The notes under the pieces were generated by a model. That model had not been told where the DNA came from. It was given only the letters and a program-made list of their open reading frames with translations, and made no database searches. From Clostridia bacterium (GTDB lineage: Bacteria; Bacillota; Clostridia; UMGS1883), in NCBI GenBank assembly GCA_017411435.1, contig JAFQQD010000014.1:32789-96788 (forward strand): a stretch of 64,000 bases of DNA, written 5' to 3'. The position numbers were made by a program, and so were the translations under genes. Below, one piece after another: positions 1 through 64,000 of this stretch. Numbering within the stretch: position 1 is the first letter of the stretch; each line of letters starts with the position of its first letter.

Positions 1-34
1 TTTATGCCCCTTGAATTATAAAGGAGATATGTGT

Positions 35-1378
35 ATGAACCTTTCAGATACATTTATACATACACTTTACACATTAAAAGAAGGTCCTATCCCGAATGAG
101 GTAAAGGAGGAGGCAAGAAAATGCCTTCTTGACGAAGTAGGTGCCATGCTCGTAGGAGCAAAAGAGATTAAGGAGCGTCTCTCCTCTTATCTTTCTATGT
201 TCTCAGGAAACGATGCGACAGCAGTCGGACTTGGGTGTAAGGCATCGCTTCAGAATGCGGCGCTCGTTAACGGAATAAGCGGCCACGCTTATGACTTTGA
301 TGACGGTCACCGTTTTTCAACCGTTCATCTCGGTTCTTCCATAATTCCGGCAGTACTCGCTGTGGCTGAAAAAGAAAACCTGGTTATGGATGATGTTCTT
401 CGCGGCATTATAATCGGCTACGAAGCCGCTATCCGTATGGGTAACTGTATTCAGCCGGGACACCGAGGGAGAGGATTTCACGCTTCCGGCACAGTAGGAA
501 CTATCGGCGCGGCTATGGGTGTAGCGGCACTTCTTGATTTTGACAGACAGCAGTTCAAAACTGCACTCTCTGCAGCCTGCACAAGTGCCGGCGGAATCCT
601 TGAAATGCAGGTAGGCCGCTCGACATTAAAGCCTTTTAATATCGGCCGTGCAACGCATGACGGTATTACTGCAGCCCTTGCTGCAAAGGCAGGCTTTGTA
701 GGTCCCGATGAACCTCTTGAAGGGGAGTTCGGCTTCTTCAGAGCGTACAGTGATACCTGCAAACCCGAAGTGCTTTCACTGGAAAACAATAAAAACTATA
801 ACATCTGCGGATGTTATCATAAACCCTATGCTTCGTGCAGACATACACACGGCCCCGTATTTGCGGCTATCCGAGCAGCAGAGGACAACAATGTAAACTG
901 GCGTGATATAGAAAACATTACTGTAGATATGTATGCTCAGGGTGTTAACGGTCACGACCACACAGATATTCCCAGCATAGTTTCGGGAAAAATGTCGACT
1001 CCGTACTGTATTGCTATGGCACTTGTTACCGGTAAAATAGGAATTTCTTCCTATACGGAAGAGGCTCTTAATGACCCCGACATTCTATCCCTTACTAAAA
1101 AGGTTACAGTTAACGCGGACGAGGAAATCACATCATGGGTACCTAAAAAGCGTGCCGCAAGAGTGAGCGTTACTCTTAAAAACAAGCAAACCTTTACTTT
1201 CCAGGCAGATTATGCCCTCGGCGAGCCGGAGCTTCCCATGTCAATAGAAGATTTCTGCTCAAAGACTACCGAACTTGGAATGTCTGCAGGAAAAACAGAA
1301 GACGAAATGAAGAAAATTATCGATATGATTCTCACATTTGACGGAAATGTTGCAGAACTCATGAAAACATTAGCATAA
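35..1378 (+). CDS. MmgE/PrpD family protein
   Basis: The protein (447 residues from this start) resembles the MmgE/PrpD family, which includes 2-methylcitrate dehydratase and cis-aconitate decarboxylase. A family-typical stretch is HAYDFDDGH near residues 84-92, followed by the helical N-terminal domain and a C-terminal lid domain (after about residue 270, with CYHKPYASCRHTHG). Start choice: AAGGAG at 21-26 lies 8 bases before ATG 35; an in-frame ATG at 29 is too close and an upstream TTG lacks a site. It is followed after 32 bases by a FAD-linked oxidase and the two Etf subunits. It may therefore dehydrate or isomerise a hydroxyacid that the flavin enzyme also handles; that substrate link is inference. 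Family assignment is firm, reaction unknown. Confidence 0.85.
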   Translation: MNLSDTFIHTLYTLKEGPIPNEVKEEARKCLLDEVGAMLVGAKEIKERLSSYLSMFSGNDATAVGLGCKASLQNAALVNGISGHAYDFDDGHRFSTVHLGSSIIPAVLAVAEKENLVMDDVLRGIIIGYEAAIRMGNCIQPGHRGRGFHASGTVGTIGAAMGVAALLDFDRQQFKTALSAACTSAGGILEMQVGRSTLKPFNIGRATHDGITAALAAKAGFVGPDEPLEGEFGFFRAYSDTCKPEVLSLENNKNYNICGCYHKPYASCRHTHGPVFAAIRAAEDNNVNWRDIENITVDMYAQGVNGHDHTDIPSIVSGKMSTPYCIAMALVTGKIGISSYTEEALNDPDILSLTKKVTVNADEEITSWVPKKRAARVSVTLKNKQTFTFQADYALGEPELPMSIEDFCSKTTELGMSAGKTEDEMKKIIDMILTFDGNVAELMKTLA

Positions 1379-1410
1379 ATCATTTTATACTGAAATCCAG
1401 AGGTGAAAAT

Positions 1411-2988
1411 ATGGATCTTATTCGTAAACTTGTCAGCGCAGATGAAGAGTATCTGCGTGACGAATCTAAAAAAGTAGGTTTTGCCGAAACCATCTCTTTC
1501 CCCGAAAATCACGAGCAGGTAAGAGAAATTATGGCACAGCTTTATAAAGACGGAACATCTGTTACCGTTCAGGGTAGCCGTACAGGTCTTGCATCAGCGG
1601 CAGTACCCTTCGGAGGTCACATACTCAACACATCAAGAATGGACAAGGTTCTCGGCATGCGTGAGAAGGACGGTCATTTTTACATCACCGTTCAGCCCGG
1701 CGTAATCCTTCAGAAGCTGAACAAGGCTATCGCTGCGCGTGCCTTTGATACAAGTGCTTGGGATGAAGCATCTCAGGCTGCATTTGAAGCATTCGGCAAG
1801 GCTCCCGTTCAGATGTTTACTCCCGACCCCACCGAAAGCACAGCAGCAATCGGCGGTATGGTAGCTTGTAACGCATCAGGTGCGAAAAGCTATCACTACG
1901 GCGCGACAAGAGGTCACATTCAGGCGCTTCGCGGTGTACTTGCAAACGGTGAGAGCATTTGTATAAAGAGAGGCGAAATTTTCGCAAAAGGTCTTGACCT
2001 TGCTCTTACTACTGAAGAAGGAAATACCATCAATGTAAAACTTCCCACTTACAAGATGCCCAACTGCAAAAACGCATCAGGTTACTACTGCGCACCCGAT
2101 ATGGATGCAATTGACCTTATGATTGGCAGTGACGGTACACTTGCTGTTTTAACTGAAATTGAAATATCACTGCTTCCCGTTCCTGCACTCAGTTGGGGTG
2201 TAAGTACTTTCTTTGAGGCAGAATCACAGGCAGCAAAGTACACAAAACTTGCAAAACAAATCGCAAATGGTATTGTTGCTATCGAATACTTTGATGCTTG
2301 CGCACTTGATATTCTTCGTAAGCAGAAGGCGGAAAACACCGCTTTTGCAGGACTTCCGTTCCTTCCTGAATCTTACGGCTGTGCAGTATATACAGAGCTT
2401 CATTGCGATAACGAGGACCAGGCATACGAACTTCTCGAATCACTCAGCAAATATTGCACCCAGGCAGGTGGCAACCCCGAAATGACATGGGTGGCTACAA
2501 GCGACAGCGACCGTGATATGTTGCACTTCTTCCGCCATGCGGTTCCCGAAAGTGTAAATATGCAGGTAGAACGCACAAAGCGTACATACCCTGAAGTTAC
2601 AAAGGTTGGCGGCGACCTTGCCGTTCCCGATGAATACTTTGAAGAACTTCTCAAAATTTATGATACTACTTTGGAAGAAGAAGGTCTCTTGCACGCTGCA
2701 TGGGGACATATTGGTGACAACCATATCCATGTAAATATTCTTCCCCGTGATATGGATGAATACAGCCGCGGAAAAGCGCTTCTTGCCAAATGGGCAGGCG
2801 AAGTCTCCCGTATGGGTGGCGCAGTTAGTGCCGAACACGGTGTAGGTAAACTCAAGGCACCCTTCCTCGAAGTTATGTACGGAAAAGAACACATCAGCGA
2901 AATGGCTGCATTGAAGGCTGTATTTGACCCGAAATGCATGCTCGGAAGAGGAAATCTCTTTGCACCGCAAGAGGAGGTAAAAGCATGA
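1411..2988 (+). CDS. FAD-linked oxidase (GlcD/D-lactate dehydrogenase type)
   Basis: The 525-residue protein has a PCMH-type FAD-binding domain (about residues 35-260, with VTVQGSRTGLASAAVPFGGH and PDPTESTAAIGGMVACNASG) and a C-terminal FAD-oxidase domain. That domain carries the family signatures GHIGDNHIHVN (about 432-442) and SAEHGVGKLKAPFL (about 471-484). Enzymes of this type oxidise 2-hydroxyacids such as D-lactate or glycolate. The two downstream genes encode electron-transfer flavoprotein subunits, the arrangement known from lactate dehydrogenase/Etf complexes of anaerobes, where Etf confurcates electrons. The Etf gene starts inside this stop codon (ATGA overlap), so translation is coupled. 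The substrate cannot be read from sequence. Confidence 0.9.
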   Translation: MDLIRKLVSADEEYLRDESKKVGFAETISFPENHEQVREIMAQLYKDGTSVTVQGSRTGLASAAVPFGGHILNTSRMDKVLGMREKDGHFYITVQPGVILQKLNKAIAARAFDTSAWDEASQAAFEAFGKAPVQMFTPDPTESTAAIGGMVACNASGAKSYHYGATRGHIQALRGVLANGESICIKRGEIFAKGLDLALTTEEGNTINVKLPTYKMPNCKNASGYYCAPDMDAIDLMIGSDGTLAVLTEIEISLLPVPALSWGVSTFFEAESQAAKYTKLAKQIANGIVAIEYFDACALDILRKQKAENTAFAGLPFLPESYGCAVYTELHCDNEDQAYELLESLSKYCTQAGGNPEMTWVATSDSDRDMLHFFRHAVPESVNMQVERTKRTYPEVTKVGGDLAVPDEYFEELLKIYDTTLEEEGLLHAAWGHIGDNHIHVNILPRDMDEYSRGKALLAKWAGEVSRMGGAVSAEHGVGKLKAPFLEVMYGKEHISEMAALKAVFDPKCMLGRGNLFAPQEEVKA

Positions 2989-3776
2989 AAATAATCGTTT
3001 GTATGAAACAGGTTCCTGCTGCTGCTACGGCAAGCATTGACCCGCTTACAAAAACTATCGTGCGTACAGGCCGTAATGCAGTAACAAATCCTTTTGACCT
3101 TTATGCGCTGCAGACTGCACTCGATATTAAAGAAGGTGTAGGCGGAACTCTTACCGCTATTACTATGGGTATTCCTGCCGCACAGAAGGTTCTTCGCGAT
3201 GCTATCAGCCGTGGTGCTGACGATGGAGCAATTCTTTCTGACCGTGCTTTTGCCGGTGCAGATACGCTCGCAACATCATACGCTATTTCGCTCGGTATTG
3301 AAAAACTCGGCGGAGCAGACCTTGTTGTTTGCGGTAAGATGGCAGTTGACGGTGATACAGCCCAGATTGGTCCTGAACTTGCTCAGCATCTGGGTATTTC
3401 ACATGTTTCTGATGTAACTGAAATCCTTGAAATGGCAGAGGACCACCTTGTAGTACGCCGTGTATGGGATGATATAGACCAGGAGCTTTATCTTCCGCTT
3501 CCTGCGCTTATCACAGTTGCAAAGGGAGTAAATCTTCCCAAGCTTCCCACAATCCCCGGTATGCTTCGCGGCCGCGTGGCAGAAATCCCCACATTCACCG
3601 CAGAAGATTTAGGTGCAGATATTGCCCGTTGCGGACTCAAGGGTTCTCCCACACAGGTTGTTCGCACATTTACACCCCCGGTGCGCGGTGAAGCACAGGA
3701 AATTGAAGGTAATGAAACACAGCAGGCTGCAAAGCTGGCTCAGATTATCAGGGAGGTGCTCCATGGAGAGGATTAA
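2985..3776 (+). CDS. etfB: Electron transfer flavoprotein subunit beta
   Basis: The 263-residue protein begins MKIIVCMKQVPAA and contains the EtfB region around DLVVCGKMAVDGDTAQIGPELA (from about residue 110), which contacts AMP or flavin in the family. ATG 2985 overlaps the stop of the FAD-linked oxidase and has GAGGAGG (2971-2977) upstream. It pairs with EtfA, which overlaps its 3' end by 14 bases. The set most likely forms a membrane-independent, possibly bifurcating complex with the upstream oxidase, linking hydroxyacid oxidation to NAD and ferredoxin. Bifurcation is inferred from gene order and was not tested by residue analysis. Confidence 0.93.
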   Translation: MKIIVCMKQVPAAATASIDPLTKTIVRTGRNAVTNPFDLYALQTALDIKEGVGGTLTAITMGIPAAQKVLRDAISRGADDGAILSDRAFAGADTLATSYAISLGIEKLGGADLVVCGKMAVDGDTAQIGPELAQHLGISHVSDVTEILEMAEDHLVVRRVWDDIDQELYLPLPALITVAKGVNLPKLPTIPGMLRGRVAEIPTFTAEDLGADIARCGLKGSPTQVVRTFTPPVRGEAQEIEGNETQQAAKLAQIIREVLHGED

Positions 3777-4746
3777 AAAAGGTGCCCTTTGGGTATTTTG
3801 TGAAGTTCAGGCAAATGAACTCTTGCCTGTAGGCTTACAGCTTCTTGGCAGAGGTAAGACATTGGCTGAGGAAAGCAACCGTCCCCTTTACGCAGTAGTG
3901 CTCGGTAAAATTCCGCAGGAAAGCGTAAAACTTCTGCATGCAAGCGGAGCAGATGAGGTTATAATGAGCGTTGGCGCGGCTCTCGAAGAAAAACTTGAAA
4001 AGCCTTATGCTGACAGTTTAATTGCTCTTGCAAAGCAGTTTGAACCCGACATTTTATTAGTTGGCGCAACTCCTTTTGGACGCGCTTTTGCACCGAGAGT
4101 AGCAGCAGCACTTCAGACTGGTCTTACAGCAGACTGTACAGAACTCAGCATTGAAGAAGAAAGCGGACTTTTACTTCAGACCCGTCCTGCATTCGGCGGT
4201 AATATGATGGCTACTATCCGCACTGCAACAAGCCGTCCTCAGATGGCTACTGCGCGTCCTGGAGTATTACCCCTTCCCGAACCAATGGAAGTGGAAGACC
4301 GTGACCCCGTGATTATTGAGGATAACGGTGAACTCAGCGTAGTGAAGCTCCTCAAGGAAACTGCTATAGAGCGTGGCGCAGATATCAGCCAGAGCAAAAT
4401 TATCGTTGCCGCAGGCCGCGGTATCGGTCAGAAGAAAAATCTTAAACTTGTACAGGCACTTGCAGATAAACTCGGCGGTGCTGTTGGATCAACCCGTCCT
4501 TTGGTAGATATGGGCTTTTGTCCCTACAGCAGCCAGATTGGTCAGACAGGCTACAGCGTAGCACCCGACCTTCTTATCTGCTGTGGTATTTCAGGTGCAG
4601 TTCAGCATCTGGCAGGTATCGGCGGAGCAAAGACTGTTATCGCTATCAATACCGACCCCAAAGCTCCTATCTTTGCAGTAGCAGATTACAAAATTGTTGG
4701 CGACTGTGTCAGCGTTCTTGAAAATTTAATTAAAGCTTTGGATTAA
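3763..4746 (+). CDS. etfA: Electron transfer flavoprotein subunit alpha
   Basis: The 327-residue protein has an N-terminal Etf alpha/beta domain and the C-terminal FAD-binding domain of EtfA. Visible signatures are IIVAAGRGIGQKKNL, GSTRPLVDMGF, QIGQTG and the run around CGISGAVQHLAGI and INTDPKAPIFAVADY. Start chosen at ATG 3763, with GGGAGGTG at 3751-3758; reading upstream would run deep into etfB. It overlaps etfB by 14 bases. It is the last gene of the four-gene operon and is followed by a strong terminator hairpin. Confidence 0.93.
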   Translation: MERIKKGALWVFCEVQANELLPVGLQLLGRGKTLAEESNRPLYAVVLGKIPQESVKLLHASGADEVIMSVGAALEEKLEKPYADSLIALAKQFEPDILLVGATPFGRAFAPRVAAALQTGLTADCTELSIEEESGLLLQTRPAFGGNMMATIRTATSRPQMATARPGVLPLPEPMEVEDRDPVIIEDNGELSVVKLLKETAIERGADISQSKIIVAAGRGIGQKKNLKLVQALADKLGGAVGSTRPLVDMGFCPYSSQIGQTGYSVAPDLLICCGISGAVQHLAGIGGAKTVIAINTDPKAPIFAVADYKIVGDCVSVLENLIKALD

Positions 4747-4760
4747 AATCAAGTTAATAC

Positions 4761-4793
4761 AAAAGGAGGCACTATTGGATGTTGCCTCCTTTT
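4761..4793 (+). terminator. Rho-independent terminator of the Etf operon
   Basis: An 11-bp perfect stem (AAAAGGAGGCA / TGCCTCCTTTT) with an 11-base loop lies 15 bases after the etfA stop. The T-rich 3' arm supplies the U-run; the A-rich 5' arm would allow it to work in both directions. Confidence 0.85.
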
Positions 4794-4854
4794 GCTTGCT
4801 TTGTGTTTTTTGAAAAAGGAATAAATTCCCAAAGTAAAAAATTATAACAAATTA

Positions 4855-4883
4855 TTGAAAAAAATGTCGATTTATAGTAAAAT
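4855..4883 (+). promoter_or_regulatory. Promoter for the DUF3048 lipoprotein gene
   Basis: TTGAAA (4855-4860), 17-bp spacer, TAAAAT (4878-4883). The expected transcript starts near 4890, just before the GGGAGG ribosome-binding site of the gene at 4916. Confidence 0.55.
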
Positions 4884-4915
4884 CAAGGCAGAAGTATTTT
4901 CGGGAGGAAAACAAA

Positions 4916-5980
4916 ATGAAAAAAGCATCAAGTGTAATAGCGTTATTTTTAACTGCAGTTTTAATCCTTTCAGCTTGTCAGACGAAAAAGACATCTGAAA
5001 ATGGGAAAATCACGAAAGACCCAGTAAAAAAGGAAACTGTGACAGAACAGAAAGTGCCCAAGGCCGAAGAAAAGGAAAAAGACCCTGAAATAGAAGCATT
5101 TTTCGATAAATATGTAAACTCAAAAAAACGCCCGATTGCCGTAATGATTGATAATGATAACGAGCAGGCAAGACCGCAGGCAGGACTTGACGATGCATAT
5201 CTTATATACGAGATGGTAATTGAAGGCGGAGCCACAAGATTTATGGCATTTTTCAAAGATGCTGCTACTGAAAAAATCGGACCTGTCCGTTCTTCAAGAC
5301 ATTATTTCCTTGACTATGCACTTGAAAACGATGCCATATATACGCACTTTGGATGGAGCCCCAGGGCAATGACGGACATTCCTGCTCTTGGTGTAAATAA
5401 CATCAATGGAATTATAGCAGGCGATGACAGCATTTTCTGGCGTGAAAGGAAATTCAAGGGAGATTGGCACAGCGCATTTACAAGCATTGAAAAAATAAAT
5501 TCAATGGCAGATAAAAAGAAGTATCAAAAGGAAACTGCGCACGCAAATTCTATTAACTATTCAAAAGAGTATCTTGATATGAAGACAGAAAGTGTCGCAA
5601 ATACTGTAAGTCTTGCTTATTCCTATCACTATACTACAGGCTATACCTACGATACTGAAACAAAGCTTTACGAAAAAACTATAAACGGAAAGCCTCACAC
5701 TATGCAAAACGGGAAAACAGTGAAGGTTAAAAATATCATAGTTCAGTTTATTACGGACACTTCGCTTGGTGACGGAAGTGCCAGACGAAACATAAACACA
5801 GCAGGCAGCGGAAAGGGATACTACATAACGGATGGCTGTTGTAAGAGCATAACATGGTCGAAAGACTCCCGAACTGCAAACACAATCTACAAGGATGCAG
5901 ATGGAAACACTCTTTCTGTTAATCCCGGTAAAACAATTATAAATATCATCAGCCCCAGTGCTAAAATAACAATGAAATAA
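4916..5980 (+). CDS. DUF3048 (YerB-like) lipoprotein
   Basis: The 354-residue protein starts with a lipoprotein signal peptide (lipobox LSAC, Cys21) and a charged, Lys/Glu-rich linker to about residue 65. The DUF3048 domain follows (PIAVMIDNDNEQARPQAG, then EGGATRFMAFF and GPVRSSRHYFLDYA), and the second DUF3048 domain covers the last third (about 250-350, including FITDTSLGD and GKTIINIIS). Family function is unknown; members are membrane-anchored on the outer face of Gram-positive cells. It has its own promoter and originally ended in a hairpin terminator now split by an inserted element. Confidence 0.9.
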   Translation: MKKASSVIALFLTAVLILSACQTKKTSENGKITKDPVKKETVTEQKVPKAEEKEKDPEIEAFFDKYVNSKKRPIAVMIDNDNEQARPQAGLDDAYLIYEMVIEGGATRFMAFFKDAATEKIGPVRSSRHYFLDYALENDAIYTHFGWSPRAMTDIPALGVNNINGIIAGDDSIFWRERKFKGDWHSAFTSIEKINSMADKKKYQKETAHANSINYSKEYLDMKTESVANTVSLAYSYHYTTGYTYDTETKLYEKTINGKPHTMQNGKTVKVKNIIVQFITDTSLGDGSARRNINTAGSGKGYYITDGCCKSITWSKDSRTANTIYKDADGNTLSVNPGKTIINIISPSAKITMK

Positions 5981-5986
5981 AAAGAA

Positions 5987-6415
5987 AGAGGATGCCCCGT
6001 CATCCTCTCAGCGTGTCGATAAACCTATCGGCATGCTGGCAGACGAGGAAAAAGGAAGGTAAATTTGTTCAACACGCACTCGTAGGCGCACGAGGGTGCG
6101 GTAGAGGGCGTGTTGGACGAAAGCAAGCAAAAACCCTGAAAATTGCAATTTTCAGGGTCTTTTATAACATAGGAAATTGCGCGCGAAAAGTGCGCAATAG
6201 GCTTGTTTCAAACAAGCGTACCGACCTGCCCCCAAGAGTGGGGGTCAGGGGGTTGATGCGTTAAGAACGCTTTTTTATTATGTGGCTAATGGTGTCTTTT
6301 GTTCTTTTATAAGTTTATCGAAAATTTCCAAGCGCTGAAAAAATATTTATTATTTATTTTTGCTTGCATTTGACCGACTTTTTCGACAGTCTGAGAGGAT
6401 GCCCCGTCATCCTCT
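5987..6415. mobile_element. Non-autonomous inserted element (MITE-like) inside a terminator
   Basis: A 385-bp insert (6009-6393) has related ends. The left end begins CAGCGTGTCGATAAA; the right end read on the minus strand begins CAGACTGTCGAAAAA, matching at 12 of 15 positions. It is bounded by a perfect 22-bp direct repeat (5987-6008 and 6394-6415), itself the hairpin core of a terminator. Removing the insert and one repeat restores a perfect 14-bp stem (GAAAGAGGATG arm extended by A's, loop CCCCGT) with a T-run. No transposase is encoded. Inside it are a 24-bp perfect palindrome (6134-6157) and one copy of a 117-bp repeat found again at 25.9 kb. Confidence 0.7.
6162..6278 (+). repeat. 117-bp structured intergenic repeat, copy 1
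   Basis: Identical over 117 bp to 25897-26013. Read on the plus strand it could fold into successive hairpins: ATTGCGC/GCGCAAT, the near-palindrome GCTTGTTTCAAACAAGC, CCCCC/GGGGG around AAGAGT, and GCGTT-AAG-AACGC followed by six T's, which looks like a terminator. Both copies start a few bases after another perfect hairpin, with the shared junction TCT(T/C)TTATAAC. It could be a repeat family, a small structured RNA, or both. No coding potential is convincing. Confidence 0.75.
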
Positions 6416-6420
6416 TTCTT
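6394..6420. terminator. Terminator hairpin downstream of the inserted element
   Basis: GAGGATG / CATCCTC stem with loop CCCCGT and a following TTTCTTTTT. It is the right-hand copy of the terminator duplicated by the insertion. It lies 28 bases from the stop of the minus-strand ZIP gene and probably serves the plus-strand side. Confidence 0.6.
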
Positions 6421-6447
6421 TTTGCTCTGCGCAATTTAATCAAGTCA

Positions 6448-7251
6448 CTATCCCAGCATTACATCAAGCAGCATCATAACAGCAAATCCCAGTATAATTC
6501 CCATCGTTGAAAAATAGGGTTCTTTTTCCTGATTTTTCTGACATTCGGGAATGAGCTCGTGTACGGCAACTAAAATCATCGCACCTGCGGCAAACGACAG
6601 GGCATAAGGCAAAATGGTTTCTACATAAACAACCATCCACGCTCCGATTACACCGGCAATCGGCTCAACCATTCCCGATGCCTGACCGAGAAAAAAGCTT
6701 TTTCTCCTTGAATATCCTTCCCTCCTCAGAGGAAGAGAAACCGCCGCCCCCTCAGGGAAATTCTGAAGACCAATCCCTACGGCTACAGTGATTGCACCCA
6801 TAAGTGCCTCGGGGGTAAAGGCTCCGTTTCCGAGAACTCCGAAAGCAACTCCAACTGCAAGCCCCTCGGGAATATTATGAAGAGTAATAGAAAGAATAAG
6901 CATTATAATTCGGCTTATTTTTTCGTTTGATTTACCCTGTATACTGTTTGCTCTTTTTCTTGTAAAAGAGACTATTTTATCTGAACCCCACATAAAAAGA
7001 GCTCCGAGCAAAAAGCCTGTTGTAGCTACAAGATATGCAGGTAATTTTGACGAAATCTGTGCGCGCTCTATTGCTGGAGCAAGCAGCGACCAGAAACTTG
7101 CGGCTATCATAACTCCCGAAGCGAAACCGAGCATGAGATTAAGATATTTTGCTTTAGGAGATTTGAAGAAAACGACCATTGCACTGCCGAGCGCAGTCAC
7201 AAACCATGTGCCGAGCGTGGCAAATAGTGCCATCAAGACAAATTCATCCAT
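6448..7251 (-). CDS. ZIP family metal transporter
   Basis: The 267-residue membrane protein has about eight hydrophobic segments and the two ZIP metal-site helices: HNIPEGLAVGVAFG and QNFPEGAAVSLPLRREG. Such proteins import zinc, iron or manganese across the cytoplasmic membrane. Start chosen at ATG 7251 (MDEFVLMALF) because GGAGGTG lies 5 bases upstream; an in-frame ATG 27 codons earlier lacks a site. Its promoter is embedded in an 11-bp inverted repeat, which suggests metal-responsive control. A second ZIP gene lies at 10.9 kb. Confidence 0.9.
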   Translation of the reverse strand: MDEFVLMALFATLGTWFVTALGSAMVVFFKSPKAKYLNLMLGFASGVMIAASFWSLLAPAIERAQISSKLPAYLVATTGFLLGALFMWGSDKIVSFTRKRANSIQGKSNEKISRIIMLILSITLHNIPEGLAVGVAFGVLGNGAFTPEALMGAITVAVGIGLQNFPEGAAVSLPLRREGYSRRKSFFLGQASGMVEPIAGVIGAWMVVYVETILPYALSFAAGAMILVAVHELIPECQKNQEKEPYFSTMGIILGFAVMMLLDVMLG

Positions 7252-7261
7252 AATACACCTC

Positions 7262-7307
7262 CACTTTACATTATATTTTGGGCGGAGGAAACTGTGAATG
7301 TAAAGTG
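7262..7307 (-). promoter_or_regulatory. ZIP gene promoter inside an inverted-repeat operator
   Basis: On the minus strand TTCACA (7293-7298), 17-bp spacer and TATAAT (7270-7275) form a near-consensus promoter. A perfect 11-bp inverted repeat, CACTTTACATT (7262-7272) and AATGTAAAGTG (7297-7307), overlaps the -10 on one side and borders the -35 on the other. Only part of the dyad would be transcribed, so a DNA-binding regulator is likelier than an RNA hairpin. Confidence 0.6.
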
Positions 7308-7337
7308 AAATTTGAGAAATATGACAATTCAAAGTGG

Positions 7338-7366
7338 TTGACGGAGAGAAAACAATATAGTATAAT
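7338..7366 (+). promoter_or_regulatory. Promoter for nagB
   Basis: TTGACG (7338-7343), 17-bp spacer, TATAAT (7361-7366), then a ribosome-binding site GGAGG (7386-7390) before ATG 7400. Confidence 0.8.
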
Positions 7367-7399
7367 ACTAATAGAATTTTCAGTTGGAGGTAAAAAATT

Positions 7400-8131
7400 A
7401 TGTTTCATACAAGATTTATTGTGGCAGAAAATGCGCAGGAGGCAGGCGCTCTTGCGGCAGATATTTTTGAAAACCTTATAAATGTAAAGCCTGCGTGTGT
7501 ATTAGGCCTTGCAACAGGTTCATCACCGCTTCCTATTTATGCCGAGCTTATAAAGCGCGAAAAAGAAGGAAAGATTGACTTTTCCCGTGTTCGTTCAGTA
7601 AATCTTGACGAATATAAGGGCCTTGCTCCCGACCACGAGCAGAGCTACCGCTACTTTATGCAGGAAAATCTTTTTAATCATATTTCAATCAAGCCCGAAA
7701 ACACGACCGTTCCCGATGGCCTCGCAACAGATGTTGATGCTATGTGTAAGGCGTACGAGGAAAGAATCGAAGAATGGGGCGGAATAGACCTGCAGCTTCT
7801 CGGCATAGGACATGACGGTCATATCGCATTCAATGAGCCGGAAGACCACTTCCCCAAGATGACTCATGAAGTAAAGCTTACCGAAATGACCATTGAAGCT
7901 AATAAACGCTTTTTCAATTCTGCTGACGAAGTTCCCAAGAGTGCATTTACAATGGGTATCGGCACAATTATGAATGCAAAAAAGATTGTTATGATTGTTA
8001 CAGGTGCAGGCAAGAAGGAAATCCTTAAGAAATCTTTCTGGGGCAATGTTGACCCACAGGTTCCTGCTTCAATTCTTCAACTGCATCCTGATGTAACAGT
8101 TGTTTGTGATAAAGACGCATACCCTTTCTAA
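7400..8131 (+). CDS. nagB: Glucosamine-6-phosphate deaminase
   Basis: The 243-residue protein matches NagB along its length: LGLATGSSPLPIY (substrate phosphate loop), VNLDEYKGL with the catalytic-region Asp, and LGIGHDGHIAFNEP with the general-base Asp/His region. It converts glucosamine-6-phosphate to fructose-6-phosphate and ammonia, joining amino-sugar use to glycolysis. It has its own near-consensus promoter and a strong terminator, so it is monocistronic; no nagA or PTS gene is adjacent. Confidence 0.96.
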   Translation: MFHTRFIVAENAQEAGALAADIFENLINVKPACVLGLATGSSPLPIYAELIKREKEGKIDFSRVRSVNLDEYKGLAPDHEQSYRYFMQENLFNHISIKPENTTVPDGLATDVDAMCKAYEERIEEWGGIDLQLLGIGHDGHIAFNEPEDHFPKMTHEVKLTEMTIEANKRFFNSADEVPKSAFTMGIGTIMNAKKIVMIVTGAGKKEILKKSFWGNVDPQVPASILQLHPDVTVVCDKDAYPF

Positions 8132-8168
8132 TAAGCACGATTAAATAGTGCGCCACAACTAACTAAAT

Positions 8169-8208
8169 AAAAGAAGTACGAAATACTAGCGTATTTCGTA
8201 CTTCTTTT
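8169..8208. terminator. Bidirectional terminator between nagB and the convergent gene
   Basis: An 18-bp perfect stem with loop TAGC, starting AAAAGAAG and ending CTTCTTTT. It sits between the convergent genes nagB (+) and the acyltransferase-like gene (-) and can serve both. Confidence 0.9.
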
Positions 8209-8209
8209 A

Positions 8210-9064
8210 TTATCTTATATCTTCAACGACTCTTTCCGGAGGAGAAAGAAGCTGCTCAGGATTAGCAAGTATTCTCTTAAGCTTACGGAAAGCCGTTGCA
8301 TAGTAATGACCGTCACAAATTCTGTCATCACACATAATTGTAATATCAATTACACGGCGCTTTTTAGTTTCGCCGTTCTTGTCGAGATAATACTCGGTTC
8401 TTTTTGCACCCATTGCAATAAACATGGGAAGGTTGCCGAAATCATACAAATGGTGGAAAACAGGTGGCATACCGAGTGACCCCATATTGGTTATAAACAA
8501 AGAGCCATGGAACGGGGAAAGCTTTGTAAGAAATCTCGGAAGCAATCCGAAATAATCAAGAACCTTGAGAAATGAAACGGTTGTGCGAAGAATAATTCGA
8601 GGAAGCTTCATAAGCCATCTCACAGCAAAGTCCATATTGTTGTGGTCGCCTTCAGCCTTGTTTTTTTCAATTTCACTGCTAAGTGTTTCATAGATATCGG
8701 ATAAAGCATTTTGTGGGGAGGCTTCAAGCTTAACAATGGTCTCAGGGGCGTTTAATTTGAGCTGCTTTTTAATAACCATGCAAATTTCAATACCGTTGCG
8801 AGCGTAAACGCGCTGACCGCGGATAAATCGGTTTATACCCGGAAGCTGCGAAACCAGACGGACATATGCCGCCATAAAAACATGTATCATACCGAGTGAC
8901 TCCATACCGTTTGCTCTTTGCTCACAGATGAGCTGCTCGATTTTTTCAATATCTATTGTTGCAGAAAAACTGTTTGCAGCACCAACTCTGCTATTCATTA
9001 TGAATGGCGATACCGCATCCATAGGCATACCGCTTTTAATTCGTCTTCCTTCTTTTTTTCTCAT
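8210..9064 (-). CDS. 2-oxoacid dehydrogenase acyltransferase-like protein, altered active site
   Basis: The 284-residue protein resembles the catalytic domain of dihydrolipoamide acyltransferase (E2) and chloramphenicol acetyltransferase-fold enzymes, with SLFITNMGSLGMPPVFHHLYDFGNLPMFIAMG in the C-terminal half. It has no lipoyl or E1-binding domain. The usual catalytic motif D-H-R-x-x-D-G reads DDRICDG here, so the catalytic His is replaced by Asp. It may therefore be non-catalytic or use other chemistry. No other dehydrogenase subunits are nearby. ATG 9064 follows GGGGTGTTG. Confidence 0.75.
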   Translation of the reverse strand: MRKKEGRRIKSGMPMDAVSPFIMNSRVGAANSFSATIDIEKIEQLICEQRANGMESLGMIHVFMAAYVRLVSQLPGINRFIRGQRVYARNGIEICMVIKKQLKLNAPETIVKLEASPQNALSDIYETLSSEIEKNKAEGDHNNMDFAVRWLMKLPRIILRTTVSFLKVLDYFGLLPRFLTKLSPFHGSLFITNMGSLGMPPVFHHLYDFGNLPMFIAMGAKRTEYYLDKNGETKKRRVIDITIMCDDRICDGHYYATAFRKLKRILANPEQLLSPPERVVEDIR

Positions 9065-9088
9065 TATAACAACACCCCATTTTATTAC

Positions 9089-9117
9089 ATTTTATCATAA
9101 ATTACATCAAAATTCAA
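9089..9117 (-). promoter_or_regulatory. Promoter for the acyltransferase-like gene
   Basis: On the minus strand TTGAAT (9112-9117), 17-bp spacer, TAAAAT (9089-9094), reading toward ATG 9064. Confidence 0.55.
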
Positions 9118-9162
9118 GAAAAAGTAATAAACTGTTCAAAATGTTTTTTTAATTATAAAATG

Positions 9163-9191
9163 TTTACTTTAAGATAATGATATGTTATAAT
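9163..9191 (+). promoter_or_regulatory. Promoter for the flavodiiron protein gene
   Basis: TTTACT (9163-9168), 17-bp spacer, TATAAT (9186-9191), then AAGGAGG (9202-9208) and ATG 9216. Confidence 0.7.
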
Positions 9192-9215
9192 AAATCTGTT
9201 TAAGGAGGTAATAAT

Positions 9216-10367
9216 ATGTATGTTTCAAACGATATCAAATATATAGGTGTAAACGACCACGATATAGATTTGTTCGAAGGACAGTATGTGGTGCCGAACG
9301 GAATGTCCTATAACTCATACGCAATAATTGATAAAAAAATTGCAATAATGGATACTGTTGATGCACGCTTTACTGATGAGTGGCTTGATAATATAAAAAA
9401 CACTCTTGGTGAAAAAAGCCCTGACTATCTTGTCGTGCAGCACATGGAACCTGACCATTCGGCAAATATTGTCAGTTTTGTAAATGCCTATCCTGAAGCA
9501 AAGATTGTTTCTTCCTCAAAGGCATTTGTGATGATGAAACAATTTTTCGGTATAGATTTTAAGGACAAGCAGATAGTAGTAGGAGAAGGGGATACTCTTT
9601 CTCTAGGTACGCACAATCTTACTTTTGTAACAGCGCCCATGGTTCACTGGCCTGAAGTAATCGTTACTTACGATGACAAGGATAAGGTGCTTTTCTCTGC
9701 AGACGGATTTGGTAAATTCGGAGCTCTTGACATTGAGGAAGACTGGGCGTGTGAGGCAAGACGCTACTATATCGGAATTGTAGGTAAATACGGTGCACAG
9801 GTGCAGGCTCTTCTTAAAAAGGCGGCATCACTTGACATTAAAAAAATCTGTCCTTTGCACGGACCTGTGCTTAGTGAGGATTTGGGCTATTATATAAATC
9901 TTTATGACATCTGGTCAAGCTATAAAACCGAGAGCGAAGGTGTTGTAATCGCCTATACATCCGTTTACGGAAACACGAAAAAGGCAGTCAGGATTCTTCA
10001 ACTTGTACTTGAAGAAATGGGAATGAAGGTAGCTGTGAATGACCTTGCCCGCTGCGATATGGCGGAAGCCGTTGAAGACGCTTTCAGATACGGGAAAATA
10101 GTTCTTGCGACAACAACATATAATAACGATATATTCCCGTTTATGCGCGAGTTTATAAATCATCTGACCGAGCGTAATTTCCAGAATAAGACAGTTGCAC
10201 TTATTGAAAACGGTTCATGGGCACCGACTGCAGCAAATACCATGAAGAAAATGCTTGAAAACTGTAAGAACATTACATTTACAGATTCAACGGTGAAGAT
10301 TATGTCAGCGCTCAGCGAAGAAAATGAAGAACAGCTTGTTTCGCTTGCGAAAGAACTGTTAAAATAA
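9216..10367 (+). CDS. fprA: Flavodiiron protein (rubredoxin:oxygen oxidoreductase)
   Basis: The 383-residue protein has an N-terminal beta-lactamase-like di-iron domain and a C-terminal flavodoxin domain. Iron ligands are visible: H76-x-E78-x-D80-H81, H144, D163 and H215. The flavodoxin domain starts near residue 243 (VVIAYTSVYGNTKKA). These cytosolic enzymes reduce O2 to water or NO to N2O using electrons from rubredoxin, protecting anaerobes from oxidative or nitrosative stress. The rubredoxin gene follows after 31 bases, matching that pathway. Confidence 0.95.
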   Translation: MYVSNDIKYIGVNDHDIDLFEGQYVVPNGMSYNSYAIIDKKIAIMDTVDARFTDEWLDNIKNTLGEKSPDYLVVQHMEPDHSANIVSFVNAYPEAKIVSSSKAFVMMKQFFGIDFKDKQIVVGEGDTLSLGTHNLTFVTAPMVHWPEVIVTYDDKDKVLFSADGFGKFGALDIEEDWACEARRYYIGIVGKYGAQVQALLKKAASLDIKKICPLHGPVLSEDLGYYINLYDIWSSYKTESEGVVIAYTSVYGNTKKAVRILQLVLEEMGMKVAVNDLARCDMAEAVEDAFRYGKIVLATTTYNNDIFPFMREFINHLTERNFQNKTVALIENGSWAPTAANTMKKMLENCKNITFTDSTVKIMSALSEENEEQLVSLAKELLK

Positions 10368-10398
10368 AAATTATTTATATTAGAAGGAGAAAATTATT

Positions 10399-10557
10399 AT
10401 GAAAAAGTATGTATGCGATGTTTGTGGATGGGTTTATGATGAAGAAGCAGGCTCTCCCGAAAACGGAATCGAAGCAGGTACAAAGTTCGAAGACCTGCCT
10501 GACGATTTTGTCTGCCCCCTTTGCGGAGTAGGTAAGGAAAGCTTCAGCGAAGAGTAA
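10399..10557 (+). CDS. Rubredoxin
   Basis: A 52-residue protein with the two iron-binding motifs CDVCG (Cys6, Cys9) and CPLCG (Cys39, Cys42) and the conserved [15 protein letters not shown] start. A single Fe(S-Cys)4 centre passes electrons, most likely to the flavodiiron protein encoded just upstream in the same transcript. AGAAGGAGA precedes ATG 10399. The inserted element at 10558 begins at the base after its stop codon. Confidence 0.96.
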
Positions 10558-10836
10558 GTAACCGAAAGAGAGTAATCCGAACCTGCCTAAAATGGCGAAA
10601 TTTCGGTATCTTTCGGCTTGTCATCCTTGCAAGGCATCAAGCCTTGCTTCCTCTTCCGCACCAAAATCTACTCAAAATTTCATCCGTTTTAGGTCGATGG
10701 AATTTTTAGAGAGCAGATTTTTGATTGCGGAAGGCAAAAACACAGGTAATCCTGACGGATTACCGAGTATTTTAACACATCGGAAGCGAAAATCCGCCTC
10801 TAAAAATCAGAGTTCGGATTATTCCCTTTCGGTTAC
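10558..10836. mobile_element. MITE-like element with 25-bp terminal inverted repeats
   Basis: The 279-bp segment has terminal inverted repeats at 10558-10582 and 10812-10836 that match at 23 of 25 positions (ends GTAACCGAAAG). It encodes no transposase and does not look coding. It lies exactly between the rubredoxin stop codon and a terminator hairpin that starts at 10837. No clear target duplication was found. It separates rubredoxin from the second ZIP gene. Confidence 0.75.
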
Positions 10837-10862
10837 AAATACGGGAGACAACTCCCGTATTT
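10837..10862 (+). terminator. Terminator hairpin after rubredoxin and the MITE
   Basis: AAATACGGGAG / CTCCCGTATTT, an 11-bp perfect stem with loop ACAA, followed by TA-rich sequence. It abuts the right end of the MITE and was probably the original fprA-rubredoxin terminator. Confidence 0.65.
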
Positions 10863-10882
10863 TACATAAAGGGTTGTTTGTT

Positions 10883-11635
10883 ATGCAAATGGTATTACTC
10901 ACAGCGCTCGGCGTTGGCGGAGCTACTGTCATAGGCGCGATAATAGGCTTTTTATTTAAGTCAGTATCGCATAAATTTTCGGATATAGTTCTTTCTTTTG
11001 CGGCAGGAATAATGCTTTCTGCTGCAGTTTTGGGACTTATCGTTCCGTCTCTTGAATACGGCGGAAGATACGGGCTGTTTATAACAGTTTCAGGAATTTT
11101 TGTGGGTGCAATATGCCTTAATATGGTGGACAAGCTGGTTCCTCATCTTCACAAGCTTGTTGGAAGCGATATTGAAGAACACCCAAATGCAGATTTAAGT
11201 AAGATACTCCTTTTTGTTATGGCGATTGCCATACACAACCTTCCCGAGGGGATTGCGGCAGGAGTAGGATTTGGCTCAGGCGATGTCTCTCAGGCACTTT
11301 TAATCGCAGGCGGTATTGCCCTGCAGAACATTCCTGAAGGTATGGTAATTATTGCCCCGATGCTTGCGGCAGGTGTAAGTCCTTCGAAAACATTTATCTG
11401 TGCTATGCTCACAGGTGTTGTGGAAGTGATAGGAACACTGATTGGCTATTTTGCAGTAAGCATTTCTGTTATTGTTTTGCCGTTTGCTCTTGCATTTGCA
11501 GGCGGGACAATGCTTTATGTAATAAGTGACGAAATGATTCCCGAAACACATGCTCACGGTAACGAACGCGGGGCGACCTACGCACTTCTGGTAGGTTTTT
11601 GCGTCATGCTCATAAGTGATGTGCTTTTAGGTTAG
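10883..11635 (+). CDS. ZIP family metal transporter (second copy)
   Basis: The 250-residue membrane protein carries HNLPEGIAAGVGFG and QNIPEGMVIIAPM, the two ZIP metal-binding helices, and about eight transmembrane segments. It is a diverged paralogue of the product of the minus-strand gene at 6448-7251. Start chosen at ATG 10883 with AAAGGG nine bases upstream; a longer reading frame would run back into the inserted element. It ends 8 bases before the CCA-adding enzyme gene and is probably co-transcribed with it. Confidence 0.9.
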   Translation: MQMVLLTALGVGGATVIGAIIGFLFKSVSHKFSDIVLSFAAGIMLSAAVLGLIVPSLEYGGRYGLFITVSGIFVGAICLNMVDKLVPHLHKLVGSDIEEHPNADLSKILLFVMAIAIHNLPEGIAAGVGFGSGDVSQALLIAGGIALQNIPEGMVIIAPMLAAGVSPSKTFICAMLTGVVEVIGTLIGYFAVSISVIVLPFALAFAGGTMLYVISDEMIPETHAHGNERGATYALLVGFCVMLISDVLLG

Positions 11636-11643
11636 GTGATAAA

Positions 11644-12993
11644 ATGTACGCTCAGGACTCTTTTGAAAAAGTGAATAAAATCGCAAACCTTGTAAAAGAG
11701 CAGGGCGGCACAGCTTATTTTGTTGGCGGATTCGTCCGCGACAGACTGCTTGAAAAAGAAAACAAGGACATTGATATTGAGGTGCACGGAATCAGTCCCG
11801 ACACGCTTGAAAAAATACTCGACAGCGTAGGAAATCGTATGGAAATCGGCAAAAGTTTTGGCGTGTATAGTCTTTGTGGGACAAACATCGATATTGCTAT
11901 GCCCCGGAAAGAAACCGCCACCGGAACGGGACACCGTGATTTCAAGATAGATGTTGAGCCTTTCATCGGCACTCAGAATGCCGCAAGAAGGCGTGATTTT
12001 ACGATAAATTCCATTATGCAGGATATACTCACGGGAGAAATTGTTGACCACTTTGGCGGACAAAAGGATTTGCGCGAAGGAATACTTCGTCATGTGAATA
12101 GCGACTCCTTCTCCGAAGATCCCTTAAGAGTTTTGAGGGCGGCGCAGTTTGCGGCAAGGTTCAATCTTGAAATAGCGCCTGAAACGCTTGCTCTCTGTAA
12201 GGGAATTGATATCAGCACTCTCTCATCGGAAAGGGTTTTGGAAGAGCTAAAAAAGGCTCTGCTCAAGGCAGAAAAACCGTCAGTCTTCTTTGAAACTCTT
12301 AAAAAAATGAATAAACTTTCCCCTTGGTTTAGTGAGGTAGAAAAGCTCATAGGAGTACCGCAGAGCACCATTTATCATAAAGAGGGCGATGTTTATACTC
12401 ATACAATGATGGTGCTCGATGAGGCAGCAAAAATGCAAAATACTGCACAGGAACCCTTTTACTTTATGCTTTCGGCGCTTGTGCACGATTTTGGAAAAAT
12501 TAATTCTACCAGTTTTTATAATGGAAATTACCACGCAACAGGGCACGAAGAAGCAGGCGTATTTATTGCAGGGGAGTTCCTTCGAAAAATTACAAATGAA
12601 AGCGCTCTTATAAGCTATGTGCTGAATATGACTGCACTTCATACAAAGCCCCGTATGATTGTCGATGATAATTCCTCGGTAAAAGCATCAAATAAAATGT
12701 TTGATACTTCTGAAAATCCGCGTGACCTTATAAAACTTTCGCTGTGTGACGGTCTGGGAAAAATTCCCCGCAAACCGATAGCACACGCAGAAGCATTTTT
12801 AATTAAACGACTTGAAATTTACAATGAATATATGGCGCGTCCGTATGTAACGGGACAGGACCTCATAAATGCAGGTATGTCCCCAGGAAAAGAGTTTTCA
12901 GAGCTTCTTTCCTACGCTCACAAGATGCGTCTTGCAGGAATAATGAAAGAGACGGCTCTTTCTATGGTGATGGCAGAGGCAAGGAAAAAGTAA
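11644..12993 (+). CDS. cca: CCA-adding tRNA nucleotidyltransferase with HD domain
   Basis: The 449-residue protein has the class II nucleotidyltransferase head (GGFVRD at 28-33 and metal-binding D42-x-D44), the RRDFTINSIM motif, an RNA-binding middle and a C-terminal HD phosphohydrolase domain (VHDFGK near residue 281). It adds or repairs the 3' CCA of tRNAs. ATG 11644 follows TTAGGTGAT and sits 8 bases behind the ZIP gene. Confidence 0.93.
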   Translation: MYAQDSFEKVNKIANLVKEQGGTAYFVGGFVRDRLLEKENKDIDIEVHGISPDTLEKILDSVGNRMEIGKSFGVYSLCGTNIDIAMPRKETATGTGHRDFKIDVEPFIGTQNAARRRDFTINSIMQDILTGEIVDHFGGQKDLREGILRHVNSDSFSEDPLRVLRAAQFAARFNLEIAPETLALCKGIDISTLSSERVLEELKKALLKAEKPSVFFETLKKMNKLSPWFSEVEKLIGVPQSTIYHKEGDVYTHTMMVLDEAAKMQNTAQEPFYFMLSALVHDFGKINSTSFYNGNYHATGHEEAGVFIAGEFLRKITNESALISYVLNMTALHTKPRMIVDDNSSVKASNKMFDTSENPRDLIKLSLCDGLGKIPRKPIAHAEAFLIKRLEIYNEYMARPYVTGQDLINAGMSPGKEFSELLSYAHKMRLAGIMKETALSMVMAEARKK

Positions 12994-13032
12994 TTCAATT
13001 TTCCCTATTTCTTATACTATTTTCCAATACGG

Positions 13033-13061
13033 TTGATAAGGCGAAAACTTCGTTATATAAT
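13033..13061 (+). promoter_or_regulatory. Promoter for pfp
   Basis: TTGATA (13033-13038), 17-bp spacer, TATAAT (13056-13061), about 60 bases before the pfp ribosome-binding site. Confidence 0.75.
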
Positions 13062-13123
13062 AAAATAGCATGATAGTAGTGATGTAATTGCGCTTATTTT
13101 TTATAAAAGGGAGAGGAAGTTTT

Positions 13124-14365
13124 ATGGTATTTGGAAATGTAATGGTAGGGCAGTCGGGCGGTCCGACAGCGGTTATCAATTCAAGTCTTGCAGGTGTTTT
13201 TCAAACAGCCCGAGACAGTGGTTGTAAAAAAATTTACGGAATGGTAAACGGTATTGAGGGCCTTTATTATGGCAACTATGTTGATGTGTCAGACTATATC
13301 AAGACTAACCTTGATATAGAACTACTGAAAAGAACTCCGGCATCATTTTTAGGCACCTGCAGATATAAGCTCCCATGTGTTGATTCCAACGCAGAAGTTT
13401 ACGAAAAAATATTCGAAACATTGAAAAAACTCGACATTAAGTATTTTTTCTATATCGGCGGAAACGACTCAATGGATACCATAATGAAACTCTCGCATTA
13501 TGCAGAAAATATCGGCTCTGACATCCGTTTTATCGGTATACCAAAAACTATTGATAACGACCTTGATATGACAGACCATACTCCAGGATACGGCTCTGCG
13601 GCTAAATATATTGCCACAGCAATAAAAGAAATTATATGCGATGCCAATACATATATCACAGACTCTATAACAGTTGTCGAAATTATGGGTAGAAATGCAG
13701 GATGGCTTACAGCGGCATCATCACTTTCAAAATGCGAAGACTGTGAAGGACCTGACCTTATTTATCTTCCTGAGCGCACATTTGACCACGATGCATTTTT
13801 GAATAAAGTTAATGAAATCAAAAAACGAAAAAAAGTCGTGACAATCGCCGTATCGGAAGGCGTCAAAATGAAAGACGGAAGATATGTCTGCGAAGCTAAT
13901 AAGAGAAATACGGTTACGGACTCGTTCGGCCATAAGCTTCTTGGCGGTACAGCGATGTATCTTTCAGACTTCCTTATGGAAAATACGGGTATAAAGTCAA
14001 GAGGTATTGTTTTTTCAACTCTACAGCGATGTGCATCACATATGGTGTCGCGCTGCGATATATCAGAGGCGTATATGGCAGGTGCCGATGCGGTAGTTTC
14101 TGCACTTGACGGCGAAACAGGAAAGATGATAGTTTTTAACCGTGTTTCAAACACCCCATATTCTATTGCAACAGGTCTTATCAATATAGATAAAATTGCA
14201 AATAAAGAAAAATGTGTGCCTGACAGCATGATAAATAGTGACGGCATAGGAGTAACAAAGGAATTTTATGATTACGCCCGACCGCTTATAATAGGCGAAC
14301 TGCCTCCTTTCATTGTTGACGGTCTACCGAGACATTTGCGTTTGCAGGATAAAAAATTCGAGTGA
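13124..14365 (+). CDS. pfp: Diphosphate-dependent 6-phosphofructokinase
   Basis: The 413-residue protein is a phosphofructokinase. The donor-site residues fit the pyrophosphate type: GGNDS (112-116), with Asp where ATP enzymes have Gly, and PKTIDND (140-146), with Lys where ATP enzymes have Gly. It reversibly converts fructose-6-phosphate and PPi to fructose-1,6-bisphosphate and phosphate. Start chosen at ATG 13124 (MVFGNVMVGQSGGPTAV) with GGGAGAGGAAG upstream. A clear promoter lies ahead, and an EamA-type transporter gene follows after 46 bases. Confidence 0.92.
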   Translation: MVFGNVMVGQSGGPTAVINSSLAGVFQTARDSGCKKIYGMVNGIEGLYYGNYVDVSDYIKTNLDIELLKRTPASFLGTCRYKLPCVDSNAEVYEKIFETLKKLDIKYFFYIGGNDSMDTIMKLSHYAENIGSDIRFIGIPKTIDNDLDMTDHTPGYGSAAKYIATAIKEIICDANTYITDSITVVEIMGRNAGWLTAASSLSKCEDCEGPDLIYLPERTFDHDAFLNKVNEIKKRKKVVTIAVSEGVKMKDGRYVCEANKRNTVTDSFGHKLLGGTAMYLSDFLMENTGIKSRGIVFSTLQRCASHMVSRCDISEAYMAGADAVVSALDGETGKMIVFNRVSNTPYSIATGLINIDKIANKEKCVPDSMINSDGIGVTKEFYDYARPLIIGELPPFIVDGLPRHLRLQDKKFE

Positions 14366-14411
14366 CAGCTTGCGGAATATAAATTTGCTAAAGAGGAGAA
14401 TTACAAAAAAC

Positions 14412-15287
14412 ATGAAGAAATCCTATTTTTATGCAGGAGTATCAATCTTTTGCTGGTCAACTGTAGCAACTACCTGTAAACTGCTTCTGGGCGAAATCAA
14501 CAGCGCTCAACTTTTGTGGATGAATTCCTTGATTGCCGGATTATTTCTGCTTATCGTAAATATATGCAATGGGAATTTCAGAATACACAGACAATATAAG
14601 ATAAAAGACTATCTGATTATGGCGGCTATTGGCCTTCCCGGAACATTTTTTTATTATATTTTCTATTATTCCGGAACAGATATTTTGCCAGCGTCTCAGG
14701 CATTTGTCATTAATTATCTGTGGCCTATTATGAGTGTGTTATTTGCGTGTATCATTTTAAGAGAAAGATTGACTTTAAGAAAAATAGTGGCAATTATTAT
14801 CTCTTTCTTAGGCGTTGCTATTGTAATAGGAAACTCAATAAAGGGTTTCGATACTAAGACATTGCTCGGTGCGATATATTGTATATTAGGCGCTGTATCT
14901 TATGGCGTTTTTACTGCGCTCAACCAGAAAATGAATTATAATAAAACTATGACATTGATGGTAAGCTACTTTGCTACCTTTATAATTACAACTGTTATGA
15001 ATTATATAAATTCCGATTTGTTCCTTGCAAAATTCGGGCAGATGGCAGGATTTTTGTGGAACGGAATATTTGCAGTAGCGATAGCGAATTTGTGCTGGGT
15101 GACTGCACTTAAAAAAGGGGAGACGGCAAAAATATCAAATCTTGCATACATAACTCCGTTTGTTTCAAGTGTGTGGACAGCCGTCTTCCTGAAAGAAAAA
15201 ACAACTGTAAATTTGATTGCAGGATTATTGGTTATTATACTGGGCATCTTTATTCAGATGAAAGATAGTGACAAGAAAAAGGTATAA
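14412..15287 (+). CDS. EamA/DMT family transporter
   Basis: The 291-residue protein is almost entirely hydrophobic, with about ten transmembrane segments arranged as two EamA repeats (from about residue 5 and from about 145). Substrates of this family are usually metabolites or amino acids; none can be named here. GAGGAG (14393-14398) lies 13 bases before ATG 14412, a long spacing. The stop at 15285-15287 abuts the ribosome-binding site of the PIG-L gene. Confidence 0.88.
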   Translation: MKKSYFYAGVSIFCWSTVATTCKLLLGEINSAQLLWMNSLIAGLFLLIVNICNGNFRIHRQYKIKDYLIMAAIGLPGTFFYYIFYYSGTDILPASQAFVINYLWPIMSVLFACIILRERLTLRKIVAIIISFLGVAIVIGNSIKGFDTKTLLGAIYCILGAVSYGVFTALNQKMNYNKTMTLMVSYFATFIITTVMNYINSDLFLAKFGQMAGFLWNGIFAVAIANLCWVTALKKGETAKISNLAYITPFVSSVWTAVFLKEKTTVNLIAGLLVIILGIFIQMKDSDKKKV

Positions 15288-15304
15288 TGAAAGGAGAAAA
15301 CAAA

Positions 15305-16147
15305 ATGAGAGTACTAATGATAGGCGCCCATCAGGACGATAATGAGTTTGAATCAGGAGGACTTGCCTCAAAACTTATTAAAAACGGACATACCGTACAG
15401 TTTTTGAGTATGTGCAACGGTTGCGGAGGGCATCATAAATTAAGCCCGAAGAAGATATCAAAGCGCAGAGCAAAAGAATCTGCCGAGGTTGCAAAGCTTC
15501 TTGGTATAAAGTATGATATTTGGAATAACAATGACTGTAATCTTGTTGCAGATCTTAAAACAAGAAAGCGCACAATACGCTATATAAGAGAGTTTAATCC
15601 TGATCTTATTATAACTCACAGAACTGTTGACTATATGCCCGACCATCGTGCGACTGCACAGCTTGTGCAGGATGCATCATATCTGCTCACTGTCCCCAAT
15701 GAATGTGCAGATGTGCCGGCAATGCGCTTTATGCCCGTTATCATGTGCAGTGAGGACAAATTTACAAATCCGGTATTCAGACCCGACTTAGTTGTTGATA
15801 TTGATAGTGAAGTGGATGTCAAGCTCCAGATTGCAAATATCAATGTGTCTCAGGTTTATGAGTGGCTTCCTTATACATATGGTGAAGAAGTTCCCGAGGG
15901 TAAGGAGGAGCGCTTCCGTTGGCTTTGCGGTATGGAAGTAACATCTGATACAACAGATGAAGAAATTATGTCAGCAGGCAGAGGTTATGCTATTCGCTAT
16001 GCAAAGCCTGCAGCTCGCCACAGACAAAGGCTCATTGAACTTTACGGCGAAGAGCGAGGCAGCAAAATCCGTTTTGCTGAGGCTTATGAGATAAGCGAAT
16101 ACGGAAGCCCAATGACAGAAGAAATGAGAAAAGAATTGCTTAAGTAG
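15305..16147 (+). CDS. PIG-L/LmbE family N-acetylglucosaminyl deacetylase
   Basis: The 280-residue protein begins with the zinc motif GAHQDDNE (residues 7-14; family A-H-x-D-D-x-E) and has HRTVDYMPDHRATAQL, where further metal ligands are expected. The family removes acetyl groups from GlcNAc-containing glycoconjugates. Start chosen at ATG 15305 because AAAGGAG precedes it; an in-frame ATG at 15287 overlaps the previous stop. Located between a DMT transporter and a MATE exporter, it may modify a small glycosylated compound or sugar; that is inference. Confidence 0.85.
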   Translation: MRVLMIGAHQDDNEFESGGLASKLIKNGHTVQFLSMCNGCGGHHKLSPKKISKRRAKESAEVAKLLGIKYDIWNNNDCNLVADLKTRKRTIRYIREFNPDLIITHRTVDYMPDHRATAQLVQDASYLLTVPNECADVPAMRFMPVIMCSEDKFTNPVFRPDLVVDIDSEVDVKLQIANINVSQVYEWLPYTYGEEVPEGKEERFRWLCGMEVTSDTTDEEIMSAGRGYAIRYAKPAARHRQRLIELYGEERGSKIRFAEAYEISEYGSPMTEEMRKELLK

Positions 16148-16157
16148 AGGGAAAATT

Positions 16158-17531
16158 ATGCTGAAGAAATGGTTTGGACCAACCGATATGACAACAGGAA
16201 GTCCATGGAAAAAGATACTGATGTTTACAATGCCGATGATTATCGGAAACATTGCTCAGCAGCTTTACAGCACTGTTGACAGTATTGTTGTAGGAAAATA
16301 TGTAGGCGATAATGCACTTGCCGCAGTGGGTAGCTCTATGCCAATTCTTAATATGCTTCTGGTACTTTTTATCGGTATATCAGTAGGCGCAAATATTATG
16401 GCGGCACAGTATTTCGGTGCACAAAGCCGTGAGAAGCTCTCACACGCTATCGGTACTTGTATTACTGTTACTGCGATTGCGTGTGTTGCGCTCATAATTG
16501 TGGCAACACCTTTTATAAGGCCGATACTTATTGCATTAAATACGCCCGACTCAATTCTTGACTGGTGTGCAGATTACCTTACAATATCTCTTGTCGGAAT
16601 TGCAGGTATGGCATACTACAATATTTTAAGTGGTATTATCCGCGGTATGGGAGATTCCGTTTCAGCACTTTTATATCTGCTTGTTGCAACTGTTGTAAAT
16701 ATTGTATTGGATATTTATTTTGTAGCAGGGCTTAATATGGGTGTAGCAGGTGTTGCACTTGCTACCGTTATTGCACAGATTATTTCCTCAGTGCTCTGCT
16801 TTATAAAGCTTTCCAGAATGAGGCAGAATTTCGATTTTGGAACAAAATATCTTGCTCCTAAGCGCATATATGTGAAAACACTAATAAAGCTTGGACTTCC
16901 GTCAGGTATTACGCAGATGATAATGTCCTCTGCAATGATAGTTGTTCAATCTCTTACAAATCAGTTTGGTGAGCTTTTTATTGCCGCAAATGTCGTTATT
17001 ATGCGTGTTGACGGATTTGCAATGATGCCAAACCTTTCTTTCGGTACGGCGATGAGCACCTACGCGGGACAGAATGTCGGCGCAAATCGCTACGACAGGG
17101 TAAAGGAAGGCGCAAAGCAGGGACTTATTATAGCGGTTACGACTGCTACACTTATAACGATTCTTATTCTTATTTTCGGCAAGTCACTTATGCATATGTT
17201 TACCAAAACGCCCGAACTTGTGAATATGAGCTATGACCTTATGAAAATCCTCGCCGTAGGATATATCGCGATGGCAGTCACGCAAAGTCTTTCCGGAGTT
17301 ATGCGCGGCGCAGGCGATACGGTAAGTCCTATGTGGATTTCGCTTATTACCACAATCGGACTTCGCGTTCCGCTGGCATATCTGATTTCCTATCTCACAA
17401 GAACGCCCGAGCTTCCTTATGGTATAAAAGAGTGTATACAGATTTCGCTCGTTACAGCCTGGATTATAGGCGCTGTTGTAACTACGATTTTCTATGTAAG
17501 AGGAAAATGGAGAAGTAAAGCAATAAAATAA
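16158..17531 (+). CDS. MATE family efflux transporter
   Basis: The 457-residue protein has about twelve transmembrane segments in two related halves, with MATE signatures such as MPMIIGNIAQQLYSTVDSIVVG near the start and the homologous region after about residue 235. MATE proteins export organic cations, drugs or secondary metabolites using Na+ or H+ gradients. GAGGG precedes ATG 16158, 10 bases after the PIG-L gene. Confidence 0.93.
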   Translation: MLKKWFGPTDMTTGSPWKKILMFTMPMIIGNIAQQLYSTVDSIVVGKYVGDNALAAVGSSMPILNMLLVLFIGISVGANIMAAQYFGAQSREKLSHAIGTCITVTAIACVALIIVATPFIRPILIALNTPDSILDWCADYLTISLVGIAGMAYYNILSGIIRGMGDSVSALLYLLVATVVNIVLDIYFVAGLNMGVAGVALATVIAQIISSVLCFIKLSRMRQNFDFGTKYLAPKRIYVKTLIKLGLPSGITQMIMSSAMIVVQSLTNQFGELFIAANVVIMRVDGFAMMPNLSFGTAMSTYAGQNVGANRYDRVKEGAKQGLIIAVTTATLITILILIFGKSLMHMFTKTPELVNMSYDLMKILAVGYIAMAVTQSLSGVMRGAGDTVSPMWISLITTIGLRVPLAYLISYLTRTPELPYGIKECIQISLVTAWIIGAVVTTIFYVRGKWRSKAIK

Positions 17532-17545
17532 AAGGGGAGAAAACA

Positions 17546-18619
17546 ATGGCAAAAAGTCTTGAAGCAATTGATAAGAATTTTAAAGTAGAAAAAAAAATAA
17601 AGCGTGAAGGTGTCAAATTTTACGACATTGAGCAGGAACCTTTTGAAATACACGGTGTATACAAGGAAAATGGAAAATTCCGCCGTATGCCTGAAAAGGT
17701 CGCAATCAGCACAAAAAATGACGGCGTAATTGCACTTCATTCAAACACTGCAGGCGGACGAATTCGTTTCCGTACTGACAGTCCCTATGTTGCAATCAGT
17801 GTAAAACTTTGCGACGCGCTTCGCGATATGGGTAAATTTTCAGTTACAGGTGCACTCGGCCTTGATATGTACGTAAATTACGGCGATGGCGAAGGAGATG
17901 TGTATCAGCACACTTTTGTTGCTCCTCCGGATCTTGAAAACGGCTATGAATCATTAAAAGGCGAATTCAAGGATGATAATATGCGCGATATAACAGTAAA
18001 CTTTCCTCTTTACAGTGGGGTTGAAAAGCTTTATATCGGCCTTGACGAAAACGCAAATCTTGAAAAAGCCGCTCCCTATATTGATAAGAAGCCTATCGTA
18101 TATTACGGCTCTTCTATCACACAGGGAGGATGCGCGTCGCGTGCAGGAAACAGTTATCAGGGCTTTATTTCAAGAAGATTTAATTGCGACTACATAAATC
18201 TGGGATTTTCGGGTAGCGCAAGGGCGGAAGATGAAATGGCGGAATATATCTCAAATCTTGATATGTCAATTTTCGTTTTTGACTATGAGCATAATGCACC
18301 TACTATTGAATATCTCAGAGAAACTCATCAGAAGATGTTTAATAAAGTAAGAGCAAAGCACCCAGCTCTCCCCATAATCATAATGACATCTCCGCGCTAT
18401 ATTCAGCCTCCCCAGAGAGAAATATGGTGCGATGTCGTAAAGGAAACCTACGAAAAAGCCGTTGCTGCAGGTGACAAGAATGTTTACTTCCTTGACGGTA
18501 AAGATTTGATGGCACTGTGCAAAAACGAAGGCACGATTGACAAAACTCATCCCAATGACCTTGGCTTCTTTGCAATAGCATCTGCAGTAGGTGACATTAT
18601 TGAAAAAATCTGGAAGTGA
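17546..18619 (+). CDS. SGNH/GDSL-family hydrolase
   Basis: The 357-residue protein has an N-terminal beta-sandwich with a GxDLY-like motif (GLDMY, 105-109) and a C-terminal SGNH esterase domain. The nucleophile block is GSSIT (188-192), Ser190 in the usual position, and the catalytic Asp-His pair is in DKTHPNDLGF near residue 332. No signal peptide is evident, so it probably acts in the cytosol, perhaps deacylating a carbohydrate. It follows the MATE gene by 14 bases, closing a four-gene string from 14412. Confidence 0.88.
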   Translation: MAKSLEAIDKNFKVEKKIKREGVKFYDIEQEPFEIHGVYKENGKFRRMPEKVAISTKNDGVIALHSNTAGGRIRFRTDSPYVAISVKLCDALRDMGKFSVTGALGLDMYVNYGDGEGDVYQHTFVAPPDLENGYESLKGEFKDDNMRDITVNFPLYSGVEKLYIGLDENANLEKAAPYIDKKPIVYYGSSITQGGCASRAGNSYQGFISRRFNCDYINLGFSGSARAEDEMAEYISNLDMSIFVFDYEHNAPTIEYLRETHQKMFNKVRAKHPALPIIIMTSPRYIQPPQREIWCDVVKETYEKAVAAGDKNVYFLDGKDLMALCKNEGTIDKTHPNDLGFFAIASAVGDIIEKIWK

Positions 18620-18736
18620 TGATGGAGCAATTATCACAACTGTTTTCTACACAATGGAAAAACGGACAGAAAAGCAAGTTTTGAAGGCTTCTAGCTGTAT
18701 CATAGGTTTATTATAGTAAAAAGAGGAGATTCTATT

Positions 18737-21313
18737 ATGAAAAAGAAAATCTCATTATTGATTTGTTTAGTGATGATTATGCAGCTTTTTTCAGCAGGGT
18801 TTGCAAGTGCTGCAAAAATAGGAACAAAGACCATCACTTCAAAAGGCGCATGCGTAATGGACTTTGAAACCGGAGAGGTTTATTACGAGTTTAACGGAAA
18901 TAAGGCGCGCGTTCCTGCAAGTATGACTAAAATCATGAATGTTTACTTGATTTATGAGGCACTTGAAAATGGTCTTATAACACTTGACACAGTAGTCCCC
19001 ATTAGTAAAAATGTTTATGAAAAATCCCGAAATTCTGTTTATCAGAGTGTGTTACCGCTTTACTATAATAAGACATATACAGTCGACCAGATGCTTGATG
19101 TCATCGTGGTATATTCAGCAAGTGGTGCTGCTGTCGCAATGGCAGAACTTCTCGGTGGCGGAAGCGAGGCGGAATTCGTAAAGAAAATGAATGCAAAAGC
19201 AACCGAGCTTGGCGTGGACGCATACTATAAGGACAGTTGCGGTATTGCAACGAACGAAATCACACCTATCGGTATGGCTAAACTTGCAAGACAGATAATA
19301 AAGGATTACCCCGATATTCTCAAAAGAAGCAGCCAGAAATCAGTAAAATTCCACGGAAATACATACAAGACTACAAATCATCTCCTTGACACATACTATT
19401 ATGAAGGTGCAGACGGACTCAAGACAGGAACAACTTCTCAGGCAGGTTACTGTTTCTGTGGTACCGCGGTAAGAAACGGCAGAAGAATGATTTCTGTAAC
19501 TATGTCTTCGGCAAGTACCGGACAGAGGTTTGTAGACACTGCAACGCTTCTTGATTATGGATTTGAACAGGCAGAAAAGAGGGCGGCAGCACAACCTTCA
19601 ATTGATGAAATACTGGAAAAAAACAACAGTATCTACTATACTGATATAAGAACTTTCATTAACGAAAATGAAGTTCCTACATTCCTGTATGACGGTGTAA
19701 AAACTCATCCTGTAATTATTGCGGAAGATCTCGCAAGGTACGGATTTGATGTAACCTATGATGAGAAGGCAAAGATGCTGCTTATCAAACACAACCCAAA
19801 TAAGAAACCTCATCCGATAGATATGAGTTACTACCGTGGCAAAAACGGAGAAAAAGCATATTCAATCATTCCCGAGCGTTTAGATGTTGTAGTATCTGCA
19901 GGTGAACTTGACTATTTCCTTACAGATGTTTACAATGTAAACGGATATATTTGCATATCTGTTGATGAACTTAAAAAAATGTATAATTTCGAGTGGAAAG
20001 ACAGCGAAAGAGCATCATATATCTCTCCGGGTCAAAACAGTGCATCGTCACAAATTACAGTTTCAGGTGAAGCGCGTGCAATTCTTCCCAATGGAGAGGA
20101 GCTTACATCAGGCAGCGCATATATAATGGACTTTGAATCCGGGAAAGAGCTTTACAGTTTCAATGCGGATACTCAGAAAGCCGTTGCATCAATTGCAAAA
20201 ATGATGTCAATATATGTAATTCTCGATGCTGTTAAAAACGGCGAAATAGCACTTGATACAGTTGTTCCTATAAGTGAAAATGTTTATAATCTCTCTCGCG
20301 TGGAAGATTATAAAATGATGGTTAATCTCGAATACGATGAAGTATATACCGTTGATGAAATGATAGATATGATTATCATTGATTCTGCAGCGGCTTGTGT
20401 TACTGCAGTGGCAGAACTTATTTCTGGCAGTGAAGAAGAATTCGTAAAGAGAATGAATAAAAAAGCAGAGGAAATAGGAATCGGTTCAGTATTTTATAAT
20501 GGCACAGGCGTTTGCCTTAACCCTGCAGTTGACAAGGAAAATCTCATGAGTGCACGAGAAGTTGCAATCATGACAAAGAAAATGATTGAAGATTATCCCG
20601 ATGTTCTTGAAAGAACAAAGGAAGCTTCAGTAGTATTCCACGGCAAGACATATTACAACCTTAATAAGATGTTTACAGACTACTACTACGAAGGTGCAGA
20701 CGGCTTCAAAAATGGTATGACACCCGCATCAGGATACTGTATGTGCGGTACTGCAATCCGCGATGGAAAACGCGTAATAACTGTAACTCTTCCTTCAAAT
20801 TCAAACGAAGCACGCTTCACAGATACTGCAAAGATGTTTGATTACGGATTCACCGTATTGGGCGTAGAGATAACAAACGATAAAAATGAAAATCCCAATG
20901 AGCCTGTATATAAGGACGGCGAGGATGTAAAAATAAACATAGACGGAAATTATGAAATGAACTTTGCCGTTCAAAAACCTGTAATTATAGATGGCAGAGC
21001 GATGATTCCCGTTCGTGAGCTTCTTGAAACTCTTGAAAAGAAAGTGGATTGGAACGATGAAACAAAACAGGCAATAATAAGCGATGAGGCAACAACAGTT
21101 AAGCTTTCCGCAGGAAATAATATTATGATTAAGGAAGTAAAAAATCCCTTAAGCGGGGAAGTTACTTTTGAAAATGTAAAACTCGAAGTGGCACCTGTTA
21201 TTGTAAATGGAAGAATCCTTCTTCCCATTCGCGCTGTAGTTGAGGCTTTTGGAATGGCAGTAATCTGGGAAGAAGATACAAGAACAATCCTTATAATCGC
21301 CGGCGTTTGCTAA
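18737..21313 (+). CDS. Tandem D,D-carboxypeptidase-like protein with copper-amine-oxidase-N domain
   Basis: The 858-residue secreted protein has a signal peptide (1-26) and two peptidase S11 (penicillin-binding, DacA-like) domains, about 30-285 and 445-705, then a copper-amine-oxidase-N-type beta domain (about 735-858). Domain 1 has SMTK (Ser62, Lys65) and KTG (229-231), but the SxN motif reads SAS (127-129). Domain 2 has SIAK (485-488), SAA (550-552) and KNG (658-660). Both lack the SxN asparagine and domain 2 also lacks KTG. S11 enzymes trim the terminal D-Ala of peptidoglycan; here one or both copies may only bind. AGAGGAG precedes ATG 18737. Confidence 0.88.
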   Translation: MKKKISLLICLVMIMQLFSAGFASAAKIGTKTITSKGACVMDFETGEVYYEFNGNKARVPASMTKIMNVYLIYEALENGLITLDTVVPISKNVYEKSRNSVYQSVLPLYYNKTYTVDQMLDVIVVYSASGAAVAMAELLGGGSEAEFVKKMNAKATELGVDAYYKDSCGIATNEITPIGMAKLARQIIKDYPDILKRSSQKSVKFHGNTYKTTNHLLDTYYYEGADGLKTGTTSQAGYCFCGTAVRNGRRMISVTMSSASTGQRFVDTATLLDYGFEQAEKRAAAQPSIDEILEKNNSIYYTDIRTFINENEVPTFLYDGVKTHPVIIAEDLARYGFDVTYDEKAKMLLIKHNPNKKPHPIDMSYYRGKNGEKAYSIIPERLDVVVSAGELDYFLTDVYNVNGYICISVDELKKMYNFEWKDSERASYISPGQNSASSQITVSGEARAILPNGEELTSGSAYIMDFESGKELYSFNADTQKAVASIAKMMSIYVILDAVKNGEIALDTVVPISENVYNLSRVEDYKMMVNLEYDEVYTVDEMIDMIIIDSAAACVTAVAELISGSEEEFVKRMNKKAEEIGIGSVFYNGTGVCLNPAVDKENLMSAREVAIMTKKMIEDYPDVLERTKEASVVFHGKTYYNLNKMFTDYYYEGADGFKNGMTPASGYCMCGTAIRDGKRVITVTLPSNSNEARFTDTAKMFDYGFTVLGVEITNDKNENPNEPVYKDGEDVKINIDGNYEMNFAVQKPVIIDGRAMIPVRELLETLEKKVDWNDETKQAIISDEATTVKLSAGNNIMIKEVKNPLSGEVTFENVKLEVAPVIVNGRILLPIRAVVEAFGMAVIWEEDTRTILIIAGVC

Positions 21314-21420
21314 TTGATAGAAAAATCCGGAAATAATGATGTGCAATACATATTTATCACTGAGAAGTGCACAATAGCTTTGAGAGAAAAACTCTCGAAT
21401 TAAAAAAAGGAGCGATAAAT

Positions 21421-21537
21421 ATGTCAGAACAGAACAAGAAAAATCAGGAGCAGAAGAATCAGAACCAGAACCAGAATCAGAAGGAAAATAAAAACGAAAA
21501 AAAGAATTCTGAAAACAACAACATTCGTTTTAACTAA
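21421..21537 (+). CDS. 38-residue Asn/Gln/Lys-rich small protein
   Basis: A complete small reading frame (MSEQNKKNQEQKNQ to NNNIRFN) made almost only of N, Q, K, E and S, strongly hydrophilic and probably unstructured. Support for its being real: AAAGGAG six to seven bases before ATG 21421, and a perfect terminator that begins just after its stop codon. No family is recognised. The 347-base gap between the carboxypeptidase and phosphoglucomutase genes holds only this gene, its terminator and the next promoter, plus a small GAGAG-AAAAA-CTCTC hairpin upstream. Confidence 0.65.
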   Translation: MSEQNKKNQEQKNQNQNQNQKENKNEKKNSENNNIRFN

Positions 21538-21538
21538 C

Positions 21539-21572
21539 AAAAAACGCTGTGGCAATTGCCACAGCGTTTTTT
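21539..21572 (+). terminator. Terminator of the small-protein gene
   Basis: Perfect stem AAACGCTGTGGC / GCCACAGCGTTT around AATT, extended by A's and followed by six T's. It starts two bases after the small gene's stop codon. Confidence 0.88.
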
Positions 21573-21599
21573 CTTAAGTATCTTGCTTTTTGATTCTTT

Positions 21600-21627
21600 T
21601 TGAGGTAAAATAATAGTAATATATAAT
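21600..21627 (+). promoter_or_regulatory. Promoter for phosphoglucomutase
   Basis: TTGAGG (21600-21605), 16-bp spacer, TATAAT (21622-21627), then GAGGTG before ATG 21661. Confidence 0.6.
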
Positions 21628-21660
21628 GGTACATTAAAAATATTTTATCAGAGGTGTATT

Positions 21661-23304
21661 ATGAGTTACAGAAAAGAATATGAAAAATGGCTCGCATCAG
21701 ACAAGGTAACAGACGAAATAAAGGCAGAGCTCCGCGCCCTTGACGAAAAAGAAATCGAAGACAGATTTTACAAGGAACTTGAATTCGGTACAGCAGGACT
21801 TCGCGGAATTATGGGTGCAGGTATAAACCGTATGAATGACTATACGGTAAGACGCGTTACTCAGGGACTTGCTTTTGAAATCCTTGAATCAGGCGTGGAA
21901 AACGAGGGTGTTGTTATCGGGTACGATTCCAGAAACAACTCGGCTTCATTCGCTCTTGAATGTGCAAAGGTGCTTTGTGCCAACGGTATCAAGACATATC
22001 TTTTTGATTCTCTTCGCCCTACTCCTGAACTTTCATTTGCACTTCGCCACCTTCGTTGTGCGCGCGGTATAGTAATTACTGCAAGCCACAATCCCAAGGA
22101 ATATAATGGTTATAAGGTTTACGGAGAAGACGGCGGTCAGCTTCCTCCCGAGGTTGCAGATATAATCGTAGGATATATTGAAAAAACGGATATTTTCGAA
22201 GATATAAAAATGACACAGACTCCCGATTACATATCTATCGGGGAGGATTTAGACCGTGCATATATTGATGCCGTTAAAGAGCAGTCGCTCGGCATCAAAA
22301 TCCCCGAAGATTTCAAGGTTGTCTACACACCGCTTCACGGTAGCGGTAATAAACTTGTGCGCCGTGTTCTTGACGAAATTGGTGTAAAAAATGTTTTTGT
22401 TGTTCCCGAACAGGAAAAACCCGATGGAAATTTCCCCACCGTGAAGAGCCCCAATCCCGAAAATGCTGAGGCATTTACTCTTGCTATAGAGTACGCCAAA
22501 GAGCAAAATGCAGACATTATCTTCGGAACAGACCCTGACAGTGACAGAATCGGTGTTGTCGTAAGAAAAGCTGACGGAACTTTTGCAGTTCTCACGGGAA
22601 ATCAGACAGGCGCGCTTCTTTGCGAATTTATTTTAAGAACAAAAAAGGCAGACGGAACACTTCCCAAAGAGGGTGCAGTTATAAAGACAATTGTTACAAC
22701 GGAAATGATTCGTGCTATTGCCGACAGCTTTTCTATGGAAACAATTGATGTGCTTACGGGATTCAAATTTATCGGCGAGAAGATAAAAGAATTTGAGGCA
22801 GAGGGTAAGTTTGACAAATATCTCTTCGGCCTTGAAGAAAGCTATGGGTACCTCAAGGGTAGCTACGCGCGTGATAAGGATGCAGTCGTTGCATCTATGC
22901 TCGTTGCTCAGCTTGCCGCTGATCTTAAGCTTCAGGGCAAGACTCTTTATGACGGACTTATTGAGCTTTATGAAAAGTATGGATACTTCCTCGAATCCCT
23001 TGAAACAAAAACTCTCACCGGTATTGAGGGCGTAGAACAGATTAAAGCAATTATGAAAAAATTCAGGGAAGAGAAGCTTCCTCTCGATATCGAAAAGATG
23101 CTTGACTACAGTAAAGGTGTAGACGGACTTCCCAAGAGTGATGTCCTTAAATATTTCCTCGCGGACGGAAGCTGGTTTGCAGTTCGCCCCTCAGGTACCG
23201 AGCCTAAGATTAAGTTCTACTTCGGTGTGTGCGGGAAAACTCAGGCGGAAGCCCAGGCAAAAATGGATTCTTTCAAGAAAAATGTAATGTCATTTGCCGG
23301 CTAA
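21661..23304 (+). CDS. Phosphoglucomutase/phosphomannomutase
   Basis: The 547-residue protein has all four marks of the alpha-D-phosphohexomutase family: the phosphoserine loop TASHNPKEYNGYK, the metal loop DPDSDRIG, the sugar-binding loop GLEESYGYL, and the phosphate-binding loop RPSGTEPKIKFY near the C terminus. It interconverts glucose-1- and glucose-6-phosphate (or the mannose forms), feeding glycolysis and cell-wall sugar synthesis. Length matches the PgcA-type subgroup of Bacillota. It is followed after 15 bases by an SLH-transglutaminase gene. Confidence 0.94.
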   Translation: MSYRKEYEKWLASDKVTDEIKAELRALDEKEIEDRFYKELEFGTAGLRGIMGAGINRMNDYTVRRVTQGLAFEILESGVENEGVVIGYDSRNNSASFALECAKVLCANGIKTYLFDSLRPTPELSFALRHLRCARGIVITASHNPKEYNGYKVYGEDGGQLPPEVADIIVGYIEKTDIFEDIKMTQTPDYISIGEDLDRAYIDAVKEQSLGIKIPEDFKVVYTPLHGSGNKLVRRVLDEIGVKNVFVVPEQEKPDGNFPTVKSPNPENAEAFTLAIEYAKEQNADIIFGTDPDSDRIGVVVRKADGTFAVLTGNQTGALLCEFILRTKKADGTLPKEGAVIKTIVTTEMIRAIADSFSMETIDVLTGFKFIGEKIKEFEAEGKFDKYLFGLEESYGYLKGSYARDKDAVVASMLVAQLAADLKLQGKTLYDGLIELYEKYGYFLESLETKTLTGIEGVEQIKAIMKKFREEKLPLDIEKMLDYSKGVDGLPKSDVLKYFLADGSWFAVRPSGTEPKIKFYFGVCGKTQAEAQAKMDSFKKNVMSFAG

Positions 23305-23319
23305 TATGGAGATGAACTA

Positions 23320-25110
23320 ATGAGAAAAATATTTTCAGTATTACTTATCCTTGCGATGTTGATGTCTTGCATACCGGCAGGAGCATACTATTCGTACGGG
23401 AAAGACCTTGACTTTACTGATATGGACTACACCCATTGGGGCTACTACTATATAAAAGACTGCGTGAATAGCGGAATAATGAAGGGCACGAGTGATACTA
23501 CTTTCTCTCCCGATTCCACAATAAGCGTTGCGGAAATTATTACCATTGCAGTAAGGCTTGCAGGAATAAAAACCGTATCTTCAGGAGAAAACTGGTATGA
23601 CGGAGCGGTAAACGCAGCTGTTCATAGCGGCATTATAAAAGAAGGTCAGTTTGACAGCTTTACAAGAGAGGCAAGCCGTGCCGAGGTTGCAGGTATGCTT
23701 GGCGTAGTAAAGCCTGAAAGCTCATACAAAGCCATAAACAATATATATGCAATATATGATGTCAATGAAATGACACCATATTGCGGTGAAATATATAAAC
23801 TCTACCGCGCAGGAATACTGACAGGCAGCGGAAATAGTGCTGCTTTCAAGCCTTATGAAAATATAACCCGTGCAGAGACTGCGGCACTTGTAGCAAGACT
23901 TCTTGACGAAGGTCAGCGCAGAAACTTTACCATTGTTGAAAGCCCTTCTGACTATACGGTTAAGACCACAGACAAGAGGCTCAACATCGGCGGAGTATAC
24001 GGTTACGGAATAGTTGAAATCGGCGGAAAGTATTTTATAATGCCTGAACTTTTCAAGGCTACTCATGGAGAAGTTAACGGCAGAATTTTAACTTTCAACA
24101 AAGAAAGCAAGGATTATTATCTTGACATTAAGAAAGGCTATCCCGATGATGTTGCTTATGCAATTGACTATTCCTTTGCAATGCCGTCAGGACTTGTAAT
24201 GGGAACTGCAGAGCTTGCCCCCGAAATACTTTATTTCAACTACAAAACGGCGTGTTATAACAGCCTTTATACAATTGACGGTAAATTCCATCTGGTAAGC
24301 CTTGAGGCAATAGGCGCATATGAAGAAGGAAACGATTTTGTACTGCCTGTAGAAAGATACGCATCAGTTATACATAAGGAAGTAGATATGGTGGGAAATG
24401 CTCTTGCATCTCTTCAGCGCGCAAATGCAAAGGATACCGCCCGTGCAATACATGACTATATCGTAAACACCATCACTTATGACCCGACAGTTATGGCGTA
24501 TTCAGGAATAACGCAGGCAAAACTTGACGAGGTGCAGTCAGCAAAAGAATCCGCAGAGGCAACATATAATTTTGATAACAATATAACCCTTGCTTCAAAA
24601 TACGGAGTTTGCCATAATTACGCACTTCTTATTAATGAAATGTATTTACGAAGCGGAATTCCCTGCTTTTATGTAGCGGGCGAAACATCAGGCAGCTACG
24701 GACTTGAAGGCCATGCGTGGAATATGGTATATGTAAACGGAGAGTGGCTCTTTGTTGATTCTACTTGGGATGACCCCGTATCAAAAAAGCCCCAGCTCAG
24801 CCATTCTTACTTTTTAGTTGGCGTGGAGACTATGGCAAGAAGCCGTATATGGGACGGCTATCCCATGCCAGAAGAATATGACCCCGAATGGGAAAAAATT
24901 GACCCCAATAATATAACAAGTGCAGATATGTACAGAAAATGCCTTGTAGCACAGATTGCAATGGGTAAAACAAACTTCAGCCTTCGTCCTGTGAAATCGG
25001 GCGCCTACGGCGGAAATATGAGTGCGTATTTGTATTCGGAAAGCTATTTCTGGTCGATGAGCTGTCGCTACAACAGTAAAACAGGCGCATATGATTATGT
25101 GGTTGAGTGA
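23320..25110 (+). CDS. Secreted SLH and transglutaminase-like protein
   Basis: The 596-residue protein has a signal peptide (about 1-22) and three SLH-type repeats (about 30-205), including GIMKGTSDTTFSPDSTISVAE and GILTGSGNSAAFKPYENITR. SLH repeats anchor proteins to secondary wall polymers. The middle is not recognised. A transglutaminase-like cysteine fold covers about 370-510, with Cys in YGVCHNYA, His in GHAWNMV and Asp in FVDSTWDD, the catalytic triad order. It may act as a wall-associated protease or cross-linker. It is translated 15 bases after phosphoglucomutase and overlaps no gene. Confidence 0.85.
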   Translation: MRKIFSVLLILAMLMSCIPAGAYYSYGKDLDFTDMDYTHWGYYYIKDCVNSGIMKGTSDTTFSPDSTISVAEIITIAVRLAGIKTVSSGENWYDGAVNAAVHSGIIKEGQFDSFTREASRAEVAGMLGVVKPESSYKAINNIYAIYDVNEMTPYCGEIYKLYRAGILTGSGNSAAFKPYENITRAETAALVARLLDEGQRRNFTIVESPSDYTVKTTDKRLNIGGVYGYGIVEIGGKYFIMPELFKATHGEVNGRILTFNKESKDYYLDIKKGYPDDVAYAIDYSFAMPSGLVMGTAELAPEILYFNYKTACYNSLYTIDGKFHLVSLEAIGAYEEGNDFVLPVERYASVIHKEVDMVGNALASLQRANAKDTARAIHDYIVNTITYDPTVMAYSGITQAKLDEVQSAKESAEATYNFDNNITLASKYGVCHNYALLINEMYLRSGIPCFYVAGETSGSYGLEGHAWNMVYVNGEWLFVDSTWDDPVSKKPQLSHSYFLVGVETMARSRIWDGYPMPEEYDPEWEKIDPNNITSADMYRKCLVAQIAMGKTNFSLRPVKSGAYGGNMSAYLYSESYFWSMSCRYNSKTGAYDYVVE

Positions 25111-25111
25111 T

Positions 25112-25807
25112 ATGAAGATAATTGCACATATTAAAACCCCCTTTCGTGAAAAATTCGGAATTCCCAGGCAAAGCGGACTTCTGGACACAGAAGGGCAGAT
25201 AATTTTTGAAAAGGAATACCGTGTGCGTGAGGCTTTTCGGGGACTTGAGGACTATTCACATATATGGATCTTGTGGAATTTTTCCGAGCATAATGAAAAC
25301 GAGTGGTCGCCAACTGTACGCCCTCCGCTTCTTGGCGGAAATAAGCGTATGGGCGTATTTGCAACTCGCTCTCCTTTTCGTCCTAATCCGATAGGATTAT
25401 CTTGCGTTAAACTTGAAAAAATAGAATACACAAGGGATTTTGGTCCCGTGCTTCATATAAGTGGAGCCGATTTAATGGATGGCACTCCTATCTATGACAT
25501 CAAGCCGTATCTTGCATACGCTGATTCATTTCCCAATGCGATATGCGGATTTACCAAAAATCTTTCCGAAAGGAAAATTGATGTCAGGGTAGAAACAGAT
25601 TTATCTGATAAAATTCCTCAGAAAACGAAAGAGGAAATTATAAAAGTCCTTTCGCATAACCCGACACCGTCTTATAAGGGCGAAGGAAAAACCTATAAAA
25701 TGAAATACGCAGATTACGATATTTCGTTTGAAATCAGGGAAAGTATTTTATATATAACAGACATAAAAAATAAGCGTGCCGCTTCACCCATTTCGCGTCC
25801 CAACTGA
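25112..25807 (+). CDS. trmO: tRNA (N6-threonylcarbamoyladenosine-37-N6) methyltransferase TrmO
   Basis: The 231-residue protein matches the TsaA/TrmO family: PFREKFGIPRQSGL at the start and the signature RMGVFATRSPFRPNPIGLS in the first half, followed by DLMDGTPIYDIKPYL. The enzyme uses S-adenosylmethionine to methylate t6A37 in some ANN-decoding tRNAs. ATG 25112 lies one base after the stop of the SLH-transglutaminase gene and has little Shine-Dalgarno sequence, so it is probably translationally coupled. A strong terminator follows. Confidence 0.92.
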   Translation: MKIIAHIKTPFREKFGIPRQSGLLDTEGQIIFEKEYRVREAFRGLEDYSHIWILWNFSEHNENEWSPTVRPPLLGGNKRMGVFATRSPFRPNPIGLSCVKLEKIEYTRDFGPVLHISGADLMDGTPIYDIKPYLAYADSFPNAICGFTKNLSERKIDVRVETDLSDKIPQKTKEEIIKVLSHNPTPSYKGEGKTYKMKYADYDISFEIRESILYITDIKNKRAASPISRPN

Positions 25808-25863
25808 GCTTAAAGCCAACATATGTTGCTCGCGATAAAAACACGCAAATTCCTAAACGGTAA

Positions 25864-25893
25864 AAAACGCCTCGAATCACTTCGAGGCGTTTT
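25864..25893. terminator. Terminator of trmO, bidirectional
   Basis: A 13-bp perfect stem AAAACGCCTCGAA / TTCGAGGCGTTTT with loop TCAC. It can end trmO transcription and also that of the convergent DUF4364 gene. Confidence 0.88.
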
Positions 25894-25896
25894 CTC

Positions 25897-26013
25897 TTAT
25901 AACATAGGAAATTGCGCGCGAAAAGTGCGCAATAGGCTTGTTTCAAACAAGCGTACCGACCTGCCCCCAAGAGTGGGGGTCAGGGGGTTGATGCGTTAAG
26001 AACGCTTTTTTAT
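25897..26013 (+). repeat. 117-bp structured intergenic repeat, copy 2
   Basis: Identical to 6162-6278. It begins three bases after the trmO terminator hairpin. Its last bases run into the convergent DUF4364 gene, so that the T-run of its final hairpin supplies the TAA stop (26010-26012). It is not flanked here by the CAG...TGTCGA ends that surround copy 1, so the 117-bp unit is separable from that element. Confidence 0.8.
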
Positions 26014-26555
26014 AAATTTTTTGTAAGCACCGACAAAAACTCGGAATAAAGTGACTGCGGGTCGTTTTTGAATGCGGCACACATTTTTTTTGCCATAAGC
26101 TCATCACTTACGGAAATGGAAACATTGAACATATCAAAGTTCCCTTCGGAAATTCCAAGTGATACCAGATATTCAATATCGTTTACTTTTTTGTAGTCGG
26201 CCTTTACGCTGAGTGCGTTTTTAAGGTCCTTAATCTTTATTTTGATTGCGCGCATAAGCCGTTCACGGACTGTTTTGGGAATCCTGTCGCTGAAGAATCC
26301 CAACGCCTGAGTACCCTTTTCTGTAAGAGAATAGAATCTGTCATTGTTCTCGACATAGTAGGTTACGAGTTCCTCTTCTTCAAGTTCGCCCATCTGATGT
26401 TGTAAATCAAAGTAGTTTACAAACGGTTCAAGCGAAAGAGTGTCCACGATGAAGGAATTGGGAACAGGCATTTTGAAGTTGTCAATAATAAACAGAGCGA
26501 TTAGCTTTACATCTACTTTTTCGTCAAAGCTGTAATCCAAAGAAAACCCTCCCAA
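26010..26555 (-). CDS. DUF4364 family protein
   Basis: The 181-residue protein resembles DUF4364, a Clostridia family with a winged-helix N-terminal half (about residues 10-85) and an alpha/beta C-terminal part. The helix-turn-helix-like segment suggests DNA binding, but no target is known. Its C terminus meets the 117-bp repeat, which provides the stop codon. It lies 29 bases after an ECF-S-like gene on the same strand, so the two are probably co-transcribed. Confidence 0.75.
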   Translation of the reverse strand: MGGFSLDYSFDEKVDVKLIALFIIDNFKMPVPNSFIVDTLSLEPFVNYFDLQHQMGELEEEELVTYYVENNDRFYSLTEKGTQALGFFSDRIPKTVRERLMRAIKIKIKDLKNALSVKADYKKVNDIEYLVSLGISEGNFDMFNVSISVSDELMAKKMCAAFKNDPQSLYSEFLSVLTKNL

Positions 26556-26584
26556 TGACTTTCTATCTTCAAAGACGCAAAGAT

Positions 26585-27481
26585 TTATTGCGCATTATCA
26601 TCCTCAGGCACAGGTACTGCGCCGGTTAACATTTCTTCTTCGAGGTTTATAAGCTCGCCATCCTCACCAATAACGAGTGAAGGAGATTCTGTAAGAGATG
26701 GAAATGCTCTTACAGCAATGAAATCAACTATCGCAAGGGTAAGGAATACAACTGCGGTCTCGAAAAATACACTTATGAAGAAAATCATAAAGAATACCGA
26801 GAACGATGTAAGCTCAACGCCTGACTTTGAATAATGCATGATGAAATCATATATAGGATAGTCAATAAATACCTTGTATATGAGTGACATCAGAATAATA
26901 TTAACAAATGCAGAGACTACAAACCTTACCATAAAAGATTTAACAAGAAGATCCGTATAGAAACCACGGAAACGCGTTCCGAACCACATAGTTTTATTTC
27001 TGTACAGAATCCAGCCGTGCAAAAATCCTGCAACTGCGGCACCTATAACATAACCTATAAAGAAACCGTGACCTGAAACTATCATTCTTACAATACAGCA
27101 TAGTGTTACGCTGATACAGCAGATAACGGGACCGTAGAAGAAACCGAGCAGTGCATTTACAATGATGTCAAGATTTGTTGTTATGTACTGAACAACCTTT
27201 TGATTGTAGAACTCAAATTCAACAGTTCCTGCAACGCCTAAAAGAATGTATACAGCGATAAGCAGGAAAATAACAATGATAGTAGCAGGGGAACGGAAAT
27301 GATAAACAGAGCTGGCAAGCATAGTTTTGCAGTTTTCCCAATACTCTTTAATTCTTGCGGCAATCATTTCACGGCGACTTGAAAATTCAACAAATTCCTC
27401 ATCAAAAAAATCGTCATCCGACTCAAAGTAGGGAAGAGGCGCCATATTAGGGTCGAACAAGTTTTTATCGTTGTTGCTCAT
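26585..27481 (-). CDS. ECF transporter S-component-like membrane protein
   Basis: The 298-residue protein has an acidic N-terminal tail (about 1-45) and about six hydrophobic segments. The central region, with LGFFYGPVICCISVTL and GYVIGAAVAGFLHGWIL, resembles substrate-binding S components such as FolT, which bind a vitamin and dock to a shared ECF energy module. No ECF ATPase genes are nearby. The C-terminal tail is acidic. Start chosen at ATG 27481 with GGAG seven bases upstream; an ATG four codons earlier overlaps that site. Substrate unknown; another membrane family is possible. Confidence 0.6.
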   Translation of the reverse strand: MSNNDKNLFDPNMAPLPYFESDDDFFDEEFVEFSSRREMIAARIKEYWENCKTMLASSVYHFRSPATIIVIFLLIAVYILLGVAGTVEFEFYNQKVVQYITTNLDIIVNALLGFFYGPVICCISVTLCCIVRMIVSGHGFFIGYVIGAAVAGFLHGWILYRNKTMWFGTRFRGFYTDLLVKSFMVRFVVSAFVNIILMSLIYKVFIDYPIYDFIMHYSKSGVELTSFSVFFMIFFISVFFETAVVFLTLAIVDFIAVRAFPSLTESPSLVIGEDGELINLEEEMLTGAVPVPEDDNAQ

Positions 27482-27529
27482 AAAAAACTCCATTCCGCCT
27501 TTGAGGCAAAAATTATTATATATAAATAC

Positions 27530-27558
27530 ATTATAACTTATTTATATAATATTTTCAA
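27530..27558 (-). promoter_or_regulatory. Promoter for the ECF-S-like gene and DUF4364
   Basis: On the minus strand TTGAAA (27553-27558), 17-bp spacer, TATAAT (27530-27535). Confidence 0.7.
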
Positions 27559-27567
27559 TACATTTTT

Positions 27568-28197
27568 TCAAACTCCCATTTTTTTGCAAATGGGATTACA
27601 CGGACAAGAGCTGCACTTCGGATTTCTTGCTGTACAAAACGCTCTGCCGTGCAAAACAAGGCGATGGCAAAAATCACTGTGTTTTTCACGCGGTAAAAGG
27701 TTTTCGGTGTCTTTCTCAACGCGTGTAGGCTCGGTCTCTTTTGTAAGTCCAACGCGTTTTAATATCCTTTTTGCGTGGGTGTCGATAACCATTCCGCCTT
27801 TGCCGAAAATATCACCAAGAACAAGATTTGCAGTTTTCCTGCCAACTCCTGCAAGTGAGAGCAAATCCTCCATATTATCAGGAACTTCTCCGCCAAAATC
27901 CGAGGCGATTCTTCTGCAACACTCAATAATGTTTTTAGCCTTGTTGTGATAAAACCCCGTTGATTTTATATCTTTTTCAAGTTCTTCCAGGTCAGCGCTC
28001 GCAAAAGCATTTACATCGGGGTACTTGGGGAACAGTGTCTTTGTTACTATGTTAACACGCGCATCAGTACATTGCGCTGAGAGCATTGTTGCAATAAGAA
28101 GCTGAATGGGGGTTTCATATTCAAGAGAGCATATTCCTTCAGGATAAAGCTCTTTTAATATATCAAAAAAGGCCTGCGCCCGTTCCTTTCTTCGCAT
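27568..28197 (-). CDS. nth: Endonuclease III
   Basis: The 209-residue protein has the helix-hairpin-helix LAGVGRKTANLVLGD with the catalytic Lys, the catalytic Asp in VIDTHAKR, and a C-terminal iron-sulphur loop with spacing C-x6-C-x2-C-x5-C (CTARNPKCSSCPCNPIC). It removes oxidised pyrimidines and nicks the abasic site in base excision repair. Start at ATG 28197 (MRRKERAQAF) with GAGGTGAT upstream; an earlier in-frame ATG lacks a site. It is divergent from rarA. Confidence 0.95.
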   Translation of the reverse strand: MRRKERAQAFFDILKELYPEGICSLEYETPIQLLIATMLSAQCTDARVNIVTKTLFPKYPDVNAFASADLEELEKDIKSTGFYHNKAKNIIECCRRIASDFGGEVPDNMEDLLSLAGVGRKTANLVLGDIFGKGGMVIDTHAKRILKRVGLTKETEPTRVEKDTENLLPREKHSDFCHRLVLHGRAFCTARNPKCSSCPCNPICKKMGV

Positions 28198-28231
28198 AAA
28201 ATCACCTCGATCATATTTTAACATAAAACAC

Positions 28232-28260
28232 TTGTTTTTGAAAGAAAAAATTTGTATAAT
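28232..28260 (+). promoter_or_regulatory. Promoter for rarA
   Basis: TTGTTT (28232-28237), 17-bp spacer, TATAAT (28255-28260), then AGGAAGAG before ATG 28296. Confidence 0.6.
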
Positions 28261-28295
28261 GTATGTAATGGATATTTATGAAAGGAAGAGTAAAG

Positions 28296-29552
28296 ATGCG
28301 CAGTCCGTTGGCAGACAGAATACGGCCCCAATCGCTTTTGGATGTTGTTGGTCAGAAACACATTCTTTCCGAGGGGAAAATTCTTTACAACATAATACAA
28401 AGCGGCGACATCCCCAATATGATTTTCTATGGGCCTTCAGGCACGGGAAAAACAACTGTTGCCAATATTGCCGCTAAAAATGCGGGAAAGCCTCTTTATA
28501 AGCTCAATGCAACCAATGCGTCTGTTTCTGATATTAAGGCAATGCTTCAGGAAGCAGAAACAATGCTCGGTGCAGACGGGGTGATACTCTATCTTGACGA
28601 GATTCAGAATTTCAATAAAAAGCAGCAGCAGTCACTCCTCGAATGTATTGAAAACGGCAAGGTAACACTTATAGCGTCAACTACCGAAAATCCGTATTTT
28701 TATATATATAATGCGATACTTTCGCGCTCTACCGTATTTGAATTTTACGGCGTTGAAACAGGCGAAATAAAAACCGCTCTTTACAGGGCCAAGGAAAAAC
28801 TTGACTTCCCCATTGTTCTCGAGGAGGATGCGGCAGAGCATATTGCAGCCACGGCCTGCGGAGATGTGCGCAAGGCGCTTAACGCCCTTGAAGTAGCCGT
28901 AATGGCAACTGCGCCTGACGAAAATCAGAATGTTACAATAACGCTTAATATTGCAGAGGCAGTAACGATGAAAAAGGCGTTCCGCCACGACCGTGACGGA
29001 GACAGCCATTACGATGTATTGAGTGCATTCCAGAAATCTGTCCGCGGCAGCGACCCTGACGGAGCACTTCATTACCTTGCACGACTTGTAAGTGCAGGCG
29101 ATTTGCAAAGTATATGCCGCAGAATACTTGTCATGGCGGCGGAGGATATCGGTCTTGCATATCCTAACGCGATTGTAATCACTAAATCCTGTGTGGATGC
29201 GGCACTTCAGCTCGGCTTTCCTGAGGCACGGATACCCCTTGCCGAAGCAGTCGTAATGCTTGCAACTGCGCCCAAATCAAACAGCGCAATCTGTGCAATT
29301 GATGCGGCTCTTTCCGATATTGAAAGCGGAAAGATGGGCGATATCCCTGCTCATTTGAAGGATGCTCATTACAGCGGTGCGAAAAAACTCGGTCACGGCA
29401 TAGACTATAAATATCCGCACGCGTATCCCAACCACTATGTAAAACAGCAGTATCTTCCCGATACGCTTAAAAACAAAAAATACTATATTTACGGAGACAG
29501 TAAACTCGAACAGCAGACAAAAGCCTACTGGGACAGTATTAAAGAGAAATAA
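28296..29552 (+). CDS. rarA: Replication-associated recombination protein A (MgsA/RarA)
   Basis: The 418-residue AAA+ ATPase has Walker A GPSGTGKTT (46-54), Walker B LYLDEIQNF, and a sensor region TTENPYF. The MgsA C-terminal domain follows (HYDVLSAFQKSVRGSDPDGALHYLAR). It acts at stalled replication forks. Start at ATG 28296 (MRSPLADRIRP) with AGGAAGAG seven bases upstream; an in-frame ATG at 28278 has no site. Confidence 0.94.
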   Translation: MRSPLADRIRPQSLLDVVGQKHILSEGKILYNIIQSGDIPNMIFYGPSGTGKTTVANIAAKNAGKPLYKLNATNASVSDIKAMLQEAETMLGADGVILYLDEIQNFNKKQQQSLLECIENGKVTLIASTTENPYFYIYNAILSRSTVFEFYGVETGEIKTALYRAKEKLDFPIVLEEDAAEHIAATACGDVRKALNALEVAVMATAPDENQNVTITLNIAEAVTMKKAFRHDRDGDSHYDVLSAFQKSVRGSDPDGALHYLARLVSAGDLQSICRRILVMAAEDIGLAYPNAIVITKSCVDAALQLGFPEARIPLAEAVVMLATAPKSNSAICAIDAALSDIESGKMGDIPAHLKDAHYSGAKKLGHGIDYKYPHAYPNHYVKQQYLPDTLKNKKYYIYGDSKLEQQTKAYWDSIKEK

Positions 29553-29969
29553 AAAATGACGAGGAGTTAGAGGCGTGCTCTAAAGTAATGTCGGTAAGCG
29601 TCAAGCGGTGTAACTACTGAAGTTGCACCGCTTGACCTTATGAAAGGAAAGAAACTTGTTTGAAAGCAGTATGCCGCTATGGTAAACAGAAAAGAATTTG
29701 CAAGAAATGACACGATGAAAGATATTTATACTAAGCGTTGTGTTTGCAGCCGCGCCGAAGATTCAAGAAGATTTGCTGTGAAACAGAATAAGCCCGAACA
29801 TACAAGCGAAAATCAGCTTGCATATTCGGGCTTAATTTGTATCTTAAAATCCGCACATTTGTCAAAAAGAAATTATTGGAATATACTATGTGAAGCAAAT
29901 CTTTGACAGCTTCACGGATATACTTTATGAAAATGGTAGAATATATACAGAAGAAAGGAAGTTGTTAAA
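29553..29969. other. Gene-free stretch with two hairpins before the recombinase
   Basis: No convincing gene in this 417-base gap. It holds a 15-bp stem with one T/C difference (29600-29614 with 29622-29636, arms GTCAAGCGGTG...), perhaps ending rarA transcription although no T-run follows. A second inverted repeat (29789-29807 with 29816-29834, 17 of 19 paired) could be another terminator. The recombinase promoter is at its right end. Confidence 0.5.
29903..29931 (+). promoter_or_regulatory. Promoter for the tyrosine recombinase
   Basis: TTGACA (29903-29908), 17-bp spacer, TATGAA (29926-29931), then GAAAGGAAG before ATG 29970. Confidence 0.6.
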
Positions 29970-30821
29970 ATGAAATTATTAACCAAGGAACTAATTCAGA
30001 AATTCAAAATTTATTTAATCAATGAAGAAAAAGCGGAAGCGACCATTGAGAAATATATGCGAGATATATGCGCATTTATGGAGTGGATTTGCGAGAAGGA
30101 AGTGTGCAAGGAGTATGTTTTGCATTACAAAAAAGAACTTATAGAAAAATATGCTCCAGCAAGTGTAAATTCGATGCTTTCGTCACTCAATGCATTTTTT
30201 GCTTACAATGAATGGTATGAACTCAGAGTAAAATCCATTAAAATTCAAAAGCAAATATTTAGTGCTAAAGAGAAGGAACTTACAAAAGCGGAATATGAAA
30301 GGCTTATCAATGCCGCAAAGAGTAAAAACAACAAAAGATTATATTATCTAATGCAGACTATTTGTTCCTGTGGCCTGAGAGTATCGGAATTGAAATTCAT
30401 TACAACAGATGCCGTAAGGCGTGGACAAGCAACAATTAACTGCAAGGGAAAGATGAGAATTGTTATTTTGCCAAAACAGCTTTGCAAAATGCTCGCAGTT
30501 TATATGAAAGAAAACAATGTAAAAAGCGGCTCCGTGTTTGTAAGCAAAAACGGAAGACCGCTTAACAGGTCAAATATATGGTCTGATATGAAAAAACTCT
30601 GTGAATCTGCCGGAGTTTCCAAAGATAAGGTATTCCCTCATAATCTCAGACATCTTTTTGCAAGAACATATTACTCTCTTCAAAAAGATATAGTAAGACT
30701 AGCTGACATCTTGGGTCATTCAAGCGTAAATACTACGAGAATATATACTATGGAAAGTGGAGATGTTCACAGAAAGCAAATTCAAAAACTAGGGTTACTC
30801 CTGTGTAATAATACATTATAA
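29970..30821 (+). CDS. Tyrosine recombinase (XerD/phage integrase type)
   Basis: The 283-residue protein has an N-terminal SAM-like core-binding domain (about 5-90) and a complete catalytic domain: Arg137 in CGLRVSEL, Lys161, His224-x-x-Arg227 in HNLRHLFA, His250 in LGHSS and the nucleophile Tyr259 in TRIYT. All catalytic residues are present. It is a small single-gene recombinase with no phage or conjugation genes beside it. Its stop codon lies inside a 28-bp dyad that matches the expected shape of a recombination site. A matching inverted site lies 223 bases further on. Its likely job is inversion of that segment rather than integration; that is inference from context. Confidence 0.92.
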   Translation: MKLLTKELIQKFKIYLINEEKAEATIEKYMRDICAFMEWICEKEVCKEYVLHYKKELIEKYAPASVNSMLSSLNAFFAYNEWYELRVKSIKIQKQIFSAKEKELTKAEYERLINAAKSKNNKRLYYLMQTICSCGLRVSELKFITTDAVRRGQATINCKGKMRIVILPKQLCKMLAVYMKENNVKSGSVFVSKNGRPLNRSNIWSDMKKLCESAGVSKDKVFPHNLRHLFARTYYSLQKDIVRLADILGHSSVNTTRIYTMESGDVHRKQIQKLGLLLCNNTL

Positions 30822-30843
30822 CATAATTTGTATTATGTTATAA
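30816..30843 (+). repeat. Putative recombination site, left (inverted repeat L)
   Basis: A perfect dyad: 11-bp arms TTATAACATAA and TTATGTTATAA around the 6-bp centre TTTGTA. The 11-6-11 layout is that of Xer-type sites. It overlaps the recombinase stop codon. The inner 18 bp (ACATAATTTGTATTATGT) recur in opposite orientation in the right site. Confidence 0.7.
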
Positions 30844-30876
30844 CATCACAGACACTAAACCTAATTATACAGTATT

Positions 30877-30905
30877 ATTATAGCATGCAAAGGTAGAAAA
30901 GTCAA
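30877..30905 (-). promoter_or_regulatory. Strong promoter inside the invertible segment, pointing left
   Basis: On the minus strand TTGACT (30900-30905), exactly 17-bp spacer, TATAAT (30877-30882). It is the best promoter match in the segment and in this orientation would produce RNA antisense to the recombinase gene. Confidence 0.75.
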
Positions 30906-30975
30906 TGATTTGCAATTAATTTACATAATTTTATATTTCTTTCGGATATTTGAACAAAAATAGACAACGAAAAAT

Positions 30976-31015
30976 AGGCCAATGTAATAATTTCTGACAA
31001 CATTGGTCTTTTTTT
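30976..31015. terminator. Bidirectional terminator in the centre of the invertible segment
   Basis: Stem AGGCCAATG / CATTGGTCT (one G-U pair), 16-base loop, seven T's on the plus strand and TATTTTT on the minus strand. It separates the two outward promoters and would block read-through from the recombinase gene in either orientation. Confidence 0.75.
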
Positions 31016-31025
31016 CGTGTGCAAA

Positions 31026-31054
31026 TTGACACATATGCCCTATACAAGGAAAAT
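31026..31054 (+). promoter_or_regulatory. Possible weaker promoter pointing to the surface genes
   Basis: A perfect -35 TTGACA (31026-31031), but at 17 bp the -10 is GAAAAT (31049-31054), so strength is doubtful. It may give a basal or alternative expression state in the orientation shown. Confidence 0.4.
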
Positions 31055-31066
31055 ATATCAATAACT

Positions 31067-31094
31067 ACACTACATAATACAAATTATGTAGTAA
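31067..31094 (-). repeat. Putative recombination site, right (inverted repeat R)
   Basis: Arms ACACTACATAA and TTATGTAGTAA (9 of 11 paired) around TACAAA, which is the reverse complement of the left site's TTTGTA. Because the centres are inverted relative to each other, recombination between the two sites would invert the DNA between them. Confidence 0.7.
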
Positions 31095-31228
31095 CTGTCA
31101 GTGGATAAAACTATGTATATAAAATTAAAAAAGCAAAGGGGGTTAAACCATGGAAAGGCTTGATAGTAGCTAGTTATTCTTATCATGGAAACTCAACAAG
31201 TAAGACATTTAGAAAGGAACATGCAAAC

Positions 31229-34200
31229 ATGAAATCTAAAAAAATTATAGCTTGGATATTGTTTATGGCAATGCTTGTTACAATGATACCAAGCTCACTT
31301 GTCTTTGCGGCAACAGATGGTGCCGCTGTACTGTCAACTGCTTCGATGACTAGAGATGCTATTGAGGCAGTTACAGGAAAAGGTTTCAAAGTAGAAAATG
31401 GTACAGATTTTCCGCTTTTGAACAACAAAAATGCTGGAATGTTTGATTCTTCGGTTACAGATATTACATATTTTAGAAGAACACAGGACATTATTATCAA
31501 AGCTGAGTCTGCAGATGGACAATTTTACGATGCAGATGGTAATGTACCTGAAGGTACTTTAAAAATTGCCTACAAAGATGTTTCAGGAAATTTACTTAAA
31601 TTGGACGAAACTAACGGATTTGAATTAAGAGAATTAAAAGCAGGTGAAGATGCTTGGATAGAAATTCATCCAAATCCTTCAATTTGTGATGCCCAAGTTA
31701 CAATTTATAATCTTGGTAAATTTTGGACAGAGGCAGAGCCAGAAGATAAATTCAAATTGACAGCATCTGAAATTGCTACAGCTGATCATATTATTACAGC
31801 ACATTTATTTAATGCGATTGGTGATCAGTTCGCAGGTTACATTTCGATTAAAGCGGTAGATAGCAACGGGAAAGTACACGAAACAGATTATCCGGTTGTT
31901 GCTGATGGTCAGTATCCTTCTTCAAATATTTCTACTGTTACGACAAGACATAATTACGGCGAATACAATGTTGGAACTTTACCTACAGTGGAAGACACTT
32001 TTATTGCAAGTACCGATTTTGAAGAAGCGTTTGATTACGAAAAGTATTCCGATGATGCAGGTAATACTATGCATCCTTATGTAAGCTTAAGACATCCGGA
32101 AGTTAATAAAGCTGATTTAAAAAAAGCTTTGCAACATGCAGACGAAACTGTATGGACGATGAATGACGTTACAATCGAATCTATTACAGTTTTAGATGAA
32201 GAAGTTACTTCTGGAATTGCCGACGTTAAATACTATATTGATAATATTCAGGATGTAGATAAGATTGATGTTGAAGTGGCTCACACAAGTACATCGGTAA
32301 ATATTACTGATGATTTGGCATATGATGCAAGTTTAAAACAGTGGAATTATACTACACCTATCACAATTTCTGATGAAGGCATGACAATCTTAACACTTGT
32401 GATTGAAGACAACGCAGGGCTTGTTAAGACAAACAGATATTATTTCTTTATTGACAAGGAAGCTCCCGTAGCAAAGTTTAATCTTGTTGAATTAAATAAG
32501 AATGTTAAGAGCGATGTTTCGTTATTTACTGTTGCTGATGTAGTAACAAACAGACAACAGGCAATAAATATGGAAGCTAGCACTGATAATAAAGTTGCAG
32601 GTGTTACTTTTGTTTCTGAATTACGCGCAAAAGATGATGCAGGTGATAAGGTTATCATAACAAACGATAAAAAGTATCAGTACCGCTTACTTGCAACTAA
32701 AGTTGGCGAGGTTGCAAAAGATACAGATGGTGACGGTGACAACGATGTTCCGGCAGATTATACCGACGTTGTTGTTGACAAAAAAGGAAATGATTTAAGC
32801 GGTTGGAAAGTTTGGACCGGCGAAACAGAAACCCCTGTTATAGATAAAGAATTTGATGGTATTGTTCAGGTGCGTGTTCAGGATAGAGCAGGTAACTGGT
32901 CTTCTATCGTTTCAACAACAAGCGATGGAAAAGAAACAATAATTACAGATAACACTAACCCTGTAATTGATGTTAAAGAGTATGCTCTTAACTCAAATGC
33001 TGATACAAGCGGCAATACCGCAGATGAAATTATTAATGGTACTGCTACAGATATCTTGGTACACAGTGGCGAAACTGAAGAAACCAAGGGTGAAATTGAA
33101 AACGAAGTTATTCATACAACCACAGGCGATGAAGCTCCTTGGATTAATGATTCTGCAGTATTAGAAGTAAAGATTACTGATGAGGATCTTGTTAACGCAA
33201 TCCGTTCATCCGGTCTTAACAAAGGTCAGATTAATGTAAAAGCAGAATTCAACGCCGAAAATGAGAACAAAAAGATTAAAATCTGGAACAAAAATGGTGT
33301 TGATAAGAAGAATATTGATGATTCTTTCAACCTTACAGAAGATTATATTTTCGGAACAGAGACTGATAAAGATTTAACATTCTATGTTGAATACGAAGGA
33401 ACTGGTGTTGTTGATATCACTGTTTCTGTTAAAGACCAGGCTGATGTAAATGATGCTGATGTTTTCTCATCAATTTATAAGACTCAGCTTCGAGTTGATA
33501 AAATTAATCCTTACATTATATATAAGGGATACGATATCACAGATGATGCCGAGAAAGATTTATTGAAAGCAAACAACGAAAAAGTTGATTACGAAGTTCG
33601 TAATATGCCCTGGGGACCAAACAGTCAGGTTCTTGAAGTTGTTGTGAAAGATGATGATATCACTCCGGTACAGTCAAAAACTAAAAATATAAAATTCAAC
33701 GCTGACAAAGCATTAGATTTGTATAAGTTTAACGGTGATAAATTTACAAAAGTTAAAACTTGTGGCGCAGGCAGTAATAACATCGTATTACTTGGTAATT
33801 GCGAAGAGCTTCCTAATGAAAAGTATGAAGCTAATGTTGGTTATAAGTTCTATCTCGTATATGAAGGTACAGGTGTTGCAAAGGTTGAATTCTTTGCAGA
33901 TGATTCAGCTAAAGAGCCTAATGTAAGGGATTATCCTTCTATCGCAACAGCTGCCGATGCAGAACCCGTATTGTACGATGCAATGCTTCGCGTTGATAAA
34001 ATCAACCCTGAAATTAAAAATGTTACTCTTGTTCAAACATCTGATGATGTAAATGACAGTATTTCTTTATTTACAATTAATAAGACAGATGATGTTGAAG
34101 TTAACACAAGAAAGAAAATGAAGGTAATATTTGAAATTGTTGATAACAATTCTGCAAATGATGTTCTGGATGGAGCGAATAGTGAACAGTCTGGCGTTAA

Positions 34201-37200
34201 CATTCAGGACGAATATCTTGATACAGATTTAATCGATGTTTGCGGTAAATATGTTGTTAATGATAAGGAACATCTATATGAAAATGTGGATGATCCCACA
34301 TATGTAACAAATGGTGCAAATGATATAGCGGCAGATCCTCATATTGATTTCATTCTTATCCCTGCCGAAATAGGTGTTGTTGACAGTAAGGTTGGTGGCA
34401 AGTTCTTAGTTGAACTTCCAGTAAAGACAGATAATGACAGTATAAAAAAATGGGTCGATGACAGTATTGCTAAATGGGAAGAAGAAAAAATTTCTGTTAC
34501 ATGGCAGAATGCATCATGGGAAGATGGTGGAATTGTTATTCCCAATGAATTTCAGGGTGCAATCGTTCTTAGAACAATTGACCGTGTAGGTAATATAGAT
34601 TATTCAAAACCTATCACATTTGTTGCAGAATCAAGAGAAGCTATAATTGAATTCAATCCACAGGCAGGCTTTATCTATTCACAGAACAACTACGGTTGGT
34701 CAAAACGTAACAATGATTATGTTGAAATTCGTGTGAAAGATAATAATGAAACAGCAGTTGCTGATGCATGGATTGAAAACGTATTCATCAAAGTTACTGA
34801 CTTTGAAGGTAATGAAATGGATGCAGAATTTGCATACACTTTAGATGGCACAACCGCTGTAAATGTTTCAAAATATAATTATAAAGCATTAGCAGATAGC
34901 GGGAAATACCATGTTGATTATGGATATGATGTTATCGATGGTAAAGGACTGGTCGAAACAACAATTCGTGATGAAGAAGGTTATATTCATCTCGGTTATG
35001 TAAAAGTATCTGAAAGTGCAAAGATTGAGGTTACTATCTTTGATAAAGCAAAAGCAAACGATGTCGAATACACAGGCAATAAAACGACTGCCACATGGAT
35101 CACACGATTTGATCGCACCGCTCCAATAATTGGTGAATTTAGCTTGGAAAAATTAGATTCAGATGGTTATTCATTAGTATTGCAGGCGGACGATGCTGAA
35201 TCAGGTATGGCTCCTGCTATTACAGATAGCGAATACAACAATTATAAAGCAGAAAATATTCCAAATAATATTTTTGGCACAGAAACATCATATTTATATA
35301 ATGTAAAAAATGACGTTGATGAAGAAGTTGTAAGATTTAATAGCGGAGTATTTAACCAAGGACAGTATGAACTTCCCGGTTTGCAGTATGCTCTTCTTGA
35401 AGAAGGAGATACACTTGAAGATATTGAACCTTGGGAATTTGAAAAAGATCCCAACGGACAGATTGATAAAGTTGACGCATTTGATGATAATGGTTACCAC
35501 AGAGGAAAATTTGGCAAAACGCTTGTATGGCATAACTATAAGGATGCTATGACAAAAGTTGTTGATGGAGATTTTAATGGCTACATCGTTGTTAGAGCAA
35601 TTGACAGAGCAGGTAACATAACAGTAATGGGTTATGCTCCAACACTTGACGTTACAGCAGATGATGCTTGGAAAAATGAAACACAATATATTAATGTTAA
35701 AGCACTTGATATCAGTGGGGATACTGTTAACAAAGTAGAATATTATGGTAACAATGGATTGCTGTATCCTGAAGGAGCGAAAAGAGATATAACAACAGAA
35801 GCTCTCAGCGGTGAAGGTGCATTTGTTGAAGTGGTTGAGGAAGGTATAACAAAGGTTATCGTAAGAGCCTCTAAATCATATGCTGATGAAAAAGCAATTA
35901 CTCTTGGTGAAAGCGGATTGAGAAATGATATCTGGGAAGGCAATCTTATTCTTGGCAATCCTACAGCTACAGGATATGAAGATTGGAAATATCAGATTAC
36001 TGATGTTAAGATTGATAAAACTGCTCCTACATTTAACTTTGAACTTAAAGGTGATACAGCAACCGAGAAAGATAAAAAGTTAACAGAGACAGATGTAGCA
36101 GTTGGTCCAATCACAATTAACATAGTAGATGCAAATGATCCTACTCCCAACAAAGATGATGACACAATGTCTCATATTGCATCAGGAATTAAAACTGTCG
36201 ATGGAATGGAAATTATTGAATGGTGTGCGATTCCTGAAGGTTCTGAGGAGGAAATTTGGAAGAACTATAACGAGGATGGCGGCGAAGTTGATTTTGCAAA
36301 CTTTACAGGAACAATAAAGATTCGTGTGACTGATAATGCCGGCAACGTAACGGAAAAATCACAAAGAATTAAAATTGACAGTGCATTGCCGATTATCAGT
36401 ATTTTAAAATCTCATAATGAAAAGTGTAGTCATGAACCTGTAGATGTGTTTGTAACAGTATCTGAAAGTGTTGAGTTTTCTGATGTGAAAAAGGTTGAAT
36501 ATACAATTACACATCCAGTTTGCGTTAAGGAAGAGTGCACCACAGAAGATTGTCCTTTGGAAGATCATCGCAAGGAAACAGGTAGTCTTCCGTTGACAGG
36601 TGGTACAATTTCTGTTGACAGAGAAGGTATAACAACAATTAAAGTAACTGCTTATAATAAAGCAAATGTTCCTTCAGAACCAGCAGAAACAAATGTAATT
36701 ATTCATTATGAAGATTTAGCTGTTCCAAGCCTTACAACAGTAGAGGATAAAACAATTAAATCAGGCGACTGGATATTTGATAATACAACAACCGCAATTA
36801 CTGGTGTAGTGAATGTTAAATATCCGATAAGTGATACACTTAGTGATGTTGATAATAGTCGCATGGTTTACTATTCATTAAATGGTAGCACTTGGGAGAA
36901 AGTTGTAGATAATAGAATTACAGGCTTAACCGCTGGTGCAAATACTATTAGACTTCAGGCACGTTGTGAAAATTGCATTTGCGAAAGTGATGTAGTTACA
37001 TACGTTGTTAATTATCACAATCCAGAAGAGATGCCCAACATTTCCGTAACTTATGATGATAACGAATCTTCAAATTGGCAGAAAGAAGCAGCTGTTGTCT
37101 CAATTGCTGCAAACCGCGGCGAATCTCCTGCAGAAATTCAGTCAATTTCTTATGAGCTTGGTTCTGGTTCTGCCACACTTCCTAAGTATTATTTAGGAAA

Positions 37201-38791
37201 AGACGGTGGTAATATAGTAATCCAGGAAGAAGGAATATGGAATATTAAGAAAATTATCATCACCATGGAATCTGGCGTTGAGTATATTGTTGTTGACGAG
37301 GCACCTGATTTCTATAACAAACTTGAAGTTTATGTGGATCAGGAACCTTCTGGTACTACAATTGCTAAAATAGATAGAACTGCGCCAAAGGTTGAACCCG
37401 GTGCATTCAAACTGGTAGATACTGAAGAGAAAGCATTAACCCTGTTCGGCATGGAAGATGTTAAGAGCGATAAACAGCTTAAACTAGAAATTGACAAAAA
37501 CAAAATCTCAGACAATTGCACAACAGAAAAAAGTTCTCTTGGATATTACTATGCAGTTGTTCCGAATGGAGCTGCAGGATATAACTGGAAGTCTGCTGAA
37601 AATGGCGATGTTATTATAACAGAAGCATTTGAAGGAACAGTTCTTTTCAAGGTTGTTGACTTAGCAAATAATGAGACCATTGTTTCTCAGACAGTAATTA
37701 CAGAAGGAAACAAACCTGAAGTTTCATTAACATATTCCATGGGATGGTCAACAGAAGCCGTAGCTATTACAGTAGATGTTTTTGACAGCGGTGTAACTTC
37801 TGGAATCAGCGACATCCATTATGTATTAAAGGACAAAAACGGAAATATACTTCCCGGTTATGATGGATATGTTATTGCAAGTGAGGGCGTCAATAATTGG
37901 GCAAAACTCAATACAAGAGGCGGACAGATACTTATTAATGAAGAGGGTGAATACCAGTTAGAGGTAACAGCTATAGATAATCTTGGTAATGAAAGCACCA
38001 TGCAGACAGTAGATATCAAAATAGACAAAACCGCTCCTTCATACTCAGGTTCTGTCACACTCAGCTTGTTCAACATCCACACAATCAATAACTGGGACGA
38101 TATTCATGACGGTTGGACATACAACCATCCTGTAAGCATTTCGGGTATTAATGACAGTATTTCCGGAATTAAGGATATCAAAATCAAGGTAACAACTGAA
38201 AGCGGTGTTACTAACGAAACAACACTTAATGCAAGTCAGACCGGCACATCATTCTCTACAGACGGTAAGTATGATTTGACAATTACTGATAACGCAGGAA
38301 ATGTAAGAAATATCAGTTTTGTAATCGACAAAGATTTAGAAAATGTAATCAATGTTGTAGGTGTAGATGAATTTGGTAAGGTAAATGTTGCTGTAACAGA
38401 CGGTGATGATATGCTTACATTCTACAGCATGGAAGATGAAAGCGATGCAGTAGAAACTAAGATGCATAAAACCGGTGTTACAGATCAGCTTTGGGATGGC
38501 AGAACCGGTGTTAGATACATCTACGGTAGGGATGATGCAGGCAAGACAACTAATAAATTGCATGTGATTGTTGCACCAAGTAACAACTATGAAATCACAC
38601 TTTCAAGCTTGATGGAAACAGAGAGCGCTGCGACACCTAACAGATACTTAAACATTGATGCTGACGGTGAAAGTGTAACAATAAAGAAGACCGCAGAACT
38701 TTTCAATACTAATATCAATAAAAATATTTTTGCCGGATCAATCGTTGAAATCAACGAAGATGGCGTATACTCAATTACAACCAACGACTAA
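31229..38791 (+). CDS. Giant secreted Ig-like repeat surface protein
   Basis: A 2520-residue protein with a signal peptide (about 1-28) and many beta-sandwich, bacterial Ig-like repeats. Recurrent motifs are IDRAGN or TDNAGN near strand ends, IDKTAP at domain boundaries, and a duplicated unit of about 180 residues ending YEGTGV...RVDKINP. It is rich in Asp, Glu and Asn; DTDGDGDND near residue 497 resembles a calcium-binding loop. Cysteines are clustered in a few pairs (for example around ECTTEDC). It has no LPXTG, SLH or transmembrane anchor, so it may be released or held by neighbours. AAAGG precedes ATG 31229; a TTG further upstream would place junk before the signal peptide. It is the first gene downstream of the invertible segment. 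Confidence 0.85.
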   Translation: MKSKKIIAWILFMAMLVTMIPSSLVFAATDGAAVLSTASMTRDAIEAVTGKGFKVENGTDFPLLNNKNAGMFDSSVTDITYFRRTQDIIIKAESADGQFYDADGNVPEGTLKIAYKDVSGNLLKLDETNGFELRELKAGEDAWIEIHPNPSICDAQVTIYNLGKFWTEAEPEDKFKLTASEIATADHIITAHLFNAIGDQFAGYISIKAVDSNGKVHETDYPVVADGQYPSSNISTVTTRHNYGEYNVGTLPTVEDTFIASTDFEEAFDYEKYSDDAGNTMHPYVSLRHPEVNKADLKKALQHADETVWTMNDVTIESITVLDEEVTSGIADVKYYIDNIQDVDKIDVEVAHTSTSVNITDDLAYDASLKQWNYTTPITISDEGMTILTLVIEDNAGLVKTNRYYFFIDKEAPVAKFNLVELNKNVKSDVSLFTVADVVTNRQQAINMEASTDNKVAGVTFVSELRAKDDAGDKVIITNDKKYQYRLLATKVGEVAKDTDGDGDNDVPADYTDVVVDKKGNDLSGWKVWTGETETPVIDKEFDGIVQVRVQDRAGNWSSIVSTTSDGKETIITDNTNPVIDVKEYALNSNADTSGNTADEIINGTATDILVHSGETEETKGEIENEVIHTTTGDEAPWINDSAVLEVKITDEDLVNAIRSSGLNKGQINVKAEFNAENENKKIKIWNKNGVDKKNIDDSFNLTEDYIFGTETDKDLTFYVEYEGTGVVDITVSVKDQADVNDADVFSSIYKTQLRVDKINPYIIYKGYDITDDAEKDLLKANNEKVDYEVRNMPWGPNSQVLEVVVKDDDITPVQSKTKNIKFNADKALDLYKFNGDKFTKVKTCGAGSNNIVLLGNCEELPNEKYEANVGYKFYLVYEGTGVAKVEFFADDSAKEPNVRDYPSIATAADAEPVLYDAMLRVDKINPEIKNVTLVQTSDDVNDSISLFTINKTDDVEVNTRKKMKVIFEIVDNNSANDVLDGANSEQSGVNIQDEYLDTDLIDVCGKYVVNDKEHLYENVDDPTYVTNGANDIAADPHIDFILIPAEIGVVDSKVGGKFLVELPVKTDNDSIKKWVDDSIAKWEEEKISVTWQNASWEDGGIVIPNEFQGAIVLRTIDRVGNIDYSKPITFVAESREAIIEFNPQAGFIYSQNNYGWSKRNNDYVEIRVKDNNETAVADAWIENVFIKVTDFEGNEMDAEFAYTLDGTTAVNVSKYNYKALADSGKYHVDYGYDVIDGKGLVETTIRDEEGYIHLGYVKVSESAKIEVTIFDKAKANDVEYTGNKTTATWITRFDRTAPIIGEFSLEKLDSDGYSLVLQADDAESGMAPAITDSEYNNYKAENIPNNIFGTETSYLYNVKNDVDEEVVRFNSGVFNQGQYELPGLQYALLEEGDTLEDIEPWEFEKDPNGQIDKVDAFDDNGYHRGKFGKTLVWHNYKDAMTKVVDGDFNGYIVVRAIDRAGNITVMGYAPTLDVTADDAWKNETQYINVKALDISGDTVNKVEYYGNNGLLYPEGAKRDITTEALSGEGAFVEVVEEGITKVIVRASKSYADEKAITLGESGLRNDIWEGNLILGNPTATGYEDWKYQITDVKIDKTAPTFNFELKGDTATEKDKKLTETDVAVGPITINIVDANDPTPNKDDDTMSHIASGIKTVDGMEIIEWCAIPEGSEEEIWKNYNEDGGEVDFANFTGTIKIRVTDNAGNVTEKSQRIKIDSALPIISILKSHNEKCSHEPVDVFVTVSESVEFSDVKKVEYTITHPVCVKEECTTEDCPLEDHRKETGSLPLTGGTISVDREGITTIKVTAYNKANVPSEPAETNVIIHYEDLAVPSLTTVEDKTIKSGDWIFDNTTTAITGVVNVKYPISDTLSDVDNSRMVYYSLNGSTWEKVVDNRITGLTAGANTIRLQARCENCICESDVVTYVVNYHNPEEMPNISVTYDDNESSNWQKEAAVVSIAANRGESPAEIQSISYELGSGSATLPKYYLGKDGGNIVIQEEGIWNIKKIIITMESGVEYIVVDEAPDFYNKLEVYVDQEPSGTTIAKIDRTAPKVEPGAFKLVDTEEKALTLFGMEDVKSDKQLKLEIDKNKISDNCTTEKSSLGYYYAVVPNGAAGYNWKSAENGDVIITEAFEGTVLFKVVDLANNETIVSQTVITEGNKPEVSLTYSMGWSTEAVAITVDVFDSGVTSGISDIHYVLKDKNGNILPGYDGYVIASEGVNNWAKLNTRGGQILINEEGEYQLEVTAIDNLGNESTMQTVDIKIDKTAPSYSGSVTLSLFNIHTINNWDDIHDGWTYNHPVSISGINDSISGIKDIKIKVTTESGVTNETTLNASQTGTSFSTDGKYDLTITDNAGNVRNISFVIDKDLENVINVVGVDEFGKVNVAVTDGDDMLTFYSMEDESDAVETKMHKTGVTDQLWDGRTGVRYIYGRDDAGKTTNKLHVIVAPSNNYEITLSSLMETESAATPNRYLNIDADGESVTIKKTAELFNTNINKNIFAGSIVEINEDGVYSITTND

Positions 38792-38795
38792 TAAA

Positions 38796-38843
38796 AAACA
38801 CTTACACTGTGGGCGACTGTTGTCGCCCACAGCAGAAGTGTTT
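38796..38843 (+). terminator. Long hairpin between the giant gene and the first SLH gene
   Basis: Inner 11-bp stem CTGTGGGCGAC / GTCGCCCACAG and outer 8-bp stem AAACACTT / AAGTGTTT. No U-run follows, and the next ribosome-binding site starts within about 5 bases, so it may act as a partial terminator or RNA-processing hairpin. Confidence 0.5.
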
Positions 38844-38860
38844 AGGAAAGGACAGATACT

Positions 38861-40273
38861 ATGAAAAAAATTATTTCCTGCATTCTTGCAGTTACAATGC
38901 TATGTTGCAGTGCTGTCGCTTTTGCTGACGAAAAAGAGGTTGTAATTGATACTGAAGTACCTGTATTTGATGACCTTTCAGATAATACAAGTTATAAAAA
39001 CAGCAAAGATGTATATATCGCTGATTTGAGCCCAGTTCACTATATTGTGTTAAGAAAAGACAACAGTAAAAGTACGACATTTCAATTTACCAATTCACAA
39101 GACGAGCTAATAACAAAAACCTTTAATGGGTATAGCGAAATTGGTAAAGACCACAATATTTCTTGTGCAGATGAGTTTATAAAGATCTATTCAGCCACAA
39201 GTGCTGGTTCGTATATGGTCTATGCAACTGATATATACGGGCATGACATTGCTGTCAGATTCACTATCAAATCCAGTTCTGATGGAGATTCTGGCGGCGG
39301 CGGAGGCAGCGGAGGTGGAGACAACACTCCCATTAAAATCAGACAGCCGTACGCCAACGGAGAACCTGAGAATACAAGAGGAAATCTTATAGCAGGTGAA
39401 AAAATAAAATTAAGCTCCGATACGGGAAATGTTAAAATATATTACACAACCGATGGAACGACACCAACAAGTAAAAGCAACCTTTATAATAGTGAAAAAG
39501 GAATTATCCTGACAGAAGGCCAAATATTAAAAGCAATTGCTATCAAAAAAGAAATGTCAAGCGATATTTCCGAATGGAAATGTATTGTTGCTCCAACAGA
39601 AAAACCGCAGATAGGTGATTCTGTTGTTAAAGGTGCATTGGAAACAGAAGACCATATTGTGTATATGACCGGTTATCCGGATGAAACATTTGGTCCAAAT
39701 AAAAATATGACTCGTGCAGAAGTAGCAACAATGTTTGCGCGGCTTATGAAAGAAAAAATGGATGCCGATGCCGTATATGAATCTTCATTTGCGGATGTTA
39801 CTCCTGATGCATGGTATTATAACTATGTTGGTTATATGGAAAAATTCGGAATTATTACCGGTTATGAAGATGGAACATTCCGACCTCAAAACACTATAAC
39901 AAGAGCTGAATTTGTAACAATGGCAAGTCGTTTTGCAACTATAAGCCAAGAATATGAGTGCGACTTTACAGATGTTACAACCAAGCACTGGGCATATGAA
40001 TATATTGCATTTGCTGCAGAAAATGGATGGGTTGGAGGCTACGAAGACAATACTTTCAGAGCTGATAATACTATCACAAGAGCAGAAGTTGTAACAATTG
40101 TAAATAATATGCTTGTCAGAAGTGCTGACGAATCTTATGTAAACCCAAACAAAGCATCACTTACATTGTTTGCTGATGTAGACGCGACACATTGGGCTTA
40201 TTATGACATCATTGAGGCAACAAACGAGCATACTTATTCTGTAAGTGGTAACAAAGAAAAATGGAATGAGTAA
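38861..40273 (+). CDS. SLH protein with chitobiase-C-like domain
   Basis: The 470-residue protein has a signal peptide (about 1-22), an unrecognised N-terminal domain (to about 140), a Gly-rich linker and a chitobiase/FN3-like C-terminal domain (about 175-245, IYYTTDGTTPTSKSN). Three SLH repeats follow (about 265-455), with GYPDETFGPNKNMTRAE, GYEDGTFRPQNTITRAE and GYEDNTFRADNTITRAE. The SLH end should bind the cell wall, leaving the N-terminal part exposed. It could anchor the giant protein encoded upstream, which has no anchor of its own; that is inference. Confidence 0.88.
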   Translation: MKKIISCILAVTMLCCSAVAFADEKEVVIDTEVPVFDDLSDNTSYKNSKDVYIADLSPVHYIVLRKDNSKSTTFQFTNSQDELITKTFNGYSEIGKDHNISCADEFIKIYSATSAGSYMVYATDIYGHDIAVRFTIKSSSDGDSGGGGGSGGGDNTPIKIRQPYANGEPENTRGNLIAGEKIKLSSDTGNVKIYYTTDGTTPTSKSNLYNSEKGIILTEGQILKAIAIKKEMSSDISEWKCIVAPTEKPQIGDSVVKGALETEDHIVYMTGYPDETFGPNKNMTRAEVATMFARLMKEKMDADAVYESSFADVTPDAWYYNYVGYMEKFGIITGYEDGTFRPQNTITRAEFVTMASRFATISQEYECDFTDVTTKHWAYEYIAFAAENGWVGGYEDNTFRADNTITRAEVVTIVNNMLVRSADESYVNPNKASLTLFADVDATHWAYYDIIEATNEHTYSVSGNKEKWNE

Positions 40274-40285
40274 GGTGATTTTTGT

Positions 40286-40930
40286 TTGAAAAAAAGTTAT
40301 TTTAAGTTAATAACTGTCTTGATATGCTTGTTAGTTGTGACAAACGGCACTCTAACAAAGGCGAAAGGATGGCCTTTGTACACAGATGTTGATGGGGATT
40401 TCTGGGCGTATGACGCAATTAAATACTCTACTGACAGACAATGGTTTAGTGGGTATTCCGACGGAAATTTTTTGCCAGACAAACTTATTACACGCGCAGA
40501 AGCGGCGAAAGTTTTAGCTGTGTATGAATATAGAAATCGTGAGTATCCGTCTATAAGCAGTTTTACAGATGTTAGTATAGATATGTGGTATGCACCATAT
40601 ATCGAGGCTACAGATGATTTGTTTCCAAATGTGTCTCCCGGCTGCGCATTTAGGCCGAATGATTTCATGACAAGAGAGGATACGGTATATGCCATTGTAA
40701 ATGCAGCCAGACTTAACAATAAGGTTAAGTATGTTGATGTTTCCGTGGTAGATAGTTTTTGCGATAGTAGTACGGTAGAGCAGTTGTTGAAACCTTATAT
40801 TGCTATAGGTATACAGACATCTTTAATATCAGGATACAGTGATGGGACATTTTGCCCCAAAAAACCTCTTACGCGTGCTGAATTTGCAACTCTTTTGTAT
40901 AGAGCTGCGAATATCAGCAAGCTAGACTAA
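40286..40930 (+). CDS. Small SLH-only protein
   Basis: A 214-residue exported protein: signal peptide (about 1-26) then three SLH repeats (GYSDGNFLPDKLITRAE, a diverged middle repeat with FRPNDFMTRED, and GYSDGTFCPKKPLTRAE) with no other domain. The start is TTG 40286, supported by AAGGTGAT (40272-40279) and by the signal peptide beginning exactly there. It is 12 bases from the previous stop, so probably coupled. It may be a minimal wall-coating or spacer protein. Confidence 0.82.
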   Translation: MKKSYFKLITVLICLLVVTNGTLTKAKGWPLYTDVDGDFWAYDAIKYSTDRQWFSGYSDGNFLPDKLITRAEAAKVLAVYEYRNREYPSISSFTDVSIDMWYAPYIEATDDLFPNVSPGCAFRPNDFMTREDTVYAIVNAARLNNKVKYVDVSVVDSFCDSSTVEQLLKPYIAIGIQTSLISGYSDGTFCPKKPLTRAEFATLLYRAANISKLD

Positions 40931-40972
40931 GATTGTGACCATGTATGAATTAATTAGGAAAGGAAGATTTAC

Positions 40973-42922
40973 ATGAAAAAGTTATTTTGCTTAATTACTG
41001 CAGTAATATTGGCAGTTTCTATGTCAGTAACATCACTTGCAGCACCGACTTATGGTTCTGAATGGGATGGCTACTATCAAGTTGCTCCAACAAGATTTTC
41101 AGATGTACCTTCGACACATTGGGCGTACAACGCCATTATGCAGGTATATCAGAAGAACTGGTTTAGCGGATATCCTGACGGTTCCTTCAGACCTAATGCT
41201 TCTATCACAAGAGCAGAAGCACTTAAAGTTTTCGTTGTATTTTTAGGCCTCGATTATCAGAGTGTTGATTTATCAAATCTTTCATATTCTGATATATCTG
41301 CCAGCGACTGGTATGCAGCATATGTTGAAGCAGGAAAGGATCTTTTCCCTGTGCATACAACAATTCAGGGAAAAACACCCTTCAATCCCAATATGCCTGT
41401 AACAAGAGAAGATACAATCTACGCACTTGTAAAGGCTCTTGGTTGCGATGTTGATGTGAAATATCCTGACCAGTCTGTGCTTAATATGTTTAGCGACAAA
41501 TCAAGTATTTCCGGTTCAATTAAAGACGAATTTGCAATTGCTCTTACCGAAGGCTTGGTATCAGGTTTCCCGGATGGAACAATCCGCGCACAGGCAGCTC
41601 TTACAAGAGCGGAATTTGCAACACTTCTTCTTCGTGGTACAGAACACGGATTCCATGATAGATATCAGGCTAAAATTTCTACTGTAACCGTTACACCTGC
41701 AAACAACACTGAAATGACAGTAGGTGAAACAATTACATTATCAGCAAGAGCAACATATACTGACGGAACAAATCAACCATATACTTCCTTGTCACCATAT
41801 GATGCTAGCGGAAATGGCGTTGTATCTGTAAATGGAACAAAAATTACAGCCCTCAAAGAAGGTAAAGCTGAAATTAAGTATAATGATTCTTACCTCAAGA
41901 ACGAAACTTTGACAATTATCGTTAAGAATCCTACAGACGCTCCTGTAGTTAAGGTTACAGGCTATGATGAAATCACAGAAGAAGAAAGCATGACTGTTAG
42001 CGGAACTGTTACAGATAAGAACGGCAGCGTTGATTTAACATGTAACGGTAAGGATGTTTCTGTGAATTCTGATGGCAGCTTCAAAACAACAGTTGCACTT
42101 AAGGTTGGCAGAAATGAAATCAAGTTTGTTGCTACAAACATTTACGGACTTGAGACAGAAAAGACTATTGTTATAGAAAGAGAAAAAGCCGAAGAAGAAA
42201 AGCCTGTTGTTCCCACTGATGATGGGAAGAAGGAAGAAGACGATAAAAAAACTCCCTCATCTTCCACAACTGTAAGTGGTGAAGACGGAACTCCTTATTT
42301 AACATTTGATAAGGAAACAGGAACAATTACAAAATGTGGAACAAGTGCTGCTGATATCGAAATCCCTGAAAAAATCGAAGGTGTAAATGTATATAACATC
42401 GGTGAAGGAGCTTTTGCAGATTGCACATATCTTGAGAGCATTGAATTCCCTTCAACCTTAAAAAGCATAAAAGCAGATGCATTTAGTGGTTGTATCCGTC
42501 TTGTTGAAGTTGAAATCCCCGAAGGTGTTACATCAATTGGTGCAGGCGCATTTTACGGTTGTGTATCTTTAACAGATGTAATCATTCCCGAAGGCGTTAA
42601 GAAAATTGCTGATGAAACATTTTTTGGTTGCAAGAGACTGGTAAATATTTCACTTCCCGAAGGACTTAGAACAATCAGCGCAAGCGCATTTGATGGTTGC
42701 AAGAGCTTAACAGAAATCGAACTTCCCGAATCCACAACTAAAATTGAAAATGGAGCATTTACTGATTGTGGTAGTCTTAAAAAGATTGTAATTCCTGACA
42801 GTGTAACATCAATTGCTGATGATGCATTTAATGGTTGTAATGCAATTACAATATATGCTTCTGTCAATTCATATGCAATAGAATATGCAAAAGAAAAAGG
42901 TATCGCTTGGGAAATCATCTAA
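40973..42922 (+). CDS. SLH protein with Big2-like, glucodextranase-like and BspA leucine-rich repeats
   Basis: The 649-residue protein has a signal peptide, three SLH repeats (about 38-215), a Big2-like domain (about 225-320), a second beta domain (about 325-395) and a charged linker (about 398-435). The C terminus has about six BspA-type leucine-rich repeats (about 455-635; motif IPEGVTSIGAGAFYGC and variants). Such repeats often bind host or matrix proteins. Its SLH and Big2 parts are nearly the same as those of the next gene, at DNA level too. AGGAAAGGAAG precedes ATG 40973. Confidence 0.9.
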   Translation: MKKLFCLITAVILAVSMSVTSLAAPTYGSEWDGYYQVAPTRFSDVPSTHWAYNAIMQVYQKNWFSGYPDGSFRPNASITRAEALKVFVVFLGLDYQSVDLSNLSYSDISASDWYAAYVEAGKDLFPVHTTIQGKTPFNPNMPVTREDTIYALVKALGCDVDVKYPDQSVLNMFSDKSSISGSIKDEFAIALTEGLVSGFPDGTIRAQAALTRAEFATLLLRGTEHGFHDRYQAKISTVTVTPANNTEMTVGETITLSARATYTDGTNQPYTSLSPYDASGNGVVSVNGTKITALKEGKAEIKYNDSYLKNETLTIIVKNPTDAPVVKVTGYDEITEEESMTVSGTVTDKNGSVDLTCNGKDVSVNSDGSFKTTVALKVGRNEIKFVATNIYGLETEKTIVIEREKAEEEKPVVPTDDGKKEEDDKKTPSSSTTVSGEDGTPYLTFDKETGTITKCGTSAADIEIPEKIEGVNVYNIGEGAFADCTYLESIEFPSTLKSIKADAFSGCIRLVEVEIPEGVTSIGAGAFYGCVSLTDVIIPEGVKKIADETFFGCKRLVNISLPEGLRTISASAFDGCKSLTEIELPESTTKIENGAFTDCGSLKKIVIPDSVTSIADDAFNGCNAITIYASVNSYAIEYAKEKGIAWEII

Positions 42923-42937
42923 AATATATAAATGATA

Positions 42938-42968
42938 TGAAAAGGCGGCATACTCTGCCGCCTTTTCA
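42938..42968 (+). terminator. Hairpin after the leucine-rich repeat SLH gene
   Basis: A 13-bp perfect stem TGAAAAGGCGGCA / TGCCGCCTTTTCA with loop TACTC, eight bases before the next gene's ribosome-binding site. The T-rich 3' arm suggests at least partial termination. Confidence 0.65.
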
Positions 42969-42990
42969 AAAGTAGAAAGGAGTGCTGAAT

Positions 42991-45108
42991 ATGAAATGTA
43001 AAGCAAAGAAAATTATAACCCTATTGCTTACTGTAACAATGCTTTTATCAACAGTAAATGTATTTGCATTGGAATATGGTGCAGAATGGGGCGGGTATGT
43101 TGATGTAGACACACAAAAGTATTCAGATGTACCGCGTTCCCATTGGGCGCATGATGCTATTGTAAGAGCAAGTGAAAAGAACTGGTTTAGCGGATATCCT
43201 GACGGTTCCTTCAGACCTAATGCCTCTATCACAAGGGCTGAAGCACTTAAAGTTTTCGTTGTATTCTTAGGCCTCGATTATCAGAGTGTTGACCTGTCAG
43301 ATCTTTCATACAGTGATATATCTACCAGTGACTGGTACGCACCCTATGTTGAAGCAGGAAAGGACCTTTTCCCTTCACATACAACAATCCAGGGCAAAAC
43401 CCCCTTCAATCCTAATATGCCTGTGACAAGAGAAGATACAATCTACGCGCTTGTAAAGGCTCTTGGTTGCGATGTTGATGTAAAATATACTGACCAGTCT
43501 GTACTTAATATGTTCAGTGATGCCAACAGTATTTCAGGCAACATTAAATCAATATTCTCAATTGCATTGATGCATGAACTTGTATCCGGTTTCCCGGATG
43601 GAACAATCCGTGCACAGGCGGCTCTTACAAGAGCGGAATTTGCAACACTTCTTCTTCGTGGTACAGAACATGGATTCCACGACAAATATGAAGCTAAAAT
43701 ATCAAAAGTAACTGTTTTTCCCGCATCACCGGTAGAAATTGAAATTGGTGAAAGTGTTACACTCTCGGCAAATGCAACATATACGGATGGAACAGTTAAA
43801 CCATATACAAGTCTTCAGCCTTATGATGCTGAAAACAACAGTGTTATATCTTTAGAAGGAACAACAATCACTGGACTTAAAGAAGGAACAACAACAATTA
43901 AGTACAATGATTCATACCTTAAAAAAGACAGTTTGACAGTCATCGTTAAGAAACCTACAGATGCTCCTAAAATAAAGGTTACAGATTATCCCGACACAAC
44001 TGATGAAAGCAGAGTAACAATTTCCGGTGCTGTTATAGATAAAAATGTTGCAACTGTTGACTTTACATGCAATAGTAAAGATATTTTGTTAAATGCTGAC
44101 GGAAGCTTTAGCACAATCGTATCACTGAAGCCAGGTGTAAACACTATTAAATTTACAGCAGTCAATGAATATAATATGTCTGCTGAAAAAACAATAGAAA
44201 TTACAAGAACAAGTGCACCGAGTATTTTCATCACAAAATACAAAGAACGCACTACTGCTTCAAAAACAACTGTTGAAGGTATAATTACAGACGGTGATCT
44301 TTCTACAGTAAAACTTTCATGCAACGGTGCAGATATAAGTATGAATGCAGATGGTAGCTTTGCTACAGAAGTTAACCTGAAAATGGGCAAAAATCCTTTT
44401 ACATTTGCTGCAACAAATCAATATGGAAAAACAGCACAGCAGGCGATAGAAATTACACGATATGAAATTGAAGATTCAGGGAAAATTGAGGATAAACCTG
44501 ATGTAGAAAAAACTGAAGGTAAGGTTGAACTTGTTTTTGTAATTGATGCAACAGGTTCTATGTGGGATGAAATCGGAAATGTTAAAACAAATATCAGCGA
44601 ATTTGCAAAATATTTGGAAGAAGAAGGCGTAGACCTCAAAATGAGCGTAGTTGAATACAGGGATATTACCTGTGGTGAGCCAACTAAAGTTCATAAATAC
44701 TCCGGTAGTACATGGCACACAGATTCAGAAAGCTTGATATCCACATTAGCGTCTATTGGTGCTTCAGGCGGTGGAGATAATCCCGAAAGCGTTCTTGATG
44801 GATTTGGTCATGTTTTAGATAACAGACATATGGATTGGTCAGATGATGCATTTAAGTTTGCTGTTCTTCTTACAGATGCAGACTATAAGACAGAAAATAC
44901 ATACAGCTATAGCAGCTTAGAAGAAATTGCAAATGAACTTGCAGCGGTAAGAATGACTACTTCTGTAATCACATCAACATCCCTTTTTGACACCTACAAT
45001 GTTTTGAATAGTAAAACAGGTGGTTTGCAAATTGATATAACATCAGACTTTGATAAGGCTTTATCAGACTTGGCTGATAAAATTACTGGTAGATCTTTGA
45101 GAGACTAA
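42991..45108 (+). CDS. SLH protein with von Willebrand factor A domain
   Basis: The 705-residue protein has a signal peptide, three SLH repeats (about 35-215), a Big2-like domain, two related beta domains (about 325-400 and 405-490), and a C-terminal vWA domain (about 510-700). The metal-ion-dependent adhesion site is recognisable: DATGSM (family D-x-S/T-x-S), GGGDNPES and LTDADY. Such domains mediate metal-dependent protein binding. ATG 42991 has AAAGGAG eight bases upstream. The first ~330 residues closely repeat the previous protein, while the C terminus differs completely. Confidence 0.9.
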   Translation: MKCKAKKIITLLLTVTMLLSTVNVFALEYGAEWGGYVDVDTQKYSDVPRSHWAHDAIVRASEKNWFSGYPDGSFRPNASITRAEALKVFVVFLGLDYQSVDLSDLSYSDISTSDWYAPYVEAGKDLFPSHTTIQGKTPFNPNMPVTREDTIYALVKALGCDVDVKYTDQSVLNMFSDANSISGNIKSIFSIALMHELVSGFPDGTIRAQAALTRAEFATLLLRGTEHGFHDKYEAKISKVTVFPASPVEIEIGESVTLSANATYTDGTVKPYTSLQPYDAENNSVISLEGTTITGLKEGTTTIKYNDSYLKKDSLTVIVKKPTDAPKIKVTDYPDTTDESRVTISGAVIDKNVATVDFTCNSKDILLNADGSFSTIVSLKPGVNTIKFTAVNEYNMSAEKTIEITRTSAPSIFITKYKERTTASKTTVEGIITDGDLSTVKLSCNGADISMNADGSFATEVNLKMGKNPFTFAATNQYGKTAQQAIEITRYEIEDSGKIEDKPDVEKTEGKVELVFVIDATGSMWDEIGNVKTNISEFAKYLEEEGVDLKMSVVEYRDITCGEPTKVHKYSGSTWHTDSESLISTLASIGASGGGDNPESVLDGFGHVLDNRHMDWSDDAFKFAVLLTDADYKTENTYSYSSLEEIANELAAVRMTTSVITSTSLFDTYNVLNSKTGGLQIDITSDFDKALSDLADKITGRSLRD

Positions 45109-45114
45109 AATCAC

Positions 45115-45146
45115 TGTGGTTGCTTCATTCATTTGGAGCAACCACA
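45115..45146 (+). terminator. Hairpin after the vWA SLH gene
   Basis: A 10-bp perfect stem TGTGGTTGCT / AGCAACCACA with a 12-base loop and a short CTTTAT tail, just ahead of the protease ribosome-binding site. Confidence 0.55.
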
Positions 45147-45165
45147 CTTTATCATGAGGTACATA

Positions 45166-46581
45166 ATGAAAAAAATTTTTGTAACCCTTATATTTTTTAT
45201 TTGCACTATTATTTGCATTAGCGTTAATGCAGAAAATGAAAGCAATGGTTATATTGTAAAAGTGAAAGAAGATTCGATTTCATTAATGTGCGTTACTGAT
45301 GAAATCACACATATAAGCGATAATCTATACCGTGCAGATAATCTAAATGACTTATATAGCGTTATACCTGCAGATTATATTGAAACTATTTTCCCTGATT
45401 ACAAATTTGAATTATTTGACTTAGATTATCCGGATATAACCAGCGATATAGAATTTGATTCTCAATGGTATCTAGATAAAATTAATGCTGATTCTATCAG
45501 AAAAAAGGGCCTGTCAGGGGAAGGCGTGAAAATTGCTGTAATTGATAGCGGAATAAATTTTTCACACCCCGATTTTAATCAATCAAATATTTTACAAGGA
45601 TATAACTGCACTTTTGGCGCAGAAGATATAAACGATTATAACGACAATGTGGGGCACGGAACGATGGTTGCAGGCATCATTGCAGCCCAAACAGACAATG
45701 AACTTGATATTGCAGGGATAGCAAGCAATACTCAAATTATTCCTATAAAAATAACAGACACAAATTCTCTAAATATTTCGAGTATATTTTTGGGATTGGA
45801 AAAAGCATTAGAAACAGATTGCGATATAATTAATATGAGTTTTGGAGGGGCAATAACCGATGAAGAAGCTCTATCTGTTTTGAAAAGTTATATAGATAAA
45901 GCAGAAGAAAAAGGCATTATTGTTGTTGCTGCGGTTGGAAACAGTGGTCATACTGATAATGTTATGAATTATCCTGCCGGTTTTGACAATGTTATTGGTG
46001 TTGGTTCTGTAGATGAGGATTTAACATCATCGTATTTTTCTCAAAAAAATGAAAGCGTGTTCATATCTGCTCCGGGTAATAATATTGTATCACTGTTCAA
46101 GAATAATTCTACAACAACAGGATTGGGAACATCGTTATCTGCACCTATTGTTACTGCGGTTATATCGATTATAAAAGAGGTTCGCCCGGAGTGTACATTG
46201 CAGGAAATAAAAGAATTACTAAAAAATACTTCTTTGGATTGTGGAGCTAAAGGTTACGACACAAGCTATGGATATGGCGTATTAAACTTAGAGGGAATTG
46301 TTGAAGAAATAAGTGGTGATATACCGGAATTTATTGTTTCACAGGGTATTATAAATGCTAAAAAAAGAGTACATATACATAACAATTCTTCAAAAAACAT
46401 ATTAGCAAATGCCTTTTTTGCTTCATACGGAGACAATAATTGCTTGGAAAATATGGAGATCATTGAAAATATCAATCTAATTGATGGCGTAACTAATATT
46501 ATTAACGAAAAAACTTATGGAAGCTTTTTCGTGTGGGACAAAAACCTCCGACCATATACAAAGAAGTATTCAATAAAATAA
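45166..46581 (+). CDS. Secreted subtilisin-family (S8) serine protease
   Basis: The 471-residue protein has a signal peptide (about 1-22), a short propeptide region and a subtilisin domain (about 115-385). The catalytic triad is complete: Asp127 in VIDSG, His164 in GHGTMVAG and Ser323 in GTSLSAP; the oxyanion Asn is in VAAVGNSG. The last ~85 residues form an unrecognised tail. ATG 45166 is chosen because the signal peptide starts there and GAGGT lies upstream. As the last gene of the surface cluster it may process or shed the neighbouring proteins; that is inference. Confidence 0.92.
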   Translation: MKKIFVTLIFFICTIICISVNAENESNGYIVKVKEDSISLMCVTDEITHISDNLYRADNLNDLYSVIPADYIETIFPDYKFELFDLDYPDITSDIEFDSQWYLDKINADSIRKKGLSGEGVKIAVIDSGINFSHPDFNQSNILQGYNCTFGAEDINDYNDNVGHGTMVAGIIAAQTDNELDIAGIASNTQIIPIKITDTNSLNISSIFLGLEKALETDCDIINMSFGGAITDEEALSVLKSYIDKAEEKGIIVVAAVGNSGHTDNVMNYPAGFDNVIGVGSVDEDLTSSYFSQKNESVFISAPGNNIVSLFKNNSTTTGLGTSLSAPIVTAVISIIKEVRPECTLQEIKELLKNTSLDCGAKGYDTSYGYGVLNLEGIVEEISGDIPEFIVSQGIINAKKRVHIHNNSSKNILANAFFASYGDNNCLENMEIIENINLIDGVTNIINEKTYGSFFVWDKNLRPYTKKYSIK

Positions 46582-46590
46582 TGTAAATTT

Positions 46591-46630
46591 AAAGGTCATA
46601 ACTTGCCTTCAAAGCAAGCTATGACCTTTT
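46591..46630. terminator. Bidirectional terminator closing the surface cluster
   Basis: Stem AAAGGTCATA...CTTGC / GCAAG...TATGACCTTT with one bulge, then T's. It lies between the convergent protease and patatin-like genes. Confidence 0.85.
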
Positions 46631-47476
46631 TTATAATTTCAATATTTTATCTTTATACTTCATCACTGTCGCATAGCCGATATCATACATTTCCTGAATT
46701 TTCTCAGGCCTTCTCTCCGTGCGTTTCCACCCTGAAGTATCTTCCTCAGGTGCAATCAGTATGATTTTGCCTTCTTTTTCAAGCTCTAATAGTTCATGAT
46801 GTCTGTCGTTATACATTTCTGTACGCGTTTCAAGTGCCCTTTTAAGCCCCTCATACTTTCTGTACAAAAATCCGCTTATGCCCAATCCTGCTTCCTTGCT
46901 CTTTATGTAACTGCGCTCTCTCGTAATGATTACAACGGTTTTGTCACAGCCTTCATCAAGCGCTTTGCGGAAGGGGATAGGCTCAGTGATGCCGCCATCC
47001 ATATAAAGTTCCCCGCCAATTTCAACGGGCTGGAACATTATCGGAAGTGCGCAGCTTGCCACAACAACTTTCCATTCCTTATCATCGCTTGTAACAGGAT
47101 GGTATTCACACTTACCCGTTTTGATGTTGGTAAGCGCAGCCAGAACCTTGCAACCCGATTTGTCAAACGCTTCCTTATCAAAAGGGATAAGTTTGTTGGG
47201 AAGTTCGCCAAAAACAAAATCCACATTGTAATAACTGCGCTTTTTAGGGTTTATAAGATGGCGGAATCCCATATATCTTTTGTCGTTTAAGTATTCAAGA
47301 CCAATTTTAAGACCGCGTCCGCGCTGATTTGACACAAACGAAACCCCGTTTGCAATACCTGCCGATGTGCCGACAAGTAAATCAGCCTTAAAACCTATGT
47401 CGATGAGAGCATCAAGTGCACCTACGGTAAAATAACCGCGGCTTGCACCACCCTCTAAAACAAGACCTGTTTTCAT
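46631..47476 (-). CDS. Patatin-like phospholipase
   Basis: The 281-residue protein has the patatin marks: glycine-rich oxyanion loop GGASRG (9-14), nucleophile elbow GTSAG (Ser38) and the catalytic Asp in YMDGGITEPIPF. It belongs to the RssA/YqhO-type group of soluble acyl hydrolases whose substrates are mostly unknown. It is preceded closely (14 bases) by ribF on the same strand and is probably the last gene of that operon. Length and motifs are complete. Confidence 0.9.
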   Translation of the reverse strand: MKTGLVLEGGASRGYFTVGALDALIDIGFKADLLVGTSAGIANGVSFVSNQRGRGLKIGLEYLNDKRYMGFRHLINPKKRSYYNVDFVFGELPNKLIPFDKEAFDKSGCKVLAALTNIKTGKCEYHPVTSDDKEWKVVVASCALPIMFQPVEIGGELYMDGGITEPIPFRKALDEGCDKTVVIITRERSYIKSKEAGLGISGFLYRKYEGLKRALETRTEMYNDRHHELLELEKEGKIILIAPEEDTSGWKRTERRPEKIQEMYDIGYATVMKYKDKILKL

Positions 47477-47490
47477 AATAATCTGCCTCT

Positions 47491-48360
47491 TTATAAATTC
47501 TTCAAATCTTCTCTGATTTGTTCGGTTAATTTTTCTAAGTTTTCAAATTTAATCTCGGGACGGATAAATTTGATGAATTCAATTTTTATTTTCTTTCCGT
47601 ACAAATTGCCTTCAAAATCAGGAATATATGTTTCCGTACGGACCGATTTATCACAAACCGTGGGGTTTGTGCCTGCATTTGTAATGGCATCATAACATTT
47701 AGCGTCTACTGTAACAAGTGTTTTGTAAACACCGTTTTTAAGCTGTGCGGCTTTATCGTCAAAAAACACATTCGCGGTAGGGAACCCAATCTTTCTGCCA
47801 AGCTTTTTACCCTCAGAGACGGTTCCTTCTATAAAGAAGTTTCTGCCTAAAAGATTGTTTGCAAGAGATATTTCACCCTCGGCTAAAAGTCCTCTTATCC
47901 GGCTTGAGGATATGCTCTCTCCGTTATACATCTGGCAGGGAGCAACCAAGACCTCAAACCCGTGGCGTTTGCCCTCTTTCATCAGTAAATCCGTATCTCC
48001 GCGCCCATTTTTGCCGAATCGGTAGTTGTATCCGCATACGGCATATTTTATATTATATTTCCCCACAAGAATTTTTTCTATAAATACTTCGGGCTCCACA
48101 GAAAGAAGCGCTTTATCTGTTGGCAGAAATTCTGCCTTGGCTCCAAGTGAGGTTATGATAGCCTCTTTTTCCGCATTGCTTGTCAGATAGCACATATGGT
48201 TACCTGAAAGTATCTCGAGCGGTGATTTATCAAAGCTCAGCGCGATGGGGATAAGGTTATTCAGTTCTGCATAGCGTACGGCACTTTCAATGATTTTTTG
48301 ATGCGCTATATGAACACCATCAAAAAATCCAAGTGCTATTGCACTGCCCTTTCCTATCAT
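47491..48360 (-). CDS. ribF: Bifunctional riboflavin kinase/FAD synthetase
   Basis: The 289-residue protein has the nucleotidyltransferase N-terminal half (ALGFFDGVHIAHQKII, and SSSRIRGLLAEG near residue 155) and the riboflavin kinase C-terminal half (GRKIGFPTANV, and NAGTNPTV). It makes FMN and then FAD. The start overlaps the end of truB by 4 bases. Confidence 0.95.
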   Translation of the reverse strand: MIGKGSAIALGFFDGVHIAHQKIIESAVRYAELNNLIPIALSFDKSPLEILSGNHMCYLTSNAEKEAIITSLGAKAEFLPTDKALLSVEPEVFIEKILVGKYNIKYAVCGYNYRFGKNGRGDTDLLMKEGKRHGFEVLVAPCQMYNGESISSSRIRGLLAEGEISLANNLLGRNFFIEGTVSEGKKLGRKIGFPTANVFFDDKAAQLKNGVYKTLVTVDAKCYDAITNAGTNPTVCDKSVRTETYIPDFEGNLYGKKIKIEFIKFIRPEIKFENLEKLTEQIREDLKNL

Positions 48361-49259
48361 TTATAAAACCCCTTTATAAGCTTCAAACATTCGCGCCCGT
48401 TCTCCTCTTGTGACATAGCCGCCATGGAAAGAGCGATAAATTCGCCGTTCTCGTCATATAGAAGGTAAAACTTGCCCTGCTCTTTACCGCGGTAGAATAT
48501 AGAAACTCCATTCTTGACGCGGTCTGCACGCTTTTTATCGAGATAGATTTTATCGTATTCTTTGAAAAATGAGTCGAGAGGTAAAAGCGCCTTATGAGCC
48601 TCTCCCTTTTCGGAAAGAACATTAAGCTCTTCCGGAGTAATTGAGTTTTCAATTGTAAAATCCCCCGATGAAGTTCTTTCAAGCTCGCTTATACACGCAC
48701 CACAGCCGAGAGCATCACCGATATCGCTTGCAAGTGTGCGTATATATGTACCCTTACTGCAATGCACATCTATTGTGATATAGGGGAGGTCGATTGAAAT
48801 AATATCAATGGAAAATACAGTTATATCACGCGGCTCGCGCTTTATATCAATTCCCTGGCGCGCAAGTGTGTAAAGACGCTGTCCGTTTACCTGAATTGCG
48901 CTGTACATAGGCGGTATTTGCGAAATATTGCCGACAAATTTTTTGACAGCGTTTTTAATTTCGTCCTCGGTAACATTTACTTCATTTTTTTCAAGGACAG
49001 TCCCTGACATATCAAGAGTGTCGGTCCTTGTGCCGAGAAGAACTTTTGCGCGGTAGCGCTTATCCTCGGCTGTCAGAAACTCTGCCGCCCTTGTAGCCGT
49101 TCCTACAAGAATAGGCAGAACACCACTTGCATCGGGGTCGAGAGTTCCCGTATGACCAACCTTTTTCATATTAAGTGCACGCCTCACAATACCCACGCAT
49201 CTGTGCGAAGATATTCCAATCGGCTTATTAAGAATTATAATTCCACTGTATTCTTTCAT
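48357..49259 (-). CDS. truB: tRNA pseudouridine-55 synthase
   Basis: The 300-residue protein carries the TruB signature KVGHTGTLDPDASGVLPI with the catalytic Asp, an early NKPIGISSH motif and a C-terminal PUA-like region. It isomerises U55 in the T loop of tRNAs. It overlaps nrnA by 4 bases and ribF by 4 bases, showing tight translational coupling. Confidence 0.95.
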   Translation of the reverse strand: MKEYSGIIILNKPIGISSHRCVGIVRRALNMKKVGHTGTLDPDASGVLPILVGTATRAAEFLTAEDKRYRAKVLLGTRTDTLDMSGTVLEKNEVNVTEDEIKNAVKKFVGNISQIPPMYSAIQVNGQRLYTLARQGIDIKREPRDITVFSIDIISIDLPYITIDVHCSKGTYIRTLASDIGDALGCGACISELERTSSGDFTIENSITPEELNVLSEKGEAHKALLPLDSFFKEYDKIYLDKKRADRVKNGVSIFYRGKEQGKFYLLYDENGEFIALSMAAMSQEENGRECLKLIKGFYK

Positions 49260-50206
49260 AATTTCTCCAGTTCTTCAACGAGGGCTTTTTCAGCATCGTC
49301 TATTGAAGAGTTAGTAAATGTACAACCTGCTGCCTTTTTGTGACCGCCGCCACCGAATTTTCGTGCAACAGGTTCAATATTGTAATCTCCGAGACTGCGA
49401 AGGCTTACGCGGATATCTCCCTCTGGAAGTTCCTTTAAGAATGCGCTTATCATAACGCCGTCTATACTTCTTGGGATTTGTGCAAGTGCTTCAGTATCAC
49501 TACGCTTGGCACCGTGTTTTTCCATAATTTCGTTTGTTATTTTTGCAGTCGCGATTTTGCCATCCTTATATAACTTAATAGAGTTAATAAGCTCTGCCTG
49601 AAGGCGGAGTTGTGTGATGGAGTTTCTTTCATAAAGCATACTGCAAAGATATGTTGTGTTAATTCCCGTTTCGTAAAGCTCAATCAGAATTTCGTATGTG
49701 CGGCGGTTAACCGATGCATACTGGAATGAACCCGTATCAGACGACATTGCACAGTAAAGATATTGGGCAATGTCTTTTGTTATCTCGAAACCACCCTCGG
49801 CAAGAAATTCATATATAAGCTCGCCAGTTGAACTGCGCGAGGGTTCAATATGACTTATTTTCGCAAATTCTCCATTTGGATGATGGTGGTCAATACAAAC
49901 TGTATTTTCTTTTCCTTCAAAAAACTGTCCCCAACTGCCTATTCTGTCGCTGTTTCCGACATCTAACGCACAGTAGCACTCGTAATCGGGCGCATATGCT
50001 TCTTCTGTGAATGTAATTACATCTGTTTCAAGGAAAGAGAGATGCCTTGAAAGCTCTTTTTCTGTAAAAACATCTGCCTTGATACCACTCTGACGAAGAG
50101 CACAACGAAGTGCCATAGCACTGCCGATACAGTCCCAGTCGGGATTTTCGTGAACGAAAATTGCAACACTTTTACTTTTTTTAATTTGAGCGATTACTTC
50201 TTTCAT
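49256..50206 (-). CDS. nrnA: DHH-family oligoribonuclease/pAp phosphatase
   Basis: The 316-residue protein has a DHH domain (HENPDWDCIGSAMAL, DVGNSDR and the naming motif IDHHHPNGEF) and a DHHA1 domain with GGGGHKKAAG. NrnA degrades very short RNAs and dephosphorylates pAp. Start chosen at ATG 50206 with AAGGA nine bases upstream; a TTG three codons earlier overlaps the rbfA stop without spacing for that site. Confidence 0.93.
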   Translation of the reverse strand: MKEVIAQIKKSKSVAIFVHENPDWDCIGSAMALRCALRQSGIKADVFTEKELSRHLSFLETDVITFTEEAYAPDYECYCALDVGNSDRIGSWGQFFEGKENTVCIDHHHPNGEFAKISHIEPSRSSTGELIYEFLAEGGFEITKDIAQYLYCAMSSDTGSFQYASVNRRTYEILIELYETGINTTYLCSMLYERNSITQLRLQAELINSIKLYKDGKIATAKITNEIMEKHGAKRSDTEALAQIPRSIDGVMISAFLKELPEGDIRVSLRSLGDYNIEPVARKFGGGGHKKAAGCTFTNSSIDDAEKALVEELEKL

Positions 50207-50211
50207 CTGCC

Positions 50212-50556
50212 TCAATCCTTACTTATATCGTTAAGAAGTTTGTTGATGTGTGCGCCATACTCAATTGATGTATCAAGTTCAAAAGAAAATTCAGGCACAC
50301 AGCGAAGTTTGATGCGACCGCCAATCTCACGGCGAACAAAGCCTGCCGCCTGTGAAAGCGCCTTTATAGCATCCTTCTTTTCCTCATCTGTTCCCATAAT
50401 GCTGATATATGCCTTTGCATAACTCAAATCGTTTGTGACATTTACATTTACAACGCTTGTCATCATGGGAATTCTGGGGTCCTTGAGGTCACGGATGACA
50501 CTCGAGAGCTCCTTTTTTATTTCTTCTGAAATTCTGTCAGTTCTCTTAAAAGACAT
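50212..50556 (-). CDS. rbfA: Ribosome-binding factor A
   Basis: A 114-residue KH-like protein beginning FKRTDRISEEIKKELS with DPRIPMMTSVVNVNVTNDLSYAKAYIS, typical of RbfA. It assists late maturation of the 30S subunit, binding near the 5' helix of 16S rRNA. GAAGGGA precedes ATG 50556. A hairpin with a U-run separates it from infB. Confidence 0.95.
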   Translation of the reverse strand: MSFKRTDRISEEIKKELSSVIRDLKDPRIPMMTSVVNVNVTNDLSYAKAYISIMGTDEEKKDAIKALSQAAGFVRREIGGRIKLRCVPEFSFELDTSIEYGAHINKLLNDISKD

Positions 50557-50574
50557 ACTGTTTCCCTTCTTTCA

Positions 50575-50613
50575 AAAATAAGTAAATGGAGTTTTTACCC
50601 ATTTACTTATTTT
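50575..50613 (-). terminator. Terminator-like hairpin between infB and rbfA
   Basis: A 15-bp perfect stem (50575-50589 with 50599-50613; minus-strand arms end CCATTTACTTATTTT) followed by a T-rich tail on the minus strand. It would reduce transcription from infB into rbfA-nrnA-truB-ribF. Confidence 0.7.
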
Positions 50614-50633
50614 ATCTTCGTTTCGTAAATTTA

Positions 50634-52892
50634 TTAGCGAGCGACTTCTTCCATTACAAAGCACTCTACATTGTCGCCTTCTTTGATGTCGTTAAAGCGG
50701 ACAAAGCCCATACCACATTCGTAGCCGCTTGCCACTTCCTTGACATCGTCCTTAAAGCGCTTGAGTGAATCAAGTTCGCCCTCGTGGATTACGATACCGT
50801 CACGAACGATTCTTACGCTGCAGTTACGCTGAATCTTGCCGTCAGTAACATAACAGCCACCGATTGTACCAACCCCGCTTACTTTGAAGGTCTGACGGAT
50901 TTCAGCATGACCGATAACAGCTTCGCGGAATGTAGGTGCAAGCATACCCTTCATAGCGGCTTCAATCTCTTCGATAGCTTCGTAGATTACGCGGTACATA
51001 CGCATATCGACCTTGTTAAGTTCAGCTGCATTTCTGCCACCGACATCGGGACGAACATTAAAGCCTACGATAATTGCATTTGATGCAGATGCAAGTGTTA
51101 CATCACTTTCAGTAATAGCACCTACAGCACCGTGAATAACGCGTACGCGTACTTCTTCATTTGAAATCTTTTCAAGGCTCTGTCTTACAGCCTCAACACT
51201 ACCCTGAACATCGGCCTTAACGATAATATTAAGGTCTTTTACATCGCCCTCCTGAATCTGGCTGAAGAGGTCTTCAAGGTTAACGCGCTGTCTTTGTTTG
51301 TTAGCCTCATCCTTAATTTTCTGTTTTCTTGTTTCAACGACATGGCGTGCAGCACGCTCATCTTCTACTACGAAGAAGGGATCGCCACCGTCAGGAGTTT
51401 CGCTGAGTCCTACAATTTCGACCGGAGTAGAGGGAAGTGCTTCTTTAATCTTCTTTCCGCGGTCATCAACCATTGCTCTGACACGACCTACTGCAGTACC
51501 TGTTACGATGATATCACCCTGTTTGAGAGTACCGTTCTGAACAAGAACTGTTGCAACGGGACCGCGACCTTTATCAAGTTTAGCCTCGATAACAGTACCT
51601 CTTGCTTTACGGTTGGGGTTAGCCTTAAGCTCCTTAACCTCTGCAGTAAGGAGTACCATTTCGAGAAGTGAATCAATATTCATGCGCTGTTTAGCACTTA
51701 CTTCAACACAGATTACATCGCCGCCCCATTCTTCGGGAACAAGACCGTGTTCGGTAAGTTCCTGCTTAACTCTGTCGGGGTTAGCGCCTTCCTTATCAAT
51801 CTTGTTGATTGCAACGATAATGCTTACTTCAGCAGCCTTTGCGTGGTTAATAGCCTCAATAGTCTGGGGCATGATACCGTCATCTGCCGCAACAACAAGA
51901 ATTGCAATATCTGTAACAAGAGCACCGCGGGCACGCATTGCAGTAAATGCTTCGTGACCTGGTGTATCAAGGAATGCAATCTGATTGCCATTGATATTTA
52001 CCATATAAGCACCGATGTGCTGAGTAATACCGCCTGCTTCGCTTGCAGTAACATTTGTAGAACGGATAGCGTCAAGAAGACTTGTCTTACCGTGGTCAAC
52101 ATGACCCATTACGCAGACAACGGGAGGACGGGGAAGAAGGTCTTTCTCTTCATCCGGAATTTCGAAATCACTGAGAAGTTTATCTTCTTCAGTAACGATG
52201 ATTTCTCTTTCAACCTCTGCACCCATATCTTCTGCAACGAGAGCTGCTACATCGTATTCAATATCCTGAGTGATAGCCGCCATGATACCAAGCTGCATAA
52301 GGCGCTTGATAATTTCAGTAGCTCCGACCTTAAGCTTCTGAGCAAGGTCGCCCACAGTAATTGTATCGGGAATAACAACATGAAGAGGCTCTTTCTTCTC
52401 TTCCTTCTTGGGCTTTGGAATTTCGGGCTGCTTGGGCTGATTCTTCTTCTGAGACTGCTGCTTGTTCTTATTCTTTTTAAGACGCTGCTTGCTTATTTCA
52501 GTGTCCTTAATTTCAGGAGCAAGCTCTTCTGCCTTTTCCTTTGCAAGCTGCATATCAAGGTCAACCGCGTTGGAACGGGTGTCGACATAACGCACAGTTT
52601 TCTGTGTGGGAATTTCCTCTTCTTTTTCTTCTGCAGGGATTTCCTCTACCTTGGGAGCCTTTGCCTTTTCTTCCTCTATTTTCTGCATTTGAGACTCCAC
52701 ATATTCTTCGATGCTTGTGCCATCGTCAAATTTCTGTGTGTAATATTCTATTACAATGCTCATTTCTTCTACATCAAGAGAAGCAGCAGTGCTTTTTGTA
52801 ATTCCTGCCACCTCGGCAAGCATTTTTGAAATTTCCTTGCCGGGGATATTTATATCTTTTGCTATTGCGCTGATTTTCTGTTTTGCAATCAT
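50634..52892 (-). CDS. infB: Translation initiation factor IF-2
   Basis: The 752-residue protein has an N-terminal IF2_N-type segment, a Glu/Lys-rich linker (about 70-170), a second IF2_N segment and the GTPase domain ([15 protein letters not shown] near 264, [12 protein letters not shown]), then the C-terminal fMet-tRNA-binding domains. It brings initiator tRNA to the 30S subunit. GGAGGTG precedes ATG 52892. It is at its canonical place after nusA, rnpM and ylxQ. Confidence 0.97.
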
Positions 52893-52913
52893 TTATTGGC
52901 ACCTCCGTATATT

Positions 52914-53231
52914 TTAGTTCATATCGGGCTTTTGTGATAACTTGTTTAATATGGCCCTGGCAAATCCTTCGTCACAAATTGCAACTACGGGAATATCTTT
53001 TTTTCCAAGAGCTCGGCTGAGCGATGATTTGTCAGAATAGAATATTAAGTCTATTCCGTAATTCTGGCATTTTCCTTCTATTTTGCGGCGGTTACTTGCA
53101 CCGATATCCTCCGATGCAATAACAAGCTTTGCTCTGCCTTCATCGAGAGCCTTTTCAGTCATAAATACGCCAAAGGCTACTTTTCCTGCGCGCACGGCAA
53201 GGCCTATCATTCCAAGTATCTTATCGTTCAT
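52914..53231 (-). CDS. ylxQ: L7Ae/YlxQ family ribosomal-type RNA-binding protein
   Basis: A 105-residue L7Ae/L30e-like protein (GLAVRAGKVAFG, KLVIASEDIGASNRRKI). The family binds kink-turn RNA; the role of YlxQ is not settled. It sits between rnpM and infB as in most Bacillota and overlaps the rnpM stop by one base. Confidence 0.9.
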   Translation of the reverse strand: MNDKILGMIGLAVRAGKVAFGVFMTEKALDEGRAKLVIASEDIGASNRRKIEGKCQNYGIDLIFYSDKSSLSRALGKKDIPVVAICDEGFARAILNKLSQKPDMN

Positions 53232-53479
53232 TAAATCAGTTCCTTTTTAATGGCTTCTTTCAAATCTTGCCCGAGTGCGCACTTGAAAGCACGCTCAAAC
53301 GAATGCTGCTTTTCGAATTTTTCACAGCAATCGCCAACTTTGCATATGTATGCACCGCGACCCTGGGCTTTCCCCATCGTGTCAACAGAAAAATCTCCGT
53401 CTTTTTTTACTACTCTTAAAAGCTCGGATTTTTCTTTCATCTGTCTGCATACAACGCACATTCGAAGCGGAGTAGACAT
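53231..53479 (-). CDS. rnpM: YlxR/RnpM (DUF448) RNA-binding protein
   Basis: The 82-residue protein has the DUF448 signature RMCVVCRQMKEKSELLRVV and GRGAYIC...C. Members bind RNase P RNA and modulate it in some Bacillota. It lies directly after nusA, sharing one base with it, in the canonical operon. Confidence 0.92.
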   Translation of the reverse strand: MSTPLRMCVVCRQMKEKSELLRVVKKDGDFSVDTMGKAQGRGAYICKVGDCCEKFEKQHSFERAFKCALGQDLKEAIKKELI

Positions 53480-54525
53480 TAACCTTCAATCTCCTCTGCG
53501 TTTTTATCGCTCTTTATATCAATCTTCCAGCCTGTAAGTCTTGCCGCAAGACGAGCATTCTGTCCTTCCTTACCAATGGCAAGGGAAAGCTGAAACTCGG
53601 GAACAGTTACAAGTGCTGACTTGTTCTTTTCGTCAATTTCAACACTTAAAACCTTTGCAGGGTTAAGCGCTGCACTGATATATTCTGCCGGGTCTTCGCT
53701 GTACTGGATAACATCGATTTTTTCATCGTTGAGTTCCTGTACAATTCCTGCTACACGGATACCACGCTGACCAACACACGCACCAACAGGGTCAACATTG
53801 GGGTTTTCAGAATATACAGCAAGCTTACTGCGGCTGCCTGCTTCACGGGCAATGCTCTTGATTTCAACAGTTCCGTCTGCAATTTCGGGAACTTCCTGTT
53901 CAAAGAGCTTCTTAACAAGACCGGGATGAGTTCTTGATACATTAAGATTTACACTCTTAGTGGTTTTCTTAACCTCAAATACATAAACCTTAAGTCTCTT
54001 TCCGGGTGTATAATCTTCACCTGGAATCTGCTCAGAAGGAGCAAGAAGCGCCTCTGCGGTGCCAAGGTCAATCATAATGCCTCTGCGGTCGAGCTTTTCA
54101 ACCTTACCGCTCATAACATCGTTTTCCTTGTCGCTGTATTCGTCATACATGTTTCCGCGTTCTGCCTCACGGATTTTCTGAACGACCATCTGCTTTGCAG
54201 TCTGTGCAGCAATTCTGCCGAACTTTGCAGGAGATGCCTCAAAATCAACTGTATCGCCAATCTTATAGCGCTTGTTAATTGTATGAGCCTCCTCAAGAGT
54301 AATCTCAATACAGGGGTCTTCAACTTCTTCAACTACTGTCTTTGAGCAGTAAACGCGCATATCACCGTTTTCACGGTTTACTTCTGCAAAGCAGTTGTAG
54401 CCGCTGCCGAAGTTTTTCTTGTAAGCAGTAACAAGTGCCGCTTCAAGAGCTTCAAACATAACTTCTTTTTTGATGCGCTTTTCCTGTTCAAGAGCTTCAA
54501 GTGCAAGTATAAGTTCTTTGTTCAT
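53479..54525 (-). CDS. nusA: Transcription termination/antitermination factor NusA
   Basis: The 348-residue protein has the N-terminal RNA-polymerase-binding domain, an S1 domain (about 130-200), and two KH domains ([26 protein letters not shown], and [17 protein letters not shown]). It lacks the C-terminal acidic repeats of proteobacterial NusA, as is normal in Bacillota. It controls pausing and intrinsic termination. Confidence 0.96.
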
Positions 54526-54544
54526 TTTTTCCTAAACACTCCTA

Positions 54545-55000
54545 TCAAAATGTAAATGCAAGTCTGACTGATGCCGCCTTGCCTTTTTCAATTGTAATCT
54601 CTTTATCATTGACCGAAACTGTAATTTCCCCGTTCTGGTACTTTGTAAGTATACCGGAAATTTCTTTCTTACCCTCAATGGGTGCAAACAGTTTAATGTC
54701 AATTTCCTGCCCCATAACCTTTTCAAAATGCCAGTCGCGTGTAAGCGCGCGGTCAATACCGGGGGAGGATACCTCGAAGATGTATGCCTCTTTAATAAAA
54801 GTTAAATCATCGAGCAGGGGGCTTATTTCACGGCTTACATTTTCGCAGTCCTCAATAGTTACGCCGCCGTCCTTGTCAATATAAAGGCGCAGAAAGTATT
54901 CGCTGCCTTCTTTTTTGTACTCGGTGTTATAAATGTAGACACCGTGTCTTTCGCAGACATCCGCGGCAATTTTTTCAAGTGCTTCGTCAATCTTAGCCAA
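54545..55000 (-). CDS. rimP: Ribosome maturation factor RimP
   Basis: The 151-residue protein matches RimP: LRLYIDKDGGVTIEDCENVSREI and EVSSPGIDRAL. It aids 30S assembly. The start is TTG 55000 (M-A-K-I-D), preceded by AAAGGGATGG; no in-frame ATG fits. First gene of the nusA-infB operon. Confidence 0.93.
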   Translation of the reverse strand: MAKIDEALEKIAADVCERHGVYIYNTEYKKEGSEYFLRLYIDKDGGVTIEDCENVSREISPLLDDLTFIKEAYIFEVSSPGIDRALTRDWHFEKVMGQEIDIKLFAPIEGKKEISGILTKYQNGEITVSVNDKEITIEKGKAASVRLAFTF

Positions 55001-55114
55001 GATACCATCCCTTTCATATAATGCGAAAGAGTGGGTTATTAGCCCACTCCTTCGTTTCTGTCAACGGTATTATATCATCTTATATTATATAATGCAAGCA
55101 TTTTTTTGAAAATA
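55001..55114 (-). promoter_or_regulatory. Promoter and leader of the rimP-nusA-infB operon
   Basis: On the minus strand TTGCAT (55092-55097), 17-bp spacer, TATAAT (55069-55074). The leader then folds into a GAGTGGG / CCCACTC hairpin (55029-55049) before the rimP start. The hairpin has no strong U-run, so an attenuator role is only possible. Confidence 0.7.
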
Positions 55115-57097
55115 TTAGTCAACTTTCACATAATATGTCTTTTCAGCTACTTTTACTCCGCTTGCATTAAATGCCATCGCCTTTAGCGGAACCGTTGTTT
55201 TTGAATACGGTGCAAAATCAATGTTTACGCTGTACGGAATCCCATACGATGTAGCAACATCTGTTCCATATATATTATATACTACATAACTTGTATCGTT
55301 CGCAGGAGTCTTAATGAACGAAGAAATCTCAACTACTTTCGGCTCAACTGATGCATTGGTTCCAAGCTCGTAGTACTGAGGCAGTTTTGCCTTCGCATCA
55401 GCCGTAGCAAGATACTGTTCGCTCTGTGTTCCTTTCTTGTAAGCATCCAGATACTGCGTATTATTTGAAAGCGAGAACCTGTAACAACCGCTGTCCGCAT
55501 TTCTGTCCTGGTCAAAAATGAATACAGCTTTTACCTGAGGATATTTAATAGGAAGATATGTGTAAAAATCGTAAAGCTGTGAAGATGCAAACGGTGTGAT
55601 ATCTGCCCAGGTCCTGTAATCGATGTATGAAGCACCGCCCTCTGAAATTATGATAGGTTTTTTGTGACCGTAAAGACCAACAATTGTATCAAGCTGCTCG
55701 CTCCAACGGTTTCTGTCAACTCCCTGTCCGAGAGGGTCGGTTTCCGGCTGATGGTTCATATACGAAGAAATGCCGACATAATCAACATATGCATCACCCG
55801 GATAGTAAAGATGTATGTTATTTGCAGGGTAGAAGTTAGGTGACCACACAACAGGAACCGAAGGTGCGTATGTGTGGAAAATATCGGCAACTATCCTGAA
55901 TTTCTCAATATAGAGATTATAATTGGTCGTATACCACGGACAGGAATTATCGTTCATTTCGGAGGCAAATCTTAAGAAAAATTTTGCAGAACTGTTTTCC
56001 ATGTCCTGAGCCAGTTTTATGTATGTCGGGTCATTTGGCTGAATATCAAAGAAATTAACAGGCTCTACTGCAAGCTGAATGATTTTGTCTTTCTGTATTG
56101 CCATATTAATGTGGCTCTGATAGTGGGAAAGGGGAGTAGTGCTGGGCATATAAAGAAGATATGCTGACATATCACGGCCTACAAGTTTGGGGAATTCATT
56201 CATATAAAACTTGTTCATAGACCAGGGGTCGTGAACGGCTCTGTCGCCCTCGGCATATGCTCCGATATAAAGTCCGTTTTCCGGTTCATACATTTCCCCG
56301 AAATACTTTCTGGGCTTGTAGGTGTCATTGTATGTTTTTGCATACATCTGCACAGAAGAATTTATGAGTGTCGCGCGCCTTGTAGCATCAATAGTTTCCT
56401 GCTCTTTTGAAGCGAGTGACCAGTAATAAGCCTCACGCTTGAAGCACGCGGATGCTTCTTCGTTTTTACCAAGAGCACTGTAACATTCACCAAGATGCTT
56501 GTAAAACATTGCATCACTGTTTGAGTCGTGTTTTGCGAGAAAGTCAGGAGCAAGAGTTATAAACTGGTCGATTGCGCTCTGGTAATTTCCGCTGTTTTTT
56601 GCAGCAAGTGCTTTTTCCCAGGCTTTCCATATGTTTGAAACATGAAGTCCGCTGTTTTCGATTGAATAAATAAGATTCCCTGCAGCGCTTGTGGATATAA
56701 CTACATTTCCGTCCCATGAAACGGTTGCATCGAGCGCCTCTGCGACAACTCTTATCGGAAGATAAGTGCGCGAATCTCGTATAGTTGCAGCAGCATCGTT
56801 ATTGATTTTTGTGCCGTTTCTGTAAATACAAGCCTCATCTATGTAGCACACAACTGTTGTCGGGCCTTTTTTTACGAGGGCACATCTTTGTGCGTCATCC
56901 CATGTAACCTCTGCACCAAGCGCCTCCATAGATGCACGAAGCGGAACGAGTGTGCGTCCGTTTTCAATGAAAGGTGCTCCTGAAGATGCCGTAAAATCAA
57001 CCTTTACACCGTCAATTATGACATCAATGGCGTGTGCTGAAACGGCAAATAAAAGAAGCATCATAACAAGTGAAAGACTTACTAAGAACTTTTTCAT
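55115..57097 (-). CDS. Secreted GH26-like glycoside hydrolase with copper-amine-oxidase-N domain
   Basis: The 660-residue protein has a signal peptide (about 1-23), a copper-amine-oxidase-N-type beta domain (about 25-140, GRTLVPLRASMEALGAEVTW and RTYLPIRVVAEAL), a TPR-like helical region (about 160-245) and a TIM-barrel-like domain (about 270-560). The barrel has RFASEMND, resembling the acid/base Glu region of GH26 mannanases, and ISEGGAS, resembling the nucleophile strand. It is likely a wall-associated polysaccharide hydrolase; family and substrate are inferred. Confidence 0.75.
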   Translation of the reverse strand: MKKFLVSLSLVMMLLLFAVSAHAIDVIIDGVKVDFTASSGAPFIENGRTLVPLRASMEALGAEVTWDDAQRCALVKKGPTTVVCYIDEACIYRNGTKINNDAAATIRDSRTYLPIRVVAEALDATVSWDGNVVISTSAAGNLIYSIENSGLHVSNIWKAWEKALAAKNSGNYQSAIDQFITLAPDFLAKHDSNSDAMFYKHLGECYSALGKNEEASACFKREAYYWSLASKEQETIDATRRATLINSSVQMYAKTYNDTYKPRKYFGEMYEPENGLYIGAYAEGDRAVHDPWSMNKFYMNEFPKLVGRDMSAYLLYMPSTTPLSHYQSHINMAIQKDKIIQLAVEPVNFFDIQPNDPTYIKLAQDMENSSAKFFLRFASEMNDNSCPWYTTNYNLYIEKFRIVADIFHTYAPSVPVVWSPNFYPANNIHLYYPGDAYVDYVGISSYMNHQPETDPLGQGVDRNRWSEQLDTIVGLYGHKKPIIISEGGASYIDYRTWADITPFASSQLYDFYTYLPIKYPQVKAVFIFDQDRNADSGCYRFSLSNNTQYLDAYKKGTQSEQYLATADAKAKLPQYYELGTNASVEPKVVEISSFIKTPANDTSYVVYNIYGTDVATSYGIPYSVNIDFAPYSKTTVPLKAMAFNASGVKVAEKTYYVKVD

Positions 57098-57594
57098 AAA
57101 TTTCCCCTCTTTCTTAAAAATGGTTTTTCTAAAATCCTTTTAAGTGCAATAAAAAATCCTTCTCCGCCACTGTGTAGCGGCTTAGTAAGAATGGCAAAAC
57201 AACCTGCTCTTTTTGCGCCCCACACATCGGTGAAAATCTGGTCGCCGATAGCGGCAATCTCGTTCATTTGCAGCCCCATTTCCTTTGAAGCAAGATTGTA
57301 ACCCAGTGCACGAGGCTTTAATGCCTTGTGCACAAAATATTCTACCTCAATCTTTTCAGCAAAGTTTTTAACCCTGTCATATTCATTGTTGGAAACAACG
57401 CAAAGCTTCAGCCCTTCGGATTCAAAAAGTCTTAAATGAGAAAGCACCTTTTCATCGGGGACGGGTACATTATGACCGATGAGAGTGTTGTCAATATCGA
57501 GGATGATTCCCGAAACCCCTTTTTCTTTGAGATAGGAAGGGGAAACATCAGTGATATTGTCAAAATAGGCATCAGCATAAAAATTCTTAAACAT
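57094..57594 (-). CDS. YqeG-type HAD IIIA phosphatase
   Basis: The 166-residue protein has the HAD motif I GIILDIDNTLIGH, motif II CVVSNNEYDR and motif III/IV around KPRALGY and AIGDQIFTDVWGAKRAG. It is a YqeG-like phosphatase of unsettled substrate. Start at ATG 57594 with GGAGG upstream. It overlaps the glycosylase gene by 8 bases and the glycosidase start by 4. Confidence 0.88.
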   Translation of the reverse strand: MFKNFYADAYFDNITDVSPSYLKEKGVSGIILDIDNTLIGHNVPVPDEKVLSHLRLFESEGLKLCVVSNNEYDRVKNFAEKIEVEYFVHKALKPRALGYNLASKEMGLQMNEIAAIGDQIFTDVWGAKRAGCFAILTKPLHSGGEGFFIALKRILEKPFLRKRGNL

Positions 57595-58405
57595 TATTAT
57601 ATTTCCTCCAGTAAAACAGATATTGTTGTGCAAATCCGCTGTAAAGACCGAATTCATCTTCGCCCGATTTTTTTGCGTCAGATGAATTGAATTCCTCTGC
57701 CATAACGCGCTTTATCCATACATCAGACGGGAACAGGTCGTATTTTCCAAGCGAAAAAAGAAGCACACAGTCGCAAACCTTGTCGCCCACTCCATAAAGT
57801 GACAAAAGCTTTTCTCGTGCTGTGGAAGTGTCAGCTTTTTCCAAAGCAGATGCGTCTATATCTCCGCTTAAAACCGCCTTTGCTGCTTTTAATATATACG
57901 GTGCGCGGTAGCCGACACCGATAGCGCGCAAGTCTTCTTCAGTAAGATTTGCCACTTTTTCAGGCGTGGGAAATGCGTAGTAAGTTCTGCCTTCAAACAC
58001 TATCTCATCTCCGCAAAGTTCGCATAATTTATTAACACAGCTTTTAATTTTAGGTATGGAACTGCGCTGAGATATTATAAAGGAGATAAGTGTTTCAAAA
58101 AACTCCTGCCTTAATATGCGTATCCCGTAGCCAAACTGTATTGACTTATGCATCGTTTCATTTATATTTACTGCTTTTTTAATAACGGAGTAATCTCTCT
58201 TAATATCGAGGTATCTCTCCCAGAAAGATTCATAATCTTCTTTAGTAATTCCCTCGATAAATGTGTCGTCTCCGTCTGATTTTATTCTTACAACCTGACC
58301 GTTGGCAATTCCTGTGAAACTGCCGTCAGGTTCTTTTTCCCAACGGAAACACTGTCCGCAAAGGAAGGTGTGTTCGGGAACAAAATCTTTGATTTTAACT
58401 TTCAT
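57587..58405 (-). CDS. 8-oxoguanine DNA glycosylase (OGG family)
   Basis: The 272-residue protein has the OGG N-terminal motif CGQCFRW, a helix-hairpin-helix with catalytic Lys in LYGVGDKVCDCVLLF and the catalytic Asp in LFPSDVWIKR. It removes 8-oxoguanine and nicks the site. Start at ATG 58405; a GTG two codons earlier overlaps the upstream stop. AAGGA lies upstream. Its operon also carries the dehydrogenase-like protein and ClpE-like gene. Confidence 0.9.
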   Translation of the reverse strand: MKVKIKDFVPEHTFLCGQCFRWEKEPDGSFTGIANGQVVRIKSDGDDTFIEGITKEDYESFWERYLDIKRDYSVIKKAVNINETMHKSIQFGYGIRILRQEFFETLISFIISQRSSIPKIKSCVNKLCELCGDEIVFEGRTYYAFPTPEKVANLTEEDLRAIGVGYRAPYILKAAKAVLSGDIDASALEKADTSTAREKLLSLYGVGDKVCDCVLLFSLGKYDLFPSDVWIKRVMAEEFNSSDAKKSGEDEFGLYSGFAQQYLFYWRKYNNV

Positions 58406-58407
58406 AA

Positions 58408-59337
58408 TCACTGTGTCCTTCGTTTCCTTATCGGTGTTTCAATTTCACTTATAATGCTTCTTAAAAATTCCCGCGGAGTGCTATTTGCCTCTTTGGTAAA
58501 AGAAAGCAGTGTCGCGCGCTTGAGCCAGTTTGCCGCATTTTTCATTCTGAATTCGTTTTCGAAAATGGCGGCTATCGACAAAACAGAAGATAAGTGGCGC
58601 AGATTTCCGATTTCTTCGTGTGTCAGAAGTTGTCTGCGGTAAACTTTGTGACTGTTGCCGTAGCACACAATATATCCTGCCGGAATATCGGGCATAGAAT
58701 TAAGGTGCATAGCAATAATCGGTGCGTATTCCTTAAGCGTCAGCACGATATCAAAAGGCGGTACGGTTTTCATACACAGGGAAATCATTTCATCAAGTGA
58801 AAGATATTCAAAGGATATGTGCCGTTCCTTGCCAAAAACAATTTCCGCTTCCCGGAGCAAAACACAGTCAAGCTCATTTGACTGCTGAAGACACAACGAA
58901 AGGGAATGTTTCCGAGCTTTTGCCATATCAAGCGACAGATTTGTCGCTTTTTTTATAGAATCTTTTTCATAAGTGACAGTATGAATAACATTTTTGTTAC
59001 TTTCCTGCGAGTTTGTTTTTTGTTCAGCATAAATGATTGTGCGACCTGATATGTGATGCGATGAAGCGTAAAAACCAAACGCCTCTTTGAGTAAATCAAG
59101 GCAAGAAAAAACATTCTGCGCATCACTTTCAAGAAAAACTGCGCCGGGGCGCGATGTTTCGCTTTGGAGTAAATCGCGCATCTTAGTGCGACAGGCCGGG
59201 GAGGGGTCAATCTGCAGATATGAAAACAGGGCGCTTTTCCTGAATTTGCGTAAAAGCGCACGGATAACTCTTTCATATTGTAACAGAACCTCTTTATTTT
59301 TCTGAGTGCAGTACAGAAAAACTATCCTTTTACTCAC
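58408..59337 (-). CDS. Uncharacterised protein, possibly a degenerate isocitrate/isopropylmalate dehydrogenase fold
   Basis: No family is recognised at first sight in this 309-residue protein. Its C-terminal half follows the order of the isopropylmalate dehydrogenase fold: SLDEMISLCMKTVPPFDIVLT resembles the stretch before F-D-V-I-V-T, then a divergent dimer helix, YGNSHKVY in place of the nucleotide loop HGSAPDI, and LRHLSSVLSIAAIFE like N-P-x-A-x-I-L-S-A-A-M-M-L. The metal- and substrate-binding residues are absent. If right, it is a catalytically dead relic. It overlaps the ClpE-like gene by 8 bases and is coupled to the OGG gene. Confidence 0.55.
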   Translation of the reverse strand: MSKRIVFLYCTQKNKEVLLQYERVIRALLRKFRKSALFSYLQIDPSPACRTKMRDLLQSETSRPGAVFLESDAQNVFSCLDLLKEAFGFYASSHHISGRTIIYAEQKTNSQESNKNVIHTVTYEKDSIKKATNLSLDMAKARKHSLSLCLQQSNELDCVLLREAEIVFGKERHISFEYLSLDEMISLCMKTVPPFDIVLTLKEYAPIIAMHLNSMPDIPAGYIVCYGNSHKVYRRQLLTHEEIGNLRHLSSVLSIAAIFENEFRMKNAANWLKRATLLSFTKEANSTPREFLRSIISEIETPIRKRRTQ

Positions 59338-61573
59338 ACACTATCTCTCCATCTTTTGTAATAACATTGACGCTGTCTTTATATGAACCGCTGATTATAA
59401 TATTTGCAAGCTTATCTTCAATTTTGCGCCCGATAATACGGCGAAGAGGTCTTGCACCAAGATGCTCCTTTATAGCTTCTTCAACTATCAGCTCCCGTGC
59501 TTCATCCGAAACAGAGAGTGCTATGCCTTTGTTTTTAAGCATTTCGGAAAGCTCGCCAATCATAATATCCAGAACTTTTCCCATTTCTTCTTTTGAAAGT
59601 TCGTCAAACACAACAATTTCATCAACGCGGTTTAAGAATTCAGGCCTGAAAATTCCGCGGAGTGCACGCTGAACCTTATCCTTGTTCTGCTTTGAAATGC
59701 TTTCTGCAAAACCGATTCCACTGCCTTTCCAGTCGCTTCCTGCATTGCTGGTCATAACGATAACGGTGTTTTCAAAACTTATAACCTTTCCGTGGCTGTC
59801 AGTTACTCTGCCGTCATCAAGAATCTGAAGCATTATGTTAAGCACATCGGGGTGCGCCTTTTCAATTTCGTCAAAGAGAATTACACAGTAGGGCTTGCGC
59901 CTTACTTTTTCAGTAAGCTGACCGGCATCGTCATATCCTACATATCCCGGAGGCGAGCCGATAAGCTTTGATACAGAGTGCTTTTCCATAAACTCTGTCA
60001 TATCAACTCTTATAAGCGCATCCTCGCTGTCAAAAAGTTCTGTTGCAAGCTGCTTTACAAGTTCAGTTTTGCCGACCCCCGTAGGTCCTACAAAAATGAA
60101 ACTTGCAGGGCGGAGCTTCTTTGAAAGCGCGGCACGGTTTCTGCGTATAGCACGGCTTACGGCGCTTACCGCTTCGCTTTGCCCGATTATTCTTTTATGA
60201 AGTCTTTCCTCAAGCCCCAAAAGTCTTTCTGTCTCCGCCTGAGTGATTTTCTGCACGGGGATTTTGGTCCATGCCTCCACCACATATGCGATATCTTCGG
60301 GAGTAAGGGAAACTTCGGCAAGCTGTGACTGTAGGTTTTTAATTTCTTCGTTTATGGCACATTCCTGTGACTTTAATGTAGCAAGCTTTTCGTAATCCTT
60401 TTCCTCAGTTTCTTCTTTGGGGGTATTTTCTTCCTCTATCTGCGCTGTAATCTCCAAAAGATTCTTCTGCGCACGCGCAAGCTGTACCAGAATCGCATTT
60501 TTAAGATTAGCACGGCTGCCTGCTTCGTCTATAAGGTCAATTGCCTTATCTGGAAGAAAGCGGTCAGTTATATATCTGCGTGACAGATTCACGGCAGTAT
60601 TTATAACTTCATCAGAAATTTTAACCTTGTGATAGTTTTCATAATATTTTTTAATTCCGCGAAGCACCTCCACTGTTTCCTCGGGTGAAGGCTCTTCAAC
60701 AATAACTGTCTGGAACCGTCTTTCAAGTGCGGAATCCTTTTCAATGAACTTTCTGTATTCGGTAAGTGTCGTTGCACCGATAACCTGAATTTCTCCGCGT
60801 GCAAGAGCAGGCTTTAATATGTTTGCGGCACTCATCGCACCTTCTGCATCGCCTGCACCCACAATGTTGTGAAGTTCGTCAATAACAAGGATGATATTCC
60901 CAAGCTTTTTGGTTTCCTCTATTATTCCTTTAAGGCGCGCCTCAAACTGACCGCGATACTGTGTTCCTGCCACAATAGCGGTAAAGTCAAGAAGATACAC
61001 TTCCTTATCAAGTAACTTTTCAGGCACATTTCCCGAAACTATTCTTTCTGCAAAACCCTCTGCGATTGCAGTTTTGCCGACACCGGGCTCACCCAGAAGA
61101 GCAGGATTGTTCTTTGTGCGGCGGTTTAATATCTGAATAAGTCTTTCAATTTCACGCTCGCGTCCGACAACCATATCAACCTCACCGTTTCTTGCCTTGG
61201 CGGTAAGGTTTGTGCCATAGGTGTCAAGGAGCTTTTTCTTTTTCTCAGCCTTTTTATCTTTTTTTGCTGCTTTCTTTTCATCAGTCTCTTCCGAAGATTT
61301 CGGAGCGCCTCCACCGAAAATGTTTGAAAGAAAACTTGCAAAGGGGTTTCCATCTTCGCCGTCTTGCATATCAATTTCTTCAAACATACCCATCATCTGT
61401 GATTCAAGGTTTTCCATATCACCCATATCAAGACCGCCGGCCATTTGCTGCATGGTGTTTATACCAAGCTCTCTTGCGCATGGCATACAAAGTCCTTCAT
61501 TAATTGACTTTCCGCCTTCCATACGGGTCACAAATATAACAGCAACATTCTTGTTGCATCTTGTACATAGCAT
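59330..61573 (-). CDS. ClpE-like ATP-dependent chaperone with N-terminal zinc finger
   Basis: The 747-residue protein has a zinc-finger-like start (Cys3-x2-Cys6...Cys29-x2-Cys32), no Clp_N repeat, and two AAA+ domains: Walker A1 GEPGVGKT (about 165) and A2 GPTGVGKT (about 492), plus GSPPGYVGYDDAGQL. This layout is that of ClpE. It unfolds proteins for ClpP or acts as a chaperone. No clear CtsR or CIRCE operator is visible. A promoter with a palindrome over its -35 lies just upstream. Confidence 0.9.
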   Translation of the reverse strand: MLCTRCNKNVAVIFVTRMEGGKSINEGLCMPCARELGINTMQQMAGGLDMGDMENLESQMMGMFEEIDMQDGEDGNPFASFLSNIFGGGAPKSSEETDEKKAAKKDKKAEKKKKLLDTYGTNLTAKARNGEVDMVVGREREIERLIQILNRRTKNNPALLGEPGVGKTAIAEGFAERIVSGNVPEKLLDKEVYLLDFTAIVAGTQYRGQFEARLKGIIEETKKLGNIILVIDELHNIVGAGDAEGAMSAANILKPALARGEIQVIGATTLTEYRKFIEKDSALERRFQTVIVEEPSPEETVEVLRGIKKYYENYHKVKISDEVINTAVNLSRRYITDRFLPDKAIDLIDEAGSRANLKNAILVQLARAQKNLLEITAQIEEENTPKEETEEKDYEKLATLKSQECAINEEIKNLQSQLAEVSLTPEDIAYVVEAWTKIPVQKITQAETERLLGLEERLHKRIIGQSEAVSAVSRAIRRNRAALSKKLRPASFIFVGPTGVGKTELVKQLATELFDSEDALIRVDMTEFMEKHSVSKLIGSPPGYVGYDDAGQLTEKVRRKPYCVILFDEIEKAHPDVLNIMLQILDDGRVTDSHGKVISFENTVIVMTSNAGSDWKGSGIGFAESISKQNKDKVQRALRGIFRPEFLNRVDEIVVFDELSKEEMGKVLDIMIGELSEMLKNKGIALSVSDEARELIVEEAIKEHLGARPLRRIIGRKIEDKLANIIISGSYKDSVNVITKDGEIVCE

Positions 61574-61600
61574 AAAACCAATTCCTTTCCTAAGAAAATT

Positions 61601-61629
61601 ATTATATCATAAAAAGAACTTCAGTTCAA
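61601..61629 (-). promoter_or_regulatory. Promoter of the ClpE-like operon
   Basis: On the minus strand TTGAAC (61624-61629), 17-bp spacer, TATAAT (61601-61606). The palindrome GAAC-TTCA-GTTC (61617-61628) overlaps the -35; it fits the Gram-positive LexA half-site pattern by sequence only. Confidence 0.7.
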
Positions 61630-61728
61630 TTAAAATATCAAAAATTCACAGTATGTGCATAAATACAAAATATAGTGCTTTTCGGATAAAAAAATGAGCA
61701 ATATTACACATTTTTTTGTGTTTTTGTA

Positions 61729-61757
61729 TTGCAATTGAATATTTTTTATGTTATTAT
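61729..61757 (+). promoter_or_regulatory. Promoter of the right-hand SLH gene
   Basis: TTGCAA (61729-61734), 17-bp spacer, TATTAT (61752-61757), followed by GGAAGGGGG and ATG 61789. Confidence 0.6.
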
Positions 61758-61788
61758 GGAATCAAGTATAGGAAGGGGGACTATAGAA

Positions 61789-63651
61789 ATGAAAAATAAA
61801 TTTCTGTCCGTTATAATTGCACTTAGTTTAATATTATCCTGCACAGCTACAGTTGTGCTTGCTGAGAACGCATTTCCTGATGTTCTTACACCCGATCACG
61901 ATTGGGCAGCAACGCAGATTAATGAAATGACCGAGCTTGGAATTATCAAGGGTTATTCAGACGGCACATTCAAGCCCGATAATGCAATCACAAAGATTGA
62001 GGCGCTTATTCTTTTCTCAAGGGTAGCAGGCTATTCAAGTGAGGAATACAGCGAAATCGTAGATTTTGCAACTGAGAAATATAAATACACTCTGGAAGAA
62101 CTTGACCTTGGTGCATATGATTCCTTCAAAAAGGAAATTTCTTTCCTTATTTACAAGGGCATCATAGCAGAGGAAGAGATTGTATCTTATCTTGAGAATG
62201 ATCAGTATGCAGAAGAATTCCCCAGAAGCGATGCAGCAATTCTTCTTTCAAATCTTCTCGATGCTGAAATAACAAAGACTGATGCAAGCGAACTCGAGTT
62301 TGAGGATAAGGAAGATATCAGCGATTTTAATGCAGGTTATATTGCATATGTTGTTGACAACGGATTTATGAATGGTGTTCAGAAAGATGATGGCACAATC
62401 GTTTTCGATGCAGCGGCACCTTTAAGCCGTGCACAGGTTTGTGTACTTCTTCACAGAATTATGACAAAACTTGAGATGAGCGTTGAAGCAGGCGTTGTTT
62501 TTGATGTTGTTAAGGAAGGCAGAGCAATCTACTTTGAAAATTCCAAGGGTAATGACAAAAACTACATCATTCCCGAGGAAACTAAGATTGTTATTGATGG
62601 CGAGGAAGGAAAAGCAGAAAACATCCTTGAAGGAAGCAAGATTGTTGTTGTAAGACACGGCAAGGACATCTATTCAATCGATGTAATAAATCCCATTACA
62701 AACAAAACTGTTGAAGGTGTTGTTGAGGGCATCGTTTCAAAAGACAATTATGTAAGAATTACAGTTGCAGACGAGAAGACAGGCGAAACCGTTTCTTACT
62801 ACGGAGACGGTGAAATAAAGGTTACAACAGACGGTGTTGCTGATGCTATGAAGTCAGTAAAGGTTGATGACTTCGTTGTAGTAAACCTTCTTGGAACAAA
62901 GATTGTTTCAATTGACCGCCTTACTGCAGAAGCTACTGTTCAGGGCACCGTAAAGGCTATAAACCTTGAAGATCCTATCTCACTTTCAGTTACTACAATC
63001 GAAGAAGTTTCTGAGGAAGAAACAGTTTCCAAATATCCTGTTTCAGAAGATGTAACAGTTCGCCGTGACGCTACAAAAGCAGCGCTCAGCGATGTTCTGG
63101 TAGGGGACAAGGTTGTTCTTACAGTTAAGCGCGGCACAATCACAAAGATTGTTGCTACAAGCACAAAGGGAAGCGCAACAGGTACTGTAACAGCTATCAA
63201 GATTGCAGCGCAGTCTTCAGTTACAATTTCAGCAGGCGGTGTTGAAACCGAGTACCCGATAGCTATGGACGCTGAATATAATGTAGCAGGAACAAAGGCT
63301 TCTGTTTACGAGCTTCGTCTTGGTAATGTAGTAACACTTACACTTTCAGGCGAAACAGTAAAGAAGATTGAGCAGACACAGGCTTCCAGCACCACAACAA
63401 AGAGTGGTAGCGTTGAAAGCATCAGCACTGCTTACGGATACATCAATATGATTTCAAACGATGGCGTGAGTGAGCAGATTTTCGCAAGCAAGCTTGGAAC
63501 TACAATTTCTGCAAAAATCATTGACGGTGAAACAGGTAAAGAAATCGCATTCAAGAATCTTAAGAAGGGCGATTACATCATCGCAACAGGTGCATATTCA
63601 AACGGCGCATTCGTTGCAAAGACAATCGTAGTAACACCCGTTGCTCCGTAA
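61789..63651 (+). CDS. SLH surface protein with repeated beta domains
   Basis: The 620-residue protein has a signal peptide (about 1-26) and three SLH repeats (about 30-235; GYSDGTFKPDNAITKIE is the clearest). A long C-terminal region of short beta repeats follows, each with a hydrophobic VGDKVVLTV or VDDFVVVNL step and spaced every 60-80 residues. It is Thr/Val-rich and lacks cysteine after the signal peptide. It may be a major S-layer protein; its own promoter, terminator and good ribosome-binding site fit high expression. Confidence 0.88.
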   Translation: MKNKFLSVIIALSLILSCTATVVLAENAFPDVLTPDHDWAATQINEMTELGIIKGYSDGTFKPDNAITKIEALILFSRVAGYSSEEYSEIVDFATEKYKYTLEELDLGAYDSFKKEISFLIYKGIIAEEEIVSYLENDQYAEEFPRSDAAILLSNLLDAEITKTDASELEFEDKEDISDFNAGYIAYVVDNGFMNGVQKDDGTIVFDAAAPLSRAQVCVLLHRIMTKLEMSVEAGVVFDVVKEGRAIYFENSKGNDKNYIIPEETKIVIDGEEGKAENILEGSKIVVVRHGKDIYSIDVINPITNKTVEGVVEGIVSKDNYVRITVADEKTGETVSYYGDGEIKVTTDGVADAMKSVKVDDFVVVNLLGTKIVSIDRLTAEATVQGTVKAINLEDPISLSVTTIEEVSEEETVSKYPVSEDVTVRRDATKAALSDVLVGDKVVLTVKRGTITKIVATSTKGSATGTVTAIKIAAQSSVTISAGGVETEYPIAMDAEYNVAGTKASVYELRLGNVVTLTLSGETVKKIEQTQASSTTTKSGSVESISTAYGYINMISNDGVSEQIFASKLGTTISAKIIDGETGKEIAFKNLKKGDYIIATGAYSNGAFVAKTIVVTPVAP

Positions 63652-63660
63652 TTTTAATAA

Positions 63661-63708
63661 AATAAAGAAAACGGGAATCCGCATTTGCGGACTCCCGTTT
63701 TCTTTATT
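63661..63708. terminator. Strong terminator of the SLH gene
   Basis: A long stem (63661-63676 plus 63678-63683 paired with 63686-63691 and 63693-63708, one mismatch) ending in TTTTCTTTATT, ten bases after the stop codon. Confidence 0.9.
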
Positions 63709-63732
63709 GTTCAAGTTCATTTCAGATAAAAC

Positions 63733-63764
63733 AAAAGAGCACCAACTATCGTTGATGCTCTTTT
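63733..63764 (-). terminator. Terminator, possibly of a minus-strand tRNA
   Basis: AAAAGAGCACCAAC / GTTGATGCTCTTTT, 13 of 14 paired, loop TATC. On the minus strand it lies just after the tRNA-3'-end-like sequence at 63767-63784, where a tRNA terminator would be. Confidence 0.7.
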
Positions 63765-63766
63765 TA

Positions 63767-63784
63767 TGGTGCGAGAGACCAGAC
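63767..63784 (-). other. tRNA 3'-end fragment, possible integration-site core
   Basis: On the minus strand GTCTGGTCTCTCGCACCA reads like the end of a tRNA: acceptor strand CTCTCGC, discriminator A and encoded CCA. The sequence further upstream on that strand (63785 onward) no longer fits a tRNA T arm. A partial tRNA followed by a terminator is what integration at a tRNA 3' end leaves behind. Confidence 0.5.
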
Positions 63785-63870
63785 ACAAAGTCTTATAAAC
63801 GCCTATATAAAGCCATTTATAATTTTTTATGTTGCCTAATTGTTGCCAATGAGGTTATAACGAGGTATAT

Positions 63871-64000
63871 TCAAGCGTATATTTCTTGTGTTTGTTTCGT
63901 TTCTTGCAGCCCTATTGTAAGACCTTCACTCTCTAAAATTGCATCTACTCTTGAGATGTGGTCCTGCAGATAATCTTGTGTTGCGTAAAAATAAGTGTTC
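63871..64000 (-). CDS. 3' end of a possible tyrosine integrase (truncated by window edge)
   Basis: An open frame of 42 codons runs from the window edge to a TGA at 63871-63873. It starts NTYFYATQDYLQDHISRVDA and ends QTQEIYA. The beginning resembles the end of phage-type integrases, where T-x-x-x-Y-A-H is followed by an amphipathic helix. The frame ends 86 bases from the tRNA-like fragment, the usual integrase position. Too short for a firm call. Confidence 0.35.
   Translation of the reverse strand, partial: NTYFYATQDYLQDHISRVDAILESEGLTIGLQETKQTQEIYA

What the first reader, a model, noticed from the sequence alone, without database searches (positions are those of the whole stretch)
29970..31228. 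Probable phase-variable promoter switch driven by an adjacent tyrosine recombinase
Two Xer-like sites (30816-30843 and 31067-31094) have 11-bp arms and identical 6-bp centres in inverted orientation (TTTGTA and TACAAA). The inner 18 bp match perfectly as an inverted repeat. A complete tyrosine recombinase gene ends inside the left site. The 223 bp between the sites hold a TTGACT-N17-TATAAT promoter on the minus strand, a bidirectional terminator in the centre and a weaker plus-strand promoter. Downstream begins a ~15-kb same-strand surface-protein cluster. Inversion would place the strong promoter facing the cluster. The logic matches known invertible promoters such as that of cwpV with RecV in Clostridioides difficile, but the sites look Xer-like and unrelated to those.
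Basis: partly seen in the sequence, partly recalled or inferred. Interest (0 to 1): 0.92.

Follow-up and report, generated by a model that had tools for sequence, protein, structure and literature searches.

The report
Self-bent, helix-phased flipping promoter switch
A gut bacterium carries a promoter between two mirror-image sites beside a recombinase gene that is predicted to flip it and so would switch a surface-protein cluster on and off; the DNA between the sites carries phased A/T runs that predict a built-in bend, and across related switches the sites tend to lie a whole number of helix turns apart, which likely helps the two sites meet.

Summary
In the whole genome the exact core ACATAA-N6-TTATGT occurs at four places: this pair and a second pair beside the only close paralogue. 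Of 183 loci holding a homologue (duplicates included), 151 have paired sites just after the gene. In the first set all 86 pairs found have centres identical in inverted orientation, with 48 different centres. In 133 non-redundant loci the promoter faces the recombinase in 90, the downstream gene in 26, unclear in 17. Orientation is scattered over the recombinase tree much as if shuffled, and related loci have the segment reversed between colinear flanks. So this is almost surely an invertible promoter; no same-strain flip was seen. The cwpV analogy is wrong in one point: cwpV's promoter lies outside its inverting segment.

The parts
29970..30821 (+). Tyrosine recombinase gene (283 aa), presumed invertase of the adjacent sites
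   Evidence: PF00589 E=1.7e-30; R137, K161, H224, R227, H250, Y259 (catalytic roles recalled) invariant apart from gaps in 133 aligned homologues, the window's included
30816..30843 (+). Left recombination site: 11-bp arms around TTTGTA; overlaps the recombinase stop codon
   Evidence: left site starts a median of 7 bp after the stop in 133 loci
31067..31094 (-). Right recombination site, inverted copy; centre-to-centre 251 bp = 23.9 turns of 10.5 bp
30844..31066 (.). Presumed invertible segment, 223 bp, AA/TT phased at 10.5 bp, predicted bend about 148 degrees
   Evidence: AA/TT power 6.60, P=0.002 against 1000 shuffles; wedge model with recalled parameters: end-to-end/contour 0.485 versus 0.879 shuffled, P=0.003 of 300 shuffles
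30877..30905 (-). Extended sigma-A-type promoter TTGACT-N17-TATAAT, at present facing the recombinase; -10 end 47 bp from the left site centre
30962..31022 (.). Bidirectional intrinsic-terminator-like hairpin in the middle of the segment
   Evidence: terminator-like hairpins forward/reverse/both in 29/23/18% of 133 segments versus 0/0.8/0.3% of letter shuffles
31229..38791 (+). First target gene: 2520-aa protein, likely secreted, with Ig-like domains
   Evidence: Big_3_2 E=5.1e-6; signal-peptide-like start read by eye
38861..46581 (+). Rest of the same-strand cluster: three S-layer-homology proteins with added domains, one short SLH protein and a subtilase
   Evidence: plus-strand terminator-like hairpins at 40113-40131 (inside the first of these genes) and 45115-45146 (at the start of the subtilase gene), in a scan that found 10 on both strands against 7.9 in shuffles

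Best explanation
The 251-bp unit at 30816-31094 is most likely an invertible promoter that the adjacent tyrosine recombinase (29970-30821) is predicted to flip, which would switch the surface-protein cluster at 31229-46581 on and off. Shown by sequence: the paired sites, one clear promoter between them, its two orientations among relatives, site-to-site distances clustered at whole helical turns, and, in the segments as a group, AA/TT steps phased at 10.5 bp at a fixed angle to the site centres. Inferred: the recombinase binds both sites; because 250 bp of straight DNA resists looping, the phased bend brings the sites together on the same face, doing part of the job that bending proteins such as IHF do at fimS (recalled); strand exchange at the shared 6-bp centre inverts the segment. 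In the arrangement assembled here the promoter points away from the cluster (OFF) into the 3' end of the recombinase gene. Inversion would put its -10 at about 31028-31033, about 47 bp before the right site centre, with a leader of roughly 190 nt to the first target gene. In OFF the antisense transcript might damp the recombinase and hold OFF, which would fit the 90:26 bias.
For: Genome-wide specificity. Paired sites in 86 of 102 loci of the first set, centre identical and inverted in 86 of 86, 48 centres (the test allowed direct pairs and some centre mismatches). Both orientations, 26 versus 90 of 133 with 17 unclear; at least 22 orientation changes on the tree of 116 clear cases, shuffled mean 23.7, 92 of 500 shuffles as low. 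Reversed segments between colinear flanks, e.g. L114/L117 80% and L058/L073 83% identical when one is reversed. Contigs that stop at a site: L074, L131, L025, L143 (left) and L101 (right), 9-16 bp past the centre. Length phasing: R=0.63 at 10.5 bp in 79 loci, R=0.40 (z 8.6) in 54 further loci, mean phases -0.62 and -0.46 bp. AA/TT power 4.88 versus 1.30 +/- 0.11 shuffled, 1.51 in 463 AT-rich control windows; phase fixed to both sites.
Against: No same-strain or same-species flip was seen; the one pair of distinct strains held, L165 and L194, shows one orientation. Thirteen of 183 homologue loci have 1.5 kb or more of downstream DNA yet gave no pair (three of them, L188, L019, L026, match only part of the gene; L100 did pair). 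The genome's second switch (L002) is in length phase (24.95 turns) but shows no clear AA/TT phasing (P=0.29); 56 of 133 segments do not exceed the 3.9 power level (77 do); four named-record relatives are mixed (26.5, 27.2, 27.0 and 25.0 turns; powers 1.35, 4.96, 0.69, 4.37). Under coarse clustering the length phasing weakens to p about 0.003 (44 clusters) and 0.03 (28 clusters). In 56 of 270 segment pairs the similarity strand and the promoter calls disagree. A minus-strand terminator upstream of the recombinase is no commoner than a plus-strand one (7% versus 12.5% of 128), so the antisense idea has no comparative support.
Confidence: 0.87

Rival explanations
1. The recombinase and sites are a decayed or fixed relic (or a mobile-element attachment arrangement) and the segment no longer inverts; the promoter simply faces the recombinase.
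For: No same-strain flip seen; the 6 relatives in the smallest well-supported set of more than two rows around the window all have the window's orientation.
Against: Site centres stay identical within each pair while differing between loci, 86 of 86, which suggests continuing exchange or selection; orientation shows no clear phylogenetic signal over the family; catalytic residues intact.
Confidence: 0.06
2. Inversion is real but the helical length classes come from mutation (duplication of about one-turn units in a periodic A-tract sequence), not from a looping constraint.
For: The 21-bp difference between L058 and L069 reads, by eye, as a tandem duplication of a unit of about 22 bp (alignment).
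Against: The 10-bp difference between L036 and L040 does not look like a duplicate of its neighbours (by eye); the absolute phase is within about 0.6 bp of whole turns, which drift by any unit need not give; AA/TT phase is fixed to the site centres.
Confidence: 0.2
3. The phased A/T runs serve transcription (UP element or binding of a nucleoid protein) and only incidentally recombination.
For: The signal is strongest in the promoter half (power 3.78 in the 100 bp next to the near site, 2.89 in the rest).
Against: Peaks recur to about 225 bp from the near site, far beyond an UP element (extent recalled); the far part also keeps a fixed phase to the site (R 0.44).
Confidence: 0.25

Closest known systems
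fimS switch of Escherichia coli (FimB/FimE)
   Same: Tyrosine recombinase gene next to a short segment that carries the target's promoter between inverted repeats (described in PMC2784873, passages); centre distance 305 bp = 29.05 turns in K-12
   Different: fimS has 9-bp repeats, no AA/TT phasing at 10.5 bp (power 0.59, P=0.63; maximum over 10.2-10.8 bp 3.67) and uses IHF/Lrp (recalled); the recombinase here is far below the cutoffs of the NCBIfam tyrosine-type invertase models (33 bits, cutoff 221), which I take, from memory, to be the FimB/FimE kind
cwpV and other RecV switches of Clostridioides difficile
   Same: Xer-family tyrosine recombinase flips a roughly 200-bp segment before a cell-wall protein gene (PMC2784873, passages)
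   Different: There the promoter is outside the segment and a terminator is proposed to switch; 21-bp repeats 195 bp apart give 216 bp centre to centre, 20.6 turns, by my arithmetic
Invertible promoters (invertons) of gut bacteria
   Same: Promoter between inverted repeats, often near surface genes (PMC11892184, passages and section 6)
   Different: The earlier published motifs named there are from Bacteroidota and Akkermansia; two Firmicutes_A groups (125, 139) have new motifs in a supplement I could not read, so overlap with this family is not excluded
Helical-phase effects in DNA looping (lac repressor; Hin/Fis)
   Same: Sites brought together by DNA loops; that loop formation depends on helical phase is recalled (PMC1762422 and PMC3798978, listing and start of abstract only)
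   Different: Those are studies of single systems; here a phase preference is read from natural lengths in a family

Membership tests
Tyrosine recombinase superfamily | Catalytic domain with R-K-H-R-H/W-Y | tested here: met
   PF00589 E=1.7e-30; six residues invariant apart from gaps in 133 proteins
XerC/XerD/XerA equivalogs | Score above NCBIfam cutoff | tested here: not met
   XerA 141 of 220, XerD 132 of 330, XerC 116 of 335 bits
FimB/FimE-type DNA invertase | Score above the cutoff of NCBIfam's tyrosine-type DNA invertase models (taken as this type from memory) | tested here: not met
   NF007370 33.4 bits, cutoff 221; NF007371 23.4 bits, cutoff 222
Invertible promoter (inverton) | Inverted site pair with identical centres flanking a promoter | tested here: met
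Invertible promoter (inverton) | Both orientations of one locus in one population | tested here: inconclusive
   Both orientations between related loci; contig ends at sites; the one pair of distinct strains shows one orientation
cwpV/RecV-type switch | Promoter outside the inverting segment, switching by terminator | tested here: not met
   The strong promoter is inside; cwpV facts from PMC2784873
Invertible promoter (inverton) | Change of target expression with orientation | not testable with these tools
   needs RNA data

The most novel reading that the evidence does not exclude
A large, portable family of invertible promoters in Clostridia whose flipping is written into DNA shape: the segment is pre-bent by A/T runs locked in phase with the crossover sites and its length is held to whole helical turns, so that the loop closes with less help from bending proteins; modules with different 6-bp centres work in parallel without cross-talk and drive adhesins, S-layer proteins, TetR regulators and SLOG proteins.
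Probability: 0.55. Interest if true: 0.86.

Novelty: new variant of a known kind. Interest (0 to 1): 0.76.

Why it matters
How short DNA loops form in living cells, and what sets the rate of phase-variable switches, are hard to measure. This family offers more than a hundred natural switches in which length, bend direction, promoter place and site centre can be compared, and a sharp prediction: adding half a turn should slow inversion, adding a whole turn should not. It also points to a widespread phase-variation device in little-studied gut Clostridia, recognisable from sequence alone, with the recombinase, sites, promoter and target side by side.

Tried and rejected
Same-strain evidence: among the loci with paired sites that are near-identical to each other, only L165 and L194 (99% identical) come from distinct strain records, and their segment is in one orientation. 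Phage spread: no relative confirmed in viral contigs; three phage records matched at 33-44%, and the one fetched (L199) has no site pair in the stretch searched. Plasmid relatives (5 records): four show pairs (L194-L197; the arms of L195 differ from the family's), L198 only a chance-like pair. Antisense control of the recombinase: kept only as a speculation. The plus-strand promoter was not kept. Two pairs were dropped before counting: L041 (weak chance pair, 18 of 28 identical) and L119 (runs of N); with them in, the length phasing of the 56 added loci is R=0.38, z=8.0. L100, paired, was missed by the second detector and is not in the 133. In the added loci the detector required at least 11 of 12 central bases identical, so centre identity there is not independent evidence. 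Rfam gave no match at its gathering scores. Literature: searches listed no paper that I recognised, from titles and abstract openings, as describing length phasing or built-in curvature of invertible promoters; some searches listed only part of the papers that held the terms, and most subscription papers are not held, so this is weak evidence of absence.

Full report
What is there. The central hairpin is strong on both strands. The protein is a tyrosine recombinase close to, but below the cutoffs of, XerA, XerD and XerC; the best solved relative by sequence is a XerC-like enzyme, 4a8e (archaeal, recalled). Relatives are very numerous: 7995 of the 8000 candidates that were scored passed E 1e-30.

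Specificity. In the 2.0-Mb genome the exact core ACATAA-N6-TTATGT occurs at four places: this pair and a second pair on another contig beside the only close paralogue, 69% identical. The pattern read backwards gives none. Three further matches to the recombinase in the genome are distant (27-36%) and have no exact core on their contigs.

Relatives. Searches gave 102 loci with a usable homologue (window and duplicates included); 86 have the pair within 600 bp after the gene, in all 86 inverted with identical centres, 48 different centres in all. A wider set of 183 loci (duplicates included) gave 151 pairs, 135 after removal of duplicates and 133 after dropping L041 and L119. Of the 32 without a pair, 19 have under 500 bp of DNA after the gene and 13 have 1.5 kb or more. 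The left site begins a median of 7 bp after the stop codon; 123 of 133 lie within 60 bp.

Promoter and orientation. In 108 of 133 segments the best promoter scores above the 99th percentile of shuffles. It faces the recombinase in 90, the downstream gene in 26 and is unclear in 17. Both directions pass the 95% level in 5 of 133, one in 115, neither in 13. 26 versus 90 differs from equality at p=2e-9, but the loci are related and an assembly shows the commoner form. The tree of the 116 clear cases needs 22 changes of orientation, at least 16 of them forced by well-supported branches, against 23.7 for shuffled labels, with 92 of 500 shuffles as low: orientation carries little if any family signal. 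Of 302 similar segment pairs, 125 match in reverse. Fifteen pairs with opposite promoter calls, drawn from 13 loci and mostly from one clade, have a reversed segment match while gene and downstream flank match on the same strand (a sixteenth listed pair has the same call in both and only a 27-bp match). L058 and L073 come from one MAG and are paralogues (83% identity when one is reversed); L114 and L117 come from different genomes (80%). Similarity strand and promoter call agree in 214 of 270 segment pairs with clear calls; 56 disagree. Of 27 contigs ending within 520 bp after the gene (two duplicate pairs among them), five end 9-16 bp past a site centre (L074, L131, L025, L143, L101), and L181 and L182 end inside what the paralogue L183 shows to be a site; the others end elsewhere. 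This is what an assembly graph would do if both orientations were present, though short repeats shared by paralogues could also break contigs.

Helical phasing of length. Distances between site centres cluster at about 220, 230, 241, 251, 262, 273, 283 and 295 bp, near whole multiples of 10.5. The first 79 loci give R=0.63 with mean phase -0.62 bp; 54 loci added afterwards give R=0.40, phase -0.46 bp, z=8.6; their best period in a free scan is 10.3 bp (56 loci). With one locus per recombinase cluster: 91 clusters at 80% identity, p about 4e-11; 44 clusters at 70%, p about 0.003; 28 clusters at 65%, p about 0.03. Among 109 pairs of recombinases at least 80% identical (not independent of each other), 90 differ in length: by 1-5 bp in 49 (mostly 1 or 2), 9-15 in 29, 19-25 in 6, 31 in 1 and 60 or more in 5, with none at 6-8. 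The window itself is 23.9 turns, the second switch 24.95.

Phased A/T steps. AA/TT power at 10.5 bp averages 4.88 in 133 segments, shuffles 1.30 +/- 0.11 (z 31); at 10 and 11 bp it falls to about 1.6. Upstream DNA gives 1.70 (125 regions; itself z 3.3 over its shuffles), recombinase coding DNA 1.13 (132), AT-rich windows elsewhere in the loci 1.51 (463). 58% of segments but 8% of these windows exceed 3.9. The phase sits about half a turn from the site centre at both ends (R 0.61 and 0.74), with peaks recurring to about 225 bp, blurred around 146-151 bp. A wedge model with recalled parameters makes 110 of 133 segments more compact than shuffles; the window is predicted to bend about 148 degrees. 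The K-12 fimS segment has no such signal (0.59). The promoter is locked in too: of 116 clear promoters, the -10 end lies 25-26 bp from the near site centre in 2, 31-38 in 33, 43-49 in 63 and 54-60 in 15, with 3 farther away and none in the gaps. A hexamer TATGTA occurs in 47 of 113 leaders (shuffles 7.1; reverse TACATA 2), in 31 of the 47 starting 29-35 bp before the near site centre; it resembles a site arm and may be a further recombinase contact, but the window's leader lacks it.

Targets. Among 121 first downstream frames (the window's own and 120 of the 132 relatives), cut at 430 aa, Pfam finds LRR_5 in 11, TetR_N in 11, List-Bact repeats in 8, an SPFH (Band_7_1) domain in 7, SLOG (YpsA) in 6, SLH in 4 and others; 25 of 76 families were shown. 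The window's own first 430 aa match none; its Ig-like match lies near the C-terminus. The module is thus used for surface proteins, regulators and possible defence-type proteins (the last label is my own reading).

Mechanism. Shown: anatomy, both orientations across relatives, phasing. Inferred: binding, looping aided by the bend, exchange at the shared centre, ON and OFF expression. Flipping would put the -10 at about 31028-31033 and give a leader of roughly 190 nt. In OFF the promoter reads antisense into the recombinase; a minus-strand hairpin at 29834-29789 could end that RNA. This could bias the switch to OFF, as termination of fimE mRNA does in fim (described in PMC2784873), but a minus-strand terminator there is not commoner than a plus-strand one in relatives, so it is conjecture.

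Novelty. An adjacent tyrosine recombinase with an invertible promoter is a known kind. The length quantisation and built-in curvature were not found in print in searches (listed titles and abstract openings only), nor in the passages of PMC5903667 and PMC11892184 (its motif supplement was not readable).

Noticed in passing
31150-31173: A short open frame (ATG GAA AGG CTT GAT AGT AGC TAG) with a strong ribosome-binding-site-like AAAGGGGG lies between the right site and the first target gene: possible leader peptide.
   Followed up: no
L002 (G000 contig 20): The genome has a second switch of the same family (sites 262 bp apart, centre TCGAAA) before another gene with a signal-peptide-like start, also in the orientation facing the recombinase.
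   Followed up: partly
for example L007, L012, L016, L046, L061, L066, L077, L114: Eleven first downstream proteins match TetR_N; several switches with the TCGAAA centre sit before TetR-like regulators, so some switches may set a regulator rather than a surface protein. The loci named were picked by eye from protein starts, not from the scan.
   Followed up: no
for example L024, L027, L088, L128, L138 and L042, L075, L125: Some switches sit before SLOG-like, helicase-like or nucleotide-binding-like genes that look like defence functions by their starts (by eye); phase-variable defence would be worth a check.
   Followed up: no
leaders of 47 of 113 segments: Strand-specific TATGTA about three helical turns before the near site centre; possible extra recombinase half-site.
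   Followed up: partly
29780-29843: Large hairpin (28-nt arms, 82% complementary) upstream of the recombinase, terminator-like on the minus strand.
   Followed up: partly
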